Notes under the pieces: model-generated
Database searches by the model: none
What the model was told of the DNA's origin: nothing
The model's input: the letters and a program-made list of their open reading frames with translations, nothing else
Position numbers and translations under genes: made by a program
Shown here: positions 1-64,000 of the stretch, in pieces
Layout: each line of letters starts with the position of its first letter
Position numbering within the stretch: position 1 is the stretch's first letter
NCBI RefSeq assembly: GCF_000282595.1
Contig: NZ_AKIZ01000016.1
Location: 372,001 to 436,000, forward strand
Direction of reading: 5' to 3'
DNA length: 64,000 bases
Source of the DNA: Phyllobacterium sp. YR531
Lineage (GTDB): Bacteria > Pseudomonadota > Alphaproteobacteria > Rhizobiales > Rhizobiaceae

Positions 1-1214
1 ATAGCATCTGCTCTCTTGTCTTCAGGATTGCGCTCTTTTAGAGCTCGAGCGACTGCCAGAGGCAATGCGGATCCGCTCCCCTGCTCAACTACGGAGCGGA
101 AAGCTGTCTCGTAACCTCGGGGTCGCCCGTCTCGGCTATCATAGCCAAATTGCTCATCCGTCGGGATGCTATCCGCAACAATGCCCGCCAAGCGGTCGAT
201 ATTCCTGTACTTTTCGGCCGGATTGCCAACGCGTGTAGCAACCGCGCCTAGATCATCAAGCACACTGGTATAGGTAATGGGATTAACAAAATCCCGATCT
301 TTCCGACTTTCGTTTTTTGTTTCCGGGGCAGTTGCCATCGAAGTTAAAGGTATGGACCGATCGGAGGCTGGCGTTTTCAGAAGCTCGCTGTGCAGTGCCG
401 CTCCGATTTTCTCTAGCGTGCCATACGACTTTTCCAAAATGTTGCTGGCAGTATCAGGCGATGAGTTTTCAATGATTTCGCGAAGACGTGCCGCAGCTGC
501 TGGGGCGCCCTCGCTCGCGAATACCGCATCGATCTCCCTGACGGGAGACTCAACGAGGCGTTCAGTCTGGGCAGCTTCAATTGCAGCACTGTAGGCAGCG
601 TCTTGTGGTCCGTAATGAACCAGCATGGAAACGCGCTGCCTGATATCGCTTTCAACAACAAGCGGCGCCCGTCCAGCTACCGGAATTGTATTCAACTGGT
701 CGCGTGCTACCGCAGTAACAGATTGCCAGGACCTCTGACCGGATTGCGCAGCTGCTGCCGCAGTTACTACAGGTGTTACAAATTCTTTCGTTCGGCCTTC
801 GGCTTTCCATTGGTTTACGGCAAGAGCACGGCCACTCGTCGCCGCTTGAGTCACTGAAGGATTATCAGGGAATCGCTGCCTGATTTCCCCAACCGTCTTA
901 TCGAGCGTTTCACTTGGAACAGCAAAACTATCTCCCACGAAAAGGAGTTCATTTGCAATCGACACTTTGAATTCCTGTTGCACATCGTCACGCAACGCCC
1001 GGGCCGGAGCGCTCGAATACAGGGGCATCGCGTTTAAAGCCGCCTGTTGTTCCCTTTGAAACTTCTTTCGTGTTTCGTCATTGATATCGGGTCGTCGCGC
1101 AACCGCCTTTTTTAGTTGATTTTCAAATTTCATCGCTCGCGGAGATGAGGTTAGGTTATCTCGGGCGGGAGGAGCGAAAAAAACATTTCCGTTACCGTCA
1201 TCGATCTTTGGCAT
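1..1214 (-). CDS. Large hypothetical protein, 3' end beyond window
   Basis: An open frame runs without a stop from an ATG at 1214 (AGGAG just upstream) to the left edge, giving at least 404 residues. It begins MPKIDDGNGNVFFAPP, is rich in Ala, Glu and Arg, looks mostly helical, and has no signal peptide or membrane segment. I do not recognise the family. The alternating helical and acidic segments recall non-toxic N-terminal parts of large secreted or polymorphic-toxin-like proteins, but that is only an impression. It diverges from an Imm53-like gene at 1370, which is the sole contextual hint. Coding is certain; function is unknown. Confidence 0.75.
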   Translation of the reverse strand, partial: MPKIDDGNGNVFFAPPARDNLTSSPRAMKFENQLKKAVARRPDINDETRKKFQREQQAALNAMPLYSSAPARALRDDVQQEFKVSIANELLFVGDSFAVPSETLDKTVGEIRQRFPDNPSVTQAATSGRALAVNQWKAEGRTKEFVTPVVTAAAAAQSGQRSWQSVTAVARDQLNTIPVAGRAPLVVESDIRQRVSMLVHYGPQDAAYSAAIEAAQTERLVESPVREIDAVFASEGAPAAAARLREIIENSSPDTASNILEKSYGTLEKIGAALHSELLKTPASDRSIPLTSMATAPETKNESRKDRDFVNPITYTSVLDDLGAVATRVGNPAEKYRNIDRLAGIVADSIPTDEQFGYDSRDGRPRGYETAFRSVVEQGSGSALPLAVARALKERNPEDKRADA

Positions 1215-1369
1215 TCCCGACTCCTGTTAGTTGAGCATACGAGGCCGTAAAAGATGTGCTGCTGAAGTCCTAATTCGAAGGACAATCGTTTTACTTTTGA
1301 CGTCCTTGCGCATTTTTTAGCAGGATTGGTGAGAGAATTTGTCTTATTGCCACCCCTTTTGCGGAGAGA

Positions 1370-1798
1370 ATGGCTGATAGTTCAGCCAAAAAGCCCTTTC
1401 CGGGCCGATTCAGCCCCACCAAAACCATTGGCGGAAGAAGAACCCCGCCTTTTGTAATGATACAGCCATGGTTCTGTCAGTTAGATTTCAAGAAAAACAT
1501 ATGCTGGCGACGACGTCTGGGATCCGGGTACAAAAACCGTTGCGACAGTAAATGGGAACACCCTCAGGGCACAGCGCGCGACAATCCTGGCTGGCAGTTG
1601 AGAATAGACCTTCGGTCTACAGATTTAGTTGATGAATATCACCGATTTGAACCCAAGAAAGTTGAGTATGAGCATGAACTGAACTGGTACATAATCTATA
1701 TTGAGAACGATTTCTTCACAGCGGCCGGAGGACCGGAAACCCTTTTGGAAATCATCCGCGAGTTCCTAGATTTTGCTGAGCCAGATACGAATGACTGA
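1370..1798 (+). CDS. Imm53-like immunity protein, N-terminus degenerate
   Basis: The C-terminal two thirds resemble immunity protein 53 of polymorphic toxin systems: a CDSKWEH segment, then DNPGWQLRIDL, a central W, and an AGGPETLLEIIREFL stretch near the end. Immunity proteins of this class bind and block a cognate toxin in the cytoplasm. The first about 60 residues (basic, Gly/Pro-rich) do not look like the family, and the spacing between WEH and NPGW is about three residues short, so the gene may be decayed or rearranged at its 5' end. GGAGAG precedes the ATG. The stop overlaps the start of the next gene. Confidence 0.5.
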   Translation: MADSSAKKPFPGRFSPTKTIGGRRTPPFVMIQPWFCQLDFKKNICWRRRLGSGYKNRCDSKWEHPQGTARDNPGWQLRIDLRSTDLVDEYHRFEPKKVEYEHELNWYIIYIENDFFTAAGGPETLLEIIREFLDFAEPDTND

Positions 1799-1958
1799 CG
1801 CCCGAAAGCCCGAGAGCCCATCCCAAACAGGGAAACCGCACAAAATCGTGGAGCATTGGTGCGATCATCCCGGATGTAAAAAATGGGGTAGCCATGGGTT
1901 TCATACTCGCTACGGCACCTCTTGGTATTGCTACGAGCATAAGGGTGATGGGTTCTGA
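1791..1958 (+). CDS. Small zinc-knuckle-like protein (copy 1)
   Basis: A 55-residue protein with CDHPGCKKWGSHGFH and WYCYEH: Cys, His, Cys, His, His, Cys and His in knuckle-like spacing, probably binding one zinc. ATG 1791 was chosen because it gives MTDARKPESPS, which aligns with MSDEPKPETPS of the paralogue at 13276. It overlaps the Imm53-like stop by 8 bases and so may be translationally coupled. Function unknown. Confidence 0.65.
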   Translation: MTDARKPESPSQTGKPHKIVEHWCDHPGCKKWGSHGFHTRYGTSWYCYEHKGDGF

Positions 1959-1999
1959 TTTTAGGGAACCGATTCGCAACAATAGTCGTTCACCGACTT

Positions 2000-2314
2000 A
2001 TGGAAGATTTACCGTTCAAAGAAGTTACCGTGATGACCCGCCAGTTGGGCAAGATGAAGGTCATTACCTCCGTCATGCAGGCAGCGGAGTTCATCGTGAA
2101 TGAATGGCCGGGAACGGATAGCGAAAAACTCGACGTCGCCAAGCACGCCCTCGTCAAATGCTACGATGGTGAGATGTCACCCGGCGTTGCCCGTATGGCG
2201 TTCGTAGAGGCTGCCAGGGAAGCTGATATCTACGTGGAGGCGGCTGGCCGTCCAGTAACAACCGGCAAGCTGGAGAAGTGGCGCAAGGAGAAGGTTAGCC
2301 GCAGAGTAATTTAA
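2000..2314 (+). CDS. DUF982 family protein (copy A)
   Basis: A 104-residue DUF982 protein. The family pattern is visible: FKEVTV start, VITSVMQAAEFIVNEWPG in the middle, then AKHALVKCYDG and ARMAFVEAAREADI. DUF982 proteins are small, often multicopy proteins of Rhizobiales with no established function. The C-terminal LEKWRKEK tail recurs in two broken remnants at 4479 and 15958. ATG 2000 keeps the full family N-terminus. Confidence 0.75.
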   Translation: MEDLPFKEVTVMTRQLGKMKVITSVMQAAEFIVNEWPGTDSEKLDVAKHALVKCYDGEMSPGVARMAFVEAAREADIYVEAAGRPVTTGKLEKWRKEKVSRRVI

Positions 2315-2398
2315 TGATCGAGCTCTTGACCTTGGAATATCTCCTCTCATGCTTTAGACCAGCAAATATACCCAAGCACGCATCATAGGACTATCATT

Positions 2399-3856
2399 TT
2401 GAACAATAAGGAAGACGCTCGGATCGAAAGCGAAATCCACAAGGTAGCTGCTTCCTCAGATCCCTTTGCTGCCGCTGTTAGAGCGACCCGTATGCCCATG
2501 TTGATTACGGATCCCAGTCAACATGATAATCCCATTGTTTTTGCAAACGATGCCTTCAGCCGTCTTACAGGATATTCACGTGAAGAAATCATCGGGAGAA
2601 ACTGTAGGTTTCTCCAGGGAACCGGTACGAACGACGAAGATGTAACGCGAATTCGAGATGCCGTTGCAAGGCGCGAGCCAATTGAAATTGACCTGCTCAA
2701 CTACCGCAAGGACGGAAGCTCTTTTTGGAACCGGGTGCTGATATCACCAGTATTCGACGATACCGGCGAACTCAAATATTTCTTTGCCTCTCAGTTCGAT
2801 GTTTCACCAGATAGACATCGATTGGCAGAGCTACAAAAATCCCAAGAGAGCCTCGAGATTGATATTGAAAAGCGCATGATCGATCTCTCATATTCAGAGA
2901 GCCGCCTTCGCTTCATTCTAAAGGCTGCCCAGATGGGCACATGGACGCTCGATGTTAAATCTGGAAGATTGGTTGCATCTGAACAGTGCAAGATAAATTT
3001 TGGACGTGAACCATCCGAATCTTTAACTTATGAAGATATTCAAAACGCGATTTTTCCAGAAGACTTGGACCATTGGAGGTCAGTAGTAGCCAAGGCAATT
3101 GAAACCAATGAAGATTTCCAGCTTGAGTATCGGATATCTACTCCAAAGGGCGAACGGCGCTGGATTGAAGTAAGAGGCCAGATAAACGCAGATTCATTGG
3201 ATTCCGCCATCACTATGGTCGGCATAACGCAAGATATCACGCCAAGAAAAGAGGCCGAAGAGCACCGAAAGGTGCTGACACGTGAACTGCTACACAGAGT
3301 AAAGAACTCACTTGCCACGGTACAATCAATTTTCACTCAATCGCTACGCTCCGCAGGTTCGCTCGATGAGGCAGCTAAAGCCGTGTCAGGACGCATAGGG
3401 GCTATGGCGGTAGCTCACGACATACTTGCCCGCGATGATTGGTCTCGTGCTCCCATAAAAGACATTATCGAAGAAGCTTTGAAGCCCTTCTTAGGTTTTG
3501 ATATCAGAATTGCAGGGCCAAGAATTGTTTTTGAAGAAAAAGCAGTATCTGCATTAACTCTTGGATTGTACGAACTCGCGACCAATTCCGTTAAATACGG
3601 CGCCTTGAGTAGAGAAAATGGATCGGTGACTATTAACTGGGAGATTATCCAGTTGGAGGAGCCGACGCTGAAATTTCATTGGAGTGAAATGGGCGGGCCA
3701 GAAGTGAAAGAACCAAATCGACACGGATTTGGTTCGAAAATAATCGAGCGCTTAATTCCGGCGGACCTCAATGGGACTGGAAAATTGAATTACAAACCCG
3801 GTGGCTTATTATATGAGCTTCTGGTTCCTATAAGCTCAGAACAAATTAACCGTTGA
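2399..3856 (+). CDS. Blue-light LOV histidine kinase (HWE family)
   Basis: A cytoplasmic 485-residue sensor kinase. An N-terminal LOV/PAS domain (about 22-140) carries GRNCRFLQG with photoactive Cys69, the residue that forms the flavin adduct. A second PAS domain follows (about 165-285), then an HWE-type kinase with [14 protein letters not shown] (phospho-acceptor His299), a degenerate N box around [14 protein letters not shown], and a [10 protein letters not shown] glycine box. Its architecture and length match Brucella LOV-HK, which responds to light and feeds the general stress pathway. The start is TTG at 2399; ATG alternatives lie well inside. No response regulator is adjacent. Confidence 0.92.
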
Positions 3857-3874
3857 AAATAAGTTGAAGGAATA

Positions 3875-3902
3875 GCCGCTCCATTCCGAAGGACAGAGCG
3901 GC
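3875..3902. repeat. Palindromic dispersed element, copy 1
   Basis: GCCGCTC and GAGCGGC pair over a 14-base loop that contains an inner TCC-GAA-GGA stem. The core CATTCCGAAGGACAGAGCGG recurs at 15430 and 17048. It sits between convergent genes and could serve as a bidirectional terminator, although no T-run follows. Confidence 0.55.
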
Positions 3903-3915
3903 GCTGAAGCCGAGG

Positions 3916-4377
3916 CTACATATTTGTCTCGCGGTTTTCACCCATGTCTGGACGTCCACCAGACGCAGCCGCAAATAGCATCTTAGCTGCGGCGATCACT
4001 GAGTTTGGACCATCCCAAAATTCGGCAGTATTGGGCACAACCGTAATCAATCGGATGTTCGGATCGTCCGGGCTATCCCACCATGCCTTTGCGAATGGTG
4101 AGAACAAATCCTTTATCTTCGAGCGATCGTCGGAAACGGTCGCGTCACCATCAATGAACAGATACTCATTTCCCGAATGGTTGGTGAAGGATAACTGAAC
4201 GCCTGGATCGGCTTCAATGTCGGCAACTTTCTCGCTGCCAGCGTCGGTCAGGAAGTAAATAGCCCCCTCTTCTCTACGTGGCATTGCCGACATGGGAACC
4301 TGTTTTTTCCCCGTAAGAAGGAAACAAGTTTTTACGCTCTCTGCGATATCCCAAGCTTTCTTTGGATCCGATGTCAT
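3916..4377 (-). CDS. Pyridoxamine 5'-phosphate oxidase-like (general stress) protein
   Basis: A 153-residue split-barrel flavin-binding-like protein of the general stress protein 26 type. Visible family features are MSAMPRREEGAIYFLTDAGSEK (FMN-binding strands), VQLSFTNHSGNEYLFIDG, and a C-terminal WDGPNS segment. Such proteins bind FMN or a deazaflavin; the substrate is usually unknown. AGGAGG sits 8 bases before ATG 4377. It is convergent with the LOV kinase. Ends ENRETNM. Confidence 0.8.
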   Translation of the reverse strand: MTSDPKKAWDIAESVKTCFLLTGKKQVPMSAMPRREEGAIYFLTDAGSEKVADIEADPGVQLSFTNHSGNEYLFIDGDATVSDDRSKIKDLFSPFAKAWWDSPDDPNIRLITVVPNTAEFWDGPNSVIAAAKMLFAAASGGRPDMGENRETNM

Positions 4378-4478
4378 AATGTCCTCCTAATGATCACCAG
4401 AAGACAACAATCATAACTTCAGAACGTTCCACCCGTGAGTATGAGGATCTCTTCGTCGAAATCTATCATGCAAGATAG

Positions 4479-4520
4479 TCTGGAAAAGTGGCGCAAGGGC
4501 AAGACGCGGCGCAGGGCTTA
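4479..4520 (+). pseudogene. DUF982 3'-end remnant
   Basis: The sequence reads S-L-E-K-W-R-K-G-K-T-R-R-R-A-stop, matching the LEKWRKEK tail of the DUF982 gene ending at 2314. The rest of the gene is absent upstream. It looks like a leftover of a deleted or recombined copy. Confidence 0.5.
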
Positions 4521-4617
4521 GCTTGCAACCCTTCAATAAAATGCAAACTGAACCAAAGTATCGCTACCGACGTACAGTCAGATTGGGAAATGGCACTCTT
4601 TGTAACGGTAACCATAT

Positions 4618-5166
4618 ATGGTCAGGAAAATCGAGCCGAACTCAGACGCTTTGACCCAAGCCACGGTGACAATCACGTGGGTAATAATATTGAACAAACC
4701 CTTTTACCCACTTTATGTTTGGTGGCTTGTGGGCGACGGGTATTCCACAGCAATCCTTGCTTTGTTGGCCGTGCCGTTCTTTTTTGCAATCATACTAACT
4801 GCAAAAAGCAATTCTTTCGCGGCCAGACTGGCTTTGCCGGTGATTGGCACCTTCGACACGATCTTTGAAACGGCGGTGTTTGGTAAAGGCTCTGGAACGC
4901 TCTTATTTTTTGCACCTTGCATTGCTTTGGCTGCTTTATCCTTCTGCCCGCACGAAAAACGCTATCAACAGATAACCGTATGCATAATATTTTTTCTTTT
5001 TGCTGTGGTCTGGTGGCTTGGTCCCACGCCAAGTTATCCTTGGACCGCCGATCAACTTAATACTCTTCTGAACATAAACGTACTGGCAGTTGCTGGTTTG
5101 ATGGCACTGATAGGTTTGCGCTATGCGGGCATCCATCGAGATGGTCAAAACCACATCCGTGAATAG
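4618..5166 (+). CDS. Integral membrane protein, unknown function
   Basis: A 182-residue protein with about five hydrophobic segments (roughly residues 18-38, 42-62, 70-82, 95-110, 118-138 and 155-170, two of them weak). No conserved catalytic motif is visible. The start at 4618 has no strong ribosome-binding site, so a slightly different start is possible. It lies between a DUF982 remnant and a terminator-like hairpin at 5264. Family not recognised. Confidence 0.65.
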   Translation: MVRKIEPNSDALTQATVTITWVIILNKPFYPLYVWWLVGDGYSTAILALLAVPFFFAIILTAKSNSFAARLALPVIGTFDTIFETAVFGKGSGTLLFFAPCIALAALSFCPHEKRYQQITVCIIFFLFAVVWWLGPTPSYPWTADQLNTLLNINVLAVAGLMALIGLRYAGIHRDGQNHIRE

Positions 5167-5263
5167 TAGTTTTGCCATCGCGGCACACTGAGCCGTATCT
5201 TCACAAAATATGGAAGCATCACCCTCTGTTGCATCGAATGGCTCGCTGACGCGTTACCTATTG

Positions 5264-5296
5264 AGGGCCGGGCAATTGTGCCACGGCCCTTTGTTT
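5264..5296 (+). terminator. Rho-independent terminator-like hairpin
   Basis: AGGGCCG (5264-5270) pairs with CGGCCCT (5284-5290) and is followed by TTGTTTG. It lies after the membrane protein gene and before the attachment-protein gene. Confidence 0.55.
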
Positions 5297-5342
5297 GCCC
5301 ATCGGCGCTAGCTGTCCGGGCATGACGCGGAGAACATCAAGT

Positions 5343-5792
5343 ATGCAGATTTCTAAAGGTGCAACGATCGCCGTTGCTGATGGTGAAAAATTTAATCTCT
5401 TCGAGAATGTCAGTGACGATGCTGACCCGAAGTTAAAAGCTCTGCCGGATGCTGACGTTGATACTGATAGCAACAATGCCAGTGGTGGTAGAAAAAGCAG
5501 TTCTGCAAATCCCGATCAAGGGCAAGCTGACGAGGATAATTTTGTTGGCGGCATCGCAGATATCCTTAACCAACGAGTGTTGAAGGGTAAAATAACGGGC
5601 CTCGTCGTGATTGCTGCTCCCAAGGCTCTTGGAGAGCTCCGCAAGCATTATCATAAGGAACTTGAAGCGATTTTGGTTGGCGAAATTGCCAAGGACCTGA
5701 CAGGCCATTCTATCCAAGGACATAGAAAAATCTATCGCAGCCGCTTGAAGGACTGCGACAGCCCAGACGCAGCTGCACGTCAAACAAGATAA
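5343..5792 (+). CDS. Host-attachment / baeRF-type protein
   Basis: A 149-residue protein of the family described as required for attachment to host cells. It starts MQISKGATIAVADGEKFNLF, has a low-complexity Asp/Ser-rich middle (about 30-75), and a C-terminal half with LVVIAAPKALGELRKHYHKEL and VGEIAKDLTGHSI, as in baeRF (release-factor-like) domains. ATG 5343 was chosen because the upstream extension (MPIGASCPGM...) is unlike the family. A strong hairpin follows. Confidence 0.8.
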   Translation: MQISKGATIAVADGEKFNLFENVSDDADPKLKALPDADVDTDSNNASGGRKSSSANPDQGQADEDNFVGGIADILNQRVLKGKITGLVVIAAPKALGELRKHYHKELEAILVGEIAKDLTGHSIQGHRKIYRSRLKDCDSPDAAARQTR

Positions 5793-5812
5793 ATCTATCT
5801 GTGAACTGTTAT

Positions 5813-5837
5813 AACGGGGGGAGTGTCTCCCCGTTCT
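5813..5837 (+). terminator. Terminator hairpin
   Basis: AACGGGG and CCCCGTT form a GC-rich stem around GGAGTGTCT and are followed by CTTAT. It lies 20 bases after the attachment-protein stop. Confidence 0.65.
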
Positions 5838-6007
5838 TATCAGCATCGTCATAGCGTCGCCGGCGTGACTTCTATGAAATCTATACAGATAAATCCTTGT
5901 AACATTCTTAATTACTAAAAATTTCAATCGATTTTAGATATTGATCATGGTTTTTTGCGGTGTTACTTGCCGCCCGCCAAGTAAAACGCGGGAACAGAGG
6001 AACGCCA

Positions 6008-6835
6008 ATGCGCATAATGGCAGATCAAGGCATCTTCAGAAACATGAAGGCGGCCCCAGATAAAAATTTTGAACATATTCTGGACGATACAACGAAGCTT
6101 AGACAAGTTGCGACTCGTATCCACATGGATGCACAACGCACTGAGCGGACAAGCATCTTCAATGTCTTCGATTATACGGATTACTCTGTACAGTCGGGCC
6201 AGGTTACCGACCTGAAGGGAAACGATCTGCTCAAGTTTGAACTCCGCACGATGGACGATACCTTTACCGTTCGCAACGCTACGACGAATGAGACCATTAT
6301 CGAGGTGGATGAAGACGGTGACTTCACCAAAGGTAAGGCCTGGAAACAGGAATATGAAATCGCAAAAGGCGTCGGAGACCTTCACCACTATAAAGATATT
6401 GGCGACAGGGAGTTGTATATTGAAGGCGTCAGGTTCGAGCTTTCGTCCAAGGGCGGGGGAGAGGAAATCAATCGTATCAAGATTCAGGCTGTCATACCGG
6501 ATGAGACGGGAAGTTGGCGCAGCCAGCAGAGCACTGTCGATATGATCGCCAGCAATGACGCAGACTTCGCTAAACTGGGCGGACAACTCAGTCAGAAAGA
6601 CTACCGAGCCGCATATCTCCACCATGATTATGATCCGGGAGAAAAACACTGGGCAAATGACGAGTTCTCAGACGACGGCAATGTCACTTATACGAAATAT
6701 GATGAGAGCGGAACGTCATCGGATGTAAATGTAGAACAATTGCCAAATGGCCAGTTTGGTTTGCGGAGCACACGTCTCAACATACTGCGAGAGAATGACC
6801 CGGATTATTACCGCAAGGAAGTGCTGCTGGACTAG
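6008..6835 (+). CDS. Hypothetical acidic protein
   Basis: A 275-residue acidic protein with no signal peptide and no membrane segment. GAGG lies 8 bases before ATG 6008, preferred over 5960. Regularly spaced Tyr/Asp motifs (FDYTDYSVQSG, HHDYDPGEKHW, YTKYDESG) suggest a beta-rich fold. No family was recognised. A hairpin at 6861 follows, so it seems monocistronic. Confidence 0.7.
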   Translation: MRIMADQGIFRNMKAAPDKNFEHILDDTTKLRQVATRIHMDAQRTERTSIFNVFDYTDYSVQSGQVTDLKGNDLLKFELRTMDDTFTVRNATTNETIIEVDEDGDFTKGKAWKQEYEIAKGVGDLHHYKDIGDRELYIEGVRFELSSKGGGEEINRIKIQAVIPDETGSWRSQQSTVDMIASNDADFAKLGGQLSQKDYRAAYLHHDYDPGEKHWANDEFSDDGNVTYTKYDESGTSSDVNVEQLPNGQFGLRSTRLNILRENDPDYYRKEVLLD

Positions 6836-6860
6836 CGTTCCACGCTCGAATCTAACGCAA

Positions 6861-6890
6861 AGCCCCCGCATCCGGTTGGATACGAGGGCT
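6861..6890 (+). terminator. Hairpin, probable terminator
   Basis: AGCCCCCGCATCC and GGATACGAGGGCT form an imperfect 13-bp stem with a GGTT loop, 25 bases after the preceding stop. Similar CCCCGGCATCCG hairpins occur at 16012 and 19039. Confidence 0.5.
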
Positions 6891-6962
6891 GATGTAGCTA
6901 TTACGCGCTATAGACCAAAGTAAGGAAAACCAAGCTTCATAGTTTTCACGCAGGGAATTTCC

Positions 6963-6993
6963 TTGACCTTAAACCTGACTTAAAGGTTAGTAT
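6963..6993 (+). promoter_or_regulatory. MerR-type promoter/operator for the DJ-1 gene
   Basis: TTGACC (6963-6968) and TAGTAT (6988-6993) are separated by 19 bases, the long spacer typical of MerR-activated promoters. The spacer carries the dyad AACCT-N7-AGGTT. It drives the gene at 7031; the MerR gene at 7732 is the likely regulator. Confidence 0.6.
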
Positions 6994-7030
6994 CGCTCAA
7001 GATAAACGCGAAACGAATTGGCCCGAGCTC

Positions 7031-7714
7031 TTGACCAAGCGAATTCTCCACGTCGTCAGTAATGTTTCCCACTATACTGACCCACGCCAGCCGACCGGCT
7101 TATGGCTTTCGGAACTAACGCATGCCTACGACTCTTTTGCTGAACGCGGCTTCACGCAGCGCATCGTCAGCCCAAGAGGCGGACATTCTCCGCTTGAACC
7201 ACGCGCGCTCAAATGGCCGTTGCTGGACGCATCGGCTAGGGCTTGGCTGAATGATCCCGAACGTATTGCCCTCTTGTCTACCACAGCGTCACCCGATCAG
7301 ATCGATCCAGCGGAATTCGACGCGATTTACTTCACCGGCGGCCATGCGGTCATGTGGGACTTTCCTGACAGCGTTGAATTGCAGGCTATCACGCGCTCCA
7401 TATGGGAGCGCGGTGGAATTGTCTCAGCCGTATGCCATGGCTATTGTGGCCTATTAAATACCAAGCTGTCAGATGGGAACTTGCTGGTCGCCGGGAAAAG
7501 GCTGACCGGGTTTTCTTGGACAGAGGAAGTATTGGCTGGAGTAGCTAAAAAGATGCCCTACAATGCCGAGGCTGATATGAAGCGTCGTGGCGCTCGCTAC
7601 GAGAAGGCCCTGCTCCCGTTCGTCTCCTATACAGTTTCCGACGGTCGTTTGGTGACTGGCCAGAACCCGTGGTCGGCGAAGGCAACGGCGGAGATGGTAG
7701 CGGCGCTCCTATAG
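7031..7714 (+). CDS. DJ-1/PfpI family protein (type 1 glutamine amidotransferase-like)
   Basis: A 227-residue cytoplasmic protein of the Hsp31-like DJ-1/PfpI superfamily. The nucleophile elbow is GGIVSAVCHGYCGLL (Cys in AVCHG), and the family signature DAIYFTGGHAVMWDFPD precedes it. Relatives act as glyoxalase III, deglycase or chaperone-like enzymes against reactive carbonyls, but which applies here is unknown. The start is TTG at 7031 after GAGC. It has its own MerR-type promoter and ends 18 bases from the convergent MerR gene, suggesting common control. Confidence 0.85.
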   Translation: MTKRILHVVSNVSHYTDPRQPTGLWLSELTHAYDSFAERGFTQRIVSPRGGHSPLEPRALKWPLLDASARAWLNDPERIALLSTTASPDQIDPAEFDAIYFTGGHAVMWDFPDSVELQAITRSIWERGGIVSAVCHGYCGLLNTKLSDGNLLVAGKRLTGFSWTEEVLAGVAKKMPYNAEADMKRRGARYEKALLPFVSYTVSDGRLVTGQNPWSAKATAEMVAALL

Positions 7715-7731
7715 TGGACTGGTTATTGAGC

Positions 7732-8226
7732 CTAATTTGCCGCCGACTTGCGCCTGTTTGCTCGTACCCGGCCAGCCTTTCCCAAAAGTTTGACGTCACC
7801 AGCGTCCATGTCCGGGAGGTCGGCGTTATCCAGCATTCGCGATAACACCCGACGTGCATTTTCCGCGCAGTCGATGTCGCCCGGCTTCGCCTCGATATCC
7901 TTTATCAGCGCGACAAGTTGCTTCCTGCTTTGTGCGAGCCGCGCCTCAAGCGCCGTGATGTCCGCCACCTTGCGCTGCAGCGTCTCAAGCAAGGTGTCAT
8001 GTTGCCAGTTTTCGAGATCAGTCGGCACGAGCACTCGAATTTCATCGAGACTAAATCCAGCCTTCTGTGCAGTGGCGATCAGTTCAATTAATACGAGCGC
8101 TTCAGGCGGATAGGTCCGATAGCCGTTCGGCCGCCGTTCTACCATCTTCAGTAGGCCAATGCTCTCGTAAAAGCGAATACGTGATGGGGTTAGATTGCTG
8201 CGCTTCGCGAGTTCACCGATGTTCAT
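7732..8226 (-). CDS. MerR family transcriptional regulator
   Basis: A 164-residue regulator. The N-terminal winged helix reads MNIGELAKRSNLTPSRIRFYESIGLL, then a PNGYRTYPPEAL wing and a long dimerisation helix (about 85-125). A single Cys in the DIDCAENARRVL segment may be a sensing or structural residue. ATG 8226 gives the canonical MerR start; the longer open frame upstream overlaps the promoter and is discounted. MerR-type promoters face away on both sides (6963 and 8253), so it probably controls the DJ-1 gene and the operon from 8474. Confidence 0.9.
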   Translation of the reverse strand: MNIGELAKRSNLTPSRIRFYESIGLLKMVERRPNGYRTYPPEALVLIELIATAQKAGFSLDEIRVLVPTDLENWQHDTLLETLQRKVADITALEARLAQSRKQLVALIKDIEAKPGDIDCAENARRVLSRMLDNADLPDMDAGDVKLLGKAGRVRANRRKSAAN

Positions 8227-8252
8227 GTTCGAAATCCGTAGAAAAATATCTC

Positions 8253-8283
8253 TTGACCCTAAAGTTAACTTGAATGTTAAGGA
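8253..8283 (+). promoter_or_regulatory. MerR-type promoter for the 8474-12934 operon
   Basis: TTGACC (8253-8258) and TAAGGA (8278-8283) have a 19-base spacer containing AAAGTTAACTT. The same -35 element and spacer length occur at 6963. It lies in the gap between the divergent merR gene and the decarboxylase-like gene. Confidence 0.6.
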
Positions 8284-8473
8284 CATGTCCAACATTAAAT
8301 TTGGAGACGTAAAATGCTCACACCCGACGCAAGACAGTTCCGGATATTCCCGCTCGATGCGCGCCTTTTCGCCCAGCGGTATCGCCACTGGCGGAAAGCG
8401 AATCCGCAATCTTTGAGCAAAACAGTAATCCCGAAAATCCGGTCGTGTCATGGAGAGAAGAAAGGGCATTGAA

Positions 8474-9538
8474 ATGCAAACTCTGAAATCTGGATCACGG
8501 AAGATCATTACAGCTTTGGTCGGAACATTCGCTCTTGGAGCTGCGGTGCTTTACGCGCCAAATCTTTTTGCAGGCAAGGCGGTCATCACGGAAGCGTCAA
8601 GTAACAACGTTATGAAAACTCCGGTCCAAGCCGAGCTCGACGCCGATCAAAAGATAATCGATTTGGGCGGTCATACGGTCCCCGTCCTGAAGAACGGTCT
8701 ATACGACAGGTTTCTTTCCAATCCGCCACTTTCCGTGATCGCGGAAAAGAGGCCGGATCTGGATCTGAACTGGTTCAAAACGCTTAAGAAGCAGAAGAAA
8801 GAAGTTGGGTTCACCACTTACTCACCGAATTTCTACTATAGCAACAGCAGCATTACAGCGATCTACACGGCCGATATGGACAGGATCGAAGAGTTAATGC
8901 CGGAGCAGGTGAGAAGCCGGGTTCAGCCCATCTCCTTCGTGCCGGGCAGAGGTTTGATTGCAATCACCTCATATGCCTACAAATATTGCGATAACGACTC
9001 GTACAATGAACTGTCGATTTCCATCGTAACAACGAGGCCCAACAAGAGTAATTTCGGGTTGATATCGCTGGTTGGTGAGATCATCCATAAAGATCTCTGG
9101 GGCTATGTTCTCAAGCTTCCGGTCAACACCGAGTTGGCCCGCGTGAGAGGTGTAGTCGGTTACAATCTGCCAAAGTGGCTAATACCGATTGAATACAATA
9201 GCGACGGTAACGACGTAAAATTCACTTACTATGACGAACAAGGGAAACCGGATTTCTCTATGGTTGGAAAGAAGCTCAAGATCGCGGCGAAGGAGCCCGA
9301 AATCACGCGTGTCAATTTCACCAATCTGGACGCGAAAGGCCAACTGACGCACGGATATTCGGATGTCAGGGCAATTCAACAGGCTTCCAGTCGAAACGGT
9401 GAGGACGTTCAGATGAACCTGTCTGACGGTCCATTATCGACATTTATTAAGTCGCTCGGGCTGAAGAAGCTGGTTCGCTATGATTATCAACCCGAATTCC
9501 AGGCCGCACTATACACGCCGGAGTTGGCGAAAGACTAA
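8474..9538 (+). CDS. Acetoacetate decarboxylase-like protein with N-terminal signal/anchor
   Basis: A 354-residue protein whose body resembles the acetoacetate decarboxylase (ADC) family: VRGVVGYNLPKWL holds the family region, with beta-rich flanks. The first about 35 residues (RKIITALVGTFALGAAVLYAPNLFA) form a signal peptide or membrane anchor, which is unusual for soluble ADC. ATG 8474 has AAGGG upstream; the extension to 8450 is less likely. It is the first gene of the MerR-controlled operon. The substrate is unknown. Confidence 0.75.
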   Translation: MQTLKSGSRKIITALVGTFALGAAVLYAPNLFAGKAVITEASSNNVMKTPVQAELDADQKIIDLGGHTVPVLKNGLYDRFLSNPPLSVIAEKRPDLDLNWFKTLKKQKKEVGFTTYSPNFYYSNSSITAIYTADMDRIEELMPEQVRSRVQPISFVPGRGLIAITSYAYKYCDNDSYNELSISIVTTRPNKSNFGLISLVGEIIHKDLWGYVLKLPVNTELARVRGVVGYNLPKWLIPIEYNSDGNDVKFTYYDEQGKPDFSMVGKKLKIAAKEPEITRVNFTNLDAKGQLTHGYSDVRAIQQASSRNGEDVQMNLSDGPLSTFIKSLGLKKLVRYDYQPEFQAALYTPELAKD

Positions 9539-9647
9539 TAGTTCGCACACAAATCGAAATCGATCTAAATTAAATCTGGTGCGCATAGTGCGCGGCCGAA
9601 AATATATCACCGAAGAACGTAAAACCAACCGTAGGGGAGTTGAAGTC

Positions 9648-10484
9648 ATGCCATATGTCACCACGAAGGACGGTGTTGAGATTTTCTACAAAGATTGGGG
9701 CTCCAAGGATGCCCAGCCAATTCACTTCCATCACGGCTGGCCGCTTTCAGCTGATGATTGGGACAATCAGATGCTGTTCTTTCTCCAGCAAGGCTATCGG
9801 GTCGTCGCGCATGACCGTCGCGGACACGGCCGCTCGGAGCAGGTCAGCGATGGACACGACATGGATCACTATGCAGCCGACGCCTCGGCCGTAGTCGAGC
9901 ACCTGGACCTGAAGAACTCGATCCACATTGGCCACTCGACGGGCGGAGGACAGGTTGCGCGCTATGTCGCCCGCCATGGACAGCTCCAGGGTCGTGTTGC
10001 CAAGGCAGTGCTGGTCAGCGCCGTGCCGCCGTTGATGGTTAGGACGGCGGATAACCCCGATGGCACGCCAATCGAGGTGTTCGATGGTTTCCGGGCCGCG
10101 CTCGCCGCAAACCGGGCGCAGTTCTTCATCGATGTGCCGACCGGGCCTTTTTATGGATATAACCGTTCTGGCGCGCAGATCTCCCAAGGCGTGATCGACA
10201 ACTGGTGGCGTCAGGGCATGATGGGCAGCGCGAAGGCGCATTATGAGGGCATCAAGGCCTTTTCCGAAACCGATCATACCGACGATCTGAAGGCCATTAC
10301 GGTGCCGACACTTGTCATGCAGGGCGATGATGACCAGGTCGTGCCCTACAAGGCGGCGGCGATCAAGCAGGACAAGCTATTGCAGAACAGCCAGCTCATT
10401 ATCTATCCCGGTTTCTCGCATGGCATGCTGACGGTCAATGCCGACGTGGTGAACGCCGATCTGCTGGCATTCATTCGCGGATGA
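9648..10484 (+). CDS. Alpha/beta hydrolase (non-haem chloroperoxidase-like)
   Basis: A 278-residue alpha/beta hydrolase. Seen are the oxyanion segment HFHHGWPLSADDW, the nucleophile elbow GHSTGGGQ (Ser), a catalytic Asp in VMQGDDDQVVP, and a final His in FSHGML. The family includes cofactor-free haloperoxidases, esterases and lactonases. ATG 9648 follows GGGGAG; upstream codons are non-family. Its stop overlaps the next start by 4 bases (ATGA), so the two are coupled. Confidence 0.9.
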   Translation: MPYVTTKDGVEIFYKDWGSKDAQPIHFHHGWPLSADDWDNQMLFFLQQGYRVVAHDRRGHGRSEQVSDGHDMDHYAADASAVVEHLDLKNSIHIGHSTGGGQVARYVARHGQLQGRVAKAVLVSAVPPLMVRTADNPDGTPIEVFDGFRAALAANRAQFFIDVPTGPFYGYNRSGAQISQGVIDNWWRQGMMGSAKAHYEGIKAFSETDHTDDLKAITVPTLVMQGDDDQVVPYKAAAIKQDKLLQNSQLIIYPGFSHGMLTVNADVVNADLLAFIRG

Positions 10485-11935
10485 AAGCAACCACGATGAC
10501 CGTGACCCTTCCGGTTTCTGGCTCCGATATGGCGACGGTTCTGGACTGCCAGCGCGCCTCATTTCTTAATGAGGAGCCGTCGAACATCGCCGACCGGAAG
10601 TTCCAACTAAAGCGGCTGCGCGCCGCCGTGCTGACGTATCGCCGCGAACTGGCAGAAGCAGTAAGTGCCGATTTCGGCCATCGCTCGCACCACGAGACTG
10701 ATATTCTTGAAGTCCTCTGCGTCGTCCAAGCGATCGATTATCTGAATCGAAACCTGCGGCGTTTCATGAGGAAGGACCGCCGTCACGTTGGCCTGTTTTA
10801 CCGAGCGGGTCGTGCCTATGTCGAGTATCAACCCAAGGGCGTTATCGGCGTGATGTCGCCTTGGAACTATCCATTCTCACTCACGATTATCCCACTCGCG
10901 ACCGCTCTGGCTGCAGGTAACCGCGTGATGCTAAAGCCGTCAGAACTAACGCCGTGCACAAGTGACGTAATCCAACGGATGATCACCGGGACCTTTCCGC
11001 CCGAAGAAGTTGCCGTCGTACTCGGCGGCCCAGAGGTGGGCGCTACCTTCAGCGGACTGCCCTTCGATCATATCCTCTTTACCGGCAGCACGCCTGTCGG
11101 TCGCAAAATCATGAAAGCGGCGAGCGACAATCTGGTACCTCTGACACTGGAGCTCGGCGGCAAGAGCCCGACAATCGTAGCCAAGGGCCATGCCACACGG
11201 CAGACACTCGACAGCATCGTGTTCGGAAAACTGTCGAACGGCGGCCAGACCTGTATCGCACCGGACTACGCTCTAGTACATGAGGAGGATCTGAAGACCT
11301 TTATTACTGAATTCGAAGCAAGTGTCGCGCGCTTCTATCCCGATGGGCCAACTAGCCGCGACTACACCTCGATCATCAACGATCATCATTACGAGCGCCT
11401 GAAAGGCCTTGTCGAAGATGTCCGCACGAGCGGCGCGCGTATAATCGAAACGGGCTTGATGCCTGATGACGCACCGCAGCAACTGCGCACGCTTCCTCCG
11501 ACGCTCGTTGTCGAAGTAGGTGACGACGCTGAAATCATGCGAGAAGAGATTTTCGGTCCGATCCTGCCGGTGCGAACCTATCGTTCCATCAAGGAAGTGA
11601 TCGACTACGTCAATGCACGACCACGCCCGCTGGCGCTTTATTACTTTGGCGCACAGGATGCCGATTGTGGAGAACTGCTGGCGCGCACCACGTCGGGCAA
11701 CGTCGGCATCAACAACACGCTGATGCACTTTGCCCAAGATGATCTACCCTTTGGAGGCGTCGGCCCAAGTGGCATGGGAGCCTATCACGGCATTGAGGGT
11801 TTCCGCTCCATGAGCCATGCGAAAGGCATATTCATTCAAGGAAAGTGGAATCTGACAAGCCTTTTGCGAGCACCCTTTGGCAACATTGCTAATCTTGCCC
11901 TAAAAGTCATGCTCAGGTCCCACGATCCACATTAA
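10481..11935 (+). CDS. Coniferyl-type aldehyde dehydrogenase
   Basis: A 484-residue NAD(P)-dependent aldehyde dehydrogenase. MSPWNYP, LKPSE, FTGSTPVG, LELGGKSP (general base Glu224) and NGGQTCIAPDY (nucleophile Cys258) are all present. The short N-terminus, the CIAPDY motif and a hydrophobic C-terminus near 450-480 fit the coniferyl aldehyde dehydrogenase/fatty-aldehyde group. It oxidises aldehydes to acids; the physiological substrate is not evident. Translationally coupled to the hydrolase. Confidence 0.92.
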   Translation: MKATTMTVTLPVSGSDMATVLDCQRASFLNEEPSNIADRKFQLKRLRAAVLTYRRELAEAVSADFGHRSHHETDILEVLCVVQAIDYLNRNLRRFMRKDRRHVGLFYRAGRAYVEYQPKGVIGVMSPWNYPFSLTIIPLATALAAGNRVMLKPSELTPCTSDVIQRMITGTFPPEEVAVVLGGPEVGATFSGLPFDHILFTGSTPVGRKIMKAASDNLVPLTLELGGKSPTIVAKGHATRQTLDSIVFGKLSNGGQTCIAPDYALVHEEDLKTFITEFEASVARFYPDGPTSRDYTSIINDHHYERLKGLVEDVRTSGARIIETGLMPDDAPQQLRTLPPTLVVEVGDDAEIMREEIFGPILPVRTYRSIKEVIDYVNARPRPLALYYFGAQDADCGELLARTTSGNVGINNTLMHFAQDDLPFGGVGPSGMGAYHGIEGFRSMSHAKGIFIQGKWNLTSLLRAPFGNIANLALKVMLRSHDPH

Positions 11936-11992
11936 CTTGCACACTGCCCGATTGCCGCCGCCGGATAGTGGTAACTTCGAAAGGCATCAAAG

Positions 11993-12934
11993 ATGCAAAC
12001 AATATTAGGGGCCAATGGCCAGATCGCAGTGGAACTCGCACGGGAACTGCGTCGTGCATATACGAATGACTTGCGGCTCGTTAGCCGCAGTCCGCGCAAG
12101 GTGAACGATAACGACAATCTCGTCTCCGCCAACCTACTCGATGCGCGGCAGACTGTCGACGCCGTCAAGGGCAGCAATGTCGTCTACTTCACTGCCGGCC
12201 TGCCTGCAGATACGAACTTGTGGGAGACCCAGTTTCCTACGATGCTGAAAAATGCTCTGGATGCCTGTCGAGCCGAAAGCGCCAGCTTCGCCTATTTCGA
12301 CAACACCTACATGTACCCGCAGGATGCCCGAAAGCAGACTGAGGAAATGCCCTTCGCCCCGGTCGGGCGCAAGGGTAAGGTGCGCGCGGCAATGACCTCC
12401 ATGGTGCTGGAGGAAATGGCGCGGGGAGACATTCCGGTGCTGATCGGCAGAGCCCCTGAATTTTATGGTCCGGGCAACACACAAAGCTTCACCAATGCGC
12501 TCGTTATCGACAGGCTCAGGAAAGGGGAAAAGCCGCTTGTACCGCTGCGAGACGATACGCGACGAACCCTTATCTGGACGCCCGACGCGAGCCGTGCACT
12601 AGCGACCCTCGGCAATGCTTCGGATGCGTTCGGTCAGACTTGGCATCTACCTTGCAGCGACGACCGGCCGACTTATAAGGAGTTCATCACCATGGCCAGC
12701 ACCGCTTTTGGAAAGCCGGTGTCTTACAGGGTCTTGCCAAAATGGGCCATCCTTGCGGCTGGCCTGTTCTCGAAAGAAGTGGGTGAGATCAGGGAATTGC
12801 TGCCCAGATATGAGCAGGACAACTTGTTTGATTCAACAAAATTCAAGCGCCGGTTTCCCCATTTCGATCTGACCACATATTACGAGGGCGTGGAGCTTAT
12901 CCGCCGGGAATGGCCGAGCGAGGCGACGTCATAA
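11993..12934 (+). CDS. NAD-dependent epimerase/dehydratase (SDR)
   Basis: A 313-residue extended SDR. A GANGQIA nucleotide-binding loop sits at the very N-terminus, then LRLVSRSPRK (NADP preference possible), AYFDNTYMYP (catalytic Tyr region), and the GRAPEFYGPG motif typical of NAD(P)-binding epimerases. The glycine loop starts at residue 5, which is short, so a few N-terminal residues may be missing or the start may lie slightly upstream. Last gene of the operon. Confidence 0.85.
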   Translation: MQTILGANGQIAVELARELRRAYTNDLRLVSRSPRKVNDNDNLVSANLLDARQTVDAVKGSNVVYFTAGLPADTNLWETQFPTMLKNALDACRAESASFAYFDNTYMYPQDARKQTEEMPFAPVGRKGKVRAAMTSMVLEEMARGDIPVLIGRAPEFYGPGNTQSFTNALVIDRLRKGEKPLVPLRDDTRRTLIWTPDASRALATLGNASDAFGQTWHLPCSDDRPTYKEFITMASTAFGKPVSYRVLPKWAILAAGLFSKEVGEIRELLPRYEQDNLFDSTKFKRRFPHFDLTTYYEGVELIRREWPSEATS

Positions 12935-12957
12935 AGTAGCGGTCATCCAGCGCCCCC

Positions 12958-13194
12958 ATGTCCGAGAATGAATGGATTGTTCTCGCCCGGCCGAAGCTTA
13001 AGCCGAACTTGTTGCAAGTGCTGATCGCGGACGTATCTCGATTAGAGAATGACGACGACCAGTGGGAGATTGTGATATTGTCACTTATCGAAGGTCTGAC
13101 GCTATTGAAATCACATGAGTTCACAACCCATCGTTTGTTCAACAATTTCGCGGGACCATCCCGACCGCTTCAGCAAATGCCATTATCGAAGTAG
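12958..13194 (+). CDS. Doubtful small ORF, possibly frameshifted
   Basis: A 78-residue frame beginning MSENEWIVLARPKLK. Its last about 25 residues look like noise, whereas another frame from about 13119 continues as protein-like sequence (TIPTASANAIIEVADNMALA) to a stop at 13284, where the next gene overlaps it. The two frames together could be one broken gene of about 110 residues. Unrecognised. Confidence 0.35.
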   Translation: MSENEWIVLARPKLKPNLLQVLIADVSRLENDDDQWEIVILSLIEGLTLLKSHEFTTHRLFNNFAGPSRPLQQMPLSK

Positions 13195-13275
13195 CAGACA
13201 ACATGGCATTGGCATTGAACGCAAACGTGCTGCTATCGGTCGAAACTGAACTTGCCCGAATCCGAAAGCGTAATG

Positions 13276-13446
13276 ATGTCTGACGAGCCAAAGCCAGAGA
13301 CCCCCTCCCATACAGTGAAATCACACAAGATAGTGGAGCATTGGTGCGATCACCCCGGATGCAAGAAATGGGGCAGTCATGGCTTTCATACTCGCTATGG
13401 CACATCGTGGTATTGTTACGAGCACAAGGGTGAAGGGAAGGTTTGA
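13276..13446 (+). CDS. Small zinc-knuckle-like protein (copy 2)
   Basis: A 56-residue paralogue of the 1791 gene. From KIVEHWCDHPGCKKWG to WYCYEHKG the proteins are nearly identical, but the DNA differs at many third positions. That indicates older duplication with selection on the protein. Cys/His spacing suggests a single zinc site. As in copy 1, the start overlaps the end of an upstream frame (stop at 13284). Function unknown. Confidence 0.65.
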   Translation: MSDEPKPETPSHTVKSHKIVEHWCDHPGCKKWGSHGFHTRYGTSWYCYEHKGEGKV

Positions 13447-13451
13447 CGCTC

Positions 13452-13625
13452 TCAACTGTGATCTTTTTCGGCTTTGTCTAAGCGTTGCAATAAATCTAGA
13501 AACTTCTGGTCGGTCGGAATAGGTGACCTTGCCGACCGCATCGCATCTGCAAAACTTACATTCAGCATTTGATTGCGAAAAACATGCTCACCGTTCTTTT
13601 TCCCTCTGGAATCATCCTCATTCAC
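13452..13625 (-). CDS. Small protein with NepR-like C-terminal signature
   Basis: A 57-residue frame from GTG 13625, with GAGAGG upstream; longer starts are possible. Its end, SPIPTDQKFLDLLQRLDKAE, resembles the P-x-P-D-x-F-L-x-L-L-x-x-L tail of the NepR anti-sigma factors of the alphaproteobacterial general stress response. The N-terminal half does not match clearly. A NepR-like role is speculative; the gene could be an unrelated hypothetical. Confidence 0.45.
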   Translation of the reverse strand: MNEDDSRGKKNGEHVFRNQMLNVSFADAMRSARSPIPTDQKFLDLLQRLDKAEKDHS

Positions 13626-13808
13626 AGCCGTTCCTCTCATTGAACGGACAACCCGCCGCAACGAGTTCGGTTCCGTAACCCTCAATCTGATGACGATAGA
13701 CTCGCGGCAAGTTAGGTGTATGCTGCATACAACATCAACACCGCGCATTCTACTGATGATGGGTGCTTGAGAGATGATATGGCTCTAGGCACAGTGGGAA
13801 GCACAGTT

Positions 13809-14138
13809 ATGCCTTTTCGCAATAACATTTACGCAAACAAGTATTCTTCCCGCGATTGGGATGTCATGGCGCAGGCTTACGAACTGGCAATTCGCCAAAT
13901 TGGCGGCAAGCCACTTATACGGCGGGAACGACTTGCACGTTGCGTCATGACATTCTTTGACAGAGGGGTGCAAAACCCAAGCCAATTGAGTTCGTTGGCG
14001 ATGAGCAGAGAATTGAGCCTAGTGGATATTGAACGGACGCGTGGAGCGCCTCTCCGCGAAGATGAGATTGCGGCAGCCGACAATGGTTTTTTTCTCAGCG
14101 GGGCAAACGGGAATTGGAAAGACTCAACCACAAACTAG
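13809..14138 (+). CDS. Hypothetical protein, conserved-looking
   Basis: A 109-residue helical protein (SSRDWDVMAQAYELAIRQIGG, then RRERLARCVMTFFDRG). No membrane segment or motif was recognised. ATG 13809 has GGGAAG upstream; ATG 13779 is an alternative. It overlaps the following TTG-started gene by 25 bases. Confidence 0.55.
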   Translation: MPFRNNIYANKYSSRDWDVMAQAYELAIRQIGGKPLIRRERLARCVMTFFDRGVQNPSQLSSLAMSRELSLVDIERTRGAPLREDEIAAADNGFFLSGANGNWKDSTTN

Positions 14139-14326
14139 ACTGTAAGGATTGCGGGACAATTTATCTAACGATACCCGAAACTGTGACAGGCGATACACCT
14201 ATATTCTGCAGCACGTGCAATCAGTTCATCGGGCGTTGGGCTGACCTTGAGCGGGATTTCGAATCCCAAGGTGGCCAAGACGGCGTTTTTTCGATGCACG
14301 ATGGAAAAATTGATCGGATCAGCTAG
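14114..14326 (+). CDS. Small zinc-ribbon-like protein
   Basis: A 70-residue protein with CKDCGTIYL and FCSTCNQF: two CxxC knuckles about 20 residues apart, as in a zinc ribbon. The start is probably TTG 14114 inside the preceding gene. Function unknown; nucleic-acid or protein binding is typical of such ribbons. Confidence 0.6.
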   Translation: MERLNHKLDCKDCGTIYLTIPETVTGDTPIFCSTCNQFIGRWADLERDFESQGGQDGVFSMHDGKIDRIS

Positions 14327-14546
14327 TGATGGAAGTGCATATCCGTCCGGAATTCCATGGGATAACCTCTTGGCCGCCGTCAACATAGATAACAGTCAAT
14401 GCTTGTTCCGAACTTGAAACGACTTTGGCTTGTTTCCAGTCGGAGCTGTCCGGAATATTTTCACTAGGTTCACGAGTTAAGATTTTCACAGCGTCACCCT
14501 GTTTTAGCGATGCCCTGTATTTCGAGACAAGATCTGGCTGTTCCAT
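14319..14546 (-). CDS. Small hypothetical protein
   Basis: A 75-residue protein that begins MEQPDLVSKYRASLKQGD and is preceded by AGGAGG at ideal spacing, so it is well supported as a gene. Short beta strands (VKILTREP, LTVIYVDGGQEVIP) suggest a small barrel. It overlaps the convergent zinc-ribbon gene by 8 bases. Family not recognised. Confidence 0.6.
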   Translation of the reverse strand: MEQPDLVSKYRASLKQGDAVKILTREPSENIPDSSDWKQAKVVSSSEQALTVIYVDGGQEVIPWNSGRICTSITS

Positions 14547-14727
14547 GAATTTATCCTCCTATGGTCTACAACTCGCCTGCCGCGCGAGAGTTGCAGCAAA
14601 AACCGATTTACCTTTTTCTTTGACGGAGTAAAAAATTTAAACGCAGAGTTGCACGCGAGGGCATAATCGCGGAATTGTATGATGAGTGATTGATTCGCAC
14701 ACACATTTCTATCTTGGGGTTCCGCAA

Positions 14728-15405
14728 ATGAATTTCAAAGCGTTCAAGCAAATCGCCTACTTCTCAACGCTTGTATTGATACCGCTTAACAACGCTCTCG
14801 CGGCTGATGTATCAACCAAACCGAAGGCCGAACCCTTCGTATATTTTGCCACTTCGGATCCATTCCTGAAGCCCGGACAACAACCCACCAAGAACGATGT
14901 CACGCTTTTCGGTGGTGCTTTTACCACCGACACGGCAGGCGGCGCTCTGCGCGTGTTCACCACTGACTACACATCGAACTATATTATAGGCGCAACTTAT
15001 GGCCGCGATGTCTTTGATCTTGGCGCAGGCTTTCTGCTTGGTGGCGTGGCCGGCGCAGCAATTCGCTTCGGTGAGGATGATGATACTTCTGCAGAGGTTT
15101 GGGCTGGTGCCCGCCTCAAGCACCAAGGTCTTGTCATCGGCGACCTGCTGATTTCTCCAGCCTTCACTGCTGGCTTGAGTGCCGTGACGGGTAAGACGGA
15201 AATCGAAAAAGGGCGAGAGGAGCGCTACGATGGCAATGCCACCTTTATCGGTTTTTTGGGGCCGGAGCTGTCTTTCCGCTGGCGTGGAGAACCCAATCTC
15301 GAACTGACCTGGCAGTTGCACCATCGTTCAGGCGGTGGCGGCACATTCGGCGACATGGGCGAAACTTCGAACGCCAATACGATAGGCATACGTTACAGAT
15401 TCTAA
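14728..15405 (+). CDS. Outer-membrane beta-barrel, PagL/acyloxyacyl hydrolase-like candidate
   Basis: A 225-residue exported protein. A signal peptide (about 1-28, ending NNALA) is followed by alternating amphipathic strands and a C-terminal aromatic (GIRYRF), as in outer-membrane barrels. Near the end, WQLHHRSGGGG supplies an H-x-S pair and a later Glu (GDMGETSNAN), reminiscent of the His/Ser/Glu site of lipid A 3-O-deacylase PagL. The assignment to that enzyme is tentative. ATG 14728 was chosen because it opens the signal peptide. Confidence 0.6.
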   Translation: MNFKAFKQIAYFSTLVLIPLNNALAADVSTKPKAEPFVYFATSDPFLKPGQQPTKNDVTLFGGAFTTDTAGGALRVFTTDYTSNYIIGATYGRDVFDLGAGFLLGGVAGAAIRFGEDDDTSAEVWAGARLKHQGLVIGDLLISPAFTAGLSAVTGKTEIEKGREERYDGNATFIGFLGPELSFRWRGEPNLELTWQLHHRSGGGGTFGDMGETSNANTIGIRYRF

Positions 15406-15429
15406 GCGGTTCTCCACAATCATGCAAAA

Positions 15430-15462
15430 AGCGCCGCCCATCCCGAAGGAAAGAGCGGCGCT
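15430..15462. repeat. Palindromic dispersed element, copy 2
   Basis: AGCGCCGC and GCGGCGCT pair around CATCCCGAAGGAAAGA, closely matching the elements at 3875 and 17048. It lies between convergent genes and could terminate both. Confidence 0.55.
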
Positions 15463-15491
15463 GATTGGTTCTAAGAATCGATACGCAGCGA

Positions 15492-15866
15492 TTATTGCGA
15501 TAGACTTTTGATAAAAAAAACTTCGCTTTCTGGTTGAAAGCTGCCGAGAGAAATAGCGCCTTGTAGCTGGAAACCATTGGACTTGTGCCACGCTTGTGGC
15601 TCAGGCTCGTCAATCACACTCGATGTCATGAGAACATCTGCCCCATTTGCAAGCATAAGCGTTTCCCAATGCTGAAGCATTTGCCTCCCTATTCCGCTGC
15701 GTCTGAGCTCGGGAGTGACAAAGATCATTTCCATGTAGGGGATTTTACCCCAGAACCAACTGTACCGAAGAAAACCGATTGGCTCGTTTGAATTCAGGGC
15801 AAGGACGTATTCGGAGTGGAAAATGCAACGCTCGATCCAAGGTGTAGATCGTGCTCGATAAGCCAC
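15492..15866 (-). CDS. GNAT-family N-acetyltransferase, 5' end probably frameshifted
   Basis: A 124-residue GNAT fragment. Strand-helix motif FVTPELRRSGIGRQML holds the acetyl-CoA pyrophosphate loop (R/Q-x-x-G-x-G/A), followed by a typical WHKSNGF near the C-terminus. The frame opens at GTG 15866, but an ATG at 15913 in another frame reads MKNFNITKADSTHK, a plausible GNAT N-terminus. A single-base indel between them would explain this. Substrate unknown. Confidence 0.65.
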   Translation of the reverse strand: MAYRARSTPWIERCIFHSEYVLALNSNEPIGFLRYSWFWGKIPYMEMIFVTPELRRSGIGRQMLQHWETLMLANGADVLMTSSVIDEPEPQAWHKSNGFQLQGAISLGSFQPESEVFFIKSLSQ

Positions 15867-15957
15867 AATTTGTGCGTGCTATCGGCTTTCGTTATATTGA
15901 AGTTCTTCATGCCGCCGTCATATTAATTCGCAGCTTATTTGGCAATGCCGTCGCGGG

Positions 15958-16011
15958 CCTGAAAAGTGGCGCAAGGGCAAAATGCGGCGTAGGGGCGTAA
16001 ACGGAAAATAA
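15958..16011 (+). pseudogene. DUF982 3'-end remnant
   Basis: The frame P-E-K-W-R-K-G-K-M-R-R-R-G ends at a TAA (16009) and matches the tail of the DUF982 gene ending at 2314 and the remnant at 4479. Upstream gene sequence is missing. Confidence 0.45.
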
Positions 16012-16037
16012 CCCCGGCATCCGTGAAGACGCCGGGG
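16012..16037. terminator. Terminator-like hairpin
   Basis: CCCCGGC (16012-16018) pairs with GCCGGGG (16031-16037). It lies just beyond the 3' end of the leftward DUF982 gene at 16046. The same CCCCGGCATCCG arm recurs at 19039. Confidence 0.5.
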
Positions 16038-16045
16038 CTACTGGG

Positions 16046-16342
16046 TCACTGTGCGCGCAGACTTCCTCCGCCGTGACGATGCCTCAAGACGGGGATAGTT
16101 TCAGGTGCAAGCAAGTCATGTTTTTTCGCGAAAGCCATAAAAAGCCCGCGAGCTGTTTCAGTTTCAATCTCCCCTGTCAGCACGCCTTTGCAAGCATTCA
16201 AAGCTATGCTGTGTGAAATATCCCGGCTATGAACTGGCCAGTCATTCAACAACTGGTAGGCGTCCAAAACAGAGGTGATGTCTACGGGTACGCCAAGGCC
16301 AACCAAGACGGAAACGGGCCTCATGAAATACTTCTCCATCAT
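16046..16342 (-). CDS. DUF982 family protein (copy B)
   Basis: A 98-residue DUF982 protein: MRPVSVLVG start, SVLDAYQLLNDWPV, LNACKGVLTGEIETETARGLFMAFAKKHDLL. It is divergent from copy A in sequence. Two ATGs (16342, 16339) are possible; AAAGGGA lies upstream. A terminator-like hairpin follows. Function unknown. Confidence 0.7.
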   Translation of the reverse strand: MMEKYFMRPVSVLVGLGVPVDITSVLDAYQLLNDWPVHSRDISHSIALNACKGVLTGEIETETARGLFMAFAKKHDLLAPETIPVLRHRHGGGSLRAQ

Positions 16343-16401
16343 GACAATTGTTCCCTTTATAAAAAGGAAGGCGCAATTAGCGCCCTCCCCGGTTGCTGAT
16401 A

Positions 16402-16878
16402 TTAGGCCGCCTCTTGATGTTTTGACTTCGCCACCCCCTTCGATGCCGAGACGGTTTCCTCTGTGCCAATTGAAATCTTGCGCGGTTTCATGGCTTCTGG
16501 AACCTCTCGGATCAACTCAATTGATAGCAGACCATTCTCAAGCCCTGCACCGGTTACACGCACGTGATCAGCGAGCTCAAACCTGTGCTCAAACGGGCGT
16601 CCAGCAATGCCTCGGTGAAGATACTCGGACTGTTGTGACTCTTCCTTCTTCCCGGTGACCGTTAGGAGATTGGATTGATACGTCAAATCCAGATCGTCCT
16701 GTGAGAAGCCCGCCACAGCGACCGTGATCCTGTAGGTGTCTTCACCCGTTTTCGCAATGTCGTAAGGCGGCCAGTCGCTTATCGACCTTGCACGCTGAGC
16801 GTTTTCCAAGAGATTGAAAACCCGGTCGAAACCAACGCTTGACCGGAACAGTGGTGCGAAATTTGAATTTGCTGTCAT
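16402..16878 (-). CDS. Small heat-shock protein Hsp20 (IbpA-like)
   Basis: A 158-residue alpha-crystallin chaperone. N-terminal SVGFDRVFNLLENA is the class A rhizobial IbpA signature. The crystallin domain runs from about 30 to 130 (PPYDIAKTGEDTYRITVAVAGF to GAGLENGLLSIELIREVPEAMKPR) and the tail has the KISI anchor. It holds unfolding proteins during heat stress. ATG 16878 is preferred to 16884 because AGGAGG sits 8 bases before it. A ROSE-like leader precedes it. Confidence 0.93.
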   Translation of the reverse strand: MTANSNFAPLFRSSVGFDRVFNLLENAQRARSISDWPPYDIAKTGEDTYRITVAVAGFSQDDLDLTYQSNLLTVTGKKEESQQSEYLHRGIAGRPFEHRFELADHVRVTGAGLENGLLSIELIREVPEAMKPRKISIGTEETVSASKGVAKSKHQEAA

Positions 16879-16968
16879 TGCCATATCCTCCTTGAAGCAA
16901 CATGACGCTGAGACGCCGAAGTTGACGCCTCCAGCGGTTTCGATCCTACTTGAGCGATCGACGCAAAA
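16879..16968 (-). ncRNA. ROSE-like RNA thermometer in the hsp20 leader
   Basis: The leader ends TTGCT-TCA-AGGAGGAT just before the start codon (bases 16885-16900). This is the U-Y-G-C-U / Shine-Dalgarno pairing that defines ROSE elements of rhizobial small heat-shock genes. Upstream, CGCTG...CAGCG can form the middle hairpin with AG and CG pairs. The prediction is that the ribosome-binding site is masked at low temperature and melts on heat shock. The 5' boundary is estimated. Confidence 0.65.
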
Positions 16969-16970
16969 TG

Positions 16971-16999
16971 ATTTAGTTTTGGCCAAATCGAATTCAAGG
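16971..16999 (-). promoter_or_regulatory. Possible RpoH (heat-shock sigma) promoter
   Basis: On the minus strand CCTTGAA is followed 12-14 bases later by an A/T-rich ACTAAAT, resembling rhizobial RpoH promoters. The distance to the Hsp20 start (about 90 bases) fits a ROSE leader. Weak match in the -10 part. Confidence 0.35.
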
Positions 17000-17047
17000 A
17001 CTTCGGCAAAAAAAAATTTAGGAGAACGCCTCAAGTCGAATGCAGTA

Positions 17048-17070
17048 CATTCCGAAGGACAGAGCGGCGC
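17048..17070. repeat. Dispersed element, half copy 3
   Basis: CATTCCGAAGGACAGAGCGG is identical to the core of copy 1 at 3881, but the left stem arm is missing, so the hairpin is broken here. Confidence 0.5.
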
Positions 17071-17123
17071 GCAAAGAGACAGTGGATATCAGTTTAAAAT
17101 TAAAATCATACAGATCATATGTG

Positions 17124-17153
17124 TTGACTTTTTTCCAAAAATACTCGTATTTG
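17124..17153 (+). promoter_or_regulatory. Promoter with palindromic operator for the XRE-ImmA operon
   Basis: TTGACT (17124-17129) and a weak TATTTG (17148-17153) bracket AAATAC-TC-GTATTT (17139-17152), a perfect 6-2-6 palindrome overlapping the -10. The XRE domain of the downstream regulator is the obvious candidate ligand (autorepression). Confidence 0.5.
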
Positions 17154-17180
17154 TTGTAAAGTGTGTTTTTGGAGATTTGC

Positions 17181-17834
17181 ATGGCAACCGCTACTAATCC
17201 TGCCCAAGACTTAGTTGATGAAGAATTTCCTTCCATTTATCGTCCATTAGTTCCGGCGGCTTTGAAGCGCGCGTACGCAAGTGCTGATCAAGCTTTCGAG
17301 AAGCTTGAATTCTTGAGTACACCCAGCGGTAAATTTCAACGTGGCGACTTGGTAGTACTCGCTGCGGAGTTTGAGTTTTATAAGCTTATCCGAGAAGGCC
17401 AATTACCGTTTGATCCGTGCTGGGAGGACTACGCCAGCCCCACAGGTAAGCATCTCGTTATGAAATCGCCGTCTGCTCAGATCACTTTAAACCAGGTAGA
17501 TTATCCTCACCAAAAACCTAGGCGTGCTATCTTCCGCGACCAATTCGCTGTTCCCAATACACGGTATCTTTTTGCTGAATGGAACAGGGAGCACGATGAC
17601 AATCAAGACAAAAAGCATATTTTGTTGCTCCATGGGCATGGTGACTTGCGTTTTGCAAATCTCTCAGTCCCGCACCCGTCTCAAAACCGATTGATTTGGT
17701 GGACAGAGAACTTGTTGAAAGTTCCACATACAATTAATGCGGGATCAACTGCCAACGTCGGTGAAGGCCCTACGGAGTCGCCCGATGCAGAACTTGTAGA
17801 GGAAATTATAAAGACGATTCGGGATTCACGATGA
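17181..17834 (+). CDS. Unknown protein coupled to an ImmA/IrrE regulator
   Basis: A 217-residue soluble protein with no recognised domain. It starts MATATNPAQDLVDEEFPS after GGAGATTTGC. A helical N-terminal half (about 20-80) is followed by a basic, mixed segment with WEDYASPTGKHLVM, HILLLHGHGDLRFA and RLIWWTENLL. Its stop overlaps the XRE-ImmA start (ATGA), so the two are made together. Such partners of ImmA/IrrE proteases are often toxins, effectors or protease targets; no such role can be shown here. Expression is probably governed by the palindromic operator at 17139. Confidence 0.7.
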   Translation: MATATNPAQDLVDEEFPSIYRPLVPAALKRAYASADQAFEKLEFLSTPSGKFQRGDLVVLAAEFEFYKLIREGQLPFDPCWEDYASPTGKHLVMKSPSAQITLNQVDYPHQKPRRAIFRDQFAVPNTRYLFAEWNREHDDNQDKKHILLLHGHGDLRFANLSVPHPSQNRLIWWTENLLKVPHTINAGSTANVGEGPTESPDAELVEEIIKTIRDSR

Positions 17835-19003
17835 ACGAGAACGTTTTCCAGTTTCCTGATCGTACTGCAGGCGTGGTTCCTCAGCGCATTGCGGATGCAC
17901 GGATTGCACTTCAACTCTCTAGGTCGGATGTAGCACGGGAATTAAACGTGAGCGGGACCGCCGTTGGGTATTATGAAAATGGCGACCGCCGACCCGACAT
18001 GAACACCCTCATGCAACTATCATCTGTTTTAAAACAACCGGTATCTTTTTTCTTCAAGGAAACTTCTAACAAGTTGCAAAAGAAAAAAGTGCGTTTCTTC
18101 AGAAGTGTCGGTCCAAAAAGCAACAAAGTGAATATGGCATTGGACGTTCGCACCAATTGGTTGAGCGAGTTTGTTGATACACTTTTGGGTGCGGGCATTC
18201 GGCTTCCAGCGCCTAATGTGCCTTTGTTTAATGACGTAGAGCCCGATGGAGAGTTCTCTCTTGAACAAGTGGAATATATTGCCGCGAGAACACGTCGGCA
18301 CTGGGCTTTGGGTGACGGTCCCATAAATAATATGGTTGCACTATTGGAATCTCAAGGTGTCATTGTTGGACGCTTTGGTATGGCTTCCGAAAAGATTGAC
18401 GCATTTTCGTGTTGGATTGAATCAACACCTTTCATCATCTTAGGGTCTGAGAAGGGCTCGGCAGTGCGGTCAAGATTTGATGCTGCCCACGAGCTGGGCC
18501 ATTTGATCCTTCATCGAGATATTACGTTAGATGATATGGAGTCGAAAAGTACTCGGTTAAGGATCGAACGTGAAGCCAACTGGTTCGCTGGGGCTTTTTT
18601 GGTGCCTAAAACAGCTCTTTTGAGGGAGTTTTACTCACTTCGAGCGAGCCATCTGAAAGGGCTGAAACAGCGGTGGCTAGTTTCGATGCAATCAATTGCT
18701 CATCGCGCTCGAGATATCGGCGTGATCGATGACAACCAGTATGTTTCGTTTCGAATTCAGATGACCAAAAGAAAAGAACTTAACAAGGAGCCATTGGATG
18801 ATGTGATCCCGATTGAGCGACCAGGCCTTCTTTACAATGCTTGGCGAAAGCTCGTGGATAACGGGCGCTTGCCGGAATTAGAATCGGAGGATTCACTGTC
18901 GTTTTCTTTTGAAGTACTGCGAGACCACCTAGGTCGTGAAGTCAGCGCGGTCGAACGTCAAAATGCTGGCATGCTCTCTTTAATTCAGGCTGATAAGAAA
19001 TAG
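17831..19003 (+). CDS. XRE regulator fused to ImmA/IrrE metallopeptidase
   Basis: A 390-residue protein. An HTH_3 domain (about 16-75; LSRSDVARELNVSGTAVGYYENG) is joined to an ImmA/IrrE zinc peptidase with AAHELGHLILH (His220, Glu221, His224) and a third-ligand region EREANWFAGAFLVP. The C-terminal about 110 residues are family-like. Relatives cleave repressors in response to signals, as ImmA does in ICEBs1 and IrrE/PprI in Deinococcus. It is translationally coupled to the upstream unknown gene and abuts the prophage lysis end. It may be host defence, a toxin-antitoxin-like unit or phage cargo. Confidence 0.88.
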   Translation: MNENVFQFPDRTAGVVPQRIADARIALQLSRSDVARELNVSGTAVGYYENGDRRPDMNTLMQLSSVLKQPVSFFFKETSNKLQKKKVRFFRSVGPKSNKVNMALDVRTNWLSEFVDTLLGAGIRLPAPNVPLFNDVEPDGEFSLEQVEYIAARTRRHWALGDGPINNMVALLESQGVIVGRFGMASEKIDAFSCWIESTPFIILGSEKGSAVRSRFDAAHELGHLILHRDITLDDMESKSTRLRIEREANWFAGAFLVPKTALLREFYSLRASHLKGLKQRWLVSMQSIAHRARDIGVIDDNQYVSFRIQMTKRKELNKEPLDDVIPIERPGLLYNAWRKLVDNGRLPELESEDSLSFSFEVLRDHLGREVSAVERQNAGMLSLIQADKK

Positions 19004-19038
19004 TCGAAATCCCCCATTACTCAGATCACTTAAAAAAG

Positions 19039-19064
19039 CCCCGGCATCCGTCAGGACACCGGGG
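19039..19064 (+). terminator. Terminator-like hairpin
   Basis: CCCCGG (19039-19044) pairs with CCGGGG (19059-19064), 35 bases after the XRE-ImmA stop. It is between convergent transcription units, near the likely left edge of the prophage. Confidence 0.5.
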
Positions 19065-19121
19065 ACTCATAACATGTATGCTTGGCATGGATGGTTGAGC
19101 TATAACATGGATGGCTATACC

Positions 19122-19631
19122 TCAATCCATACTTTCAAAAACGGGCGGCTGAAACGGCACGAGTGATGTGCTCGGGGTTATCTCGAATTTTATGTGTGGG
19201 GCATTTACCTTCACAGTCCAGCCCAATCTCTGAATGACATTGCAAGCAAACTCCAGCTTCACCTCATAATAGGCGGTTCCAACGGCAGCGTTGGCTGGGA
19301 TAGTAATGCTGCGCTGATAGACTTCTCGCCCCTTCTTAAGATTGGAGCCGACAGTGAAGTTCGTTATTGAATGACGAGTGCCTGCCGAATCCACCAGCCA
19401 GCGCTTTACGGTTGATGAACAAATCCGGGACCGCTCGACTTCAAATTCCACCTCAATGGTTCCGCCCTGTGGGACTGATACCGAAAGCGCAGATGCTTTG
19501 ATGTAAAATATCGGTGGCTGGCGATCAGCGACCATTATCCCGAGACTGACCGCCCCGTAGATGGCAAAGGCTGCAAACAGTGTCATCGCCCCCTTTGCCC
19601 ACATGCTCATTGATTTCAGATCTTGAACCAT
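19122..19631 (-). CDS. Prophage membrane-anchored protein next to holin genes
   Basis: A 169-residue protein with one N-terminal membrane segment (about 12-32), then a periplasmic-type domain (VPQGGTIEVEFEVERSRICSS, then beta strands up to WTVKVNAPHIKFEI). Topology fits a lysis accessory such as a spanin-like or surface protein, but no lipobox or spanin signature is visible. ATG 19631 overlaps the upstream small membrane protein. Confidence 0.6.
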   Translation of the reverse strand: MVQDLKSMSMWAKGAMTLFAAFAIYGAVSLGIMVADRQPPIFYIKASALSVSVPQGGTIEVEFEVERSRICSSTVKRWLVDSAGTRHSITNFTVGSNLKKGREVYQRSITIPANAAVGTAYYEVKLEFACNVIQRLGWTVKVNAPHIKFEITPSTSLVPFQPPVFESMD

Positions 19632-19897
19632 GCGAACACCTTCAACATTCCTTCCCAGAACATGATGGTTCCCAGGAATATCCCGAGTACGCCCACGATG
19701 AGCCATTTGAAGAACTTGCCGATCACCTTGGCATTGCGAACCATGACAAAGATTTCGGTGACATCCTCTGCTGGCGCTTCAGCTACCACTTCCAAAGTGT
19801 CGATGTTCTTCTCTTCAAGCTGTTCGAAGAACCTCTTGGTTTTGTCTGGTAGCTGAATCCAGCGCTGTACTGCAGCCGCGTCTTTGTCCATTGGCAT
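19616..19897 (-). CDS. Small membrane protein, holin-region
   Basis: A 93-residue protein: a soluble N-terminal half with an acidic helix (DKTKRFFEQLEEKNIDTL) and one strong C-terminal membrane segment (about 63-88, WLIVGVLGIFLGTIMFW). Position between endolysin/holin and the end of the late operon suggests a lysis role (holin-like or antiholin-like). The stop overlaps the next gene. Confidence 0.6.
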   Translation of the reverse strand: MPMDKDAAAVQRWIQLPDKTKRFFEQLEEKNIDTLEVVAEAPAEDVTEIFVMVRNAKVIGKFFKWLIVGVLGIFLGTIMFWEGMLKVFAWFKI

Positions 19898-19924
19898 GCC
19901 CTGTCCTATCGCAATGCTGGAATG

Positions 19925-20215
19925 CTATTTCGCTGCGGGTATTGTTATGTCGGGAATTCCGGCCGGCGTCTTGATCTGTACGCTTACACTTGGCGGCACT
20001 TTCGCATCAATCTGGGCAGCAGCAGTGAGCGCCTTGGTGGAGTTTTTGGTGTAGTACCACCAGCCCACAGAGATGATCGCGAGGAAGGCGCCAGTAAGAT
20101 TCTCAGCATTGGCCTGATCAAGCCCGCCGCTTGCGACGAGATAGCCGGAGAGGATTTGCAGGAAGTGCCGAACCATTGGCAGAACGACGGTGTTGAAGAT
20201 GACAGTCTTGTCCAT
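19925..20215 (-). CDS. Putative holin (Pam3 gp28-like)
   Basis: A 96-residue protein with two hydrophobic stretches (about 9-30 and 43-58, AFLAIISVGWWYYTKNSTKAL) and a polar C-terminus. Size, topology and position directly after the amidase fit a phage holin, which permeabilises the inner membrane to release or activate the endolysin. Family assignment is tentative. Confidence 0.6.
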   Translation of the reverse strand: MDKTVIFNTVVLPMVRHFLQILSGYLVASGGLDQANAENLTGAFLAIISVGWWYYTKNSTKALTAAAQIDAKVPPSVSVQIKTPAGIPDITIPAAK

Positions 20216-20233
20216 GGGAATTTCCTTCGAGGA

Positions 20234-20839
20234 TTAGATGATTGATCCGAGAGCGTCCTTGCGAACGTCGAATGAGGGACACGCCTTGGCGGCGTATTGC
20301 TTGTGGCCGGTGACTTTCTTGATCGCGGGATATTTGGAGATCAGCGCCTTTACCGTCGCGATCAACGCGGCTTTCTGGGCTGGCGTGCGCGTGTCCTTGG
20401 CTGTCTTGCCGTCCTTCGCGACGCCGCCGACATACACGATGCCAAGCGTGCCGGTGTTATGACCCGCTACATGTGAGCCAATCTGCGCTTCCGGCCGTCC
20501 TGGCTGAACGGTCCCATCAAGCAGAACAACGTAGTGATAGCCAATGTCCTTCCAGCCCTGCGCCTTGTGCCAGCCCCGGATTGTCTCAACCGAAACATCA
20601 CTGCCCTCTGGCGTGGCAGTGCAATGGATGATGATTTCGTTGATAGCACGGGTGGCTTTGGGCTGGGCAGTAACTGGCGACTTGCTGTCTACAGGCGGTA
20701 TTGTGGCAACCGGCACTTTGAGTCGATCCAAAGCAAGAGCCACGCCATCGTGATACTTCTGTCCGGCCTTGCCATCCAGCACGCCTACGTCAATGCCAAG
20801 CGCTGTCAGGCGCTTCTGGTTATCCAGAATCGTTGTCAT
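20234..20839 (-). CDS. Endolysin, N-acetylmuramoyl-L-alanine amidase
   Basis: A 201-residue amidase_2 (PGRP-fold) enzyme. The zinc ligands are visible: His in INEIIIHCTAT, His in VTGHKQYAAKACPSFD (with the Cys ligand). GYHYVVLLDGTVQPGRP is the substrate-groove strand. An N-terminal about 60-residue segment (LTALGIDVGVLDGKAGQKYHDG) resembles a peptidoglycan-binding module. It cleaves the amide between MurNAc and L-Ala. ATG 20839 was chosen for GAGGAAATCATC upstream. Confidence 0.9.
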   Translation of the reverse strand: MTTILDNQKRLTALGIDVGVLDGKAGQKYHDGVALALDRLKVPVATIPPVDSKSPVTAQPKATRAINEIIIHCTATPEGSDVSVETIRGWHKAQGWKDIGYHYVVLLDGTVQPGRPEAQIGSHVAGHNTGTLGIVYVGGVAKDGKTAKDTRTPAQKAALIATVKALISKYPAIKKVTGHKQYAAKACPSFDVRKDALGSII

Positions 20840-21026
20840 GATGATTTCCTCAAAGATATGGAACATGAGAGAGCCAGCGCGAGTTAATACGAGGCTGGCA
20901 TGGGTAGATACGTGTCGGCAGAGGTCCTGACGCCGTTACATCACTCCAATGACGAAGGGCGTCAGGCCTCACTTTAATCTGAAGTTTCAGTTTAGACGTA
21001 TAACCTCATTATCGGAGGTGAATGTC

Positions 21027-21182
21027 ATGACCGATGAGAAGGACAGACCCTATCTTACAAGCGTATGGCCCTATTTACTGATCGTCGCTGCGCTGTCGGT
21101 GGTATCGATTGTTGCCGGTCGCGCGTGTTCTGAAAGGCATGAGCATGGATATCGAGTACCAGCTCATAAAGATGTGCAATAA
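21027..21182 (+). CDS. Small single-pass membrane protein
   Basis: A 51-residue protein with one membrane segment (SVWPYLLIVAALSVVSIVAG) and a charged, His-rich tail. GGAGG lies 8 bases upstream of ATG 21027. It reads against the late operon, hence an independently expressed phage accessory gene. Function unknown. Confidence 0.6.
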   Translation: MTDEKDRPYLTSVWPYLLIVAALSVVSIVAGRACSERHEHGYRVPAHKDVQ

Positions 21183-21521
21183 GTTGCTAGATCGAAGTGT
21201 GTATTGTTCTGCCTCAATCTGTACTCCAAATTGTTGCTGCTGATATGGGAGTTTCAGCACGGCTCGGGGTTCTGCACGATAGCGAGCCTCGAGCCACCCT
21301 CAACACATTTAACTATGCATGATGAATTGCACTTGTCCTACAAGTGGGTTTAACTGGTCTATGCCACCCTATAGAATGGCACCTTCCCAGCGCTGACTTA
21401 ACTAGCCCTTTATCGGCGCTGGGATAACATTTGGTCGGTGTGCTCTTTCTGCACTCGACTCCCCAAGATCAGGAATGCCAAAAATAATAACCAGAGAACT
21501 GAAGAAACTCAGGGGATATAT
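21183..21521. other. Gap with one strong inverted repeat
   Basis: No convincing gene over 339 bases. The only clear structure is TCCCAGCGC (21385-21393) and GCGCTGGGA (21416-21424), a perfect 9-bp stem with a 22-base loop, lying between the tail-assembly and endolysin genes. Confidence 0.5.
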
Positions 21522-21614
21522 ATGGAAATATTAGTAGCGTTCGCGTGCGTTATCGCAGTTTTGTTCCTAGGTCTCATAACATTGTTGAAAGTCCAAAAGC
21601 GCTCTATCGATTAG
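21522..21614 (+). CDS. 30-residue membrane peptide
   Basis: ATG 21522 follows AGGGGATATAT and encodes 30 residues that are almost entirely one membrane helix (EILVAFACVIAVLFLGLIT) with a basic end (KVQKRSID). Size and form resemble small phage membrane peptides. Rightward, opposite to the late genes. Confidence 0.45.
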   Translation: MEILVAFACVIAVLFLGLITLLKVQKRSID

Positions 21615-21630
21615 GCAGGGTCGCAGTAAA

Positions 21631-22065
21631 CTAAGGCCGCACCGGCCAGATGACCATGGTGGGGTCTTCCAATCCATTGGTCATGTCGCGAAGCGCTTGC
21701 CGGTATGCGGCCCACTTCGCTGTATCAACCGGAGCATCAGGCATTTGCGTCCAGTCAGTTTCTGCAAGGATGGCATTTCGCCTTGCTCGCAGCGCCTGCC
21801 ACGCTTCTTCTACTAACAACGCCGTATCAAATGGTTTGATTTCGTTGCCAGCCTCTATCCAGTCAAGCAATTCCTGACTGAGGGAGTTTTGCGCTTTGCC
21901 TTCAACAACATCATAAAAGATAGTTTTAGCCATACCGTTGCGGATGATTTCGACTGAACCAAGCCGATCATAGGAAGCGGCGGTAATGCCGGTTTGATCC
22001 ATTGTATCGGCAACGCTGTAAGCGACAGCAGAAATCCAGTTTTTGACTTCCTGAAGGGTTTTCAT
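21631..22065 (-). CDS. Tail fibre assembly chaperone (Phage_tail_APC-like)
   Basis: A 144-residue protein. The C-terminal half carries the family signature RRNAILAETDWTQMPDAP followed by WAAYRQALRDM, found in proteins that help assemble tail fibres. ATG 22065 has GGGAGG upstream. Last of the tail-fibre gene group. Confidence 0.8.
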   Translation of the reverse strand: MKTLQEVKNWISAVAYSVADTMDQTGITAASYDRLGSVEIIRNGMAKTIFYDVVEGKAQNSLSQELLDWIEAGNEIKPFDTALLVEEAWQALRARRNAILAETDWTQMPDAPVDTAKWAAYRQALRDMTNGLEDPTMVIWPVRP

Positions 22066-22076
22066 CAAACCTCCCG

Positions 22077-22361
22077 TCACAGCTTGGCAGCATCGGTGAA
22101 GAACTGATCGACCTGTTCAAGGGCAAAGCCCAATGCCGCAAAGCCTTGCTGCAGCATTTCGTCTGTGCGCAGGAACGTTCCACTGTCGGCATAGGCAGCT
22201 TTTGTCCGCTCGTCCTGCGTGGCAATCCAGCCCCCAACTTGATCAAGGAGCCCGGCATCGATGAGCTGCAGGCGGAACTGGCGGCGCGTGACACGATCCG
22301 GCACCAAGGCAGTCGTTTTCATTTCCTTGGTGACGACAGTTGCAGGATCAATCTTCCACAT
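22077..22361 (-). CDS. Prophage tail-region hypothetical
   Basis: A 94-residue helical protein (MWKIDPATVVTKEMKTTALV start; RRQFRLQLIDAGLLDQV; DEMLQQGFAALGFALEQVDQFF). Its position among fibre genes and the RRQFRLQL segment resemble small proteins that accompany phage tail fibres. ATG 22361 overlaps the previous gene by 14 bases. Confidence 0.65.
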   Translation of the reverse strand: MWKIDPATVVTKEMKTTALVPDRVTRRQFRLQLIDAGLLDQVGGWIATQDERTKAAYADSGTFLRTDEMLQQGFAALGFALEQVDQFFTDAAKL

Positions 22362-22734
22362 CGGTTTGTTCCCCCACCTGAACCTTTGGGTACATCGCTT
22401 CCCATTCTTCCCTTGTCGGCATGGGCGGCTCTTCAATCACCGGATCATGCGGGACAGCAATGTCACCGTCAGCCGCATCCCTGATGCAGCGTGGGTAAGC
22501 GACGTGCTGGGAAGGATTGAGACCATGAGGAAGCGCAAGGGTAAGATTGATCTTGCCGTTGATGCGCGAGACTTCACCGCAGATGAAATCACACGGGATG
22601 ATGCCTGAAGGGATTGTTCCTCCATCCGGCAAATCGGTAAAATCGAACTGTTCGCCGTTGATGGTGAGAATGTCACCGGATTTGCTCAAAGTGAGAGTGG
22701 CATCCATGACGATGGGTGAAAATGTTATTTTCAT
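22348..22734 (-). CDS. Prophage tail-region hypothetical
   Basis: A 128-residue protein starting MKITFSPIVMDATLTLSKSG, with a LTINGEQFDFTDLPDGGTI beta segment typical of small tail-associated proteins and an acidic, Pro-rich end (EEPPMPTREEWEAMYP). ATG 22734 overlaps the fibre stop (ATGA). Specific role unknown. Confidence 0.65.
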   Translation of the reverse strand: MKITFSPIVMDATLTLSKSGDILTINGEQFDFTDLPDGGTIPSGIIPCDFICGEVSRINGKINLTLALPHGLNPSQHVAYPRCIRDAADGDIAVPHDPVIEEPPMPTREEWEAMYPKVQVGEQTDVED

Positions 22735-23786
22735 CAGTACCACCTTCCAATTGAACAATAAGACACAGCGATATCCACGGTCGCACCCGCTGCCGTCCGA
22801 CCGCAATAAATGGTGATGCTTGTTGCATTTGCGCCGCCCGGAGAAACCATGAACGCTCTCGGATCACTGGTCACGCATGCGACATTGGATCGGAGCCCAA
22901 CAGCTCCAGCAACAAATGCAGCAGGATAGGTAAACACGCCACTCGTGACCGCATTGCCAGCCGCGCTGATGACACCGCCACCCCAGCAAATCTGAACGCC
23001 ATCGGAGAACCTTATGAAGTATCCATTTGCATTATTGCCAGCCACTGAACTTGCCGAAGCCCACGCGGACCATGTCGCATCGGTCACGCCCTTGGTTCTA
23101 ACGAGAACGTAGGGCAGCGCAGTCGTTCCGAAATAAGCTCTGGCGATCTGGTGAAGAGCATTGTTTCCAACGTAAATTGCTTGTGTCATCACGTGGAAGA
23201 ACGAAACGCCCGGGATCGTCGGCGTTCCTGCAACTGCCGTCCCGTACAGGCCGGAATCACCTGCTACAGCATTGTTGAGATTGGCATCCGCTGCCGTTGG
23301 ATAATAACCGCCAAACCGTGACAGTGACGCCGCCAGTGCACCCTCGACAAGCACGGAACGACCAGCCGTAATGTCAAACCCGTTCGCTTGTGGCGGTATA
23401 TAGTCAACCAGCCCCATGGTGGTTGCATCCGTGAACATCGTGAGCTTGTTCGGCGCACCATTCAATGCGGCCAAGGCGGCAACGCTTGCCTGGCTGAGCA
23501 TCTTGCGCACTTGGCCAAGCAGGACGCCATAACGGGAATTGTCACCCTGCCACCTAATCCAATAAGCCGAACCGGCAGGCAGTGTCGGACCACGCCAGTT
23601 GTCCTTCAGGGTGATGGACGTATTGCTGTTCACCGTATCAATACGGGCACGGGTATAACCGTCACTGCCGAAAGTATCACCGGGCTGGATGCCATCAGTG
23701 AGCCAGAACGTGCCAACGCCGGTTACATTCTTGGTGCCGGTTGTGACTGATACGGTCCCGGCAACGATGTCTGTGTCTTCCGCCAT
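22734..23786 (-). CDS. Tail fibre / receptor-binding protein
   Basis: A 350-residue fibre. The N-terminal about 80 residues (VTGVGTFWLTDGIQPGDTF) form a tail-attachment-type domain; the C-terminus (SDGVQICWGGGVISAAG, then TYPAAF, and a YCSIGRWY end) is the gp53-like tip found in many side tail fibres. The tip most likely recognises the host surface. It couples by ATGA overlap to the genes on both sides. Confidence 0.82.
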   Translation of the reverse strand: MAEDTDIVAGTVSVTTGTKNVTGVGTFWLTDGIQPGDTFGSDGYTRARIDTVNSNTSITLKDNWRGPTLPAGSAYWIRWQGDNSRYGVLLGQVRKMLSQASVAALAALNGAPNKLTMFTDATTMGLVDYIPPQANGFDITAGRSVLVEGALAASLSRFGGYYPTAADANLNNAVAGDSGLYGTAVAGTPTIPGVSFFHVMTQAIYVGNNALHQIARAYFGTTALPYVLVRTKGVTDATWSAWASASSVAGNNANGYFIRFSDGVQICWGGGVISAAGNAVTSGVFTYPAAFVAGAVGLRSNVACVTSDPRAFMVSPGGANATSITIYCGRTAAGATVDIAVSYCSIGRWY

Positions 23787-24088
23787 CAGTTTGCCTTTCC
23801 GGGTTTCGAAGGGGTCAGCTTTGCGACGTCCTCGCGAACCTCATCCAAATTCTTCTCTGCCGCTTCCACCCGCTCCTGTAGCTGCTTGTTGGATTCCAGA
23901 AGTTCCGCATTCTTCTGCTGTTCGCGGCGCAATGCTGCCCGAAGTCCAATGGTGCGGGTTTCATAGAACATCTTCACCGCCATCAGTTCTTCGGCATGGT
24001 CAATCGGCAGGATATCCGGCTCCTTCGGTGCCATCGCTTCGGCAATGGCTTCGAGCGTTCCGGCTTCGTTTGTCGTTTCAACAGTCAT
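23786..24088 (-). CDS. Coiled-coil tail-region protein
   Basis: A 100-residue protein with an acidic N-terminus and a long heptad-rich coiled coil (about 45-90, LRREQQKNAELLESNKQLQE). GAAGGAGAG precedes ATG 24088. Position between the tail tip and fibre suggests a structural or chaperone role. Confidence 0.65.
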   Translation of the reverse strand: MTVETTNEAGTLEAIAEAMAPKEPDILPIDHAEELMAVKMFYETRTIGLRAALRREQQKNAELLESNKQLQERVEAAEKNLDEVREDVAKLTPSKPGKAN

Positions 24089-24143
24089 GTTCTCTCCTTC
24101 CCGCTTTCACGGGCTGCAGTGGAATTTTCTAAGAGTTGTGGTG

Positions 24144-24365
24144 TTACTTTTTCCACCAGACGGATTTGACGTAGGCGCTTAGGACAGTTGCACCCACGGT
24201 GTTGGTTTGGTTTTGATATTCAAGAATGTAGGTATTTGTGCCCAGTGCTGGTGTGGTGTGTAGAAAGAATCCGGCGTCGTTTATCGTTCGTTCAACGGCA
24301 CCACCGCCAGACGCTGCAACTGTGTTGTCGATAGATTTCAGGATTTCGCCGGATTGAACATGACG
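24144..24365 (-). other. In-frame continuation of the tail-tip gene after a TGA
   Basis: After the TGA at 24366-24368 the same frame continues for 73 codons to a TAA at 24144, with good protein character (HVQSGEILKSIDNTVAASG, then GFFLHTTPALGTNTYILEY, ending YVKSVWWKK). This looks like the true C-terminus of the tail-tip protein, cut off by a nonsense change or reached by readthrough of a TGA-C context. Confidence 0.7.
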
Positions 24366-27116
24366 TCAGCGAACTTTCGCAAATGATATCGAGCCAGTAG
24401 CTGCTCTAACGAACGTGAATAGGCCATACTCACAAAACACCGGGGTCTGTTCAGGATTCTGGGTAACGATTGTCGAACCCGCAACCGTGGTCCAGCCTGC
24501 GTTGTTGTTGCCATTTGTTTGCTGCGCTAGAGAATAATCGGCATTTGCCGTCACCGCACGAAAGCCAAGGTTTGAAGTGCCGACGATGAGATTGCCAATG
24601 ATCGCATTGCTGATATCCACGTTGCCAAGCGTGGACGAGATCGCCGACAGCATGTTTGCGCGAACATCATTGAGGTAAAGCACACCGGCTTGAAAGATCA
24701 ACGGATACTTTTTCGCCGATCCGCTGATGACGGCAAAACGATCTGCATTGACCAGAAATTCGCTCATTCCTCCGGCAAGTGCACTCAGGAAGGCCGCTGC
24801 TTGACTAGTAACACCTCCGGCTGATGCCGATACGCTCAGTCCCATGGTGGAAAGTGCACCGGACTGCGTTGCAACCTGTTCGGCGCGAAAGATGCCGTTG
24901 GCGTAAACATTCCCTACACGCGCTTCATTGACATCAACGCGATTGGTAACAGCAGTCAGTTCACCGTCGATTGTACTGACTGTTGTCGAGAGCGTGTTCG
25001 TGATGGCAGCAAGCGCTTGAAGACCCGTTTGCGGATCATTCATTCTTGCCGTCAGCTCAGTAATGCTGAGTGCCGCTGCTGCGCTCTGGGTAGCCACTGC
25101 GCTGATCTGCTGACGGAACGACGCTGCAAAGTTTCCGACCTTGGCCTGAACTGCTTTGAAATCCTCTGCCGATTGTGCACCGGACTCCGCGATCAGCGAC
25201 ATTATCTGCTGTCTCGCATCGGATGCAACACGCAGGGATTTGCCGATCCAGTCGAGCTTTTGCGTTAACTTGGCAATGGTGTCGTCAACCATGCCTGGCA
25301 GATATACCGTTTCGCGGCTGGTCTTTGTCGCAGTGGTCAGCCAAGGCGTGAATGTTTTGAAACGATCAGGTACCGTCTCAATCGTTGCCCGTGCCTCATA
25401 GAACACGCCGGACTGAACATTCTTCGCAGTTGTGTAAACGCCTTTTTCCGGCAATCCGGTCTGGTCTTCAAACTCTTCCGTCGTGCCTGCCACGCGATAG
25501 AAAAAGCGAACGGCAATGATCGTTGGGTCTTGGGGCGGTGTCCAACCAAAACGAAGCGTCGGACGTTCAAAGCCGTCCTCGCCCTCTTGTATGCCTACCT
25601 CGACAGCCCAGCCTTGTACCGTTGTCAGGATGGAAGGATTGATTGGCGGTGAAGGCGGGATGATGACAGGGCCAGGCTCAATATTGCCATCCGCATAGAT
25701 ATCTGCGCCAGTTTCGGAAAGGAGAAGCGTGAACTGGAAACGTTCGTCACATCGCCATTCTGTTATCAGCCAAGATTTACTTTGGAATGTAACCCATTCA
25801 CCTTCCTGTACTTTCAGTCCTACACGGCGGCTGACCGGAACCGTAGCTTGGCCGCCTTTTCTGTTCTGGCGGTAGCGAATATTGAGCAGGTATTGAGCAA
25901 TATCCGGATCAGAGACCTGCAGAAAATCATTGCTGGTCTGGCGTCGCCTTCCATCTGTCGCAATATCCGCGTTGACGACAATCGGCTTTAGGCTCTCGGC
26001 GCTCCAGTTGCTTTCAATGGAGGTGAACTGGCCCGACATCATGTTGAACATGTCGAAGGCCGACTTGCGCAGGCTGAGTTCCTGAGCACGGTCTATCGGG
26101 ATATCAGCGGCAGTAATTTCCAGGACAGGTATTTGGGGCGCACCCGGAATAACGCCCGAAAGGCCACGACGATTCAGGCCATACCCTGCCATGGCATCGT
26201 CAAATTCCTTCAGGATTTCTGTATGATCATCATCGCCCTGAACGTAGATGGCGCTCTGGTAGGTTGGCTTTCCCTTCCTGATAGTGTCGCAGACGTTCAT
26301 CGCAGCGAAATATGACGACAAATCAAGCTGACCGAGTGACTTGCCCTCACCAATCAATGTGCGGCCGGAGATTAAACCTTTCAGACCGAGCTGATAATTA
26401 AAGCGTTGCAGGGCGGGATTCTTGCTGAACTGCCAAGTCGCAGGATTGTCCAAACGATGGGCGCCAGAACCTCCGGCAACAGTGCTATCCTTGCGCGGGT
26501 CATAAAGCCGAAGCCCGCGAAGCACGAACTCGAACTCTGGCTGGCCTTTTTCGAAGCGATTATCGTATTCGCGCTCGACAACAACATAGCACAGGCCTGC
26601 GCAAACACTTGTCGCCTTCCACTTACGGCCAAGATCATTGGTATCATTGACAAGCTTGGTATCAACCGGCTGCCCCGGACGCCCGTCATAAAAACGGATC
26701 GTCAGGTTGTTGCCGAAGTCCTCGACATAGTAACGAGCAACCTCCCCGCCTTCTACAGGTTGAGGAACAAGGGTCTGCTTTTCGCCATAAAAATACAGTC
26801 CCTCAAGCCCGTCACACCATCCGTTTGAAAGGATATAAACGTCGCCATTGAACTTGTTGCCTTTGCCCCATTTGGCATAATAGGCGCGATGGCCTTTGAC
26901 TTTGCCGGTGCCATACATCGCTCCAACGGGAACATCAGCACCGTACTGAATTTCTCCTTGAACAGCGGAATACTTACGCTTCTTCGGCCGGTTTAGATAA
27001 CTGACTGCAAGGCGCGCACCGAAAGCGAGTGCCGAGGATATCAGTGTTGCTGCAAGCGTAGAGCCAGCAAAAAGCGCGCCAGCAATCGCAGCGCCAATAG
27101 CCGAAAAAATGGGCAT
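24366..27116 (-). CDS. Tail tip protein J-like (host specificity)
   Basis: A 916-residue J-like protein. A hydrophobic N-terminal segment (SAIGAAIAGALFAGSTLAATL), a central region with YGADVPVGAMYGTGKVKGHRA and a fibronectin-like segment (about 515-610), and a C-terminal DUF1983-type coiled part (about 630-800) are visible. It forms the tail tip and takes part in adsorption. It ends FAKVR at a TGA, but 73 more in-frame codons follow; the full-length product would be about 990 residues. Confidence 0.88.
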   Translation of the reverse strand: MPIFSAIGAAIAGALFAGSTLAATLISSALAFGARLAVSYLNRPKKRKYSAVQGEIQYGADVPVGAMYGTGKVKGHRAYYAKWGKGNKFNGDVYILSNGWCDGLEGLYFYGEKQTLVPQPVEGGEVARYYVEDFGNNLTIRFYDGRPGQPVDTKLVNDTNDLGRKWKATSVCAGLCYVVVEREYDNRFEKGQPEFEFVLRGLRLYDPRKDSTVAGGSGAHRLDNPATWQFSKNPALQRFNYQLGLKGLISGRTLIGEGKSLGQLDLSSYFAAMNVCDTIRKGKPTYQSAIYVQGDDDHTEILKEFDDAMAGYGLNRRGLSGVIPGAPQIPVLEITAADIPIDRAQELSLRKSAFDMFNMMSGQFTSIESNWSAESLKPIVVNADIATDGRRRQTSNDFLQVSDPDIAQYLLNIRYRQNRKGGQATVPVSRRVGLKVQEGEWVTFQSKSWLITEWRCDERFQFTLLLSETGADIYADGNIEPGPVIIPPSPPINPSILTTVQGWAVEVGIQEGEDGFERPTLRFGWTPPQDPTIIAVRFFYRVAGTTEEFEDQTGLPEKGVYTTAKNVQSGVFYEARATIETVPDRFKTFTPWLTTATKTSRETVYLPGMVDDTIAKLTQKLDWIGKSLRVASDARQQIMSLIAESGAQSAEDFKAVQAKVGNFAASFRQQISAVATQSAAAALSITELTARMNDPQTGLQALAAITNTLSTTVSTIDGELTAVTNRVDVNEARVGNVYANGIFRAEQVATQSGALSTMGLSVSASAGGVTSQAAAFLSALAGGMSEFLVNADRFAVISGSAKKYPLIFQAGVLYLNDVRANMLSAISSTLGNVDISNAIIGNLIVGTSNLGFRAVTANADYSLAQQTNGNNNAGWTTVAGSTIVTQNPEQTPVFCEYGLFTFVRAATGSISFAKVR

Positions 27117-27122
27117 GAATGA

Positions 27123-27518
27123 TTATCCTGCGCGGAACGCTGCGATGCAGTCAGTCAGGTTGTGGTAGGACTGGCCAATCTCAATCTTGGTGATGAAGCG
27201 CGAGCCGAGGCATATGCCGACATGCTCATGCGGACCAAGCTGAAGGATGACGATATCGCCAAGACGCGCTTCAGCCGGCGCACAGCGTTCGGTGAGCGTT
27301 TCAAACAGTGGAACGAGAGAAGTATGCCCTCTGCGCCGCAATGCTCGCTGCGCGCCCGCCATGGTCCGATATGCCTTGGCGAACTTCTTGCGGTTGTCCG
27401 AACCGGACAGCGCATCGAGCATGGCGATTCCAAGAAAGAAGCAGTCGGCAATGCCAAACGCATACGGCTTCGCTAGCTCCGCTGTAAGCGTAGCCTCGAC
27501 AATCTCGAATCTGGTCAT
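27123..27518 (-). CDS. DUF6950 / NlpC-P60-like tail protein
   Basis: A 131-residue protein with FGIADCFFLGIA (candidate catalytic Cys) and LGDIVILQLGPHEHVGICLG (His), the order and spacing of small NlpC/P60-like tail peptidases. Such proteins sit before the tail tip protein and may cut peptidoglycan during DNA entry. It lies 7 bases upstream of the J-like gene. Confidence 0.75.
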   Translation of the reverse strand: MTRFEIVEATLTAELAKPYAFGIADCFFLGIAMLDALSGSDNRKKFAKAYRTMAGAQRALRRRGHTSLVPLFETLTERCAPAEARLGDIVILQLGPHEHVGICLGSRFITKIEIGQSYHNLTDCIAAFRAG

Positions 27519-27521
27519 GGA

Positions 27522-28118
27522 TCAGCCTGTCTTTTGGCCCCATTCGATAGGCTGGCTGCCTGTGACAGATGCATATTCTAAGCATGTGTCGGTCAGCGAG
27601 TTATCGAACTGCTGCTCTTCCTGAGAGCGTTTCACTTGAGTAGAGCCGCGAGCAGATCGCCCCGGCGGTTGAAGGTCTATGGAGAGGGTCAGTGAACGCT
27701 CCCCGTTCGCATCAACAGCGCCCTTGTTGTAGGAAACCTTGTCGATCTCATAGAGGCTTGATGCCAGAACACCCAAGACCTCATCAGTTGCAGGATCGCC
27801 GCAAAGATGGGCAATAATGACCGGAGCGTTCGGATAATTGTATTCCTCAATCTTCGCTATGGCGTCGTTTGGATCGGCGATTGGAACATTGGAGAACGTG
27901 ATCGTCCTGGTAGTAACTGCCACGCCGAGCGCACTGTTCATTGATCCGGCTGAAAGAAAGCGATTAGGCAGATAGACCAGACCGTTATAGGTGAATGGCC
28001 TTCCTCCCCGGTGGTATCCGATAGTCTTTCCCGGCAAGTCGAAGCGGATGAGATCGAGACGACGAATTTGGCCGGACTCGACTGCAGCATTGACAGCGGG
28101 ATCAAGCACAACACTCAT
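27522..28118 (-). CDS. DUF2163-like minor tail protein
   Basis: A 198-residue beta-rich protein (MSVVLDPAVNAAVESGQIRR start; IGYHRGGRPFTYNGLVYLP). Position between the distal tail and the NlpC-like gene, and its size, fit the DUF2163/minor tail protein family (lambda L-like role). ATGA overlap with the gene upstream. Confidence 0.75.
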   Translation of the reverse strand: MSVVLDPAVNAAVESGQIRRLDLIRFDLPGKTIGYHRGGRPFTYNGLVYLPNRFLSAGSMNSALGVAVTTRTITFSNVPIADPNDAIAKIEEYNYPNAPVIIAHLCGDPATDEVLGVLASSLYEIDKVSYNKGAVDANGERSLTLSIDLQPPGRSARGSTQVKRSQEEQQFDNSLTDTCLEYASVTGSQPIEWGQKTG

Positions 28119-29224
28119 GAGAAGAATACCTCAGTAGCAGCGAAACTTGGCTCACGGCTTGCCCACGACTTTGGTCCGGCATAGGAACCCGGATCAATTT
28201 GCATGAGGCAGGACGCCTTTTCGAAGTGTACGGTGCAAGGCAACGTGAAGGTTTGCAGATCGAGAGCGTACTTGATCTTCAACGTTACGACACCGCTACT
28301 GTTGGCAATCGCATCTTCCGTTATGAGGTGAAGTGATCTCACAGTCAGCGATTTACGGATTTCAACATAATCACCAACCGATAGTTTGAAGCCATCTGGC
28401 AGCCCATTGACGACGATGGTGAAGGCGTTTGTGATTGCCTGCAAAACGCCAGAACCAACGAACGATTCATATCGTCCAAAGGTGAAATCATCCATAAACA
28501 TAATTTGTGCTGCGCCGGTAGTCGCCAGAGTAGCATACACCACTGCTCTGGCTGCGTTGGCTGGCGCAACAGCCGTCCCTGACAGGAATTGCCACGCCGT
28601 CGTAAAGCCTGCGTTTGTCACGATAGGAGACGTTGAAATGATAGCATTTGCCGCAGTGCGCCATTCAATCGAGAGATACGCACCAGCCAATGAGTTTACA
28701 TTACCCATCACCCAAGCGCCAAGCCGGTATTGCTTTCCTGCAATGATGTTATTCGTGACCAACTGGTTGGCAGCACGCTGTGTACCATTACCTATGCCAG
28801 ACGTGCCTTTGTCCAATTGCATGCAATAAGAGCCAGTATGACCGATTGATGAATTGATGGTAACGCCTGCACTGAATGCCCATGGTGAGGAAGCCCCGGT
28901 TTCAAATCCGCCGTTTGACATCAAGTTGCCGAAGTTTACTCCGGGAAAGTAGTTTCCCTCCGCATATGCTATCGGTCGTGGCCGCCAAGCATCGTATGCA
29001 GCGAAGACTTCACCATCATCACCGGCTTGCATCATGAAACCACGCACAAGCCCTTCCTGCACCTTAGTCAAGGCACCGGCGCGATAGCTTGCTGTCCAGT
29101 AAGGCGTACCAAATGTCTGTGCTTCAGTGCGCCTGCCTTCCATGCGGTTGGTATCACGTGGGCGGACTGACTTGAAGTCGCACTCGACATAGCCAACCGA
29201 TGGCAAAGAAATCAGAGTAGCCAT
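28115..29224 (-). CDS. Minor tail protein with carbohydrate-binding-like insertion
   Basis: A 369-residue protein. N-terminal about 95 and C-terminal about 100 residues resemble a minor tail protein of the lambda-like tip (MEGRRTEAQTFGTPYWTASY). Between them (about 100-250) is a jelly-roll-like block starting NLMSNGGFETGASSPW and ending IMFMDDFTFGRY, the form of CBM4_9-type carbohydrate-binding modules. It might bind surface polysaccharide during adsorption (inference). Confidence 0.78.
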   Translation of the reverse strand: MATLISLPSVGYVECDFKSVRPRDTNRMEGRRTEAQTFGTPYWTASYRAGALTKVQEGLVRGFMMQAGDDGEVFAAYDAWRPRPIAYAEGNYFPGVNFGNLMSNGGFETGASSPWAFSAGVTINSSIGHTGSYCMQLDKGTSGIGNGTQRAANQLVTNNIIAGKQYRLGAWVMGNVNSLAGAYLSIEWRTAANAIISTSPIVTNAGFTTAWQFLSGTAVAPANAARAVVYATLATTGAAQIMFMDDFTFGRYESFVGSGVLQAITNAFTIVVNGLPDGFKLSVGDYVEIRKSLTVRSLHLITEDAIANSSGVVTLKIKYALDLQTFTLPCTVHFEKASCLMQIDPGSYAGPKSWASREPSFAATEVFFS

Positions 29225-31713
29225 TATTCGCCGCCGTTCTGCTTGTAGTTTTTCTGGTTTTCATTGTTCTGCTGAACAACCTTGACCGAGACTTCTTCAC
29301 TTTCAGCCCGGATCGTGGTGCGGAACATCGGCCCTTCTTCATTGAGAATACGAAGGGTGACTTCCTGCGGGCGATTGTTGTTGGCAGGGCTACCCGTTTG
29401 AGCAGACACACCCAAACGCCCTGCACTGTCCCTCTTGAGTGGCATGATAGCTTCCGGTCCTGCTTCACCCATCATCCCCGTACCCTTCGCAAACTTGAAC
29501 AGGGTCGGGCTATTCACGATGGAATTGGAGAAACCACTGATGCCATTAGGGAAGGCATCTCCATTGGCGTAAAGCCCTCTTCCGCTCATGGATGGCGCCG
29601 GAGGAAAGTAGCCTTTCCCATAACTGCCGCCACCGCCTAAACCAAGAGCACCAAGGATTGAGCCAAAGATACCTCCCCCACCTCCTGCAGATCCTGCATT
29701 GTTGACTTCGAATAAGGCATTGAGGACGTCATTGAGCAACTTATCGGTAATGCGGTCGAGAACAGACAGGGCAGCATCGCCAAGGCTTTCAAACACAGAT
29801 TTACCGCTCTCAATGCCCTGAATAAACGTGCTGGCGAAGTCACCTGCCAAGGCGCGCGCTTCTTTCAATTGTTCGTTCGTCCGGATCAGACCGGCTTGCA
29901 CGGAGTCAAAGTCTATCGGCAGCCCGGCATCCTTAAGTCTTGACGCGATTGTTTGGTCAATGTCCGACCTGAACATCTGCTCGCGCTCGAACTGAAGTTC
30001 TGCTTCCAGCGTGGCTTTTGCAGTTGCTTCTGCCAGTTTTCGATAGGCAGCAACCTTGCTCTCGATCTCTTTGACCTGTGCTGGGCTGGCGTGTCTGCCC
30101 TTGTCTTCAGCGCTTTGAAGCAGTTCCAAACGCAAGCGGAGTGTATCCGCCTCTACACCGGTTTTACCAACAAGCTGTGCCTCAAGTTCCATCTGGCCTA
30201 TTCGGTCATCGACAGATTTTATCAGATCGCGGTAAGCGTTTGCTTCTCTCTGAGCTGCACGTTCTCCTGGTGACACCCGACTACGCTGACGTTCCAGCTT
30301 TTCCTGTTCAATTTCGTACTTTGACTTTGCAGCGTCCGCCCTCCGTTTTTGTAGCTCGGCCTCATCGATGAAACCGCCACCTGCACTCAGAACCGGAGAA
30401 AGTGTCCCAAGAGTGGGGAGAACGTTTTTACTCGCATCATGTAGTAACGCCTCAGCGCTGAGTTTTGTCGCTTCTGAATTGGCAACACTGATTGCGCCGG
30501 CCAGAGCAAAAAACCTTTTTGCCAGATCATCAAGCGCCGGAATTTGTGTCTGGTTGAAATGGGCTGAAAGCGCCACTCCTATTCTAATTGCTTCTTCGGT
30601 GGCACCTTTGTTTTCTCTTACAGCTTTATCAAGCATCGAGAATTCATCTCTGATTTTTTGGATATCTGTTGATCTTTGCCCAAAGCTTCTCAGTTGACTT
30701 TCTGCATCCTCAAGAGCGGAAGCAATGCCCCCAACCTGTTCCTTTGCGGCACCAAATCTGTCGTCTACAGCAGCATTAGTCGCGTCTGAGATATCTTTCT
30801 GATCTGCGATGCGCTGCCTCTCGTTTGCATAAGCCGTGAGGGCTGGAAGCGCCTCATTCCATTTGTTGGCGACTGATTGGATAAGAGCCGCTTCTTTTTC
30901 CAAGGCTTCAGCCGTCTTGTCGCTTCCCTGCAGAAACTCGAATGCGAACTGGGCGGCAGCGACACCTGCAGCGATTAGACCTACTGTAATAAGTGATACA
31001 GGGCTAATTATAGAGCTAAATGATGTCACCAAGGCCGGGCCAATGCTCTGCCCCTTGGCTTTAATGTCGTTGAAAACTGCTGATAGCTGCGTACCCTGCT
31101 GAAGCGCAATCTGTAACGGGGACATGCCCATGGCAGCGGTAACGCCGATATCCTGAAACTGAGCAGCGATGTTAGATGTATTGAACGTGCTGCTCACCGA
31201 TCTTTGCATTGGCGTATCAGAAATCACGGCATTGCGTTGCTTAAGGGCGTCGATACTCGCCAGCGCAGCCTGTCTCTGCCGCGAAAGGGCAGCAGTCATC
31301 TCATTCGCAGAGATCGCACCGACTAAGTGAGCCTGCCTTATCTCTGCTTGCGCCACTTTGTATTGCTGGACGGAAGCGAACAAAGGATTGAACTTGGCCC
31401 GCAAACCATCCAATTGGCGCCCGTAGGCCTCAATTTCGGCACCGCGTGCCATTCCACCGAAATCGGTTCTCACGTTGAGCGCCCGATTGACGCGGGCTGC
31501 GAAGCTTTCAGCATCGTTTGCAGCCTCGCGCAGTTTTTGCGTTATCGGACCTGTCCCGGCCGCCACCTTTGCCAACGCTGCAGGCGCACTCGTTCCCAAC
31601 TTGTTGACAGCAGTTTCAGTGCTAACCGCAGCCGTCGTCAATTTGTCCAGATCGACAGCAGCACGAACTGCTGGAGATGAATCAACAGCAAGTCCCAGAG
31701 AAGCAATAGTCAT
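29224..31713 (-). CDS. Tape measure protein
   Basis: An 829-residue tape measure. It has a long helical, Ala/Glu/Gln-rich body, a hydrophobic patch (about 235-265, VSLITVGLIAAGVAAAQFAF) and a glycine-rich, low-complexity C-terminal region (SAGGGGGIFGSILGALGLGGGG). It sets tail length and is ejected at infection. It starts MTIASLGLAVDSSPAVRAAV at 31713 and overlaps the next gene by one base. Confidence 0.9.
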   Translation of the reverse strand: MTIASLGLAVDSSPAVRAAVDLDKLTTAAVSTETAVNKLGTSAPAALAKVAAGTGPITQKLREAANDAESFAARVNRALNVRTDFGGMARGAEIEAYGRQLDGLRAKFNPLFASVQQYKVAQAEIRQAHLVGAISANEMTAALSRQRQAALASIDALKQRNAVISDTPMQRSVSSTFNTSNIAAQFQDIGVTAAMGMSPLQIALQQGTQLSAVFNDIKAKGQSIGPALVTSFSSIISPVSLITVGLIAAGVAAAQFAFEFLQGSDKTAEALEKEAALIQSVANKWNEALPALTAYANERQRIADQKDISDATNAAVDDRFGAAKEQVGGIASALEDAESQLRSFGQRSTDIQKIRDEFSMLDKAVRENKGATEEAIRIGVALSAHFNQTQIPALDDLAKRFFALAGAISVANSEATKLSAEALLHDASKNVLPTLGTLSPVLSAGGGFIDEAELQKRRADAAKSKYEIEQEKLERQRSRVSPGERAAQREANAYRDLIKSVDDRIGQMELEAQLVGKTGVEADTLRLRLELLQSAEDKGRHASPAQVKEIESKVAAYRKLAEATAKATLEAELQFEREQMFRSDIDQTIASRLKDAGLPIDFDSVQAGLIRTNEQLKEARALAGDFASTFIQGIESGKSVFESLGDAALSVLDRITDKLLNDVLNALFEVNNAGSAGGGGGIFGSILGALGLGGGGSYGKGYFPPAPSMSGRGLYANGDAFPNGISGFSNSIVNSPTLFKFAKGTGMMGEAGPEAIMPLKRDSAGRLGVSAQTGSPANNNRPQEVTLRILNEEGPMFRTTIRAESEEVSVKVVQQNNENQKNYKQNGGE

Positions 31714-31769
31714 GGGATTGATCCTTGCGAGTCGGAGATATATCGTCCGGACCGATTGTGGAGGGGTTG

Positions 31770-32114
31770 ATGGATAACTGGCTCAAAACATTGATTGCAG
31801 CTGCCTGCATGGTAGTGATAGCGGGCGGCGGGTATTACGCTTGGAGCGAGTACCAAGAAAATCAACAATCAACGTCCTTGTCTCAGAACCGCGAAGATTC
31901 AAGACGAGTTGAGAGCCTAGCGGCTGATAGATGCTTCAAGATCGTGAATGATGTCGTTGCTGAACATGCAAAACAGCCCATTACCCAGCCATCTCAGGTA
32001 TCTGATGTAACCGCTCATGATCTTGGCTTATGCATTCGCAGGGTTAATATGGGTGATTTTACAAAGAATGAATTAGAGAAAACTGGCCTTTGGCAAGTGT
32101 TCGGTAATTCCTAA
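31770..32114 (+). CDS. Membrane-anchored accessory gene in the late operon
   Basis: A 114-residue protein with a signal anchor (about 5-24, WLKTLIAAACMVVIAGGGYYAW), then a Gln/Ser/Glu-rich stretch and a domain with ADRCFKIVNDVVAEHA and DLGLCIRRVNMGDF. GGAGGGG lies just before ATG 31770. It reads against the late genes at the chaperone/tape-measure junction, so it is likely a separately expressed moron. Function unknown. Confidence 0.65.
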   Translation: MDNWLKTLIAAACMVVIAGGGYYAWSEYQENQQSTSLSQNREDSRRVESLAADRCFKIVNDVVAEHAKQPITQPSQVSDVTAHDLGLCIRRVNMGDFTKNELEKTGLWQVFGNS

Positions 32115-32130
32115 GGACCGCTCGATTTCA

Positions 32131-32472
32131 TTAAAACAACGCGTCGAACAGCTCCATAGACATCGGTCTCGACGACACGACGTCCTTGCTCTCGTCATCT
32201 GACGCGTTGAGCAGAAGCATCTTTTCGATATCCATGGCGCTCAAGGCTCGCAGTTCCCACGCTGCTGGTGTTTCACCGTGCAGCCGTGCCCAAGCGTCGA
32301 TTTCGAGATGACTTATGGGCATATATGCGTAGCCGTTATGGAAGCGCTTTCGGTCGAGATAGACGAACCATTCCCACACGTGCTGACCGGCGGCGGGAAT
32401 ACGAGGCCGCCGATTAGCATGATTGTCTTTGATTGCTGCGCAGAGTGCCCTTATGAGGGCGTCATAAAACCC
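32131..32472 (-). CDS. Tail assembly chaperone, frameshift extension (T-like)
   Basis: This frame has no strong start of its own and extends open upstream to the GGGTTTT at 32466-32472, where it is the -1 frame of the chaperone gene. Encoded residues run FYDALIRALCAAIKDNHANR, then HLEIDAWARLHGETPAAWELRALSAMDIEKM, matching the T-part of lambda G-GT type chaperones. The predicted frameshifted product is about 245 residues. Tape-measure assembly is the expected role. Confidence 0.75.
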   Translation of the reverse strand, partial: GFYDALIRALCAAIKDNHANRRPRIPAAGQHVWEWFVYLDRKRFHNGYAYMPISHLEIDAWARLHGETPAAWELRALSAMDIEKMLLLNASDDESKDVVSSRPMSMELFDALF

Positions 32473-32861
32473 GAGCGCTTGCCTGCTTTCTTCTCGATCT
32501 GCTCACGAATGAACGGGAATCGGGAGAACAAGCGAATGGCGTTTTCTTCCGAATACGGAAGATCAGCACCGTCCAGTACGATTGGAGTCCAAGAGATCAC
32601 GCTAGCAGCAAGGATTTTGACTGTGTTATTCTCAAAGTCATCAGCCGTTGCCGTTGTGAGGTCTTCGCTGTTGATGCGCTGATCAGTCAGGGCCTTGATA
32701 GCCTTGCGCTGGCGCTCGCTGTCAGGACCAGCAACCTTGATTGAGATACCAATGGGCTTGCCTTTTGGATCCTTGATCTCGACATCAATACCGGCTTCCT
32801 GCGCATCCTTCAGACCGTCGAAGGCAGCAAGATCATTCATTTTATCTGCTTTGGTTGTCAT
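32451..32861 (-). CDS. Tail assembly chaperone (G-like)
   Basis: A 136-residue protein, mostly helical and charged (MTTKADKMNDLAAFDG start, with VEIKDPKGKPIGISIKVAGP). It sits between the tail-tube and tape-measure genes, the position of lambda gene G. Its last codons pass a GGGTTTT slippery site 21 bases before the TAA, giving a minor -1 product with the 32131 frame. Confidence 0.85.
   Translation of the reverse strand: MTTKADKMNDLAAFDGLKDAQEAGIDVEIKDPKGKPIGISIKVAGPDSERQRKAIKALTDQRINSEDLTTATADDFENNTVKILAASVISWTPIVLDGADLPYSEENAIRLFSRFPFIREQIEKKAGKRSGFMTPS
32466..32472 (-). other. -1 ribosomal frameshift slippery heptamer
   Basis: On the minus strand G-GGT-TTT has the X-XXY-YYZ form, with GGT and TTT in the zero frame of the chaperone gene (codon 131). 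The -1 frame continues open to 32131. Confidence 0.75.
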
Positions 32862-32872
32862 GATTGCTCTCC

Positions 32873-33364
32873 TTACGTGGCCGAAGCCGCGACTTTCACA
32901 ATGTTTGTGTTGATTTCGACTGTGGAGTTAAGGCTCTGAACTGTGTTTGCAGCGCCACCAGCCTCCTGGGCGGAAGTCACCAAGCCTATGAAGTAGCGAA
33001 GCGAATTCTTGGGCGCAGCACCAACGGCAGGCTTGTCATTGCCCTCGATCTTGAACGGGTAGTTCAGATCTGTTTTCTCAGCCGCAATGAGTGCAATCTG
33101 ACCTGCGTCCGAAGCAGCAACAGCAAAGACATTCTGCATCGAGCCAGCATTACGCGTCCCCTTCTGCTTTACGTCACGTTTGCGGTCAATTAGCTGAGTA
33201 GTGATGAGTGCAGCAGCATCGCCAAATGCGCCAAGCTGCGTCCAATTCTTGATTTCGGTCCACACTACCGACGTGAAGTCACCAGCAACGACATCGACAT
33301 CAGGGAGGTCCATTGCCGGACCAATATAGATTCTCATCCCCGCGACAGGGTAAAGAGTGGCCAT
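32873..33364 (-). CDS. Major tail tube protein
   Basis: A 163-residue tail tube protein. It starts MATLYPVAGMRIYIGPAM and holds VVWTEIKNWTQLGAFGD and ALIAAEKTDLNYPFKIEG, a family pattern of Rhizobiales siphophages. The order neck, tube, chaperones supports this. A 54-base gap separates it from the tail terminator gene. Confidence 0.8.
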   Translation of the reverse strand: MATLYPVAGMRIYIGPAMDLPDVDVVAGDFTSVVWTEIKNWTQLGAFGDAAALITTQLIDRKRDVKQKGTRNAGSMQNVFAVAASDAGQIALIAAEKTDLNYPFKIEGNDKPAVGAAPKNSLRYFIGLVTSAQEAGGAANTVQSLNSTVEINTNIVKVAASAT

Positions 33365-33418
33365 GGTGGCCTCCTATGCTTGATTTATCCTTGCCGAAGG
33401 GATGGGAACGGCATTCGC

Positions 33419-33838
33419 CTAGAGGTAGGCAACCCAATCTATGGAGACGGGTATCTGTATTCTGTCTGTGTCCTGCATGGGACGTTCAACGCTTGGACGT
33501 TTATCGATGCGGACGGGACCGGCAGCGGTTTGCAACTGAGTGCCTTCCGCAAAATGATCGGCAATCTTTCCAGCCACATCGTTTGGTTTAACTGCGCCCT
33601 GCCCCGACGGAAACACTACGCTGACCTGTAGGATACCTTGATAGCGGTTCGGCGAACCTGGCGTGATGCAAATGCGCTGATTGCCGTTCGGGATGTAATA
33701 GGCCTTGAGATAAGCCGACGATGGCGGCGTGAATGCGATATCCGGGTAAGCAATCGGAAGTTCTGGCGACAACACTAAAGCTGATAGGTGAGCAAGAAGC
33801 GCATCCGGAATCATGCCCTCGATTGTTGAAGCAGCCAT
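33419..33838 (-). CDS. Tail terminator-like protein (DUF4128)
   Basis: A 139-residue protein of the DUF4128/phage tail terminator-like type: YLKAYYIPNGNQRICITPG, YQGILQVSVVFPSGQG and IADHFAEGTQLQ. It caps the tail tube before joining to the head. Its start overlaps the preceding stop. Confidence 0.82.
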   Translation of the reverse strand: MAASTIEGMIPDALLAHLSALVLSPELPIAYPDIAFTPPSSAYLKAYYIPNGNQRICITPGSPNRYQGILQVSVVFPSGQGAVKPNDVAGKIADHFAEGTQLQTAAGPVRIDKRPSVERPMQDTDRIQIPVSIDWVAYL

Positions 33839-34323
33839 TATGCGTTCCTCGCCGCAACTCGGGCTTTCGCCAATTCTGTTGCCTGTTCAACGATCTGGGG
33901 CCAATTTTGCGCAGCGGTGCGTACGAAAGCATAAGGTTTCTGGCTGTATTTGCGGCCAAGGCTGTCAGTGCCTTCGAACCCATATTCAAGGCGCAGCGAG
34001 TAAGCCATGCCGTAGGAGGCCATGACGGTATCTCCAAGTTCAGCACCTGCAATCGTCGCATCGACTGCGCCGATAGCAAATGGCCTCGCGGGCGTATCCG
34101 GCGCCTTCTGAATTGCGTCTTGCGGCGGTGTATTGATACCTACTTGCAGGGAGGCAAGATGATGACCCAAATCCTTACGGTTCAAGCCGCCTTCGGTATC
34201 AGTCAACTGCATCTGCTCGATGACCATGCTGGCAGATGTGCGAAACACCGCGATCATCCGCCGTTCTGTTTCACGCACCCAATCCTGAACCATACTGGAG
34301 AACGAGGCGTTCGAAACTGACAT
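33838..34323 (-). CDS. HK97 gp10-like / neck protein
   Basis: A 161-residue protein (MSVSNASFSSMVQDWVRETE start) with a helical N-terminus and a strand segment LRLEYGFEGTDSLGRKY ending in FVRTAAQNWPQIVEQA. Arrangement and C-terminal pattern match HK97 gp10-type head-tail proteins. ATG 34323 overlaps the previous stop (ATGA). Confidence 0.78.
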   Translation of the reverse strand: MSVSNASFSSMVQDWVRETERRMIAVFRTSASMVIEQMQLTDTEGGLNRKDLGHHLASLQVGINTPPQDAIQKAPDTPARPFAIGAVDATIAGAELGDTVMASYGMAYSLRLEYGFEGTDSLGRKYSQKPYAFVRTAAQNWPQIVEQATELAKARVAARNA

Positions 34324-35363
34324 CAGTCCAAATCCGCGAGGAAATCGATCTTGATGCTCATGCGGCACCGGCAGTTGACGATTTCAGATGCCGGCGCATT
34401 CGGATCACCCGGGAACTGAAGCGATGCACCACGAGGTGAAAGGAACGGCGTGCGAAACCCGACTGTCTGGCCGTTCATGGCTCGATGCGTATCACGAACC
34501 CTACCGTCATTTGTGGAGTGCCAGACACGTTGAACCACTGATTCCGATATTGCTCCGCTGTCGATAAGTTGCTGATAGGCTTCCATCTGGCTTGCGCCAT
34601 ATGCTCCCATTGTTTCAGTCCGGGCGATTGTTTCACCACGAAGCAACAGAAGCCGGTTTGCATATTGCTGAGTGACCATGCGGTCGATCATCTCGACCGG
34701 AATTGCCTTGCCGGTGGATATTGTCTTCCGAACCGTAGCATCGAAGCGTTTGTCGCGCCGATTGCGTGTCAGGTAATGCTTCAAACGTTCAGGATCGTTC
34801 GAAATAAGCTCGTCACGCGCTGATTGCACATATCCAGCCTGTGTACTCGTCAAGCCTATGATACCACCCTCACGCGAGCCGGTTACGCGGTTTATGCGCC
34901 CTGCAAGATCAAGTGCGATTGACCGAGGTCCGCGCCCCTCAACAAGGCCTGTTTCCATGGTGGTACGGGCGGCAACTTTGATATCTTCAACAATGCCGCC
35001 GATAAGATTGCTGCCGCGCTCCCGCAAGACCGCCTCGGCGCGATAGTTGCGCATATCGAAGCGGGTAATAAACTTTGCACCGTTCGGCTCCCTGAGCGTC
35101 GGCATGTCCGAAACAGCAGCAACGCCACCGCCCTCAAAAGCCTGAGCAATGGCGCGATCCAATGGCCGGAATGCCGCGGGATCGAGATACAGCGCTTCAA
35201 TTGCGCCTGGGATATCGTTCCGCTCCAGCCGTTCGACAATCCGCTTGATCTGGATATTGCTCTTGATGTCGGCAACGCTCTCCATGAAGGCATTACGTAG
35301 GAGCGGTTCGAAATCGGCAATAAGCTGCTCGAACTTCTCGCGGGCTGAAAGGCGCTTGAGCAT
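34323..35363 (-). CDS. Head morphogenesis protein (SPP1 gp7 / Mu gpF-like)
   Basis: A 346-residue minor head protein. The C-terminal signature is intact: WHSTNDGRVRDTHRAMNG, SPRGASLQFPGDP and the closing EIVNCRCRMSI. The family takes part in DNA packaging or ejection and binds the portal. Here it lies unusually far downstream of the portal, among neck genes. Confidence 0.88.
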   Translation of the reverse strand: MLKRLSAREKFEQLIADFEPLLRNAFMESVADIKSNIQIKRIVERLERNDIPGAIEALYLDPAAFRPLDRAIAQAFEGGGVAAVSDMPTLREPNGAKFITRFDMRNYRAEAVLRERGSNLIGGIVEDIKVAARTTMETGLVEGRGPRSIALDLAGRINRVTGSREGGIIGLTSTQAGYVQSARDELISNDPERLKHYLTRNRRDKRFDATVRKTISTGKAIPVEMIDRMVTQQYANRLLLLRGETIARTETMGAYGASQMEAYQQLIDSGAISESVVQRVWHSTNDGRVRDTHRAMNGQTVGFRTPFLSPRGASLQFPGDPNAPASEIVNCRCRMSIKIDFLADLD

Positions 35364-35426
35364 GAATGTTCTCTCGACTTGTACAAAGCTTTTGGTTAGC
35401 TACTCAATCAAAAGCAGAGGGACAAA

Positions 35427-35633
35427 ATGACTACTTTTACCGAGACCACTGTAAACTTCAGCGAACAGCCAACCGGCCGATTTTGCACTGTCACATTGAA
35501 CGTACTTAAGCTTCCCATCGCAAAAGTTATATTTTTAGACCCGCCGATACCAGACGAGACCGAGGCTGATGAGCGTGCCCGAGTATTGGAAATCGCTAAA
35601 TCCTTGCTCAGTGAAGCCGCATCGAGCCTTTAG
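35427..35633 (+). CDS. Small accessory (moron-like) protein
   Basis: A 68-residue soluble protein (MTTFTETTVNFSEQP start; ETEADERARVLEIAKSLL helix). AGAGGGAC precedes ATG 35427. It is rightward, fills the gap between two leftward head genes and overlaps the next stop by 4 bases. Function unknown. Confidence 0.6.
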   Translation: MTTFTETTVNFSEQPTGRFCTVTLNVLKLPIAKVIFLDPPIPDETEADERARVLEIAKSLLSEAASSL

Positions 35634-35992
35634 CTCCGGACGAATAGTTTGTGGTAAACAATGGTTGCCGCCGGTTGGAGTGGCGCAACCTTGACGATGG
35701 TGTAGCTCTTGCCGTTGAACATGAGCCGGTCAATCGTGGTTGGCTCGATCGCCAAACCCTTTGAAGCGACGTAGGCGGTCTTATCGGTCGATTTGACGAG
35801 TGTGCCGTCAACATCTTTCAGTTCAATTGCCAGTACGGCTGCAACGCATGGGTATGGCGTTGGCACCGGCTCACCCGGATCATAGATCGGACCGTTGCCG
35901 GGCATGTCGCGCACAATAGAACCAGCCTGCCCGAACTTGTCCAGTAAACGGAGCGCAGTTGCCTGTGCGCGGTCGTAGTTGAACTTACTCAT
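35630..35992 (-). CDS. Head completion / neck protein candidate
   Basis: A 120-residue beta-rich protein (MSKFNYDRAQATALRLLDKFG start; GKSYTIVKVAPLQPAATIVYH end). The size, position between connector and morphogenesis genes, and the final strand pattern fit head-closure proteins. No firm family assignment. Confidence 0.7.
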   Translation of the reverse strand: MSKFNYDRAQATALRLLDKFGQAGSIVRDMPGNGPIYDPGEPVPTPYPCVAAVLAIELKDVDGTLVKSTDKTAYVASKGLAIEPTTIDRLMFNGKSYTIVKVAPLQPAATIVYHKLFVRS

Positions 35993-36035
35993 ATTCGGGT
36001 GTTACCTCGTAGAAACACAACTTTAGGCGGATGGC

Positions 36036-36464
36036 ATGGGCGACAACGACACAAAATTGATACGACTTCCGTTAGAAGCATCCGACCAGCAAATCTTGAA
36101 CGCAGTCAGGACATGGTGTGCAGCGCTTGCTGCCGAAGACTACGAAGGCGCGCGCTCTATGGTGCGTGCTCCAGGATGGACCGCCGAGAAATTGCGAAAA
36201 ACCATCGAAGGTTATGATGGATATAACCAATCGGGAGAATACCCTCATAGGCTAAGTCCGCTTGACACCGCCGAATACAGACCCGGTGATGAACCCGTCA
36301 ACAACCCTTGGCCCCGTCATGAAGTTGATCGTGATGAGGGACTTATTTCTGTTTGGTTCGATCTGCCGCTCGATGGTTACTGGAGTGATCTGACAGCGAC
36401 ATTCTCTGTTGAGACGGAAGGTCATGCGACAGTCCTCTATCTCGACATGGTTCACGTCATGTAA
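36036..36464 (+). CDS. Accessory (moron-like) protein in the head region
   Basis: A 142-residue soluble protein. LNAVRTWCAALAAEDYEGARSMV resembles the first helices of NTF2/SnoaL-like folds, and the C-terminal half (GLISVWFDLPLDGYWSDLTATF, then TVLYLDMVHVM) is beta-rich. It reads rightward between leftward head genes and ends 3 bases before the next stop. Could be an immunity or modifying protein; not recognised. Confidence 0.65.
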   Translation: MGDNDTKLIRLPLEASDQQILNAVRTWCAALAAEDYEGARSMVRAPGWTAEKLRKTIEGYDGYNQSGEYPHRLSPLDTAEYRPGDEPVNNPWPRHEVDRDEGLISVWFDLPLDGYWSDLTATFSVETEGHATVLYLDMVHVM

Positions 36465-36467
36465 AAT

Positions 36468-36962
36468 TTACACCACCAGAGCCCAAGGCGTGATCTGGCG
36501 GAAGAACTGCCAGAGCAAGCCATCAATGATGGTTACAACGGGAGTGGCAGCGGCCACAACGTCAGCAGATGAAGTGCTGCTCGACACGGCATACTCAACC
36601 TCAAGCTCGCCAACCTTTTCTTTCTTGGCAATCGAGTTGCCCGTCACAACCGGCGATAGACTGCCGGGGGTGATCAGTTCAAGGAAGGAAGCTTCGTAAG
36701 AAGCGTTGATGATTGGCTGGGGAACAGCATCAGCAGGGATTTCTTGGCCGTAGTAGGTCACAGCGCCAGTGCGCGGCCACGCACGCTCTTGGTTGTATCC
36801 ACCCGCACGTGTTCCTGAAAACTTGGGTTCATACCGATCAATTACCAGAGAGCCGCGCAACATGGCGGCTACGATCTGCGGATCGGTCGTTCCATCGGGA
36901 ATGACATAGCCATGGTCCTCAGCATATTGCTGGAAACCTTCTTTTGTACCGTAAGCGGCCAT
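36468..36962 (-). CDS. DnaT-like / head-tail connector protein
   Basis: A 164-residue protein whose start, MAAYGTKEGFQQYAEDHGY, matches phage proteins annotated as putative DnaT-like ssDNA-binding. By position (right after the capsid genes) it is more probably a connector. GGAG sits 7 bases before ATG 36962. Confidence 0.72.
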   Translation of the reverse strand: MAAYGTKEGFQQYAEDHGYVIPDGTTDPQIVAAMLRGSLVIDRYEPKFSGTRAGGYNQERAWPRTGAVTYYGQEIPADAVPQPIINASYEASFLELITPGSLSPVVTGNSIAKKEKVGELEVEYAVSSSTSSADVVAAATPVVTIIDGLLWQFFRQITPWALVV

Positions 36963-37014
36963 GGTCATTCTCCGGTCGAATGGGGTGCCCGGCAGTTTCC
37001 GGCCGGGCAGATCG

Positions 37015-37383
37015 TTATGGCTGGGTCGCGAGCTCTTCCAAGGCGAGAATGATCTCGGCTTTGGTTGCAGGTGTTTTTTCACCGAGCAGCTTCGTTGCTT
37101 CAGACTTGAAGGTCATGAACTGACCGCCCTGAAGCGCCAGAACCTGCTCTGCTGTCTTTGACTCATCGCCGCCGCCGCCGTTACCGGCTTCCTGCTTCTC
37201 TGCCTTTGCACCTGAAACCTTCAGATGACCGGCATCAAGCCAAGCTTTGACGACTGGATGGTCTTTGACACCGTCCCAATCCTTCTGCTCGGCTTCGAGG
37301 CTGCCATTGTTGCCAGCAATGACCGGACCGCCCGGAATGCCAAAGCCTCCGGGACGGATATTCGTGATCGTGATCTTGGACAT
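37015..37383 (-). CDS. Small head-region protein
   Basis: A 122-residue protein. MSKITITNIRPGGFGIPGGPV and VIAGNNGSLEAEQKDW form a beta N-terminal part; a Gly/Glu/Lys-rich linker and a short C-terminal helix (TPATKAEIILALEEL) follow. Located immediately downstream of the capsid. Role unknown. Confidence 0.7.
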   Translation of the reverse strand: MSKITITNIRPGGFGIPGGPVIAGNNGSLEAEQKDWDGVKDHPVVKAWLDAGHLKVSGAKAEKQEAGNGGGGDESKTAEQVLALQGGQFMTFKSEATKLLGEKTPATKAEIILALEELATQP

Positions 37384-37394
37384 CTGGTTTCTCC

Positions 37395-38333
37395 TCAAAT
37401 CCCGTCAAGGTAGCGCACGGCACCCGGGCGGCGTATTTCGACACTGCCCAATCGGAAAATGCCGGGAACCTCGAACTTCAAGAGACGCTGCTCAGCCTGA
37501 AGCCAGCGTAGGGGCATGGGAATGTGGATTTTCACGACATCCGGCGAACGTCGATAAGCCGCCAGTCGGTGCGTGCCCCCAGCACCCGCATTTTCAAGTC
37601 CAAACACGGCTCGGATTGTGAGAGGAAGTCCCGTGCGCTGCGTATAGATATTAGCGCGCTGGATATGCTCCAGCACGGTAGTCGTCATAGTTGCATCCAG
37701 ACGCTTGGTGGCAATTAGAGCGAACCGATCCTGATCCAGAAGGAGCGTATTTGCCTGTTCGATACCGTTGGAGGCAGTGAAGATGACGCTCAGAACGTCG
37801 TTGACGTCCTTCAGGATTTCGTCGGCGGTTTTCGTTGGCCACGTTGCAGTTCCAGAAACCCCGTTTGCGGCAGTCAGTGCTGTGACGTTAGTCGCGTTCA
37901 GCAAACCTGTCATTCCGAGTTTAGGCCGGCCGAGGAAGGCGACATTGTCTACAAACAGCTCGTACTTTCGACGGGCAGCATCGGCACGATCACTTTCCAA
38001 GCGCACGCCATAAGCCTGTGCATGCGCCAGCTCCTGAAGATTGTATCGATAACCGATACCAGCCATGAAAACACGGCTGTTGCCGCTGTCGAGTTTGAAA
38101 TCGACAAACGGAATGTCATCGCCATCCGCTGCAACTTCTCGGGCCTGACCAACGTCATCGCCCATCGAGAAGAAGTCGATGGCCGTTGTCCAGTCAGGTG
38201 CCGAGTTATCGACGGGCACGAGTTCCCGGTACTGGAAGTCCGGATACTCTCGGGCGTAGATGCCCGGCTCAATGTAATTCTGGGCCGTGCGCAGGAAGTT
38301 CAGCGCCAGTGCGGGCGCGTCATTGGTGAACAT
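37395..38333 (-). CDS. Major capsid protein (DUF2184 family)
   Basis: A 312-residue HK97-fold type capsid of the DUF2184 class: YIEPGIYAREYPDFQYRELVPV, VDFKLDSGNSRVFMAGIGYRY, ELAHAQAYGVRLESDRADAAR, and a C-terminal MPLRWLQAEQRLLKFEVPG. AAGGAG precedes ATG 38333. No cleavable delta domain is seen; scaffolding is supplied by the DUF2213 protein. Confidence 0.88.
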   Translation of the reverse strand: MFTNDAPALALNFLRTAQNYIEPGIYAREYPDFQYRELVPVDNSAPDWTTAIDFFSMGDDVGQAREVAADGDDIPFVDFKLDSGNSRVFMAGIGYRYNLQELAHAQAYGVRLESDRADAARRKYELFVDNVAFLGRPKLGMTGLLNATNVTALTAANGVSGTATWPTKTADEILKDVNDVLSVIFTASNGIEQANTLLLDQDRFALIATKRLDATMTTTVLEHIQRANIYTQRTGLPLTIRAVFGLENAGAGGTHRLAAYRRSPDVVKIHIPMPLRWLQAEQRLLKFEVPGIFRLGSVEIRRPGAVRYLDGI

Positions 38334-38344
38334 GCTCGTTCTCC

Positions 38345-38809
38345 TTACTTGGTGACGCCAAGGCGGAGACGTGCAAGCTGGTTGGTACCAGACGTGACGC
38401 TTGCCCATTCGGCATTTTCGATGAGTTGGTTTGCGGCAGAGTTCGCAACGTTGGTGAAACCGCCGGTAGGGGTCATGTAGACAGGATCACCCTGAGCAAC
38501 GGCGACAAGCGCAGTAACGCAGATGGAGCCATTCTTCATGACGCTGATTTGATCGTAAGGCTTGTAAACCTCGCCATTGGCAAAGGGCAGCGTACGATCA
38601 ACAACAGCAACACCGGCAAACTTGCCTATTGCTGTTGGCAGCTTCACGGTATCCTCGACGGTATCGAACAGAACGCCGCTACCGAAAGGAATGTTGCCGG
38701 AAGTCGCATTGACGATCATCGAAATGATGTGATGCGGTTCCGTGGTCGCGATCATGCCGGGATAACCCGCCGGAGTATCACGCGAATAGGATACGGGTGG
38801 GAAAGCCAT
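38345..38809 (-). CDS. Capsid cement / decoration protein (gp24-like)
   Basis: A 154-residue protein beginning MAFPPVSYSRDTPAGYPGM with TPTGGFTNVANSAANQLIEN and LARLRLGV, typical of structural cement proteins adjacent to DUF2184 capsids. ATG 38809 overlaps the preceding stop (TAATG). Confidence 0.82.
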   Translation of the reverse strand: MAFPPVSYSRDTPAGYPGMIATTEPHHIISMIVNATSGNIPFGSGVLFDTVEDTVKLPTAIGKFAGVAVVDRTLPFANGEVYKPYDQISVMKNGSICVTALVAVAQGDPVYMTPTGGFTNVANSAANQLIENAEWASVTSGTNQLARLRLGVTK

Positions 38810-39969
38810 TATGCGGACTCCTTCTTGCCCTGCCATGCGGCTGCATCGCGAGCGAGCATTGCCGTGTAGGCGTCATTGGAATTCTGCGCGCTATCGTTGT
38901 TCTGGATGCCGTTCTGCACAACGGTGCGGAATGGGTCGGCGACCTTCTTTGCGTCTTCTGCAAGGATGTCGAAGCGAGCATCGATATAGGCCTCAGCCTT
39001 GTCCTTCACTGCTTCATCGCCAAGCTTGGCGACAACGGCAGCCTTGCGGATAGCGGCATCTGTCAGGCCTTCCGTCTTCACATCCTTGGCGATTGTTTTC
39101 GCCACAGTGATCAGATCGGCGCGTGCCTGGACGCGCTTGTCGAGATCGGCATCGGAAAGCACCTTGGCTTTCGTCGCATCGATTTCAGCGTCTTTCTTCG
39201 CGATTTCGGTATCCTTGGCAGCGAGGGCGGCATCTTTCACGTCAAGAGCCGTTTGATGAACCTTCTCTGCATCCGCAAGCTTGGTATTGGCGTCAGCAAG
39301 CCGCGTCTGCAGCGTGCCGATCACCGTGGCACCCTGATCGGTTACTTCAACCGGGATGCCATCGACGGTAACCGTCTTCAAGGTCATGATCTTTTCCTTC
39401 TCTGGTGTTTGATCATTGGTGATCGGGGCAGCGCCCCATACGCTCGCATCACCGATGCGAACCTGTTTTCCGGCCCTTCCCTGCTGCACGATGGCAACGT
39501 GGTTGAGCCGAATATTCTTCTGGATGGCGTCATACTCATCACCGGTTGGCGTCTTGCCGGCAGTCCAGTCGAGATCGCAGGTGTAACCCGCGCTCAACTC
39601 CTGCTTGCCGCCTTCGATGGCGAGGATGGTTTTCTCATCGCTGACCATGAGAGGAACGCGAATGAATATGCCTTCGCCTGAGACTTCATCGCCTGTCTGG
39701 CCGACAGCTACGTCCTTCCAGTTCTTGGATGTCACCTGTTCGTCAGGATGGTCATTGGTAACAGGTCGATGTGCTGCGCTTTTGAGCGTGGCGTCGCTAA
39801 ACACCTCGGAACCCGGCCGATAGACCCGAACCTCGGCCATGTCTGGCTTGCCGACTTCCCAGCCCAGATAGTTCTGAATACCGGTACGGGCGATACGAGC
39901 GTCGGCAACAAGGTAGCCGTCATCACGCCGGCGCGTTCCCGCGACGGTTACAGCGTCTGTGAATTGCAT
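38809..39969 (-). CDS. DUF2213 protein (prohead protease/scaffold-like)
   Basis: A 386-residue protein. N-terminal DUF2213 domain (about 1-180: YLVADARIARTGIQNYLGWE, HRPVTNDHPDEQVT, ELSAGYTCDLDWT with an SAGY active-site-like Ser, NHVAIVQQGRAG) and a long coiled C-terminal half (about 215-330) that looks like a fused scaffold. This is the arrangement of protease-scaffold proteins. GGAGGAAGTC precedes ATG 39969. Confidence 0.85.
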   Translation of the reverse strand: MQFTDAVTVAGTRRRDDGYLVADARIARTGIQNYLGWEVGKPDMAEVRVYRPGSEVFSDATLKSAAHRPVTNDHPDEQVTSKNWKDVAVGQTGDEVSGEGIFIRVPLMVSDEKTILAIEGGKQELSAGYTCDLDWTAGKTPTGDEYDAIQKNIRLNHVAIVQQGRAGKQVRIGDASVWGAAPITNDQTPEKEKIMTLKTVTVDGIPVEVTDQGATVIGTLQTRLADANTKLADAEKVHQTALDVKDAALAAKDTEIAKKDAEIDATKAKVLSDADLDKRVQARADLITVAKTIAKDVKTEGLTDAAIRKAAVVAKLGDEAVKDKAEAYIDARFDILAEDAKKVADPFRTVVQNGIQNNDSAQNSNDAYTAMLARDAAAWQGKKESA

Positions 39970-40043
39970 GACTTCCTCCGGCAACCCTCGACACGAAGGG
40001 TCAAGATGTGCGAAGCAAACTCCTCAACAGGGAGGAGTAAGCG

Positions 40044-40226
40044 ATGATCTATCAGGTGCAGGTTTTAAAATCGGGAACAGTGTTTTTTTCTCACGAGCTC
40101 TTACTGCAAGTCGGTTATTCGTTTTCCGACCAGTTTAGTTCGGCAATGGATACGTTTCGAATGAACTATCCCGATGTCAACTTGATGGACGAAGACGTCG
40201 AAGTGAAACTAGGCAGAGCCAGCTAG
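40044..40226 (+). CDS. Small accessory protein
   Basis: A 60-residue protein (MIYQVQVLKSGTVFFSHELL start) with an excellent ribosome-binding site (GGGAGGAG). Rightward, between portal and DUF2213, overlapping the portal stop by 4 bases. Beta strands then a short acidic end (DVNLMDEDVEVKLG). Function unknown. Confidence 0.65.
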   Translation: MIYQVQVLKSGTVFFSHELLLQVGYSFSDQFSSAMDTFRMNYPDVNLMDEDVEVKLGRAS

Positions 40227-42058
40227 TCTTCATTGACTTCTTCGAACATCTCCGGTCCGAGCACGATCTCACCTTGATATGGCTCGACATTCGTTAAATC
40301 CGGCGCGTCAGGATCATATGAAATGGTGATGTGTGGGTTATACTCGGGATGATCCCAGGTAGCGCCCTTCTCGACCATCTCTTCATGACGCCAACGCAGC
40401 ATGTTCGAGTTGAACAAAAGCACGCGAGCCTCGCCGAACTTCTCCATCAACCGAGCGCCACCGCGTGGAATCTTGACTTCGTCTTCCCAAGTTGAGCCCA
40501 TTTCCATCCAGTCAACCGGCTGGCGGCTGAAAGTGATGGTAACGTGCAAGTCGTCGGCAGGGAGCGTGGTCTTGAAACCCTGCTTCTTTGCCCATGCGAT
40601 AATCTGCTTGGCATTCAGGACATCACGACGAACATAAAGCGTGCGTGGTGCAGCATCGTTGGCGGTCTGTGGCTTCTCTTCCACCTTCTCAGGTGTTGTT
40701 GAAGCCTCGATGTCCTCGTCCTTGTCTTCCTGCTCTGAAAGCCTGCCGTATTCTTCCATCGCGGCTTCGAGACCGGGCAGAGAGCCGTCTTCGATGAAAG
40801 TGTTCACGAGTGCATCAGAAAGAGCATCGATCGGCAGCAAGGCTGGCGAGGTGTTCGTACCAGCAAGAGCGCGTCCAGCATCGGCTTTCGTCTTGAATAC
40901 GTCGGCCTTTTCCTTTTCGGACATGCCCCAGAGCGGAGCCCATGTGAAATGCACATCCTTATCGCGTGCGCCGGTAGCGCTTCGTATCAGGCATTCGTCC
41001 ATGACGGACATCGCAGGGGTCATCTCGACTTCCTGCATGGCCTGAAGGCGGTCGTAGTAGTTGCGCAGATCGCTTTCGCCGGTCGCGTTCATGCCCGCAG
41101 GTGACTGCCCCAGAAGCCTCGTAGCAGGAATATCCGATGCACCGGACACGATCTGAAGGAATGACATCAGAACTTCAGGTAACTGCGCGAAGCTGGCCGT
41201 CTTTTGTTCAAATTCTTCGTCTTTATCGAGCAGTAGATCGCCGTTGATGCCCTTTGAAGTGGCGGCAAGCGTATAACGTTCCAGAAGCTTCTCACGGTAG
41301 ACGGGATCACCAAGGCTCTGCATGAATTCCGGAATCCGGATTACATTGACCTTTGCCTCGAATACCAAGCTGGCGATATTCGCTGCGGTACCGTCGGCTT
41401 GTTTGATCGCATCCATTACCGATACAAGAACACTGTCGCCCCAGCCCTGATACGCGCCAATCGATAGATCATCGTCCGGCTGCTCATTGCCACTGAACAT
41501 GACAAGGCGTGAGGGATGGATATCGACCTGGCCGCGAAGCGTTGACGTCAAACGGAATGCTTGTGGCTTTCCATACCACTCTGACGCTGGATCGCGCTCG
41601 ATCTCTCCGGCCGTCAGTTGCCGACGGGTGAGCACTGTCAGGTACTTCAGACCGCCTTTGCCTACCTTCTCGACTTTGAGCGGCTTTGCAAGGTCAGCTT
41701 CACCTGTACCGATCATAAGAGCAGCGCCACCCCAGAGCCGCGCACGAATGCGGGCCTGAAGTAGCTTGCCCTTCACATTAAGACGCTTTTCTTCGGCCTC
41801 GATCAGTTCGATCTGGCCGCCCTTGGCCTGCCAGTCTCGCCATGCCCGCACACTATCAAAGGCTGGAATATCGATGATCTTGCGAGGAAGCCAAGCACCT
41901 CGATAGGCGTTCAGTATTTCCTCATCTGAAAGCAAAGGCTGGGCATAGAATGTAGAAGCTGCCTTGTCCCGCTTGGTGTTGATGTTTGCAACAAAGCTGG
42001 TCAGGCTATCGCCTATCGTGGCAAGTCCATCGCGGGCAAAGGTGACAATATTTCCCAT
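40223..42058 (-). CDS. Portal protein fused to Acb1-like anti-CBASS domain
   Basis: A 611-residue protein. Residues about 1-430 are a DUF1073 portal (LSDEEILNAYRGAWLPRKII; SRLVMFSGNEQPDD; ATRLLGQSPAGMNATGESDLRNYYD), the ring through which DNA is packaged. After an acidic, Pro-rich linker (about 435-470), residues 473-611 carry two H-x-T-I motifs, HVTIT at 505 and HITIS at 576, as in 2H phosphodiesterases. Acb1 of T4 uses such motifs to degrade the cyclic nucleotides of CBASS defence. Portal-Acb1 fusions are, to my knowledge, known in phages; activity here is unproven. Confidence 0.87.
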   Translation of the reverse strand: MGNIVTFARDGLATIGDSLTSFVANINTKRDKAASTFYAQPLLSDEEILNAYRGAWLPRKIIDIPAFDSVRAWRDWQAKGGQIELIEAEEKRLNVKGKLLQARIRARLWGGAALMIGTGEADLAKPLKVEKVGKGGLKYLTVLTRRQLTAGEIERDPASEWYGKPQAFRLTSTLRGQVDIHPSRLVMFSGNEQPDDDLSIGAYQGWGDSVLVSVMDAIKQADGTAANIASLVFEAKVNVIRIPEFMQSLGDPVYREKLLERYTLAATSKGINGDLLLDKDEEFEQKTASFAQLPEVLMSFLQIVSGASDIPATRLLGQSPAGMNATGESDLRNYYDRLQAMQEVEMTPAMSVMDECLIRSATGARDKDVHFTWAPLWGMSEKEKADVFKTKADAGRALAGTNTSPALLPIDALSDALVNTFIEDGSLPGLEAAMEEYGRLSEQEDKDEDIEASTTPEKVEEKPQTANDAAPRTLYVRRDVLNAKQIIAWAKKQGFKTTLPADDLHVTITFSRQPVDWMEMGSTWEDEVKIPRGGARLMEKFGEARVLLFNSNMLRWRHEEMVEKGATWDHPEYNPHITISYDPDAPDLTNVEPYQGEIVLGPEMFEEVNED

Positions 42059-42066
42059 GTCCGCTC

Positions 42067-43470
42067 CTAAATGTTGTCGAGGGTGAAAGTCGATGTAATG
42101 TTGACATTGTCCGCAGCGATCAGCGCGTCAGCCAAGTTGTGAGATTTGACGCCCAAGTCCTTCTTGAGCTTGAGCTTTGGAACGACGCGTTTCTTTCCAT
42201 CGCTTTCGACCCACCAAGGCACACAAAGCTCGGTAAACAGCGCATCCAGCTTTTCCGCGCCCATCGCTGAAGCAAATGACAGGACATCCTCGGGCCTAAT
42301 CGACTGGCCACGCGTAACAGCATTGAATGTGAGCATGGCGCGGCGAGCCGTATTGGCCCAAGCCTGCGCTTTCAGGTTTAAATACTCGTCTTTGTTGAGC
42401 GGGCTGTTGCTGTTCAGCCGATCACTTGGCTTGTCAGGATCCATCACCGCATTGCCAGCATGGAAGGCGTAGTGCCTTACCTTTGCCCCGTTAGCCTTGT
42501 TCTGCTCATCGATGTAACCGCCAATGAAGGCACCCACGCCAATCGTATCGTAGGAAACAAGAGCCCCGCTGTTTTTTGCCTTTGCCCAGACTAGCTTGGC
42601 GTTCTGAACCAGCTCATCTTTGCCCGACGCCCAATCATTCGCGTCTGTAAAGACGCCTGCAATCTTGTCGGCAGTTGCGCAATTATCCTCGCCATCATCG
42701 GCAGGATCGAAGCCTATGACGTTCCGGCCGGTAAGATTGATGTCCAGCACGAGGTGAGCATCAACACAGGCATTGAGCCAACGGCGTTTGAATATAGAGA
42801 GCTCACTATCACCAAGAGGAACGCCACCATAGATGTGTTCGAACGTCTCAGGATCTTGCTCCCTCATTACCGCGATGTCGCGCAATGCCTTTTGTGACAG
42901 GAATGGGTTTTCGGTGTAATTGATGCGCCTGACGACACAGTGTGGCGGCACGTTGACTACGAAGTTCTTCCAAACGTAATCGGTGACCAACTTCGGATTG
43001 AACAGCAGGATTGCGAGACTGTCTTCCTTGCGGATTGTCGGCGCTATAACTTCCCATTGATCTTTAGTAAGCTTTTCTGCCTCTTCCACCCAGAGGATGT
43101 CGATGTCAGACGTTCCCTTGATCTCATCAAGGTTGCGCTCGATACCGTAGAATATGAATTCCGAGCCAGTCGCCTTGTGGATGATGGTCGTCTTCTGAAC
43201 ATCGAAGGCTTCGGACAGTCCAAGATGACTGATTGCCCATTTCAGTTCTGTGTATACGGATTCCTGAATTCGGTTCTGAAACCGCCTGATGCACAAGACA
43301 CGCATCTTGACGTGAACATGGTCGACCAGTCTGACTAACTGGCAAGCTGTGTCTCTTGTCTTTGAGCTTGACCGGCCACCGTGCAAAACGGCGATATCAG
43401 CCTGCCCTAGGAATACCTGCTCCCAGAAATCAAACAGCGCAGGATTTGTAAGGGAAACATGCGCATTCAC
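42067..43470 (-). CDS. Terminase large subunit
   Basis: A 467-residue PBSX-type terminase. ATPase motifs: LHGGRSSSKT (Walker A-like, about 36) and IDILWVEEAEKL (Walker B). The nuclease domain begins VIGFDPADDGEDNC. It drives and cuts DNA during packaging. Starts MNAHVSLTNPALFDFWEQV and overlaps the small subunit by 4 bases. Confidence 0.93.
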   Translation of the reverse strand: MNAHVSLTNPALFDFWEQVFLGQADIAVLHGGRSSSKTRDTACQLVRLVDHVHVKMRVLCIRRFQNRIQESVYTELKWAISHLGLSEAFDVQKTTIIHKATGSEFIFYGIERNLDEIKGTSDIDILWVEEAEKLTKDQWEVIAPTIRKEDSLAILLFNPKLVTDYVWKNFVVNVPPHCVVRRINYTENPFLSQKALRDIAVMREQDPETFEHIYGGVPLGDSELSIFKRRWLNACVDAHLVLDINLTGRNVIGFDPADDGEDNCATADKIAGVFTDANDWASGKDELVQNAKLVWAKAKNSGALVSYDTIGVGAFIGGYIDEQNKANGAKVRHYAFHAGNAVMDPDKPSDRLNSNSPLNKDEYLNLKAQAWANTARRAMLTFNAVTRGQSIRPEDVLSFASAMGAEKLDALFTELCVPWWVESDGKKRVVPKLKLKKDLGVKSHNLADALIAADNVNITSTFTLDNI

Positions 43471-43889
43471 TCTGCAACCTTTTGGCGGAGAACATCACGC
43501 CATGAGCGTGTCTCGGTCTGGATAGGTCCGCCATTCTTGCCGGTGTGTTCGTTCTTCTCAATCAGGAGGCCATGCAGCTTTGCCTTGCCCATTACGGCAG
43601 CAACAGCGGCGCTTGCGCCCTTCTCATCGGCCATAGCCAAGCGACGGGCTTCTTCGAGTTCATTTGTCAGGCTTTCCACTGTCACCATTGTGAGCAGTTT
43701 TGCCTCGTCCTGCAGTTCTTTTACCCTTGCGGAAACCTTGGGGTTGGCGAGCAGTCGTGAGGATTCCTGCCATATGGTTTCTGGCTTTGTCTTTAGCTTA
43801 ACGACATAAGCCGTTCTGTATGCCTCGGACGCATTGCCCGTCTCGACATATGCTCGGGCAAACGCCTCTTGCTTTGCTGTTAGACTCAC
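43467..43889 (-). CDS. Terminase small subunit
   Basis: A 140-residue protein starting MSLTAKQEAFARAYVETGNAS with the EAYRTAYVV helix and RLLANPKVSARVKEL, the Terminase_2 signature. It recognises the packaging site. First gene of the late leftward operon; only 40 bases separate it from the divergent lipoprotein gene. Confidence 0.9.
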   Translation of the reverse strand: MSLTAKQEAFARAYVETGNASEAYRTAYVVKLKTKPETIWQESSRLLANPKVSARVKELQDEAKLLTMVTVESLTNELEEARRLAMADEKGASAAVAAVMGKAKLHGLLIEKNEHTGKNGGPIQTETRSWRDVLRQKVAE

Positions 43890-43929
43890 GTTCTCTTCGT
43901 CCTATTGATATGACTTAGGGGAACTGATT

Positions 43930-44274
43930 ATGAGCACTATCCGACTGAACTATTTTGCGCTCGCGCTCATAACATTGGCTGGCTGCAATACTAATGCCAA
44001 CGACGAAGGAGTTAGGGAGCTCTACCGCACTAATTCCGGGTTTTATAAATCCAAGTTGAATGAATGCTTAAGCAAGAGTGCTGGGCGCACTCCAGAGCAG
44101 AATAGAATGCTCGCCGCTTATATGAAAACCAACTTGAAGAATCCAATCCCACTCTACTGTAAGCGACTCATCGATGGCGCAAAGAATGGGAGACTAACAT
44201 CGAATGATACGCGTGACCTGTTAAGCACAGGCGTCCCCAATGCAAAAGTTCTGGCGGTAATCCAAGGAAAATGA
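43930..44274 (+). CDS. Phage-encoded lipoprotein
   Basis: A 114-residue protein with a lipoprotein signal (FALALITLAGC; lipobox LAGC with Cys at about 19) and a helical mature domain (FYKSKLNECLSKSAGRTPEQ). AGGGG lies upstream. Outer-surface lipoproteins in prophages can act in superinfection exclusion, but no evidence decides this. First of a run of small rightward genes. Confidence 0.65.
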   Translation: MSTIRLNYFALALITLAGCNTNANDEGVRELYRTNSGFYKSKLNECLSKSAGRTPEQNRMLAAYMKTNLKNPIPLYCKRLIDGAKNGRLTSNDTRDLLSTGVPNAKVLAVIQGK

Positions 44275-44449
44275 CGTTGTCCACTCAACCAGTTCGGGAG
44301 CGGGTGCAAAGGTAATTGTCGCATCAACAGCAGTGATTGTTTCAGGTGGTAGCAAGCGAGACATGAACATTGTGATTGCCCTTTGCCAAGCTTTGGGCAA
44401 ACTTCTCGTGCCGTGCGTTTTTCAGTACTGGCATGAGACACCTTGGAGA

Positions 44450-44701
44450 ATGATAGCAGTGAACGACGAAAAGACAGATACAGTAGAAGTTGCTGAAGGC
44501 GCACGAAAACTAGCGATTGATATCGCGATAAGGGCATTGATTGAACATGCCAGCGCTACTGACCCTGATCTGCGGCATCGTATACTTCAAACTATCGAAA
44601 CCTATATAACCGGGCTTGAGCCGCAGTCGGAACTGGAAAACGATTTTGCTGAAAGAGCCAGGGCTAACGCTCAATCTCTTATCCGACCAGCTTCATACTA
44701 G
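44450..44701 (+). CDS. Small hypothetical protein
   Basis: An 83-residue helical protein (TDTVEVAEGARKLAIDIAIR, then LRHRILQTIETYI). GGAG is close to ATG 44450; a GTG 9 bases on is an alternative, and the frame is open further upstream. Function unknown. Confidence 0.5.
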   Translation: MIAVNDEKTDTVEVAEGARKLAIDIAIRALIEHASATDPDLRHRILQTIETYITGLEPQSELENDFAERARANAQSLIRPASY

Positions 44702-44793
44702 TCCTAACCACTGCGTTGGCTAGATCGTTTGTTATCGAGATGGCCTCATACTGGTATGGAAGATGGGCGATAAGGATCGTGGGAGTAGGTACG

Positions 44794-45081
44794 ATGTTCA
44801 AATCAGTGAATGACAGCGCTGCGGCAGCGGACGGTGGTTCACTAGCATTATTTGTTGAGCGAGAAGATGGTGCTGCCGAAACCTTTATGATCCTGCGCTC
44901 AATTGCCAGCCGAGGAACGCCAGACTTCAACAAGGTCACCTCAAGTTTACGGTCTCTGTTACCGGACGAATGTTTAAATGTGGCGGAAGCCCTTGACCGC
45001 CTTGTTCCTGCAACTGACCCAATCCATTCTTTAACGGAGTTTGTTCAAGCTCTAAAAGAACAAGGCACATCGAAAAAGTGA
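44794..45081 (+). CDS. Small hypothetical protein
   Basis: A 95-residue protein (MFKSVNDSAAAADGGSLALF; FMILRSIASRGTPDFNKV; ECLNVAEALDRLVPAT). GGAG sits 8 bases before ATG 44794. Convergent with the 45136 gene. Function unknown. Confidence 0.5.
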   Translation: MFKSVNDSAAAADGGSLALFVEREDGAAETFMILRSIASRGTPDFNKVTSSLRSLLPDECLNVAEALDRLVPATDPIHSLTEFVQALKEQGTSKK

Positions 45082-45135
45082 ACGGCAGCCCTGATGAGGC
45101 TGCCGCAGGCGCACCAACGTGCGGTAATAGATTAT

Positions 45136-45459
45136 CTACCAGTTCCGAACGCAAAATCCACGCGGTGTGAGATGGTAACCACGGGCACAAACCCGAGCGA
45201 CAGGTCTCATCCTGACGCATTCGCCATAGCGGTTTAACCTCCAGCCCCGGCCACAAACCGCAGCGCGGCGATTTGGAACACAATTTCCGTATTTGTTCAT
45301 CCGCCAGCCCCGACCACAACGCCAACCGACGTTCTCAATCGGCTTAGAAATTTCGGGACTGCCGGGATTGTAAGAAAATGGGGCGGCCCCGGCCGGAGCA
45401 GCGAAAGCGAAGAACCCTAGTGCTAGAATTAGCGCGTAAAACGCTGATTTAAGTGACAT
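45136..45459 (-). CDS. Secreted Cys-rich repeat protein
   Basis: A 107-residue exported protein. A signal peptide (about 1-25, ALILALGFFAFAAPAGA) is followed by three tandem repeats of about 20 residues: CGRGWRMNKYGNCV, CGRGWRLNRYGECV and CARGYHLTPRGFCV. Paired Cys per repeat suggests disulfides. It resembles GCG_CRPN-like small secreted proteins of Rhizobiales. Function unknown. Confidence 0.65.
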   Translation of the reverse strand: MSLKSAFYALILALGFFAFAAPAGAAPFSYNPGSPEISKPIENVGWRCGRGWRMNKYGNCVPNRRAAVCGRGWRLNRYGECVRMRPVARVCARGYHLTPRGFCVRNW

Positions 45460-45674
45460 TGCAGAATCCTCATACTAAAAAGCCCCCGCTCTTTGGAATG
45501 TAATTCCACGAAATGAACGATCGATGAATGAATTGGTTGCGGCAGATCGCATTTCGACCGAGAATCTTCCGGGTATGAGCCAGACAGGATGACCACTTCC
45601 CCACTCCGCAAGTTGAACTTTTTCCCTATTAATTCGTTGATCACTTTGGGAGGACAACCATAAGGGGAATGACC

Positions 45675-45911
45675 ATGAATACGATGGTCCAGTTCAAGAC
45701 ATTGCCTTCCGAAACAGAGCTAAACTCACAGTTACTACAAGAACGATCCAGCAATCAAAGCAGCGAAGTACCGCTTCCGGGTGACTTCGTCAGTTTCTAT
45801 AATTTCGACACCGAAACTGAAAAGCTCTGGGTAGTTGTATCGCGATACTTCCGATATTTAAGCCCGTACTCGTGCTTGGTCGAAGTTGTGGTCGATGCTA
45901 TGCCAGAATAG
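45675..45911 (+). CDS. Small hypothetical protein
   Basis: A 78-residue protein (MNTMVQFKTLPSETELN start; VPLPGDFVSFYNFDTETEKLWVVVS) whose C-terminal half looks like a small barrel. AAGGGG precedes ATG 45675 by 7 bases. Function unknown. Confidence 0.5.
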   Translation: MNTMVQFKTLPSETELNSQLLQERSSNQSSEVPLPGDFVSFYNFDTETEKLWVVVSRYFRYLSPYSCLVEVVVDAMPE

Positions 45912-46038
45912 ACAAGTTATTTATCCTTCCATCTGATCATTCTCCGGCCCAACAGTGCTTAAAGCAGTGTTGGAACATGCAGTCTGATGGCGCGTTCAAT
46001 GATCAGGGACGCTGACTCTATAACCGAAAGTAATCGCC

Positions 46039-46161
46039 ATGAGTGACGTTACCATTCCAGCAAACATGTTGACCAGCTATTGGTTGATGTATCCGGTCGC
46101 AGTCATCTTGGCATTTGTTTGTATTTGTGCGTTTTATATTATCCGCGGTAGAATGCGATAA
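46039..46161 (+). CDS. 40-residue membrane protein
   Basis: ATG 46039 encodes MSDVTIPANMLTSYWLMYPV and one membrane helix (VAVILAFVCICAFYIIRG). It is followed 14 bases later by another small membrane protein, so the two could be a pair. Function unknown. Confidence 0.5.
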   Translation: MSDVTIPANMLTSYWLMYPVAVILAFVCICAFYIIRGRMR

Positions 46162-46175
46162 CCTACGGAAACAGA

Positions 46176-46337
46176 ATGAGCGAGCACTTTTGGCTGTTGA
46201 TACTAATCGGAGGGCCGTTTTTGATAAGTGTGGTGTTCGCGGCGGGGTTACTTTCGCAGAGACGATTAACGCCGTTTGAGAAAGAAATGCAGCGGCGAGC
46301 AAAAGAGCGACTTTATTCCAACAACAATGACAACTGA
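46176..46337 (+). CDS. 53-residue membrane protein
   Basis: ATG 46176 encodes an N-terminal membrane helix (FWLLILIGGPFLISVVFAAG) and a basic cytoplasmic tail (RRLTPFEKEMQRRAKERLYS). Adjacent to the similar-sized gene at 46039. Function unknown. Confidence 0.5.
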   Translation: MSEHFWLLILIGGPFLISVVFAAGLLSQRRLTPFEKEMQRRAKERLYSNNNDN

Positions 46338-46427
46338 CGAGTGCCAGCATGGCACTGAATATTTCGGCAAAACTCTTGAAACCCGTTTTGTGCAAAACTA
46401 TAATAATTGGCATCCAATCAACCCAAA

Positions 46428-46664
46428 ATGCTACCCCGCGAACTTGAACGCGGGCGCAGGTTGTTATTCTTCAGGGAGTGGCAAAACATGGAAGGACTGA
46501 CTCAAAAAACCTCTGTTAATCGCGTAGCTCCGCCGGAGCTTCTTACAAAAATCAAGGCTCAGATGGTTCGAGACTACTCACCGCCTGAAACAATCTCCGA
46601 GATACTACGTAAGGCAAAAGGCGGTTGTATGCGCCAGCGCGTAAGATCTTCAAGAAGAACCTAA
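46428..46664 (+). CDS. Small hypothetical, uncertain
   Basis: A 78-residue basic frame (MLPRELERGRRLLFFREWQN; PPELLTKIKAQMVRDYSPPE; ISEILRKAKGG). No good ribosome-binding site. It could be real or a chance frame upstream of the DUF982 gene. Confidence 0.35.
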   Translation: MLPRELERGRRLLFFREWQNMEGLTQKTSVNRVAPPELLTKIKAQMVRDYSPPETISEILRKAKGGCMRQRVRSSRRT

Positions 46665-46708
46665 TCACACCCGAGCTATTTTTCTGTCCACCATTTCTGG
46701 AGGAACTG

Positions 46709-47008
46709 ATGAGCTTTTATTTCGAAAGCCCAATCTTTGTAAAAGATGGGTCACGAATTGTGCGCGAAATCGCAAGTCTTGATGATGCGATTGAATTCCT
46801 GGACAACTGGCCGGAGGCCCATCGCGATCTTATTTATGAAACTGCATGGCGCACATGCTGTGAAGTTTTCGATGGTCATAAGCCGCTGAGCGTTGCTCAT
46901 TCAGCGTTTGAAGGTTTCGCCCGCAAGGCAAAGATACTTGAAGACCCTGCATCGGTTATGCCGTGGATCATAAATTCAAAATCTGGCGGTGGCCTGATGA
47001 CTGCTTGA
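46709..47008 (+). CDS. DUF982 family protein (copy C, on the prophage)
   Basis: A 99-residue DUF982 protein: FESPIFVKDGSRIVREIASL, DAIEFLDNWPE, RTCCEVFDGHKPLSVAHSAFEGFARKAKI. GGAGG lies 8 bases before ATG 46709. Its presence on the phage explains one route by which this family spreads in Rhizobiales. Confidence 0.72.
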   Translation: MSFYFESPIFVKDGSRIVREIASLDDAIEFLDNWPEAHRDLIYETAWRTCCEVFDGHKPLSVAHSAFEGFARKAKILEDPASVMPWIINSKSGGGLMTA

Positions 47009-47112
47009 GTGTGCGGGGCCGTTCTTTCGGGGCGGCCCTTTTGCCATAAACCTCCCTAGCGGGAAGCCGTGAAGCTCTTCCCATGCCTTCTATTGCTCTT
47101 TAAAGTTGCCAA

Positions 47113-47565
47113 ATGGAAAAGACGTCAGATCAGAAGTTTCGCGAAGAAGTTCAGTACGAAATCCAACGGCGTGGGCTGACATCCTATATGAACGATACAA
47201 AATGGATGGAGTTACAGGCGGCTATCGAGAATGAACTGCCATTTAGTCCGCCCTACGATCGCAAGGATGTGGCTGGTCCAGAGCCAAGTGATGCGTTTCT
47301 TGAGGATGTATCTTTTTTAGGGGATTGGTCTGTAGAAACTCTCTATCCGCTGTATTCAATCGAATGGCTGAAAATTCGCCCACGCTACTTGAAACACAGG
47401 GGACAACTAATCTCGCCTGAAGTTGTTTCCTGCGAAGTAGAATTACTCGCAATTCTTAAGCGCTATCAAATTCCGTTTGTAAGCAAAAACGGGTACTTTA
47501 TGATTTACGGCTACGCTTCTGATGGGAATTGGCAATACGATCAACCACCTGCGGAAGCTCCATAA
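47113..47565 (+). CDS. DUF6678-like protein
   Basis: A 150-residue protein. MNDTKWMELQAAIENELPF and YSIEWLKIRPRYLKHRGQ resemble DUF6678 proteins, a group without known function. LAILKRYQIPFVSKNGYFMIYGY forms the C-terminal strands. ATG 47113. It precedes the defence-like cargo. Confidence 0.6.
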   Translation: MEKTSDQKFREEVQYEIQRRGLTSYMNDTKWMELQAAIENELPFSPPYDRKDVAGPEPSDAFLEDVSFLGDWSVETLYPLYSIEWLKIRPRYLKHRGQLISPEVVSCEVELLAILKRYQIPFVSKNGYFMIYGYASDGNWQYDQPPAEAP

Positions 47566-47712
47566 ACCTCCATCTGCCTCAAGCTATTGCTCGGGCTGGG
47601 TTTGACCGGCGAGTGTTCCCTGTCAAAAGGTCCGCACTGAACATCAAATCATCCTATCTCAATATAGGCTGATTTTAAACCTAATGAAAGGTTTATTTTC
47701 CCCATCTGAACT

Positions 47713-48204
47713 CTATTGGCCAGACGACGGTGAATATTGAAAGGTTTGTACGACTCTCTTGCATTCCTCCGAAATTCCCGGATTGTCCATTGCCAACTCA
47801 AGGACGTGCAGTGACGCCGCGATCAGTTTTTTATCTCGCTCTCCCATACTGATCTTCTCGCCATGGAATAAATTGTTGCGAACTCGTTTAACCGCATCAA
47901 AGAGCTTTTTATTATTCGTAACCGCTTCAACTTCGAGAAACTTCAACGTTCTATCTTCTTGCAGGTCTAAGCGTTTCGGTGGCTTTTCAAAAAATATCTT
48001 TGCCTGCTCACTAGCAGTCACTATTCCAAAAAAAGTAGTGCCTAGCTTCTTTCCGTAGCCATCCCAGTTTGGAGAGGCGGCTTTTCCGACCGTTCCGTTC
48101 ACAAAACCCGCCCTCTTTAATGCAAACTCATATCGAGAGAAAACTATGAAAAACTCCGCAGCCTCTCGAGGCAGTTCGTTACTTCCATGCAAATGTTTGA
48201 ACAT
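47713..48204 (-). CDS. HEPN-like protein
   Basis: A 163-residue helical protein with RVRNNLFHGEK: Arg109-x4-His114, the R-x4-6-H motif of HEPN ribonuclease/abortive-infection proteins. An early helix FIVFSRYEFALKRAG is also typical of HEPN bundles. HEPN proteins often cut RNA in phage defence or toxin-antitoxin systems. It reads away from the methylase-DGQHR pair, 241 bases from it; partner unknown. Confidence 0.7.
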   Translation of the reverse strand: MFKHLHGSNELPREAAEFFIVFSRYEFALKRAGFVNGTVGKAASPNWDGYGKKLGTTFFGIVTASEQAKIFFEKPPKRLDLQEDRTLKFLEVEAVTNNKKLFDAVKRVRNNLFHGEKISMGERDKKLIAASLHVLELAMDNPGISEECKRVVQTFQYSPSSGQ

Positions 48205-48445
48205 ATACCCCCCCGGCTGACTATCAGGCGATAAATTGGATCAATGACCGTCTTTACGCTCGTGCCAATTTACCTCAATCGGTGCCACACCACCAACATA
48301 ACAATTCTACCGGCATGAAGATTTAATTCGCAGAGGACAGCATTGCTGCGAATTGTTTCAATTTATCAGACCGGCAGGTTGCACAAGCGGAATTTGCCCG
48401 CAATAGTGTAGGGCGGTCGCCTAGATCGCGGAGGAGAGCATAGAT

Positions 48446-49237
48446 TTGAAGCCATTTATCAAATGGGCCGGCGGCAAAAGATGGCTCCTTAATGACCCAA
48501 GTTTTGGCCTTCCCGAATACTCTGGACGATATATAGAACCGTTTCTGGGCGGCGGAGCTTTATTCTTCCATCTCGAGCCGCCTGACGCGATCTTGTCCGA
48601 CGCGAATGAGCGGCTGATCGCTACCTACAAGTCCATTCGTGACGAATGGCGCCTAGTGCAGGCGAGCCTCGCCGAATTCCAAGAGAAACACTCGAAAGAA
48701 TTCTACTACGAAGAGCGAAGCCGAGAGCATTCAAGCTCCCATCTCCGCGCGGCGCAATTTCTTTATCTGAACCGGACCTGCTTCAACGGACTCTACCGGG
48801 AAAATCTCAAGGGACAATTCAACGTACCTCTGGGGACGAAAACCCAAGTCTCTCTCCCCGACGACAATTTCGAATTGGCGAGCAAGATACTGTCTCGTGC
48901 CGACCTCCGGACTGGCGACTTTGAAGCTATCGTAGCGGAGGCAATGGAAGGCGATCTCGTCTTCCTTGACCCCCCCTATACAACCGCCCATAATTTTAAT
49001 GGCTTTGTCAAATATAATCAGAAGATCTTCACTTGGGGTGATCAACAGAGGCTGATGGAAGCGACTCGTGACGCCATACAGCGCGGCGCTCGCGTGGTTC
49101 TGACGAACGCTGATCACGGAAGTATTCACAAGCTTTATGTCGAGCTTGGCGCGCCGACAGTAGTTTCTCGCCCTTCAGTGATATCGGGATCGGTGGGTTC
49201 GAGGCGTTCCACCACCGAGGCACTGTTTATTTTCTAA
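48446..49237 (+). CDS. DNA adenine methylase (Dam/D12 class)
   Basis: A 263-residue N6-adenine methyltransferase. Motif I FIKWAGGKRWLL opens the protein, YIEPFLGGGALFF follows, and motif IV is DPPY in DLVFLDPPYTT. The N-terminal SAM site and the target segment (RTCFNGLYRENLKGQFNVP) are intact. It uses TTG 48446 after GGAGGAG. It methylates adenine in a short DNA site, not identifiable here. It stands 8 bases before the DGQHR gene, forming a modification-effector-like pair. Confidence 0.92.
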   Translation: MKPFIKWAGGKRWLLNDPSFGLPEYSGRYIEPFLGGGALFFHLEPPDAILSDANERLIATYKSIRDEWRLVQASLAEFQEKHSKEFYYEERSREHSSSHLRAAQFLYLNRTCFNGLYRENLKGQFNVPLGTKTQVSLPDDNFELASKILSRADLRTGDFEAIVAEAMEGDLVFLDPPYTTAHNFNGFVKYNQKIFTWGDQQRLMEATRDAIQRGARVVLTNADHGSIHKLYVELGAPTVVSRPSVISGSVGSRRSTTEALFIF

Positions 49238-49245
49238 GAAAGCTC

Positions 49246-51627
49246 ATGCCGTCTACTGTTGGGGGGGGTACATTGTCGATTATTGATCCAGCTGAAGCCG
49301 CCGGGCTTCGTAACAAAATGAGCAGCGACAAGTCGCAGCTTGGCAAAATCTTTATCGCGAAGTCATCGAAGTTCCATTCCCGCAGCGTCGAACACAGCCT
49401 AGTTGAGGGATTACTCGAAGAAGGTTGGGAGGAATATGGCGAACCGCTGAAAACCAAGACACGTCTTCGTAAGCCGAAAAGCCACAATGTTAAATTTGAA
49501 GACGACATCTGGTGTCAGCTTTACCGCCTAGGCTACCGCATCCTAAATGTGGACGAAAACTTTTCTCTGCCCTTCGGGCCCAATCCGTCTGACAAGAAGC
49601 AGATAGACGTCGTTGCAATGGATGAAGACAGTGTCTTGCTCGTCGAATGCAAATCCAGCGAAAATCCGGCCAAGCCGCTATCGTACAAGACCGAATTCGA
49701 GGCCTTGCGTCTCCGCCTAGATGGTTACAGAAAGGCAATCGATCAAACTTTTGGTTCTGGCAAACGCCTAAAGTATATTTTCGCAACCAGGAACCTGAGG
49801 CTAAGTCGGGATTCTGCAGATATCATAAGACTCGTGGAGTCGGGCGGGTTTTACTACAATGATAATACATTCGAATACATCGATAGCCTCTTAAAGGCTT
49901 ACCGGGGTGCTGCTCACTATCAGTTCATGGGGCTGATAATGAAGGGACAGAGCATCAATAAGGAAAAGATTGAGGTTCCCGCCATCGAAGGCGCGATGGG
50001 CGGCAAAACATATTACATGTTTTCGCTGGAACCTAAGCTGCTGCTTAAAATCGGATTTGTCCTGCACCGAACTCGGGCAAACGAGTCCGAGATGCCTACC
50101 TACCAGCGTCTCCTCGTCCCGTCGCGGCTAAAGGGGATCACCAAATTCATTGACGGCGGCGGATTCTTTCCAAATTCGGCCATCTTGAATTTTAACGAAC
50201 GCGATACGAAACTCGAATTCAACGGTCAGCCACGTTCGAAGGACACAGCCTCACGAACTGGGGTGTTGAAGATTCCAAATGCGTTCGCGATCGCTTATAT
50301 CATCGACGGCCAACACCGGATCTACGGCTACGCAAACTCGAAATACAAGTCGAACAACACGATACCCGTCGTCGCATTCAAGAACCTCGACCCGAGCGAT
50401 CAGCTCGAACTGTTTATGCAGATCAACGAGAATCAGAAGGCCGTTAGCCCGACGCTACGAATTACTCTGGAGGAAGATCTATACTGGAATGCCAGCCGTC
50501 TGGATTCTCGGCTCAAAGCGCTAAGGTCCTCGGTGGTTCGGGCGTTGGGGGGTGATCCTTCCGGTCCGCTTTACAACAAAATTTCACTCGGTGAAGACAG
50601 AGCTATACTGCAAGCTAAACCGTTCGCGGATGCACTAATCAAGTGCAAGCTGTTGCCCGAAGCCAGGGGCAACAGCTTTGTTGAGGGAACCACTGTGCCA
50701 TCTTTATACGACGCCGCCAACCTCGAACACGGTGACGAAATGATGAAGGCGCGCAGCAGAGCGGTTGGCCTTATCACCGCCAGCTATGAGCTTGCAGAGG
50801 AACACCTTGGACAAGGCAAGGAAGCACTGGGCACTTATATCTTGTCGAACAGGGGTAGCTTTGCGTTCATATCGCTTGTCGGCGATCTTCATGCAGTCGA
50901 AGCCGGACGGGGCTCGATTTCTATAAGGTCGACCACAGAGCAGAGGATAACCGCAATTGGGAAATACCTGCTCGTGCTTTTCGATGCGTTGAAAACGATG
51001 ACGCCCGAGGATGCCAAAGTCTTGACCGGGAAACTCGGCAGCGGTGCAGAAACAACTTGGCTCCGGTTTTTTCAGAGCTACATCAACAACAAATTCGCTG
51101 ACTATAACCCGCCTGAGCTGCAGGATTGGCGAGAGCGGCAAGACAAGGCGCTCCAGACCCGAGGACGGGCGATCGGTACCCAGATCGAGCGACACATGAA
51201 GAATTTCATTATTGCACAATTGAAAGCACTTTTTGGCGAAAATTGGGATATCGAGATCGGCACGATCCAACGTGAATGCGAGTCGCGCGCCAAGGAACAG
51301 ATGGAAAAAAACTATAAAGATGGGCTCGGCCGTACTGAAATACCATGGACGGATCAGTTTTTCATCAAAGACTACAAAACTATTATTGAGAAATACTGGT
51401 CAAAGAAGCCAGACGACGACGCAGGCACCGAGTCGTTCGAGCAGCATTTTTCGATCGATGTCGGGCACGGCTTCAACAGCAAGGCCGACAAAATCAAATG
51501 GATTTCGCTTTTCAACAGCCTACGGAACAACTGGGCGCATGAGGGGACAAAGGACAAGGGCTTGAACAAGAGCGATGTCGAGCTTTTGACGAAGATTCAA
51601 AACCGACTGGGTTTGAAATTCCCTTAG
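49246..51627 (+). CDS. Nuclease-like / DGQHR / HEPN-like multidomain protein
   Basis: A 793-residue protein with three recognisable parts. (1) At 85-140 a PD-(D/E)XK-like core: QIDVVAMDED (Asp121) and LLVECKSSEN (Glu134, Lys136). (2) At 340-405 a DGQHR domain (Asp354-Arg358) with LFMQINENQKAVSP, as in DndB and DpdB of DNA-modification systems. (3) Near the end LRNNWAHEG, an R-x4-H motif (Arg760, His765) of HEPN type in a helical tail. A possible modification-dependent restriction or abortive-infection effector paired with the Dam-type gene (inference). Eight Gs follow the start at 49261. No close full-length family is known to me. Confidence 0.85.
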   Translation: MPSTVGGGTLSIIDPAEAAGLRNKMSSDKSQLGKIFIAKSSKFHSRSVEHSLVEGLLEEGWEEYGEPLKTKTRLRKPKSHNVKFEDDIWCQLYRLGYRILNVDENFSLPFGPNPSDKKQIDVVAMDEDSVLLVECKSSENPAKPLSYKTEFEALRLRLDGYRKAIDQTFGSGKRLKYIFATRNLRLSRDSADIIRLVESGGFYYNDNTFEYIDSLLKAYRGAAHYQFMGLIMKGQSINKEKIEVPAIEGAMGGKTYYMFSLEPKLLLKIGFVLHRTRANESEMPTYQRLLVPSRLKGITKFIDGGGFFPNSAILNFNERDTKLEFNGQPRSKDTASRTGVLKIPNAFAIAYIIDGQHRIYGYANSKYKSNNTIPVVAFKNLDPSDQLELFMQINENQKAVSPTLRITLEEDLYWNASRLDSRLKALRSSVVRALGGDPSGPLYNKISLGEDRAILQAKPFADALIKCKLLPEARGNSFVEGTTVPSLYDAANLEHGDEMMKARSRAVGLITASYELAEEHLGQGKEALGTYILSNRGSFAFISLVGDLHAVEAGRGSISIRSTTEQRITAIGKYLLVLFDALKTMTPEDAKVLTGKLGSGAETTWLRFFQSYINNKFADYNPPELQDWRERQDKALQTRGRAIGTQIERHMKNFIIAQLKALFGENWDIEIGTIQRECESRAKEQMEKNYKDGLGRTEIPWTDQFFIKDYKTIIEKYWSKKPDDDAGTESFEQHFSIDVGHGFNSKADKIKWISLFNSLRNNWAHEGTKDKGLNKSDVELLTKIQNRLGLKFP
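49261..49268 (+). repeat. Poly-G tract (8 G) in the 5' coding region
   Basis: GGGGGGGG encodes Gly codons 6-8 of the DGQHR protein. A one-base slip would put the N-terminus out of frame; internal starts (TTG 49273, ATG 49318) could bypass it. Confidence 0.85.
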
Positions 51628-51747
51628 CGGTCTCGTCGTAAACTTGGGAACGAGCCTCCTCGGTCGCGTAAGAAAAAATAACGGCTTACGTACGGAAACG
51701 TCGCAATCAGTTTTAATATTCAATGAGATATATTTGGTCTTACGACG

Positions 51748-52344
51748 TCAAGCCGCGGATCGTGATGCGATGGTCAGTTGTTGGGGATCGAACTCCACTG
51801 AAGTCATTCGCCCAAACAGTTCAAGCAGTGTTCTGACCTTGCCAGACTGAGTGACTTCGTCAACGACGCCCCCAAAACTGGCAAACGGGCTCCCCTCTCC
51901 GGTAACAAATACCGACATACCTACTGGGAATTGACGTCTCGTGTTCTGCTTGACGGAAACAGTCTCCTCCTTGCGGTGAATGCGGGCAGCACGGGTATCA
52001 TCGAAGTCCATCTCGATTTCTGACAGATAGATATTTTCTACGCTTTTCTCTGAGACTCGGGTTGGTTGGCCGTTTACACCTAGGATACCTTCAACGCCAT
52101 CGCAATTGCGTAGCCGGTAGAAGTCAGGATTGACCTTCGGCTGCCCAACAAACAGATACCGCGGCATTAGCGGCTGCTCTTTGACGAAATACGCCTTTGT
52201 TCGACGATGCTGCACCTCGACACGGCGCCGCGGAAAATACACGTCGTATCCAGCCTTGCGGATGTGTTCGAAAGCCTTTCCCTCGCCTTTCACGATAGTC
52301 CGGACGACATACCAGTGCTTGTCTTTGTCTATTCCCGCTTTCAT
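51748..52344 (-). CDS. NusG-like transcription antiterminator
   Basis: A 198-residue protein. An NGN domain (WYVVRTIVKGEGKAFEHIRK, then YFPRRRVEVQ, PRYLFVG) is followed by a KOW-type segment (FPVGMSVFVTGEGSPFASFGGVVDEV) and a strand FGRMTSVEFDPQQL. It resembles phage-borne NusG/RfaH-type factors that bind RNA polymerase. Last gene of the leftward early operon and next upstream of the leftward late genes, so it may allow their full transcription. AGGACAGGAC precedes ATG 52344. Confidence 0.85.
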   Translation of the reverse strand: MKAGIDKDKHWYVVRTIVKGEGKAFEHIRKAGYDVYFPRRRVEVQHRRTKAYFVKEQPLMPRYLFVGQPKVNPDFYRLRNCDGVEGILGVNGQPTRVSEKSVENIYLSEIEMDFDDTRAARIHRKEETVSVKQNTRRQFPVGMSVFVTGEGSPFASFGGVVDEVTQSGKVRTLLELFGRMTSVEFDPQQLTIASRSAA

Positions 52345-52371
52345 GTCCTGTCCTGTCCGTTTAGAGCGCTG

Positions 52372-53283
52372 CTATGCTGCTGCTTTGAATTCGTGCCAGT
52401 CCTTGCCATCATCGGGCGATAGAAGGCTTTTGGGAACGATGCAGCCATCCAATCCTGGCATTGGACCCCACTCAGGCGTTGACCAGTATTTCCGCTCCCG
52501 TGCGAGCTTCAGGCGGCCAGTCCAGCGCTTGTCGTCGGCTTCTGGTGTCGAAGGCTTGATGATCCCTTGACCGGCCTGTACACGGCGATTGTGAGCGTCC
52601 CTGATCGCGTCAGTGAAATACGACCACGATCCGACAGGACGCGAGAGCCGCTGTGCTTTCGCCCTGATGGTTGGAAGGATATCGGTTTCGAGATCAACTC
52701 CGGCAGAGATCAGGCCAAGAATGGCGCTGAGGTTCAGGGCACCATGAGGCTGGATGTTCCCCTCTCCGATTGCTTCGATCAGCTTTGCTTGGATATCGTC
52801 CAATTTTTCAGGCGGCGCTGAAGATACTACGCCGCTAGGCGTATTATCTTTATCTGTGTCTGTGTCTGTGTCTGTGTCTGTATCTGCTTCTGCTTGGTTG
52901 AACGGCCGTTGAACGTCCGTTGAAACGGGTGATTGTTTTTGTTGCCTTTTTTCGGCACTTGCCAAACCTGCTTTGGAATTGATTTTCAAACCGTCCGCAC
53001 GCTTTTGAATTTCAGCTTCTGCGCGCTTGTTTTTGAGGTAGCCATTTTCGAGTTCTAGCTTGCCCAAGGCGATCAGCTTTTCGACCGATCTGGTGAATGC
53101 AGGAACCCTCATTCCGCAGTATGTAGCAAGCCTGAAATGGTTCAGTGCAACAGGTCCATTCTCTTCATAAATCTGGCAAAGCAGCATGGTGTAGACGCCG
53201 ACATCTTGGGCTGAAAGGCCACGAACACCATTCATGAAGTCGGCAGGATAGAAGCTGAAATACGGAATATGTTTACGGCTCAT
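52372..53283 (-). CDS. DUF1376 replication-associated protein
   Basis: A 303-residue protein. The start MSRKHIPYFSFYPADFMNGV is the DUF1376 signature (winged-helix-like N-terminus, about 1-90). A linker with a repeated Asp-Thr run (DTDTDTDTD, about 140-150) leads to a basic C-terminal domain (GSWSYFTDAIRDAHNRR). It sits before dnaB, as do phage replication initiators. The linker is encoded by a hexanucleotide repeat at 52853. Confidence 0.82.
   Translation of the reverse strand: MSRKHIPYFSFYPADFMNGVRGLSAQDVGVYTMLLCQIYEENGPVALNHFRLATYCGMRVPAFTRSVEKLIALGKLELENGYLKNKRAEAEIQKRADGLKINSKAGLASAEKRQQKQSPVSTDVQRPFNQAEADTDTDTDTDTDKDNTPSGVVSSAPPEKLDDIQAKLIEAIGEGNIQPHGALNLSAILGLISAGVDLETDILPTIRAKAQRLSRPVGSWSYFTDAIRDAHNRRVQAGQGIIKPSTPEADDKRWTGRLKLARERKYWSTPEWGPMPGLDGCIVPKSLLSPDDGKDWHEFKAAA
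52853..52882 (-). repeat. Hexanucleotide tandem repeat in the DUF1376 gene
   Basis: Four perfect TCTGTG units and one imperfect (plus strand) encode alternating Asp-Thr. Unit changes would alter linker length by two residues without a frameshift. Confidence 0.85.
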
Positions 53284-53284
53284 C

Positions 53285-54715
53285 TCAATACCTCGACCCG
53301 TTTCTGACAGTGGAGCAGGCGATATCGACGAACAGATCAACGTTCGTAACCGGCCCGTTCCGCTGCTTGGCAATGTGGAATTCAAGCTTGTTCTGGCAAT
53401 CCGCCAGCTTCTCAATGCGCTCCATTTCCTTCTCAGGGCTGGAAGCCTTCTCGCGGTCGAGATAATAGGCCTCGCGGTAGAGGAAGATGATTGTATCTGC
53501 GTCCTGCTCGATTGCTCCACTGTCGCGAAGGCTGGAGAGTTGCGGACGCTTGTCGGCTTGCTGCTCAAGTCCGCGGTTAAGTTGGGATAGAGCTACAACA
53601 GCGATTCCGTATTCACGCGCCATGGTTTTAAGCGCGCCGGTCATTTCAGCAATCTCGTTTGTCCGGTTGCCGGCGTATCGGTTGGAAGCTTTGATCAGGC
53701 CAAGATGATCGATAACGAGAACATCAAGCTTCTGGCCCATCTTCTCAGCTTTAATCATCAGGGATTCGGTCTTGATGCGGATGTCAGTAATCGACAGGCC
53801 AGACTGATCTTCGATCCAGAGCGGTAGTTGCTCCATATCCTTGGTTGCGGCTTCAAGCGCCTGTAGGTCGCCGGACTTAATTCTGCCTGTAATCAGATCT
53901 TGATAAGGAACCTTAACGTTCCTATCGTAGGCAATGTCTGTGATGGCACGGGCAGCAAGTTTGTCAGCATCCATTTCGAGAGAGATAAAGCCAACACCAG
54001 CCCCAGCCTTTGCCGCCTTGAGCGATACAGAAAGGCCTACTGTAGTTTTGCCCATGGATGGGCGCGCACCGATCAGCGTCAGGTCACGGCGCTGTATGCC
54101 GCCTGTAAGGCGATTAACGTCTGTCAGACCCCAAGTAACGCCTGTAAGGCCGGAGCCGCGCTCTATTGCTTCGCGGGTTGCGGCAAATGCGTTGGTGGAT
54201 GCATCACCAACGGTGACTTGTGTCTTGCGTTTTGGTCCGCGACGAACATCAGAAAGAATATCGTCAAACACCAGACCGGCATTCGTAACGAGTTCGACAG
54301 GATTAGTTGCAGGATCATTGGCAGCAGCATGAAGGCGTGCCGCTTCATTTGAGAGTGATACACGAGCCCATTGCTCAATGATCTTGCGGGCGTTCTTTTC
54401 CAGACCGTCTGGACCGTTGAGTGTGCTCGCAACCATGCTGGCGAGATAGGCATTGACTGGCTTGTCGAGTTTTCGCCTTACAGCTTCGGCAAATTCTTCG
54501 GAAATCAGCTTTGCGACAACTGGCATCGCCGTGGAATTGTATCGGTCGTGGGCGGAGCGGATGACACCGAAGAGAATACGGTGCAGGTCTTCAACGAAGT
54601 GATGGTCTTCCAGCACGCCGGCAATACGGCGGAAGTCACCGCCACCAAGCAGTGTTCCAAGGACCTCTTGTTCGATCTCAATAATGAAACCTTGCACGGG
54701 AGCTTGCATATTCAT
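53285..54715 (-). CDS. Replicative DNA helicase DnaB-like
   Basis: A 476-residue DnaB-family helicase. N-terminal DnaB_N domain (about 10-110); Walker A GARPSMGKTT (about 210); Walker B LDVLVIDHLGLI; arginine-containing motif SSLRDSGAIEQDADTIIFLYR; C-terminal IAKQRNGPV. It unwinds DNA at the phage replication fork. GGAGG lies before ATG 54715. The final codons adjoin the DUF1376 start. Confidence 0.93.
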   Translation of the reverse strand: MNMQAPVQGFIIEIEQEVLGTLLGGGDFRRIAGVLEDHHFVEDLHRILFGVIRSAHDRYNSTAMPVVAKLISEEFAEAVRRKLDKPVNAYLASMVASTLNGPDGLEKNARKIIEQWARVSLSNEAARLHAAANDPATNPVELVTNAGLVFDDILSDVRRGPKRKTQVTVGDASTNAFAATREAIERGSGLTGVTWGLTDVNRLTGGIQRRDLTLIGARPSMGKTTVGLSVSLKAAKAGAGVGFISLEMDADKLAARAITDIAYDRNVKVPYQDLITGRIKSGDLQALEAATKDMEQLPLWIEDQSGLSITDIRIKTESLMIKAEKMGQKLDVLVIDHLGLIKASNRYAGNRTNEIAEMTGALKTMAREYGIAVVALSQLNRGLEQQADKRPQLSSLRDSGAIEQDADTIIFLYREAYYLDREKASSPEKEMERIEKLADCQNKLEFHIAKQRNGPVTNVDLFVDIACSTVRNGSRY

Positions 54716-54915
54716 CGCTTGCCTCCGATCACAACGCACTTATCAAGAACCTCTTTCTGGTCTTCAGACATAAAAAGGTTGAGCCAAAGACGCCATGCGC
54801 GACCGGCCTCTATACCGTCCTCAAGGCTGCCAGTCTGCTTGGCGCGTTCCTGGCACTCGATATAATGATCCCAAGAGGATTCGAAGCGGGAATTGAGATG
54901 AATTACATTGCTCAT
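54712..54915 (-). CDS. Small early-operon protein
   Basis: A 67-residue protein (MSNVIHLNSRFESSWDHYIE; AGRAWRLWLNLFMSEDQKE). It overlaps both neighbours by 4 bases, so it is translationally coupled within the replication operon. Function unknown. Confidence 0.7.
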   Translation of the reverse strand: MSNVIHLNSRFESSWDHYIECQERAKQTGSLEDGIEAGRAWRLWLNLFMSEDQKEVLDKCVVIGGKR

Positions 54916-55274
54916 GATTTCACCAATACGATGTCGTGACCGAACACAGCCCGAAACAGTTTCGCCTTCAGTTTGAAGTCTTTTGTGGCAAAGCCCTTTA
55001 CGTCTTCAGTGACGCAGGTTTTGGAATGAACGTGCCAATAACGGAAGTCGCCGACATAGGTGCAAACCTCGACGCCATTGACCGTCATCTTGAACTTGGG
55101 CTGCAGTTCAAGGTCGACGATTTCACCAGCCGCCTGTAATAGCTTAAGTTCGGCATAGCGCTTCGCTTCTGCCTTGCTGGCGAACACAATCCCATCAAGC
55201 TCAAAGCGTTCGTTTCCAAACTTGCTCGGTGTCTTGGTAAGGCGCTTGCGGAAATCGGCGGCAGACATCCTCAT
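54912..55274 (-). CDS. DUF1064 nuclease-like protein
   Basis: A 120-residue protein of the DUF1064 type: FELDGIVFASKAEAKRYAELKLL, LELQPKFKM, TYVGDFRYW, EDVKGFATKDFKLKAKLF. The D...ExK-like arrangement (GDF...VKG...KLK) suggests a small endonuclease fold, plausibly for phage DNA processing. GGAGG sits 7 bases before ATG 55274; 4-base overlaps on both sides. Confidence 0.78.
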   Translation of the reverse strand: MRMSAADFRKRLTKTPSKFGNERFELDGIVFASKAEAKRYAELKLLQAAGEIVDLELQPKFKMTVNGVEVCTYVGDFRYWHVHSKTCVTEDVKGFATKDFKLKAKLFRAVFGHDIVLVKS

Positions 55275-55958
55275 TCGGCTGCCTCCGCGAATAAATTGGA
55301 TTGACGCGCATCAGCATTCCGGTCGAGCATACGAAGGACTGTTTCGCCTTGGTGCTTCTTGTCCCAAACGAACCATGCATTGAGCATTGGTGGTGCGCCC
55401 TGCCCTGTAAAGTCGATCTTCCAGCGCATGAGATAGACCCGTGCGGGTGGATGCTTGGCGTAAAAGTGTTTCAAGCCACCCGCACCCGGCCAACCCCAAT
55501 TCATGAGCAGCGCCATGTATTCTACGTCGAGAGTATCGAGCGCATGCTTGAGCCAGCGAGCCTTACCCATTGCCCCATCCACATTCAGAGAACGGCGGGT
55601 TGGTGATGATCGCTGGAGATTGAGACACACCGAAATCGTAGAAGGATTGGATAGCCGCGCCGCAGCCTCGGTCGATCATGTCGGAAGCTACCGTATAGAG
55701 TCCTAGTGCTTGCATCTCGCGGATCATCGCGCCATCACCACATGCCGGTTCCCAGATCAGGTCAAACTCGCGTAACCGGTCTATCTCTGCATGAAGGAAC
55801 GCGCGGGTAGGTTCTGGTGGTGTTGGGTAGAAGTCATCCTCCTCACGCTCGAGGTTCTCAACGCGCTCATAACTTCCATCAAGATTTCGCTGAACAACCG
55901 GCTTAGACTTCTTGCCAGTGGCGCGGAAAAGCCCGCGTGCTGATGCTGCCTTGCCCAT
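55271..55958 (-). pseudogene. Adenine-type DNA methyltransferase split by a +1 base
   Basis: Two frames make one enzyme. 55563-55958 encodes DDFYPTPPEPTRAFL, WEPACGDGAMIREM (SAM motif I) and IITNPPFSECG (NPPF motif IV), then stops early. 55271-55570 encodes the rest (KARWLKHALDTLDVEYMALLM to the end). Removing one G from the four-G run at 55573-55576 joins them as SECG-W-A-M-GKARW. Translation of the second half can start at ATG 55570. It could be a real mutation, a programmed shift or a read error. Confidence 0.75.
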
Positions 55959-56074
55959 CAGAACCTCTCCCCGAATATCCAAGGAGCAGCAATCCAAGCT
56001 ATGCAGAGTATAGCGAGGACAATTCCCAAAAGCAGATCACGGAGGCTGATGGAGTCGGGCTGGTTGTCGTTCAT
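55958..56074 (-). CDS. 38-residue membrane peptide
   Basis: ATG 56074 encodes MNDNQPDSISLRDLLLG and a membrane helix (LLGIVLAILCIAWIAAPWIF). It is coupled by 4-base (ATGA) overlap upstream and 3-base overlap downstream. Function unknown. Confidence 0.6.
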   Translation of the reverse strand: MNDNQPDSISLRDLLLGIVLAILCIAWIAAPWIFGERF

Positions 56075-56721
56075 GCTGCCAGCCTCCGATAGCGTTCCGG
56101 GGCATTAAACAGAAAGAGTGCTTTTGAAAGGCCTGCGGGCGTAGCGCTTCTGCGATCTGCACGGTCGCTGCTAGGAGCCATGAGCCACATTTTCGATCCT
56201 AGTAAAGGATCAACCGGCTTCTTTTCTGGCAGGACAAAGCCATTGCCAACCCAAAGACCAGTCTTTTTTGTGTAAGCATCCTCGGCTGGATCGTCTGCGT
56301 AGCCAGCATAATGACAAGGATGAATATAATAATCGGGCTTGCCAATATGTGGCAGTCCCGAAAGTACACCTACTGGATTCTCGCAGAAATATGGCGCGCC
56401 AGACCAAGCGGCACACTGTCTGCCAGCTTCGAACAATTCGATTGCATCGCGAAGCAGAATACCGCCCTTCTTCTCGAAATCGCGAGCGCCGGCGAGGGTA
56501 ACATCAGTGCATGGCGACATGGAGCCGACGAAGACAATATTGAGGCCAGCCGGAGGCCGCCAAGAACGGGCATCTCCCCAAACGAAATTGATGAGGCCCT
56601 CTTTTCGATCACGGCGAATGGAATGCTGTGTGTCAACGCACCAGCACTCTATGCCAGCCTCAGCCCAGGGACGGGCTGCAATACCGGTTTTGTCATAGAG
56701 GAAAATTGCCGCGTCCCTCAT
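56071..56721 (-). CDS. C5-cytosine methyltransferase-like protein
   Basis: A 216-residue protein resembling phage cytosine methyltransferases. FVGSMSPCTDVTLAGAR holds the Pro-Cys of the catalytic loop, with CENPVGVLSGLP and GIAARPWAEAGIECWCVD at the SAM side. The protein is short compared with full Dcm enzymes, lacking a clear target-recognition domain, so activity is uncertain. It would protect phage DNA or mark it. Confidence 0.7.
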   Translation of the reverse strand: MRDAAIFLYDKTGIAARPWAEAGIECWCVDTQHSIRRDRKEGLINFVWGDARSWRPPAGLNIVFVGSMSPCTDVTLAGARDFEKKGGILLRDAIELFEAGRQCAAWSGAPYFCENPVGVLSGLPHIGKPDYYIHPCHYAGYADDPAEDAYTKKTGLWVGNGFVLPEKKPVDPLLGSKMWLMAPSSDRADRRSATPAGLSKALFLFNAPERYRRLAA

Positions 56722-56942
56722 GGCCGCACCGCCAATTGAATGGAGCGAGCCTCACCAGGACGACGGCAAAGATATCCGCGCTCTTCAAGAGCATCGACGA
56801 GCCGAGCAATGCCGCTCTTCGAGGAAAGCCCCAAGGCAACTTTCATTTCGTCGTATGACGGCGAGTATTTGTTGGTATCAACGAAAGATTGAAACGCATC
56901 GAGATATTCACGTTGACGCGGGGTAATTCCGGCTACTGTCAT
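56718..56942 (-). CDS. LexA DNA-binding-domain-like protein
   Basis: A 74-residue protein: ITPRQREYLDAFQSFVDTNKY and PSYDEMKVALGLSSKSGIARLVDALEERGYL are the LexA N-terminal winged helix. The peptidase half is absent. It may compete for SOS-box-like sites or regulate the phage. GGGAGATCACAA precedes ATG 56942. Confidence 0.8.
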   Translation of the reverse strand: MTVAGITPRQREYLDAFQSFVDTNKYSPSYDEMKVALGLSSKSGIARLVDALEERGYLCRRPGEARSIQLAVRP

Positions 56943-57023
56943 TTGTGATCTCCCTGCTGCATCTTTTCTCGGTGTTGCGGTTTCTCTCGCTGGACAAATC
57001 GACGCCAAAAGGCCCTGACCTTA

Positions 57024-57389
57024 TTAATTGCGGTTCGCGATGCTCTTCCCAGCAACAAGATCGCCCAGCCACACAGCTTTCGAATTGGGTGCATGGCGTT
57101 CCCTCTCAGTTTCGTAGAGTTGGTCTGTTTTGTCGGACACCTTCTGGTAGGCCTCAGCGATTGCCGCGAAGCTGGAAAGCATCATGTCTTTCATTTCCCG
57201 CCGGTGGCGCAGGCGCAGGAGGATTGATGCCGGAGCACCAAGCTTTCTCTGCACACGGTGCGCTGCGGCTTCGATAGTGTCGCCCATGCCCCGATACTCG
57301 CGGCGCAAAAGGAACTCGCCCATTACGCGGGCCTCTTTGACGTAGACGTCAGTCATTTTGTCGTCCTCGACAGAACGTTTGTTACCCAT
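57024..57389 (-). CDS. Early-operon hypothetical
   Basis: A 121-residue basic helical protein (EARVMGEFLLRREYRGMGDT; LRLRHRREMKDMMLSSFAAIAEAYQKV). Start 57389 (ATG 57356 is an alternative). It overlaps the previous gene. The helical, basic make-up suggests nucleic-acid contact, not proven. Confidence 0.65.
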   Translation of the reverse strand: MGNKRSVEDDKMTDVYVKEARVMGEFLLRREYRGMGDTIEAAAHRVQRKLGAPASILLRLRHRREMKDMMLSSFAAIAEAYQKVSDKTDQLYETERERHAPNSKAVWLGDLVAGKSIANRN

Positions 57390-57811
57390 GACAAAAAATC
57401 TCCAATACGGTTGCTGTCATGATGAGCAGCCGCAGAACGGAGAGCAGTGAGATAGTGGATGAAGCGACCAGCAACCGGAGCGATGGGGATCACGAGGTTG
57501 ATGATTGGTCGGAAAAACAGATTGGATTTCTCGCAGCCCGTGTCCTGTCCGACGTAGCCAAAGCGAGAAAAAGGACGGAGGGTGCCAACGCCGTGGCGCC
57601 CTCCGTCAGCATTGCTCAAGCCAGCTTGGGAGGTCGGGAGGACGTGGCGAGCAATAGGGATAAGGTCGGCGGCGCTGTACCGGCAGTTCGAGGTTCTAAA
57701 GGGGCAAGAGACCCATCCCATCGCCAGCCACCGCCTGACGCGCAGACGAAACGACGGGAACCGAAATATCGTAGTGTTACCTACTCTGGCGGTTAGTGAT
57801 GCGAGGCTCAT
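57353..57811 (-). CDS. Early-operon hypothetical, basic
   Basis: A 152-residue frame, Arg-rich, beginning MSLASLTARVGNTTIFRF. Support is mainly contextual: its ATG overlaps the preceding stop by 4 bases after GAGG, and its end overlaps the next start. A rightward frame of 125 residues over the same bases is less well placed. Confidence 0.5.
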   Translation of the reverse strand: MSLASLTARVGNTTIFRFPSFRLRVRRWLAMGWVSCPFRTSNCRYSAADLIPIARHVLPTSQAGLSNADGGRHGVGTLRPFSRFGYVGQDTGCEKSNLFFRPIINLVIPIAPVAGRFIHYLTALRSAAAHHDSNRIGDFLSWVTNVLSRTTK

Positions 57812-58125
57812 GCGACCTCGCCTGTTTTTGTGTTAAATTGTTCAATGTTTCCATGTGCACGCTCGCTGCGCGCTACGCGAGGCGCTTGGATGATCGCCAG
57901 AATGCGGAAAGCGTCTTCTTCCACAGCATCGCGATCCATGCGTTTTTCGGACGGCATGGAATTAAGTTTCACAGCAAGCTTGAGTGCATCGGCAGTCCTC
58001 TTGCCAAAGTTGTCGCGAACGGAACCATAGATGTTCTTCTTTGCGGTCTGGAGAGCTTGTATTTGCTCATCCAATTGCGAAAGCTCATCGGAAAGCCCTG
58101 CGTAGTTTGGTTCGGCCGTAATCAT
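57808..58125 (-). CDS. DUF2312/GapR-like small protein
   Basis: A 105-residue protein with a coiled N-terminal part (LSDELSQLDEQIQALQTAKKNIYGSVRDNFG) that recalls the DUF2312 pattern of alphaproteobacterial GapR. GapR binds AT-rich, overtwisted DNA. The C-terminal half differs from GapR, so the relation is tentative. ATG 58125 directly abuts the preceding stop. Confidence 0.5.
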   Translation of the reverse strand: MITAEPNYAGLSDELSQLDEQIQALQTAKKNIYGSVRDNFGKRTADALKLAVKLNSMPSEKRMDRDAVEEDAFRILAIIQAPRVARSERAHGNIEQFNTKTGEVA

Positions 58126-58740
58126 CTACGCGGCCTCCGAAACGTGTGTGTCAGCGAGGAAGTCTGGCAGCGTACGTTCCGACATGTGCGGATCGAAAAA
58201 CCACTCTCCGGAAATTCGGAAGTCGTTCCAGTTTTTGTGCCACCAATGCTCATCCGCCAGGGTGCCGACCTTCAAGCCATGCGGGCTAACGTACACACTG
58301 GTCTTGCATTTGCTCTCGATCTCAGCCAGCCGATCAGCAACACGGCGAGAAAACCCGATCTTCAACACGTGAGGATGGCTTTGAACACGCGCAAAATAGA
58401 TATGGCCTACATGCCAAGCTTGCATTGGGCCGACTCCGAAGAACGGTGTTCCTTGGTAGATTGGCCGTGTCTCTGCCCATGCAAAAGCTTCATCGAAACC
58501 CATGTGACGGATTTGGTGCATTCGAAACCAAGCTCGCCCCTTCCGGATACCCAGAATACGCTCGCAGATCGGAAGAGTTCTCTTGTGGGGAACACGCAAC
58601 TTCTCTCCGTTACCGAGGGGCTTGAGAAAGGTTGCCTTCTCAAAGCAGTACAGCCACCTCGCCTTTGCTGGCGTTATGGATTGGGCAAAGGCCTCTGCCT
58701 GAATGGCCAAGTCTTCTTCGCGGAATGGAAAGGTGCTCAT
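58126..58740 (-). CDS. GIY-YIG-like (T5orf172/MUG113 type) protein
   Basis: A 204-residue protein. The C-terminal half has VGHIYFARVQSHPHVLKIGFSRRVADRLAEI, the GIY-YIG-like nuclease pattern (degenerate Gly-Ile-Tyr, then KIGFSRR), and ends near FLADTHVSEAA. The N-terminal about 100 residues (AKARWLYCFEKATFLKPLG) are unrecognised. A possible DNA-cutting or repair role in the early operon. Confidence 0.72.
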   Translation of the reverse strand: MSTFPFREEDLAIQAEAFAQSITPAKARWLYCFEKATFLKPLGNGEKLRVPHKRTLPICERILGIRKGRAWFRMHQIRHMGFDEAFAWAETRPIYQGTPFFGVGPMQAWHVGHIYFARVQSHPHVLKIGFSRRVADRLAEIESKCKTSVYVSPHGLKVGTLADEHWWHKNWNDFRISGEWFFDPHMSERTLPDFLADTHVSEAA

Positions 58741-58955
58741 GCTGCAACGTCCTGTTCAACGTGGACACGCACGAGAAGGTCGTTGTCGATACTGACAGCC
58801 ATCAAGTCGGCGCTGGCTATAAGCGCTGGCCAATACTTGACGGGTATCGACTTACGCCTTCGGATCTCCGAAGCAGTCGAATGCTTGACGCTTATGGCCT
58901 TGGCAAAAGCGCCAGTGCCGCCAATCGCAATGAAAATTTCTTCGATCGTGTTCAT
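58737..58955 (-). CDS. Cro-like transcriptional regulator
   Basis: A 72-residue HTH protein: MNTIEEIFIAIGGTGAFAKA, then STASEIRRRKSIPVKYWPALI, the DNA-binding pattern of phage Cro/YdaS-type regulators. It is the first gene leftward from the switch, 74 bases from the CI gene, and its promoter overlaps the 58966-59007 operators. Confidence 0.75.
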   Translation of the reverse strand: MNTIEEIFIAIGGTGAFAKAISVKHSTASEIRRRKSIPVKYWPALIASADLMAVSIDNDLLVRVHVEQDVAA

Positions 58956-58965
58956 GATCGGCATA

Positions 58966-59007
58966 TCAACATGTTTCGTGTCAAATTGTCAACATGATTT
59001 ATGTTGA
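58966..59007. promoter_or_regulatory. CI/Cro operators O1 and O2 with leftward early promoter
   Basis: O1 (58966-58984) reads TCAACATGTTTCGTGTCAA; O2 (58989-59007) is TCAACATGATTTATGTTGA, whose 7-5-7 arms are perfect. On the minus strand TTGACA (58987-58992) with a 17-base spacer to TTGATA gives a leftward promoter inside them. The sites lie between Cro-like and CI-like genes. Confidence 0.75.
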
Positions 59008-59029
59008 ACGTTCTGCAAATGTTGATTCC

Positions 59030-59806
59030 ATGAAAAGCATGGGCGACAGACTGCGTGACGCGCGGGAAAATTCAGGGTTTAGTTCGGCTGCAAAGGCCGC
59101 AGAAGCCCTTGGCGTGTCAGCATCGACATACAGGGCACATGAAAACGGGCAAAATGAATACGGGCCGGAAGAAGCATTAGTTTATGCCCGAAAGTTTGGC
59201 GTCAGTGCTGCCGAACTTCTTACCGGCATTCGTGATGGTAAGTCGCGTTTAATACACAGCTACGATCCGGATTCTCAAGATAAAACAGACTTAGACGAGC
59301 GGATGTCTTTCGGTTCGGAGACCGGTTTTTCCGGCGCGCCGGAAGGAAGCTCACCTCAAATTGACGTGACTGCCGGAATGGGCGCCGGCGGTTTTGCAAT
59401 CGCCAACGAGGGCGTTCTCGGGAAGCATGGCATGACGTTTTCTGCCGAGAGTGTCAAAGACTATTGGAAGCTCCCCCCGGCAATTCTGGTGACGCTTGGG
59501 CTGGCTGCGAAAGATGTTGCGATATTCCCTGTCCAAGGCGATTCAATGCAGCCGACGCTAGATGAAGGCGACGTTGTGTTCATTGATACGCGACATCGGC
59601 GCCCGTCACCTGATGGCTTGTATGCGATCATTGATGAGATTGGGGGGATGGCCATTAAAAGGCTCGAGATTGTAAGCGAACCTGGCGCCGCCGAGATACT
59701 ACTTTCAGTGATGTCCGATAACCCTCGTCACGCAGCAAAAATTTGGAAAGCCGATGAGTTGTACATCGTCGGCCGCGTGATACGAAAGTTCGGCAATGTG
59801 CGATAG
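59030..59806 (+). CDS. CI-like repressor with S24 peptidase domain
   Basis: A 258-residue repressor. The XRE HTH (about 5-60) reads MGDRLRDARENSGFSSAAKAAEAL; the S24/LexA-type peptidase has the Ser in VQGDSMQPT (Ser172) and the Lys in GGMAIKRLE (Lys210). RecA-stimulated self-cleavage would trigger induction. ATG 59030 (or 59039) is preferred, because ATG 58994 lies within operator O2. Rightward, with two further small genes behind it. Confidence 0.9.
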   Translation: MKSMGDRLRDARENSGFSSAAKAAEALGVSASTYRAHENGQNEYGPEEALVYARKFGVSAAELLTGIRDGKSRLIHSYDPDSQDKTDLDERMSFGSETGFSGAPEGSSPQIDVTAGMGAGGFAIANEGVLGKHGMTFSAESVKDYWKLPPAILVTLGLAAKDVAIFPVQGDSMQPTLDEGDVVFIDTRHRRPSPDGLYAIIDEIGGMAIKRLEIVSEPGAAEILLSVMSDNPRHAAKIWKADELYIVGRVIRKFGNVR

Positions 59807-59851
59807 AATTTTAAATTCATTGTGCGCCATTGCACCTAAGGATAGCGTCAA

Positions 59852-60109
59852 ATGGATGAGAATAACGATACGTGGCATGACTTCCGATATGGATTACTTC
59901 GAGATGAGTTGATCAAAATTGCGGCAGCACTTGTCCAAGTTAATGGAACACTTGTGAAATTGTCACAGCACGTGCAAATACCAAATGCAGGAGAGAAATC
60001 TGCATTCGATGGCGAAGTAACCGAATCCTTTAGAAGAATCGACGACCTACTGGCAACCCTTCACAAGGTTAATGCCGCCGCGTTGACGAAGAAGAAGCGC
60101 AATGACTGA
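59852..60109 (+). CDS. Small protein in the repressor operon
   Basis: An 85-residue helical protein (DTWHDFRYGLLRDELIKIAA; SFRRIDDLLATLHKVNAA). It lies 45 bases after the CI gene and overlaps the next gene by 8 bases, so it is expected to be expressed in the lysogen. Function unknown. Confidence 0.65.
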   Translation: MDENNDTWHDFRYGLLRDELIKIAAALVQVNGTLVKLSQHVQIPNAGEKSAFDGEVTESFRRIDDLLATLHKVNAAALTKKKRND

Positions 60110-60449
60110 GAAGGATAGCAACATTTCGCTCGAATATTTGCGCAAGCAAAATGAAAAGCTTCGAGAGTTTTCGAATGAACATTTGAAATCTGGTGATGGC
60201 GGTGGCACATATGGTGGTATGGAAGCACGTGTAGCAAAACTTGAGGCGACAGTTTCACACATCGAACGAGATGTTGGTGAACTACGCGTCGATATGAAAG
60301 ACGTTAGAGATCGCCTGAAATCAATTGAGACTTCAATGGCTACAAAAGGATTTGTGTTTTCTGTTTACGGAATCGTTTCGGTTCTATTAGCGGCTATTAT
60401 CCTTTTCCAAACTCAGATCCAACAACTTGTTGGAACCATTCCCAAATAA
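60102..60449 (+). CDS. Coiled-coil, C-terminally anchored membrane protein
   Basis: A 115-residue protein with a coiled coil (EARVAKLEATVSHIERDVGE, LRVDMKDVRDRLKSIETSM) and a C-terminal membrane helix (FVFSVYGIVSVLLAAIILF), like XhlA-type or superinfection-exclusion proteins. In the CI operon it could act on incoming phage at the membrane (inference). Confidence 0.65.
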   Translation: MTEKDSNISLEYLRKQNEKLREFSNEHLKSGDGGGTYGGMEARVAKLEATVSHIERDVGELRVDMKDVRDRLKSIETSMATKGFVFSVYGIVSVLLAAIILFQTQIQQLVGTIPK

Positions 60450-60504
60450 GTAAAATCAAATTTGTTTTTTAGCCGCTAATAATGCGGATTTATTTTCGCT
60501 GTCT

Positions 60505-60556
60505 ACAACATGATTTATGTTTATGACACTTTTCATGTTGACATGTTTCGTGTTGA
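60505..60556. promoter_or_regulatory. Second CI operator cluster (O3, O4)
   Basis: 60505-60523 (ACAACATGATTTATGTTTA) differs from O2 at two bases; 60538-60556 (TTGACATGTTTCGTGTTGA) matches the core of O1. They lie in the leader of the rightward early operon starting at 60595. Confidence 0.7.
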
Positions 60557-60594
60557 TATGTCATTCTCAGTCCATCAAACAACGGATGGACGCA

Positions 60595-60900
60595 ATGACC
60601 GCAATCCACACAACCACTACAGACCTTGGCCAGTTTCTTACAGGCTTGATCGCTAAGCCAGCAGTGGCAAAGCAGGTCCGGTCGAATGCAACTGCATCAT
60701 CTGCCCTGCGTACTGCTTGGGCTTCTTACCGTGAATGGGTGATTGGATACGAACAGCGTCAGGGCGTTGCGCCTCGCCGGTTCAATCGCGCTCAGTTCGG
60801 CATGTATCTCCGCAATGCGTATCTGGACATGCGCATAGAAAAACGCGGCCCTCGCGAAATCTCTCTTGAAGAATGCCTTCACATTGCGGGGAAAAACTGA
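60595..60900 (+). CDS. First gene of the rightward early operon, unknown
   Basis: A 101-residue protein with a helical core (TASSALRTAWASYREWVIGY; RRFNRAQFGMYLRNAYLDMRI). ATG 60595 was chosen because the upstream frame runs through the operators. A 4-base class overlap links it to the next gene. Function unknown. Confidence 0.65.
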   Translation: MTAIHTTTTDLGQFLTGLIAKPAVAKQVRSNATASSALRTAWASYREWVIGYEQRQGVAPRRFNRAQFGMYLRNAYLDMRIEKRGPREISLEECLHIAGKN

Positions 60901-61052
60901 TGAGCCCGCACATTCCAAACACTGAACTTGACGACATGGCCGACGCTCAAGACCGACGCGCCCGACGGGTGGAACGCTTCTTAGTCTGGTCCATCATTTT
61001 CTTAGGCTCCAGTTACTTCTGGTCCGCCATTACAGTGGGGTGGCTGCAATGA
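60900..61052 (+). CDS. 50-residue membrane protein
   Basis: ATG 60900 overlaps the previous stop. An acidic N-terminus (HIPNTELDDMADAQDRRAR) is followed by a membrane segment (FLVWSIIFLGSSYFW). The stop overlaps the next start (ATGA). Function unknown. Confidence 0.6.
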   Translation: MSPHIPNTELDDMADAQDRRARRVERFLVWSIIFLGSSYFWSAITVGWLQ

Positions 61053-61237
61053 CCTCTCCCGCAATCATCACCCGCCGCATTGTCGATAGTGCGCAAAACA
61101 AATCAGAAGAATTCGTTCGATACCGTCTGAAAATGGCAGTTCAAGACGCCGTCTCAGTGTTCGGTGCCGAGGGCGCACGCATGCTCGCCGATGAAATGGC
61201 AAGCGATTTTCAGGACAGAATGAGGAAAGCATCATGA
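61049..61237 (+). CDS. Small early-operon protein
   Basis: A 62-residue helical protein (SPAIITRRIVDSAQNKSEEF; AEGARMLADEMASDFQDRM). ATG 61049 and its stop overlap both neighbours, so it is coupled to erf. Function unknown. Confidence 0.65.
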   Translation: MTSPAIITRRIVDSAQNKSEEFVRYRLKMAVQDAVSVFGAEGARMLADEMASDFQDRMRKAS

Positions 61238-62004
61238 GCGCATTAGCGAAACACGAAGAGCAAAATATTGCACCAGCAAACGATGCATCCATGTGGGCCA
61301 CAATCGAGCGTGTTGCAATGGACCCGAGCATTCCTATCGACAGGCTCAAAGAAATTATGGGCCTCTTGGAACGCAAAGAAGATCGCGCACGTGAAGCCGA
61401 TGATAGGCTTGCAAAGAAGGCTTACTTCGCGGCGATGTCGAAGTGTCAGGCTGATTTGCCTGTCGTCACCAAGACCAGAACCAACACTCACACGCGGTCC
61501 ACTTATGCCGATCTTGCGGCAATCGAAGAACAAGCAATGCCGATCATTCATCGGTACGGCTTTGGTGTTTCGTTCCAGCCAGATGGATATAACGACAATG
61601 GCGAGTTGCGCATTCTCTGGGAAATCTCTCATGAAGAAGGCCACGTCCGAAACGGTGTCGGGGAAATACCTGTCGATGGCGCTGGCGCAAAGGGCGGCGT
61701 CAACAAGACCGGCACCCAAGCATTTGGCAGCACCGCCACATATGGCCGTCGCTACCTTCTTTGCATGCTGTTCAACATCAGCACTGGCGACGACAATGAC
61801 GGCAACCGCCAAAATAACGTCAAGCCTGAGTTCATCAGCGAGGAACAACTGGCCCGTGTTCGCGAGCTAATTGAAGAAACCGAGACTGATACGGAGAAGT
61901 TCTGCGAACTTGGCAAGATTGATGCCTTACCAGATATGCTGGCAAAGGATTTCGAAAGTGCCGTCCAGCTCCTTGAAGAAAAGAAGCGGAGGATGGCCAA
62001 ATGA
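61234..62004 (+). CDS. Erf-family single-strand annealing protein
   Basis: A 256-residue Erf-like recombinase. The core (about 60-190) has FAAMSKCQADLPVVTKTRTN, TYADLAAIEEQAMPIIHRYGF, KGGVNKTGTQAFGSTATYGRRYLLCMLFNI, the ERF pattern. It anneals complementary single strands during phage recombination and works with the YqaJ nuclease next to it. Confidence 0.92.
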   Translation: MSALAKHEEQNIAPANDASMWATIERVAMDPSIPIDRLKEIMGLLERKEDRAREADDRLAKKAYFAAMSKCQADLPVVTKTRTNTHTRSTYADLAAIEEQAMPIIHRYGFGVSFQPDGYNDNGELRILWEISHEEGHVRNGVGEIPVDGAGAKGGVNKTGTQAFGSTATYGRRYLLCMLFNISTGDDNDGNRQNNVKPEFISEEQLARVRELIEETETDTEKFCELGKIDALPDMLAKDFESAVQLLEEKKRRMAK

Positions 62005-62621
62005 TACAGGTCTTCGAAATCGACCAAGGCACGGATGATTGGTTTCAGGCTCGCCTTGGCATTCCCACCGCATCGAAGTTCGCCACCGTCATGGCAAAGG
62101 GCGAAGGCAAGACGCGCAGTGAGTATATGCGTAAGCTTGCCGGTGAAATCCTAACCGGCGAACCTTCCGAAACCTATTCAAATGTTCACATGGAGCGTGG
62201 CAGCTTCATGGAGGAAGATGCTCGCAACCATTACGCGTTCATCGAAAGCGCTGACATTCAACAGGTCGGATTCATCCGGAACGGCAACTGTGGCGCAAGC
62301 CCCGATAGTCTGGTCGGTTCTGCTGGTGGCTTGGAAATCAAGACAGCGCTTCCACACATTCAGATTGACCGGCTTTTGCGCAATCGGCTTCCGCCGGAGC
62401 ACAAGGCGCAGGTGCAGGGAAACCTCTGGATTGCAGAGCGTGAGTGGTGGGACTTCGTATCATTTTGGCCGCGCCTTCCCGTCCTGATCGTGCGCGTTCA
62501 GCGCGACGAAGAATTTATCAATGAAATGAAGACCGAGATCGATCGCTTCAACGAAGAGTTGGCGGACCTCGTCGAGAGCATCCGGCACTACGGCGAAACA
62601 CCAATCCAAGCGGCAGCTTAA
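62001..62621 (+). CDS. YqaJ viral recombinase / lambda exonuclease-like
   Basis: A 206-residue exonuclease of the PD-(D/E)XK fold: WFQARLGIPTASKFATVMAKG start, MERGSFMEEDARNHYAFI, then ASPDSLVGSAGGLEIKTALP (Asp, Glu, Lys of the active site) and HKAQVQGNLWIAEREWW. It resects ends to give strands for Erf. Starts 4 bases inside the erf stop. Confidence 0.92.
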   Translation: MIQVFEIDQGTDDWFQARLGIPTASKFATVMAKGEGKTRSEYMRKLAGEILTGEPSETYSNVHMERGSFMEEDARNHYAFIESADIQQVGFIRNGNCGASPDSLVGSAGGLEIKTALPHIQIDRLLRNRLPPEHKAQVQGNLWIAEREWWDFVSFWPRLPVLIVRVQRDEEFINEMKTEIDRFNEELADLVESIRHYGETPIQAAA

Positions 62622-62641
62622 AGCCAGACGGAGGACAGGAT

Positions 62642-63163
62642 ATGCCAAGAGAAAGCATTAATGTGGTTTGGCAGTGGGACGGTGAAGTAATGCGCCCTCT
62701 CCCGCGCTACCATAATCTGGTCAACGCAGAGTTTGTCGTAGGCGAAAACTACCGCATGGAAGTGCAGGAAGATCGCTCGTGGGTATCGCACAAGCATCAG
62801 TTTGCTTGGCTGCATGAGGCTTGGCTGTCTTTGCCAGAAGAAGTCGGGTCGCGGTTTCTCAACGAAGATCAGCTTCGCAAGCATGCACTTATTGCCGGTG
62901 GCTTCTGCGACAGCACAAGCGTTGCATGTTCCAGCCGAGCCGAGGCAGAGCGTTGGTTCAAGATACTGACCAACGATGACCCGTACTGCATTGTCCGGAT
63001 CGAGGGAAACACCCTCATGCGCTTTACGGCTCAATCGCAGTCAATGCATGCCATGGGCGCAAAACGCTTTCAGAAATCCAAACAAGCCGTTCTCGATTAT
63101 GTAGATGGGCTTCTAGGCGTTGATCCTGGTACGTCCGCCTTGAACCAGATGAGGGCAGCATGA
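62642..63163 (+). CDS. Conserved phage protein of the recombination operon
   Basis: A 173-residue protein (MPRESINVVWQWDGEVMRPL; EVQEDRSWVSHKHQFAWLHEA; LMRFTAQSQSMHAMGAKRFQ). This pattern recurs in Rhizobiales phages next to YqaJ. It lacks catalytic motifs I can name. Function unknown. Confidence 0.7.
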   Translation: MPRESINVVWQWDGEVMRPLPRYHNLVNAEFVVGENYRMEVQEDRSWVSHKHQFAWLHEAWLSLPEEVGSRFLNEDQLRKHALIAGGFCDSTSVACSSRAEAERWFKILTNDDPYCIVRIEGNTLMRFTAQSQSMHAMGAKRFQKSKQAVLDYVDGLLGVDPGTSALNQMRAA

Positions 63164-63357
63164 GTTATGCCCTTTACGCTCCGAGCCATGTGCGCCGGTC
63201 AAAAGCTCGCCTTGCTGAGTTCGTTGCAACCCGTGATGCGACAACACTACGGCTGAAAATGGAAGTCGCACAGAACGAGTGCGCTATCGAAGCCATGATT
63301 CCAGAGCTTTGCGCAATCGTTGAACGCGCAGTGAAGCGTTCGCGGAGGGCTACTTGA
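63160..63357 (+). CDS. Small hypothetical protein
   Basis: A 65-residue helical protein (VRRSKARLAEFVATRDATT; ECAIEAMIPELCAIVERAV). Coupled to both neighbours by overlaps. Function unknown. Confidence 0.6.
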   Translation: MSYALYAPSHVRRSKARLAEFVATRDATTLRLKMEVAQNECAIEAMIPELCAIVERAVKRSRRAT

Positions 63358-63530
63358 TGCGCTTTGCAGTTTTCCTCGCCTGCTTGATACAGGCAATAAC
63401 ATCGGCGTCAAAGGCCAATGGCGACACGCCTCAGAATCTGTTCGCTGACAATGCCGTGTGGATACATTGGCCGTTTGCTCTCTTCTGGCTCTACATCGGC
63501 ATTACTGCTGCTTGGAAAGGGGTCGAGTAA
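63357..63530 (+). CDS. 57-residue membrane/secreted protein
   Basis: ATG 63357 overlaps the previous stop. An N-terminal hydrophobic segment (FAVFLACLIQAITSA) and a second one (WPFALFWLYIGITAAW) suggest a small two-pass or exported protein. Function unknown. Confidence 0.55.
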   Translation: MRFAVFLACLIQAITSASKANGDTPQNLFADNAVWIHWPFALFWLYIGITAAWKGVE

Positions 63531-63943
63531 TGGCCTATCAGATCGCAAAGTATCACCCAGATCCAACTCCAAAGCGCAAAGCGGCAAAGAAGGCTGACTA
63601 CCTGTCATTCCTTCATTCCCTCCCGTGTGTCGTTTCCGGCCGGTACGGTGTTCATGCCGCCCACGTCAGTTTCGCTAATCCGTACTATCTCCACTACGGA
63701 CGCGGTAAAGGTTCGAAAGCCGATGACCGTTGGGCGCTTCCCCTGCATCCAGAATGCCATACAGCGCAGCATGCCACGAATGAACGTGACTGGTGGAATG
63801 CTCAAGGGATTAACCCGCACGAGCTTGCCCTGATCCTGTTCGGAGCATGGTCTGCCATGGGCGACGATGCCGAGCCCTTCTGTGCCGCCAAAATCAATCA
63901 ACTGCTTGTGGATGCTGGCCGCTATGAAAGGGATTTGTCATGA
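63530..63943 (+). CDS. HNH-type Ref/DUF968-like nuclease
   Basis: A 137-residue protein with LPCVVSGRYGVHAAHVSFANP, KADDRWALPLHPECHTAQHATN: Cys, paired His and the H-x(n)-CH pattern of DUF968/Ref-type HNH nucleases, used with RecA in recombination. It fits the recombination operon. ATG 63530 overlaps the previous stop. Confidence 0.78.
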   Translation: MAYQIAKYHPDPTPKRKAAKKADYLSFLHSLPCVVSGRYGVHAAHVSFANPYYLHYGRGKGSKADDRWALPLHPECHTAQHATNERDWWNAQGINPHELALILFGAWSAMGDDAEPFCAAKINQLLVDAGRYERDLS

Positions 63944-64000
63944 CAACCTTCCGCGTCCACTACGAATCCGGTGACTTCATAGACGTGGACGCAGAAGACC
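63940..64000 (+). CDS. Partial CDS at the right edge
   Basis: ATG 63940 overlaps the previous stop (ATGA) and opens MTTFRVHYESGDFIDVDAED to the end of the window. Too short to assign. Confidence 0.55.
   Translation, partial: MTTFRVHYESGDFIDVDAED

What the first reader, a model, noticed from the sequence alone, without database searches (positions are those of the whole stretch)
40223..42058. Portal protein carrying a C-terminal Acb1-like anti-CBASS domain
Residues 473-611 have HVTIT (505) and HITIS (576) after an acidic linker. Two H-x-T motifs mark 2H phosphodiesterases such as T4 Acb1. The fusion would couple CBASS evasion to a virion protein and could act at the moment of infection.
Basis: partly seen in the sequence, partly recalled or inferred. 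Interest (0 to 1): 0.65.

Follow-up and report, generated by a model that had tools for sequence, protein, structure and literature searches.

The report
Phage portal carrying anti-CBASS enzyme domain
A prophage's DNA-gate (portal) protein carries at its end a domain of the Acb1 family, enzymes that phages use to destroy a bacterial immune signal, and relatives show that this end is a cassette that is gained, lost and swapped between phages.

Summary
The minus-strand gene 40223-42058 encodes a 611-residue portal (PF06381), then a disordered acidic linker and a complete Acb1 domain (PF23474, residues 472-611). The HxT/HxT tetrad is present (H505, T507, H576, T578), and the AlphaFold2 domain matches crystal Acb1 (7t27: Z 16.4, 1.9 A, 130 residues). 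The fusion is common: of 222 Acb1 loci examined (178 distinct proteins), 206 are PF06381 portal fusions, 8 HK97-type portal fusions, 3 head-protease fusions, 5 others.

New is its behaviour as an exchangeable cassette. Very similar portals have or lack it. Pairs run from portal 96%/domain 55% to portal 41%/domain 90% identical.

Most likely it destroys cyclic oligonucleotides late in infection, while head proteins, some of which trigger defences, accumulate. Action at the moment of infection is unproven: the domain should face the capsid interior and seems unmodelled in the Pam3 portal structure. The host genome has a type III CBASS with NucC, but the unbiased sample shows no significant association. 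The window's allele lacks the lid tryptophan. Activity is untested.

The parts
40223..42058 (-). portal::Acb1 fusion gene, 611 aa, start ATG, stop TAG (40223-40225)
40877..41920 (-). portal core, PF06381, residues 47-394
   Evidence: fold match to Pam3 portal 8hds, Z 30.6 over model residues 26-444
40658..40729 (-). disordered acidic linker, residues 444-467
   Evidence: AF2 pLDDT under 50
40646..40657 (-). D-A-A-P at the linker/domain junction, residues 468-471
   Evidence: D and P 125 of 125, A 122 of 125 in non-redundant PF06381 fusions, with synonymous codons varying
40226..40645 (-). Acb1 (2H phosphodiesterase) domain, residues 472-611
   Evidence: PF23474 E 3.1e-43; 7t27 Z 16.4, rmsd 1.9 A, 130 residues
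40538..40546 (-). first H-x-T motif, H505-V-T507 (T4 Acb1 H44, T46)
40325..40333 (-). second H-x-T motif, H576-I-T578 (T4 Acb1 H113, T115)
42067..43470 (-). terminase large subunit
   Evidence: PF04466 E 1.2e-37
43467..43889 (-). terminase small subunit
   Evidence: phrog_51 E 1.3e-20
38809..39984 (-). DUF2213 head maturation protease
   Evidence: PF09979 E 1.9e-53, phrog_530 E 5.4e-112
38345..38836 (-). virion structural protein
   Evidence: phrog_563 E 4e-30
37395..38408 (-). major head protein (true start probably downstream of the first ATG)
   Evidence: phrog_264 E 5.3e-90; N-termini of relatives
40044..40226 (+). small opposite-strand ORF (60 aa) in the gap between portal and protease, the slot that holds other genes in relatives; whether it is a gene is not known
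   Evidence: no Pfam or PHROG match

Best explanation
The gene is a phage portal (dodecameric in solved relatives) with a C-terminal Acb1 domain on a flexible linker. Shown by computation: the family and fold of both parts, the conserved catalytic tetrad, purifying selection, and that the domain is a cassette gained, lost and exchanged independently of the portal. Inferred: the domain hydrolyses 3',5'-linked cyclic di- and trinucleotides as T4 Acb1 does. It is made with the head proteins late in infection, as free subunits and on assembling proheads, and destroys CBASS messengers just when head proteins (some of them reported triggers of such defences) build up. Portals packaged in virions carry the domain inside the head; delivery to the next cell is possible only if the domain is released.
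For: Pfam PF06381 and PF23474. Solved-structure relatives: Pam3 portal over residues 16-610 (E 5.8e-162) and FBB1 Acb1 (7.7e-9). AF2 domain pLDDT 89-97 by blocks of ten; Z 16.4, 1.9 A to 7t27. Y475, H505, T507, Y573, H576, E603 in 57 of 57 aligned fusions, T578 in 55 (S in 2). Domain dN/dS median 0.18 over 401 non-independent pairs; portal 0.27 over 187. A quick tree of 68 portals (44 Acb1, 23 none, 1 ADP-ribosyltransferase) needs 10 changes, at least 6 forced by well-supported branches. Portal and domain identity correlate weakly over 125 fusions (Spearman 0.29), and topologies reject each other, AU p 7e-4 and 3e-43 (18 of the 60 rows were chosen because they disagree). Portal families PF06381 and PF04860, and the N-terminus of a head protease, carry the domain. 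The host has TRIP13, two HORMAs, CD-NTase and NucC. The prohead protease of phage Bas13 interacts with a CBASS sensor (PMC12409349, review passage); portals trigger SpbK and Avs (PMC11984713, PMC11249213, passages).
Against: No activity data. The window lacks the W147 lid residue, F107 is H570, and the E141 position, kept in the window, is E in only 32 of 57 fusions. In an unbiased sample of 247 genomes of the family, CD-NTase (SMODS) genomes are 3 of 13 with Acb1 and 28 of 234 without, Fisher p 0.21, and 2 of 12 without the window's own genome, p 0.65; so the CBASS in this host may be coincidence. SMODS covers only part of CD-NTases. The window is a prophage, not shown to be inducible.
Confidence: 0.66

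Rival explanations
1. Packaged and ejected effector: the domain is cut from the portal inside the prohead (perhaps at the conserved D-A-x-P by the neighbouring head maturation protease) and enters the next cell with the DNA, as T4 IPI and Alt do, so it acts at the moment of infection.
For: E217 portal C-terminal barrel projects into the head (PMC10329688). In the Pam3 portal 442 of 621 residues are modelled, last aligned 432. D-A-x-P is invariant at protein level in 125 fusions and absent from the 6 PF04860, 2 protease and 2 other proteins shown. Acb1 is also fused to the head protease itself. Portal-Acb1-ADP-ribosyltransferase and portal-ADP-ribosyltransferase fusions recall T4 Alt, which is packaged and ejected (PMC9026906, passages).
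Against: No cleavage data. Only 12 copies per virion. No matching site or propeptide is evident in the major head protein. The Erebus portal lacks D-A-x-P. Missing density also fits a flexible tether. D-A-x-P may be an N-cap of the domain.
Confidence: 0.22
2. The fusion is a by-product of insertion of a counter-defence gene into the portal-protease cargo slot, read through into whichever neighbour is in frame; location in the head has no role and only late expression matters.
For: The gap between portal and protease holds varied ORFs in relatives, some with abortive-infection or candidate defence families. Fusions occur to the upstream portal and to the downstream protease. Free Acb1 copies exist.
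Against: In the order and family samples 14 of 16 distinct Acb1 genomes over the cut-off have portal-length frames, so the fused state is kept rather than broken up. A second portal family acquired the same arrangement.
Confidence: 0.3
3. The domain is a structural or nucleic-acid-binding appendage without catalysis.
For: Lid tryptophan missing in the window and, by a rough motif count, in up to 40 of 125 fusions; the portal touches packaged DNA.
Against: Catalytic residues conserved; not needed by the portal, since a portal only 0.016 changes per column away lacks it (L011 and L025); swapped between portals.
Confidence: 0.08
4. An active 2H phosphodiesterase on another signal, such as cyclic trinucleotides of other defence systems or a 2',3'-cyclic RNA end.
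For: 2H enzymes are diverse (general knowledge); the PHROG that its domain matches (phrog_755) is named RNA ligase.
Against: The best fold and sequence match of the domain outside portals is Acb1 itself, with the Y12 and E141 positions kept in the window. T4 Acb1, gene 57B, is itself annotated RNA ligase.
Confidence: 0.15

Closest known systems
T4 / FBB1 Acb1 (anti-CBASS nuclease; PMC9117128, PDB 7t26, 7t27)
   Same: 2H fold, HxT/HxT tetrad, Y12, E138 and E141 positions; 29% identity over 130 residues to FBB1 Acb1
   Different: A free protein (152 aa in T4) of T4-like phages; here fused to a head protein; W74 aligns with F541, F107 with H570, W147 lid absent in the window
Pam3 cyanophage portal (PDB 8hds)
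   Same: Same architecture over full length, 46% identity in the Foldseek alignment of the portal part, D-A-T-P before the domain
   Different: Domain present in the deposited sequence (621 aa); 442 residues modelled, so it seems to be missing from the model. The Pam3 structure paper was not found in the library, so its authors' comments were not seen
T4 internal proteins IPI (anti-restriction) and Alt (ADP-ribosyltransferase)
   Same: Counter-defence or host-modifying proteins tied to the prohead; T4 acb1 (57B) lies beside ipI
   Different: Separate proteins with propeptides, 360 and 40 copies, reported to be ejected (PMC9026906, passages)
E217 / Pa193 portals gp19 (relatives of the portal part)
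   Same: Portal fold; long C-terminal part without density or model
   Different: The phmmer match of the window protein to them stops at its residue 394; no match to the Acb1 part was reported

Membership tests
Acb1 (PF23474) | Matches the curated family profile | tested here: met
   147.4 bits against a cut-off of 27
Acb1 (PF23474) | HxT/HxT catalytic tetrad (H44, T46, H113, T115 in T4) | tested here: met
   H505, T507, H576, T578
Acb1 (PF23474) | 2H phosphoesterase fold like FBB1 Acb1 | tested here: met
   AF2 model, Z 16.4, rmsd 1.9 A, 130 aligned
Acb1 (PF23474) | Base-contacting residues Y12, W74, F107 and E141 | tested here: inconclusive
   Y475 and E606 kept; W74 aligns with F541, F107 with H570
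Acb1 (PF23474) | C-terminal lid with W147 (characteristic of solved Acb1, not a defining feature of the family) | tested here: not met
   The window ends VNED, then TAG, where close relatives have W; 85 of 125 fusions keep a W there by motif count
Acb1 (PF23474) | Hydrolysis of 3'3'-cGAMP and cAAA | not testable with these tools
   needs an assay
PF06381 portal | Portal profile and portal fold | tested here: met
   365.8 bits against 33.8; Z 30.6 to 8hds
PF06381 portal | Gene order TerS-TerL-portal-protease-major head protein | tested here: met
Ejected head proteins (T4 IPI/Alt type) | Present in the virion and ejected with DNA | not testable with these tools
   inferred only
Ejected head proteins (T4 IPI/Alt type) | Processed by the head protease at a consensus site | tested here: inconclusive
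   conserved D-A-x-P, but no matching site evident in the major head protein and absent in Erebus

The most novel reading that the evidence does not exclude
The portal C-terminus, and in some phages the head-protease N-terminus, is a docking platform on which phages mount interchangeable host-takeover or counter-defence enzymes (Acb1, ADP-ribosyltransferase, both in tandem). The cargo is concentrated in the prohead, cut free at a conserved D-A-x-P junction and ejected, so that the virion brings its own CBASS-signal nuclease into the cell.
Probability: 0.18. Interest if true: 0.86.

Novelty: new variant of a known kind. Interest (0 to 1): 0.62.

Why it matters
Counter-defence enzymes are normally thought of as free accessory proteins. 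Here one is part of an essential, otherwise conserved virion protein and yet behaves as a removable cassette, in at least three kinds of head protein. That ties immune evasion to head assembly, a stage that several bacterial defences sense. It also gives a simple test: naturally occurring, very similar portals with and without the domain. I found no paper that describes the fusion (searches; of their phage-related hits, passages of PMC9117128, PMC11249213, PMC12409349, PMC11780129, PMC11410667 and PMC10286901 were looked at, the rest seen only as listings), although Pfam and PHROG profiles already cover both halves.

Tried and rejected
Chance motif: rejected. Conserved structural extension of the portal: rejected, because close portals lack it and it is exchanged. 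CBASS co-occurrence as proof of function: not accepted. 14 of 50 genomes with pattern-found Acb1 loci have SMODS over the cut-off, against 28 of 297 in the order (p 7e-4) and 31 of 247 in the family (p 0.009). But these 50 (50 of 60 loci were given, the cap being 50; the rest were repeats or loci left out by me) were picked for carrying the domain, have another taxonomic make-up and share some genomes with the family sample; the unbiased family sample gives p 0.21. In the order sample 1 of 4 Acb1 genomes has SMODS, the window's own. D-A-x-P as a protease site: looked for in the major head protein, structural protein and protease of the window, inconclusive. Stop-codon readthrough at the lid: not supported; the sequence after the stop is not conserved as read by eye. 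Class-wide and order-wide portal samples (7 of 337 and 6 of 297 genomes) gave too few portals for a control. The PDB-via rows cover mainly residues 27-444, so absence of other domain folds there means nothing.

Biases: the 222 loci were found by patterns from the domain, which include stretches of both catalytic motifs, and are at most the best 80 per scan, so counts of conservation and of fused forms lean towards the window's kind. Contigs recur between scans; 222 loci hold 178 distinct proteins (167 PF06381, 6 PF04860, 2 protease, 3 other). Half or so of the Acb1 rows in the tree came from those domain-based scans. In one search, 18 of 60 rows were chosen as discordant examples, 42 at random. 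In one search my motif parser failed for one motif in 13 of 125; none of the 112 parsed lacks a catalytic residue (the last is S in 16). In one search a few of the 40 without W are parser slips. dN/dS pairs stop at 401 and are not independent. Pam3 was not in alignment A1. A portal-length frame was taken as fused in the genome samples; the portal was checked for G000, G206, G242, G737, G767 and G848 only.

Full report
What is there. The gene lies on the minus strand at 40223-42058, between the large terminase subunit and a DUF2213 head maturation protease, in a prophage head module of usual order: TerS, TerL, portal, protease, structural protein, major head protein, adaptor. Pfam finds Phage_portal_3 at residues 47-394 and Acb1 at 472-611. 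NCBIfam matches only residues 17-396 (HI1409 family). PHROG phrog_146, named portal, aligns to residues 11-608, so its profile already spans the extra domain without remark. Among solved structures the protein matches the Pam3 cyanophage portal over residues 16-610, and its C-terminus matches FBB1 Acb1.

Is the enzyme intact? Aligned with T4 and RB49 Acb1, the window has Y475, H505, T507, H576, T578 and E606 for T4 Y12, H44, T46, H113, T115 and E141; W74 aligns with F541 and F107 with H570 (roles of these residues from PMC9117128, sections read). In 57 fusions Y475, H505, T507, Y573, H576 and E603 are invariant and T578 is T in 55, S in 2; the E141 position is E in only 32 of 57. AlphaFold2 on a 57-sequence alignment gives the domain pLDDT 89-97 by blocks and a disordered linker at 444-467; the domain superposes on 7t27 at 1.9 A over 130 residues. 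Against full function: the window's protein stops at VNED, exactly where relatives continue with the tryptophan that aligns with the substrate-lid W147 of T4; 85 of 125 fusions keep a tryptophan there by motif count. So the family is very probably enzymatic; this allele less surely.

The fusion is widespread. Over 222 loci from four scans (178 distinct proteins), 206 are PF06381 portal fusions, 8 are fusions to the HK97-type portal PF04860, 3 are fusions to the N-terminus of a DUF2213 head protease, and 5 are neither (Pfam confirmation of L226, L252 and L235). In order and family samples of genomes, 4 of 297 and 13 of 247 are over the Acb1 cut-off; of the 16 distinct genomes, 14 have portal-length frames. 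Named hosts include Rhizobium, Shinella, Mesorhizobium, Aureimonas, Roseovarius, Sphingomonas, Caulobacter, Pseudomonas, Xanthomonas and Stenotrophomonas. Phages in culture collections carry it: Rhizobium phage RHph_TM3_3_3, Aminobacter phage Erebus and Pam3.

It is a cassette. Of the 80 closest portals in viral contigs, 17 end in Acb1, 59 end at 448-471 residues, one carries an ADP-ribosyltransferase (L077, PF03496), one runs on into an Abi_alpha match (L074), one is frame-broken (L067) and one has lost the domain but keeps a 23-residue, 74%-identical relic downstream (L017). L020 keeps the linker and the last residues of the domain with the middle gone, an in-frame loss read by eye. On a quick portal tree of 68 rows the presence of Acb1 changes 10 times, at least 6 by well-supported branches; L011 and L025 (without) are 0.016 changes per column apart. 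Among 125 non-redundant fusions (of 210 rows) portal and domain identities correlate weakly (Spearman 0.29): window and L098 share 41% in the portal and 90% in the domain, L103 and L222 96% and 55%. Each half rejects the other's tree (AU 7e-4 and 3e-43; 60 sequences, of which 18 were picked as discordant and 42 at random). On a domain tree of 67 rows the partner (PF06381, PF04860, protease, toxin, none) changes 5 times, the least possible being 4.

Surroundings in relatives. Between portal and protease the unfused relatives hold about 240-1310 bases (where both ends were found) with ORFs, many of them on the opposite strand. Some match abortive-infection or candidate defence families: putAbiC (L043), Abi_alpha (L074), DUF2971 (L040) in Pfam; 3 of 10 scanned match PADLOC: RTasSLATT (L018), PDC-S31 (L040), PD-T7-4 (L017). 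L138 and L174 are portal-Acb1-ADP-ribosyltransferase proteins; L163, seen again as L212, holds an Acb1 fused to a Gp49-like domain beside an antidote-family gene.

How it probably works. The portal of E217, a homologue, sends its C-terminal barrel into the head; residues 97-528 of 765 were built, and in Pa193 residues 529-765 had no density (passages of PMC10329688 and PMC11042391). In Pam3, whose deposited portal sequence of 621 residues includes the Acb1 domain from 469, 442 residues are modelled and the last aligned one is 432. So the domain is probably a floppy appendage inside the capsid, or removed; this is inference. Head proteins are reported triggers of defence: the Bas13 prohead protease for a CBASS sensor (a review passage; the primary paper was not read), portals for SpbK and Avs (passages). 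An enzyme made in step with the head proteins is well timed to erase the signal they provoke. By my estimate, 100 virions times 12 copies is over a thousand late molecules against 12 brought in by a virion; this favours late action. Release and ejection, in the manner of T4 IPI and Alt (passages of PMC9026906), stays open. The linker-domain junction carries D-A-x-P in 122 of 125 fusions (D and P in all 125) with freely varying codons, but not in the 10 proteins of other fusion types or free forms shown, nor in Erebus. It could be a processing site or a structural cap.

CBASS in the host. The window's genome holds TRIP13, two HORMA proteins, a CD-NTase and a NucC nuclease on another contig, a type III system whose messenger, by general knowledge, is cAAA, a T4 Acb1 substrate. 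But the unbiased sample shows no significant association (3 of 13 against 28 of 234). One relative, in Mesorhizobium sp. YIM 152430, carries a CD-NTase and a protein with a weak, below-cut-off SLATT match just upstream of the terminase of the same prophage, about 1.6 kb before its portal-Acb1 gene; this would fit protection from its own CBASS.

Known or new. Acb1 and its mechanism are known. The 2022 study shows T4 Acb1 and 271 relatives, 112 from prophages (legend read); some may well be these fusions, but its main text has no mention of a portal or of a fused Acb1. From memory, public databases name some portal entries Acb1-like; this comes from no call. I found no paper in the searched library that describes the fusion, its exchange, or the second portal and protease versions (searches; passages looked at). 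I file it as a new variant of a known kind.

Noticed in passing
L092 (window genome G000:C18:55000-69000), 4947-8761, minus strand: Type III CBASS: TRIP13, two HORMA proteins, CD-NTase and NucC, followed by a Tle1-like hydrolase and a PDC-S71 candidate defence protein.
   Followed up: yes
L333 8231-9852 (also L224 1-1463): A Mesorhizobium prophage carries a SMODS CD-NTase and a protein with a weak SLATT_4 match (below the family's cut-off) on the opposite strand just before its terminase, about 1.6 kb from its own portal-Acb1 gene.
   Followed up: partly
L138 163-2745; L174 2561-5500; L077 6001-8070: Portals with ADP-ribosyltransferase domains, two of them after an Acb1 domain: portal-Acb1-ART triple fusions.
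   Followed up: partly
L163 3857-5214 (same protein in L212): Acb1 fused to a Gp49-like domain, with an antidote gene of the dnstrm_HI1420 family next to it, inside a head gene cluster.
   Followed up: partly
L226/L249, L239, L250, L251, L252/L253, L255 (PF04860 portal); L235, L323/L327 (head protease): The same Acb1 domain on another portal family and on the N-terminal side of the head maturation protease.
   Followed up: yes
window 40646-40657; 125 relatives: D-A-x-P at the junction of linker and domain, conserved at the protein but not the codon level; role unknown.
   Followed up: partly
window 40223-40225: Stop TAG exactly where close relatives have the lid tryptophan; a group of other fusions ends at the same place, mostly with TGA.
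   Followed up: partly
between portal stop and protease start in L018-L076: A cargo slot whose ORFs, many on the opposite strand, include abortive-infection or candidate defence families.
   Followed up: partly
L163 1726-3768; L330 4947-6632: By eye only: intein-like insertions in a minor head protein and in a terminase beside Acb1 genes.
   Followed up: no
L180 (portal frame 1129-4224): A distant PF06381 portal with a C-terminal extension of several hundred residues of unknown kind.
   Followed up: no
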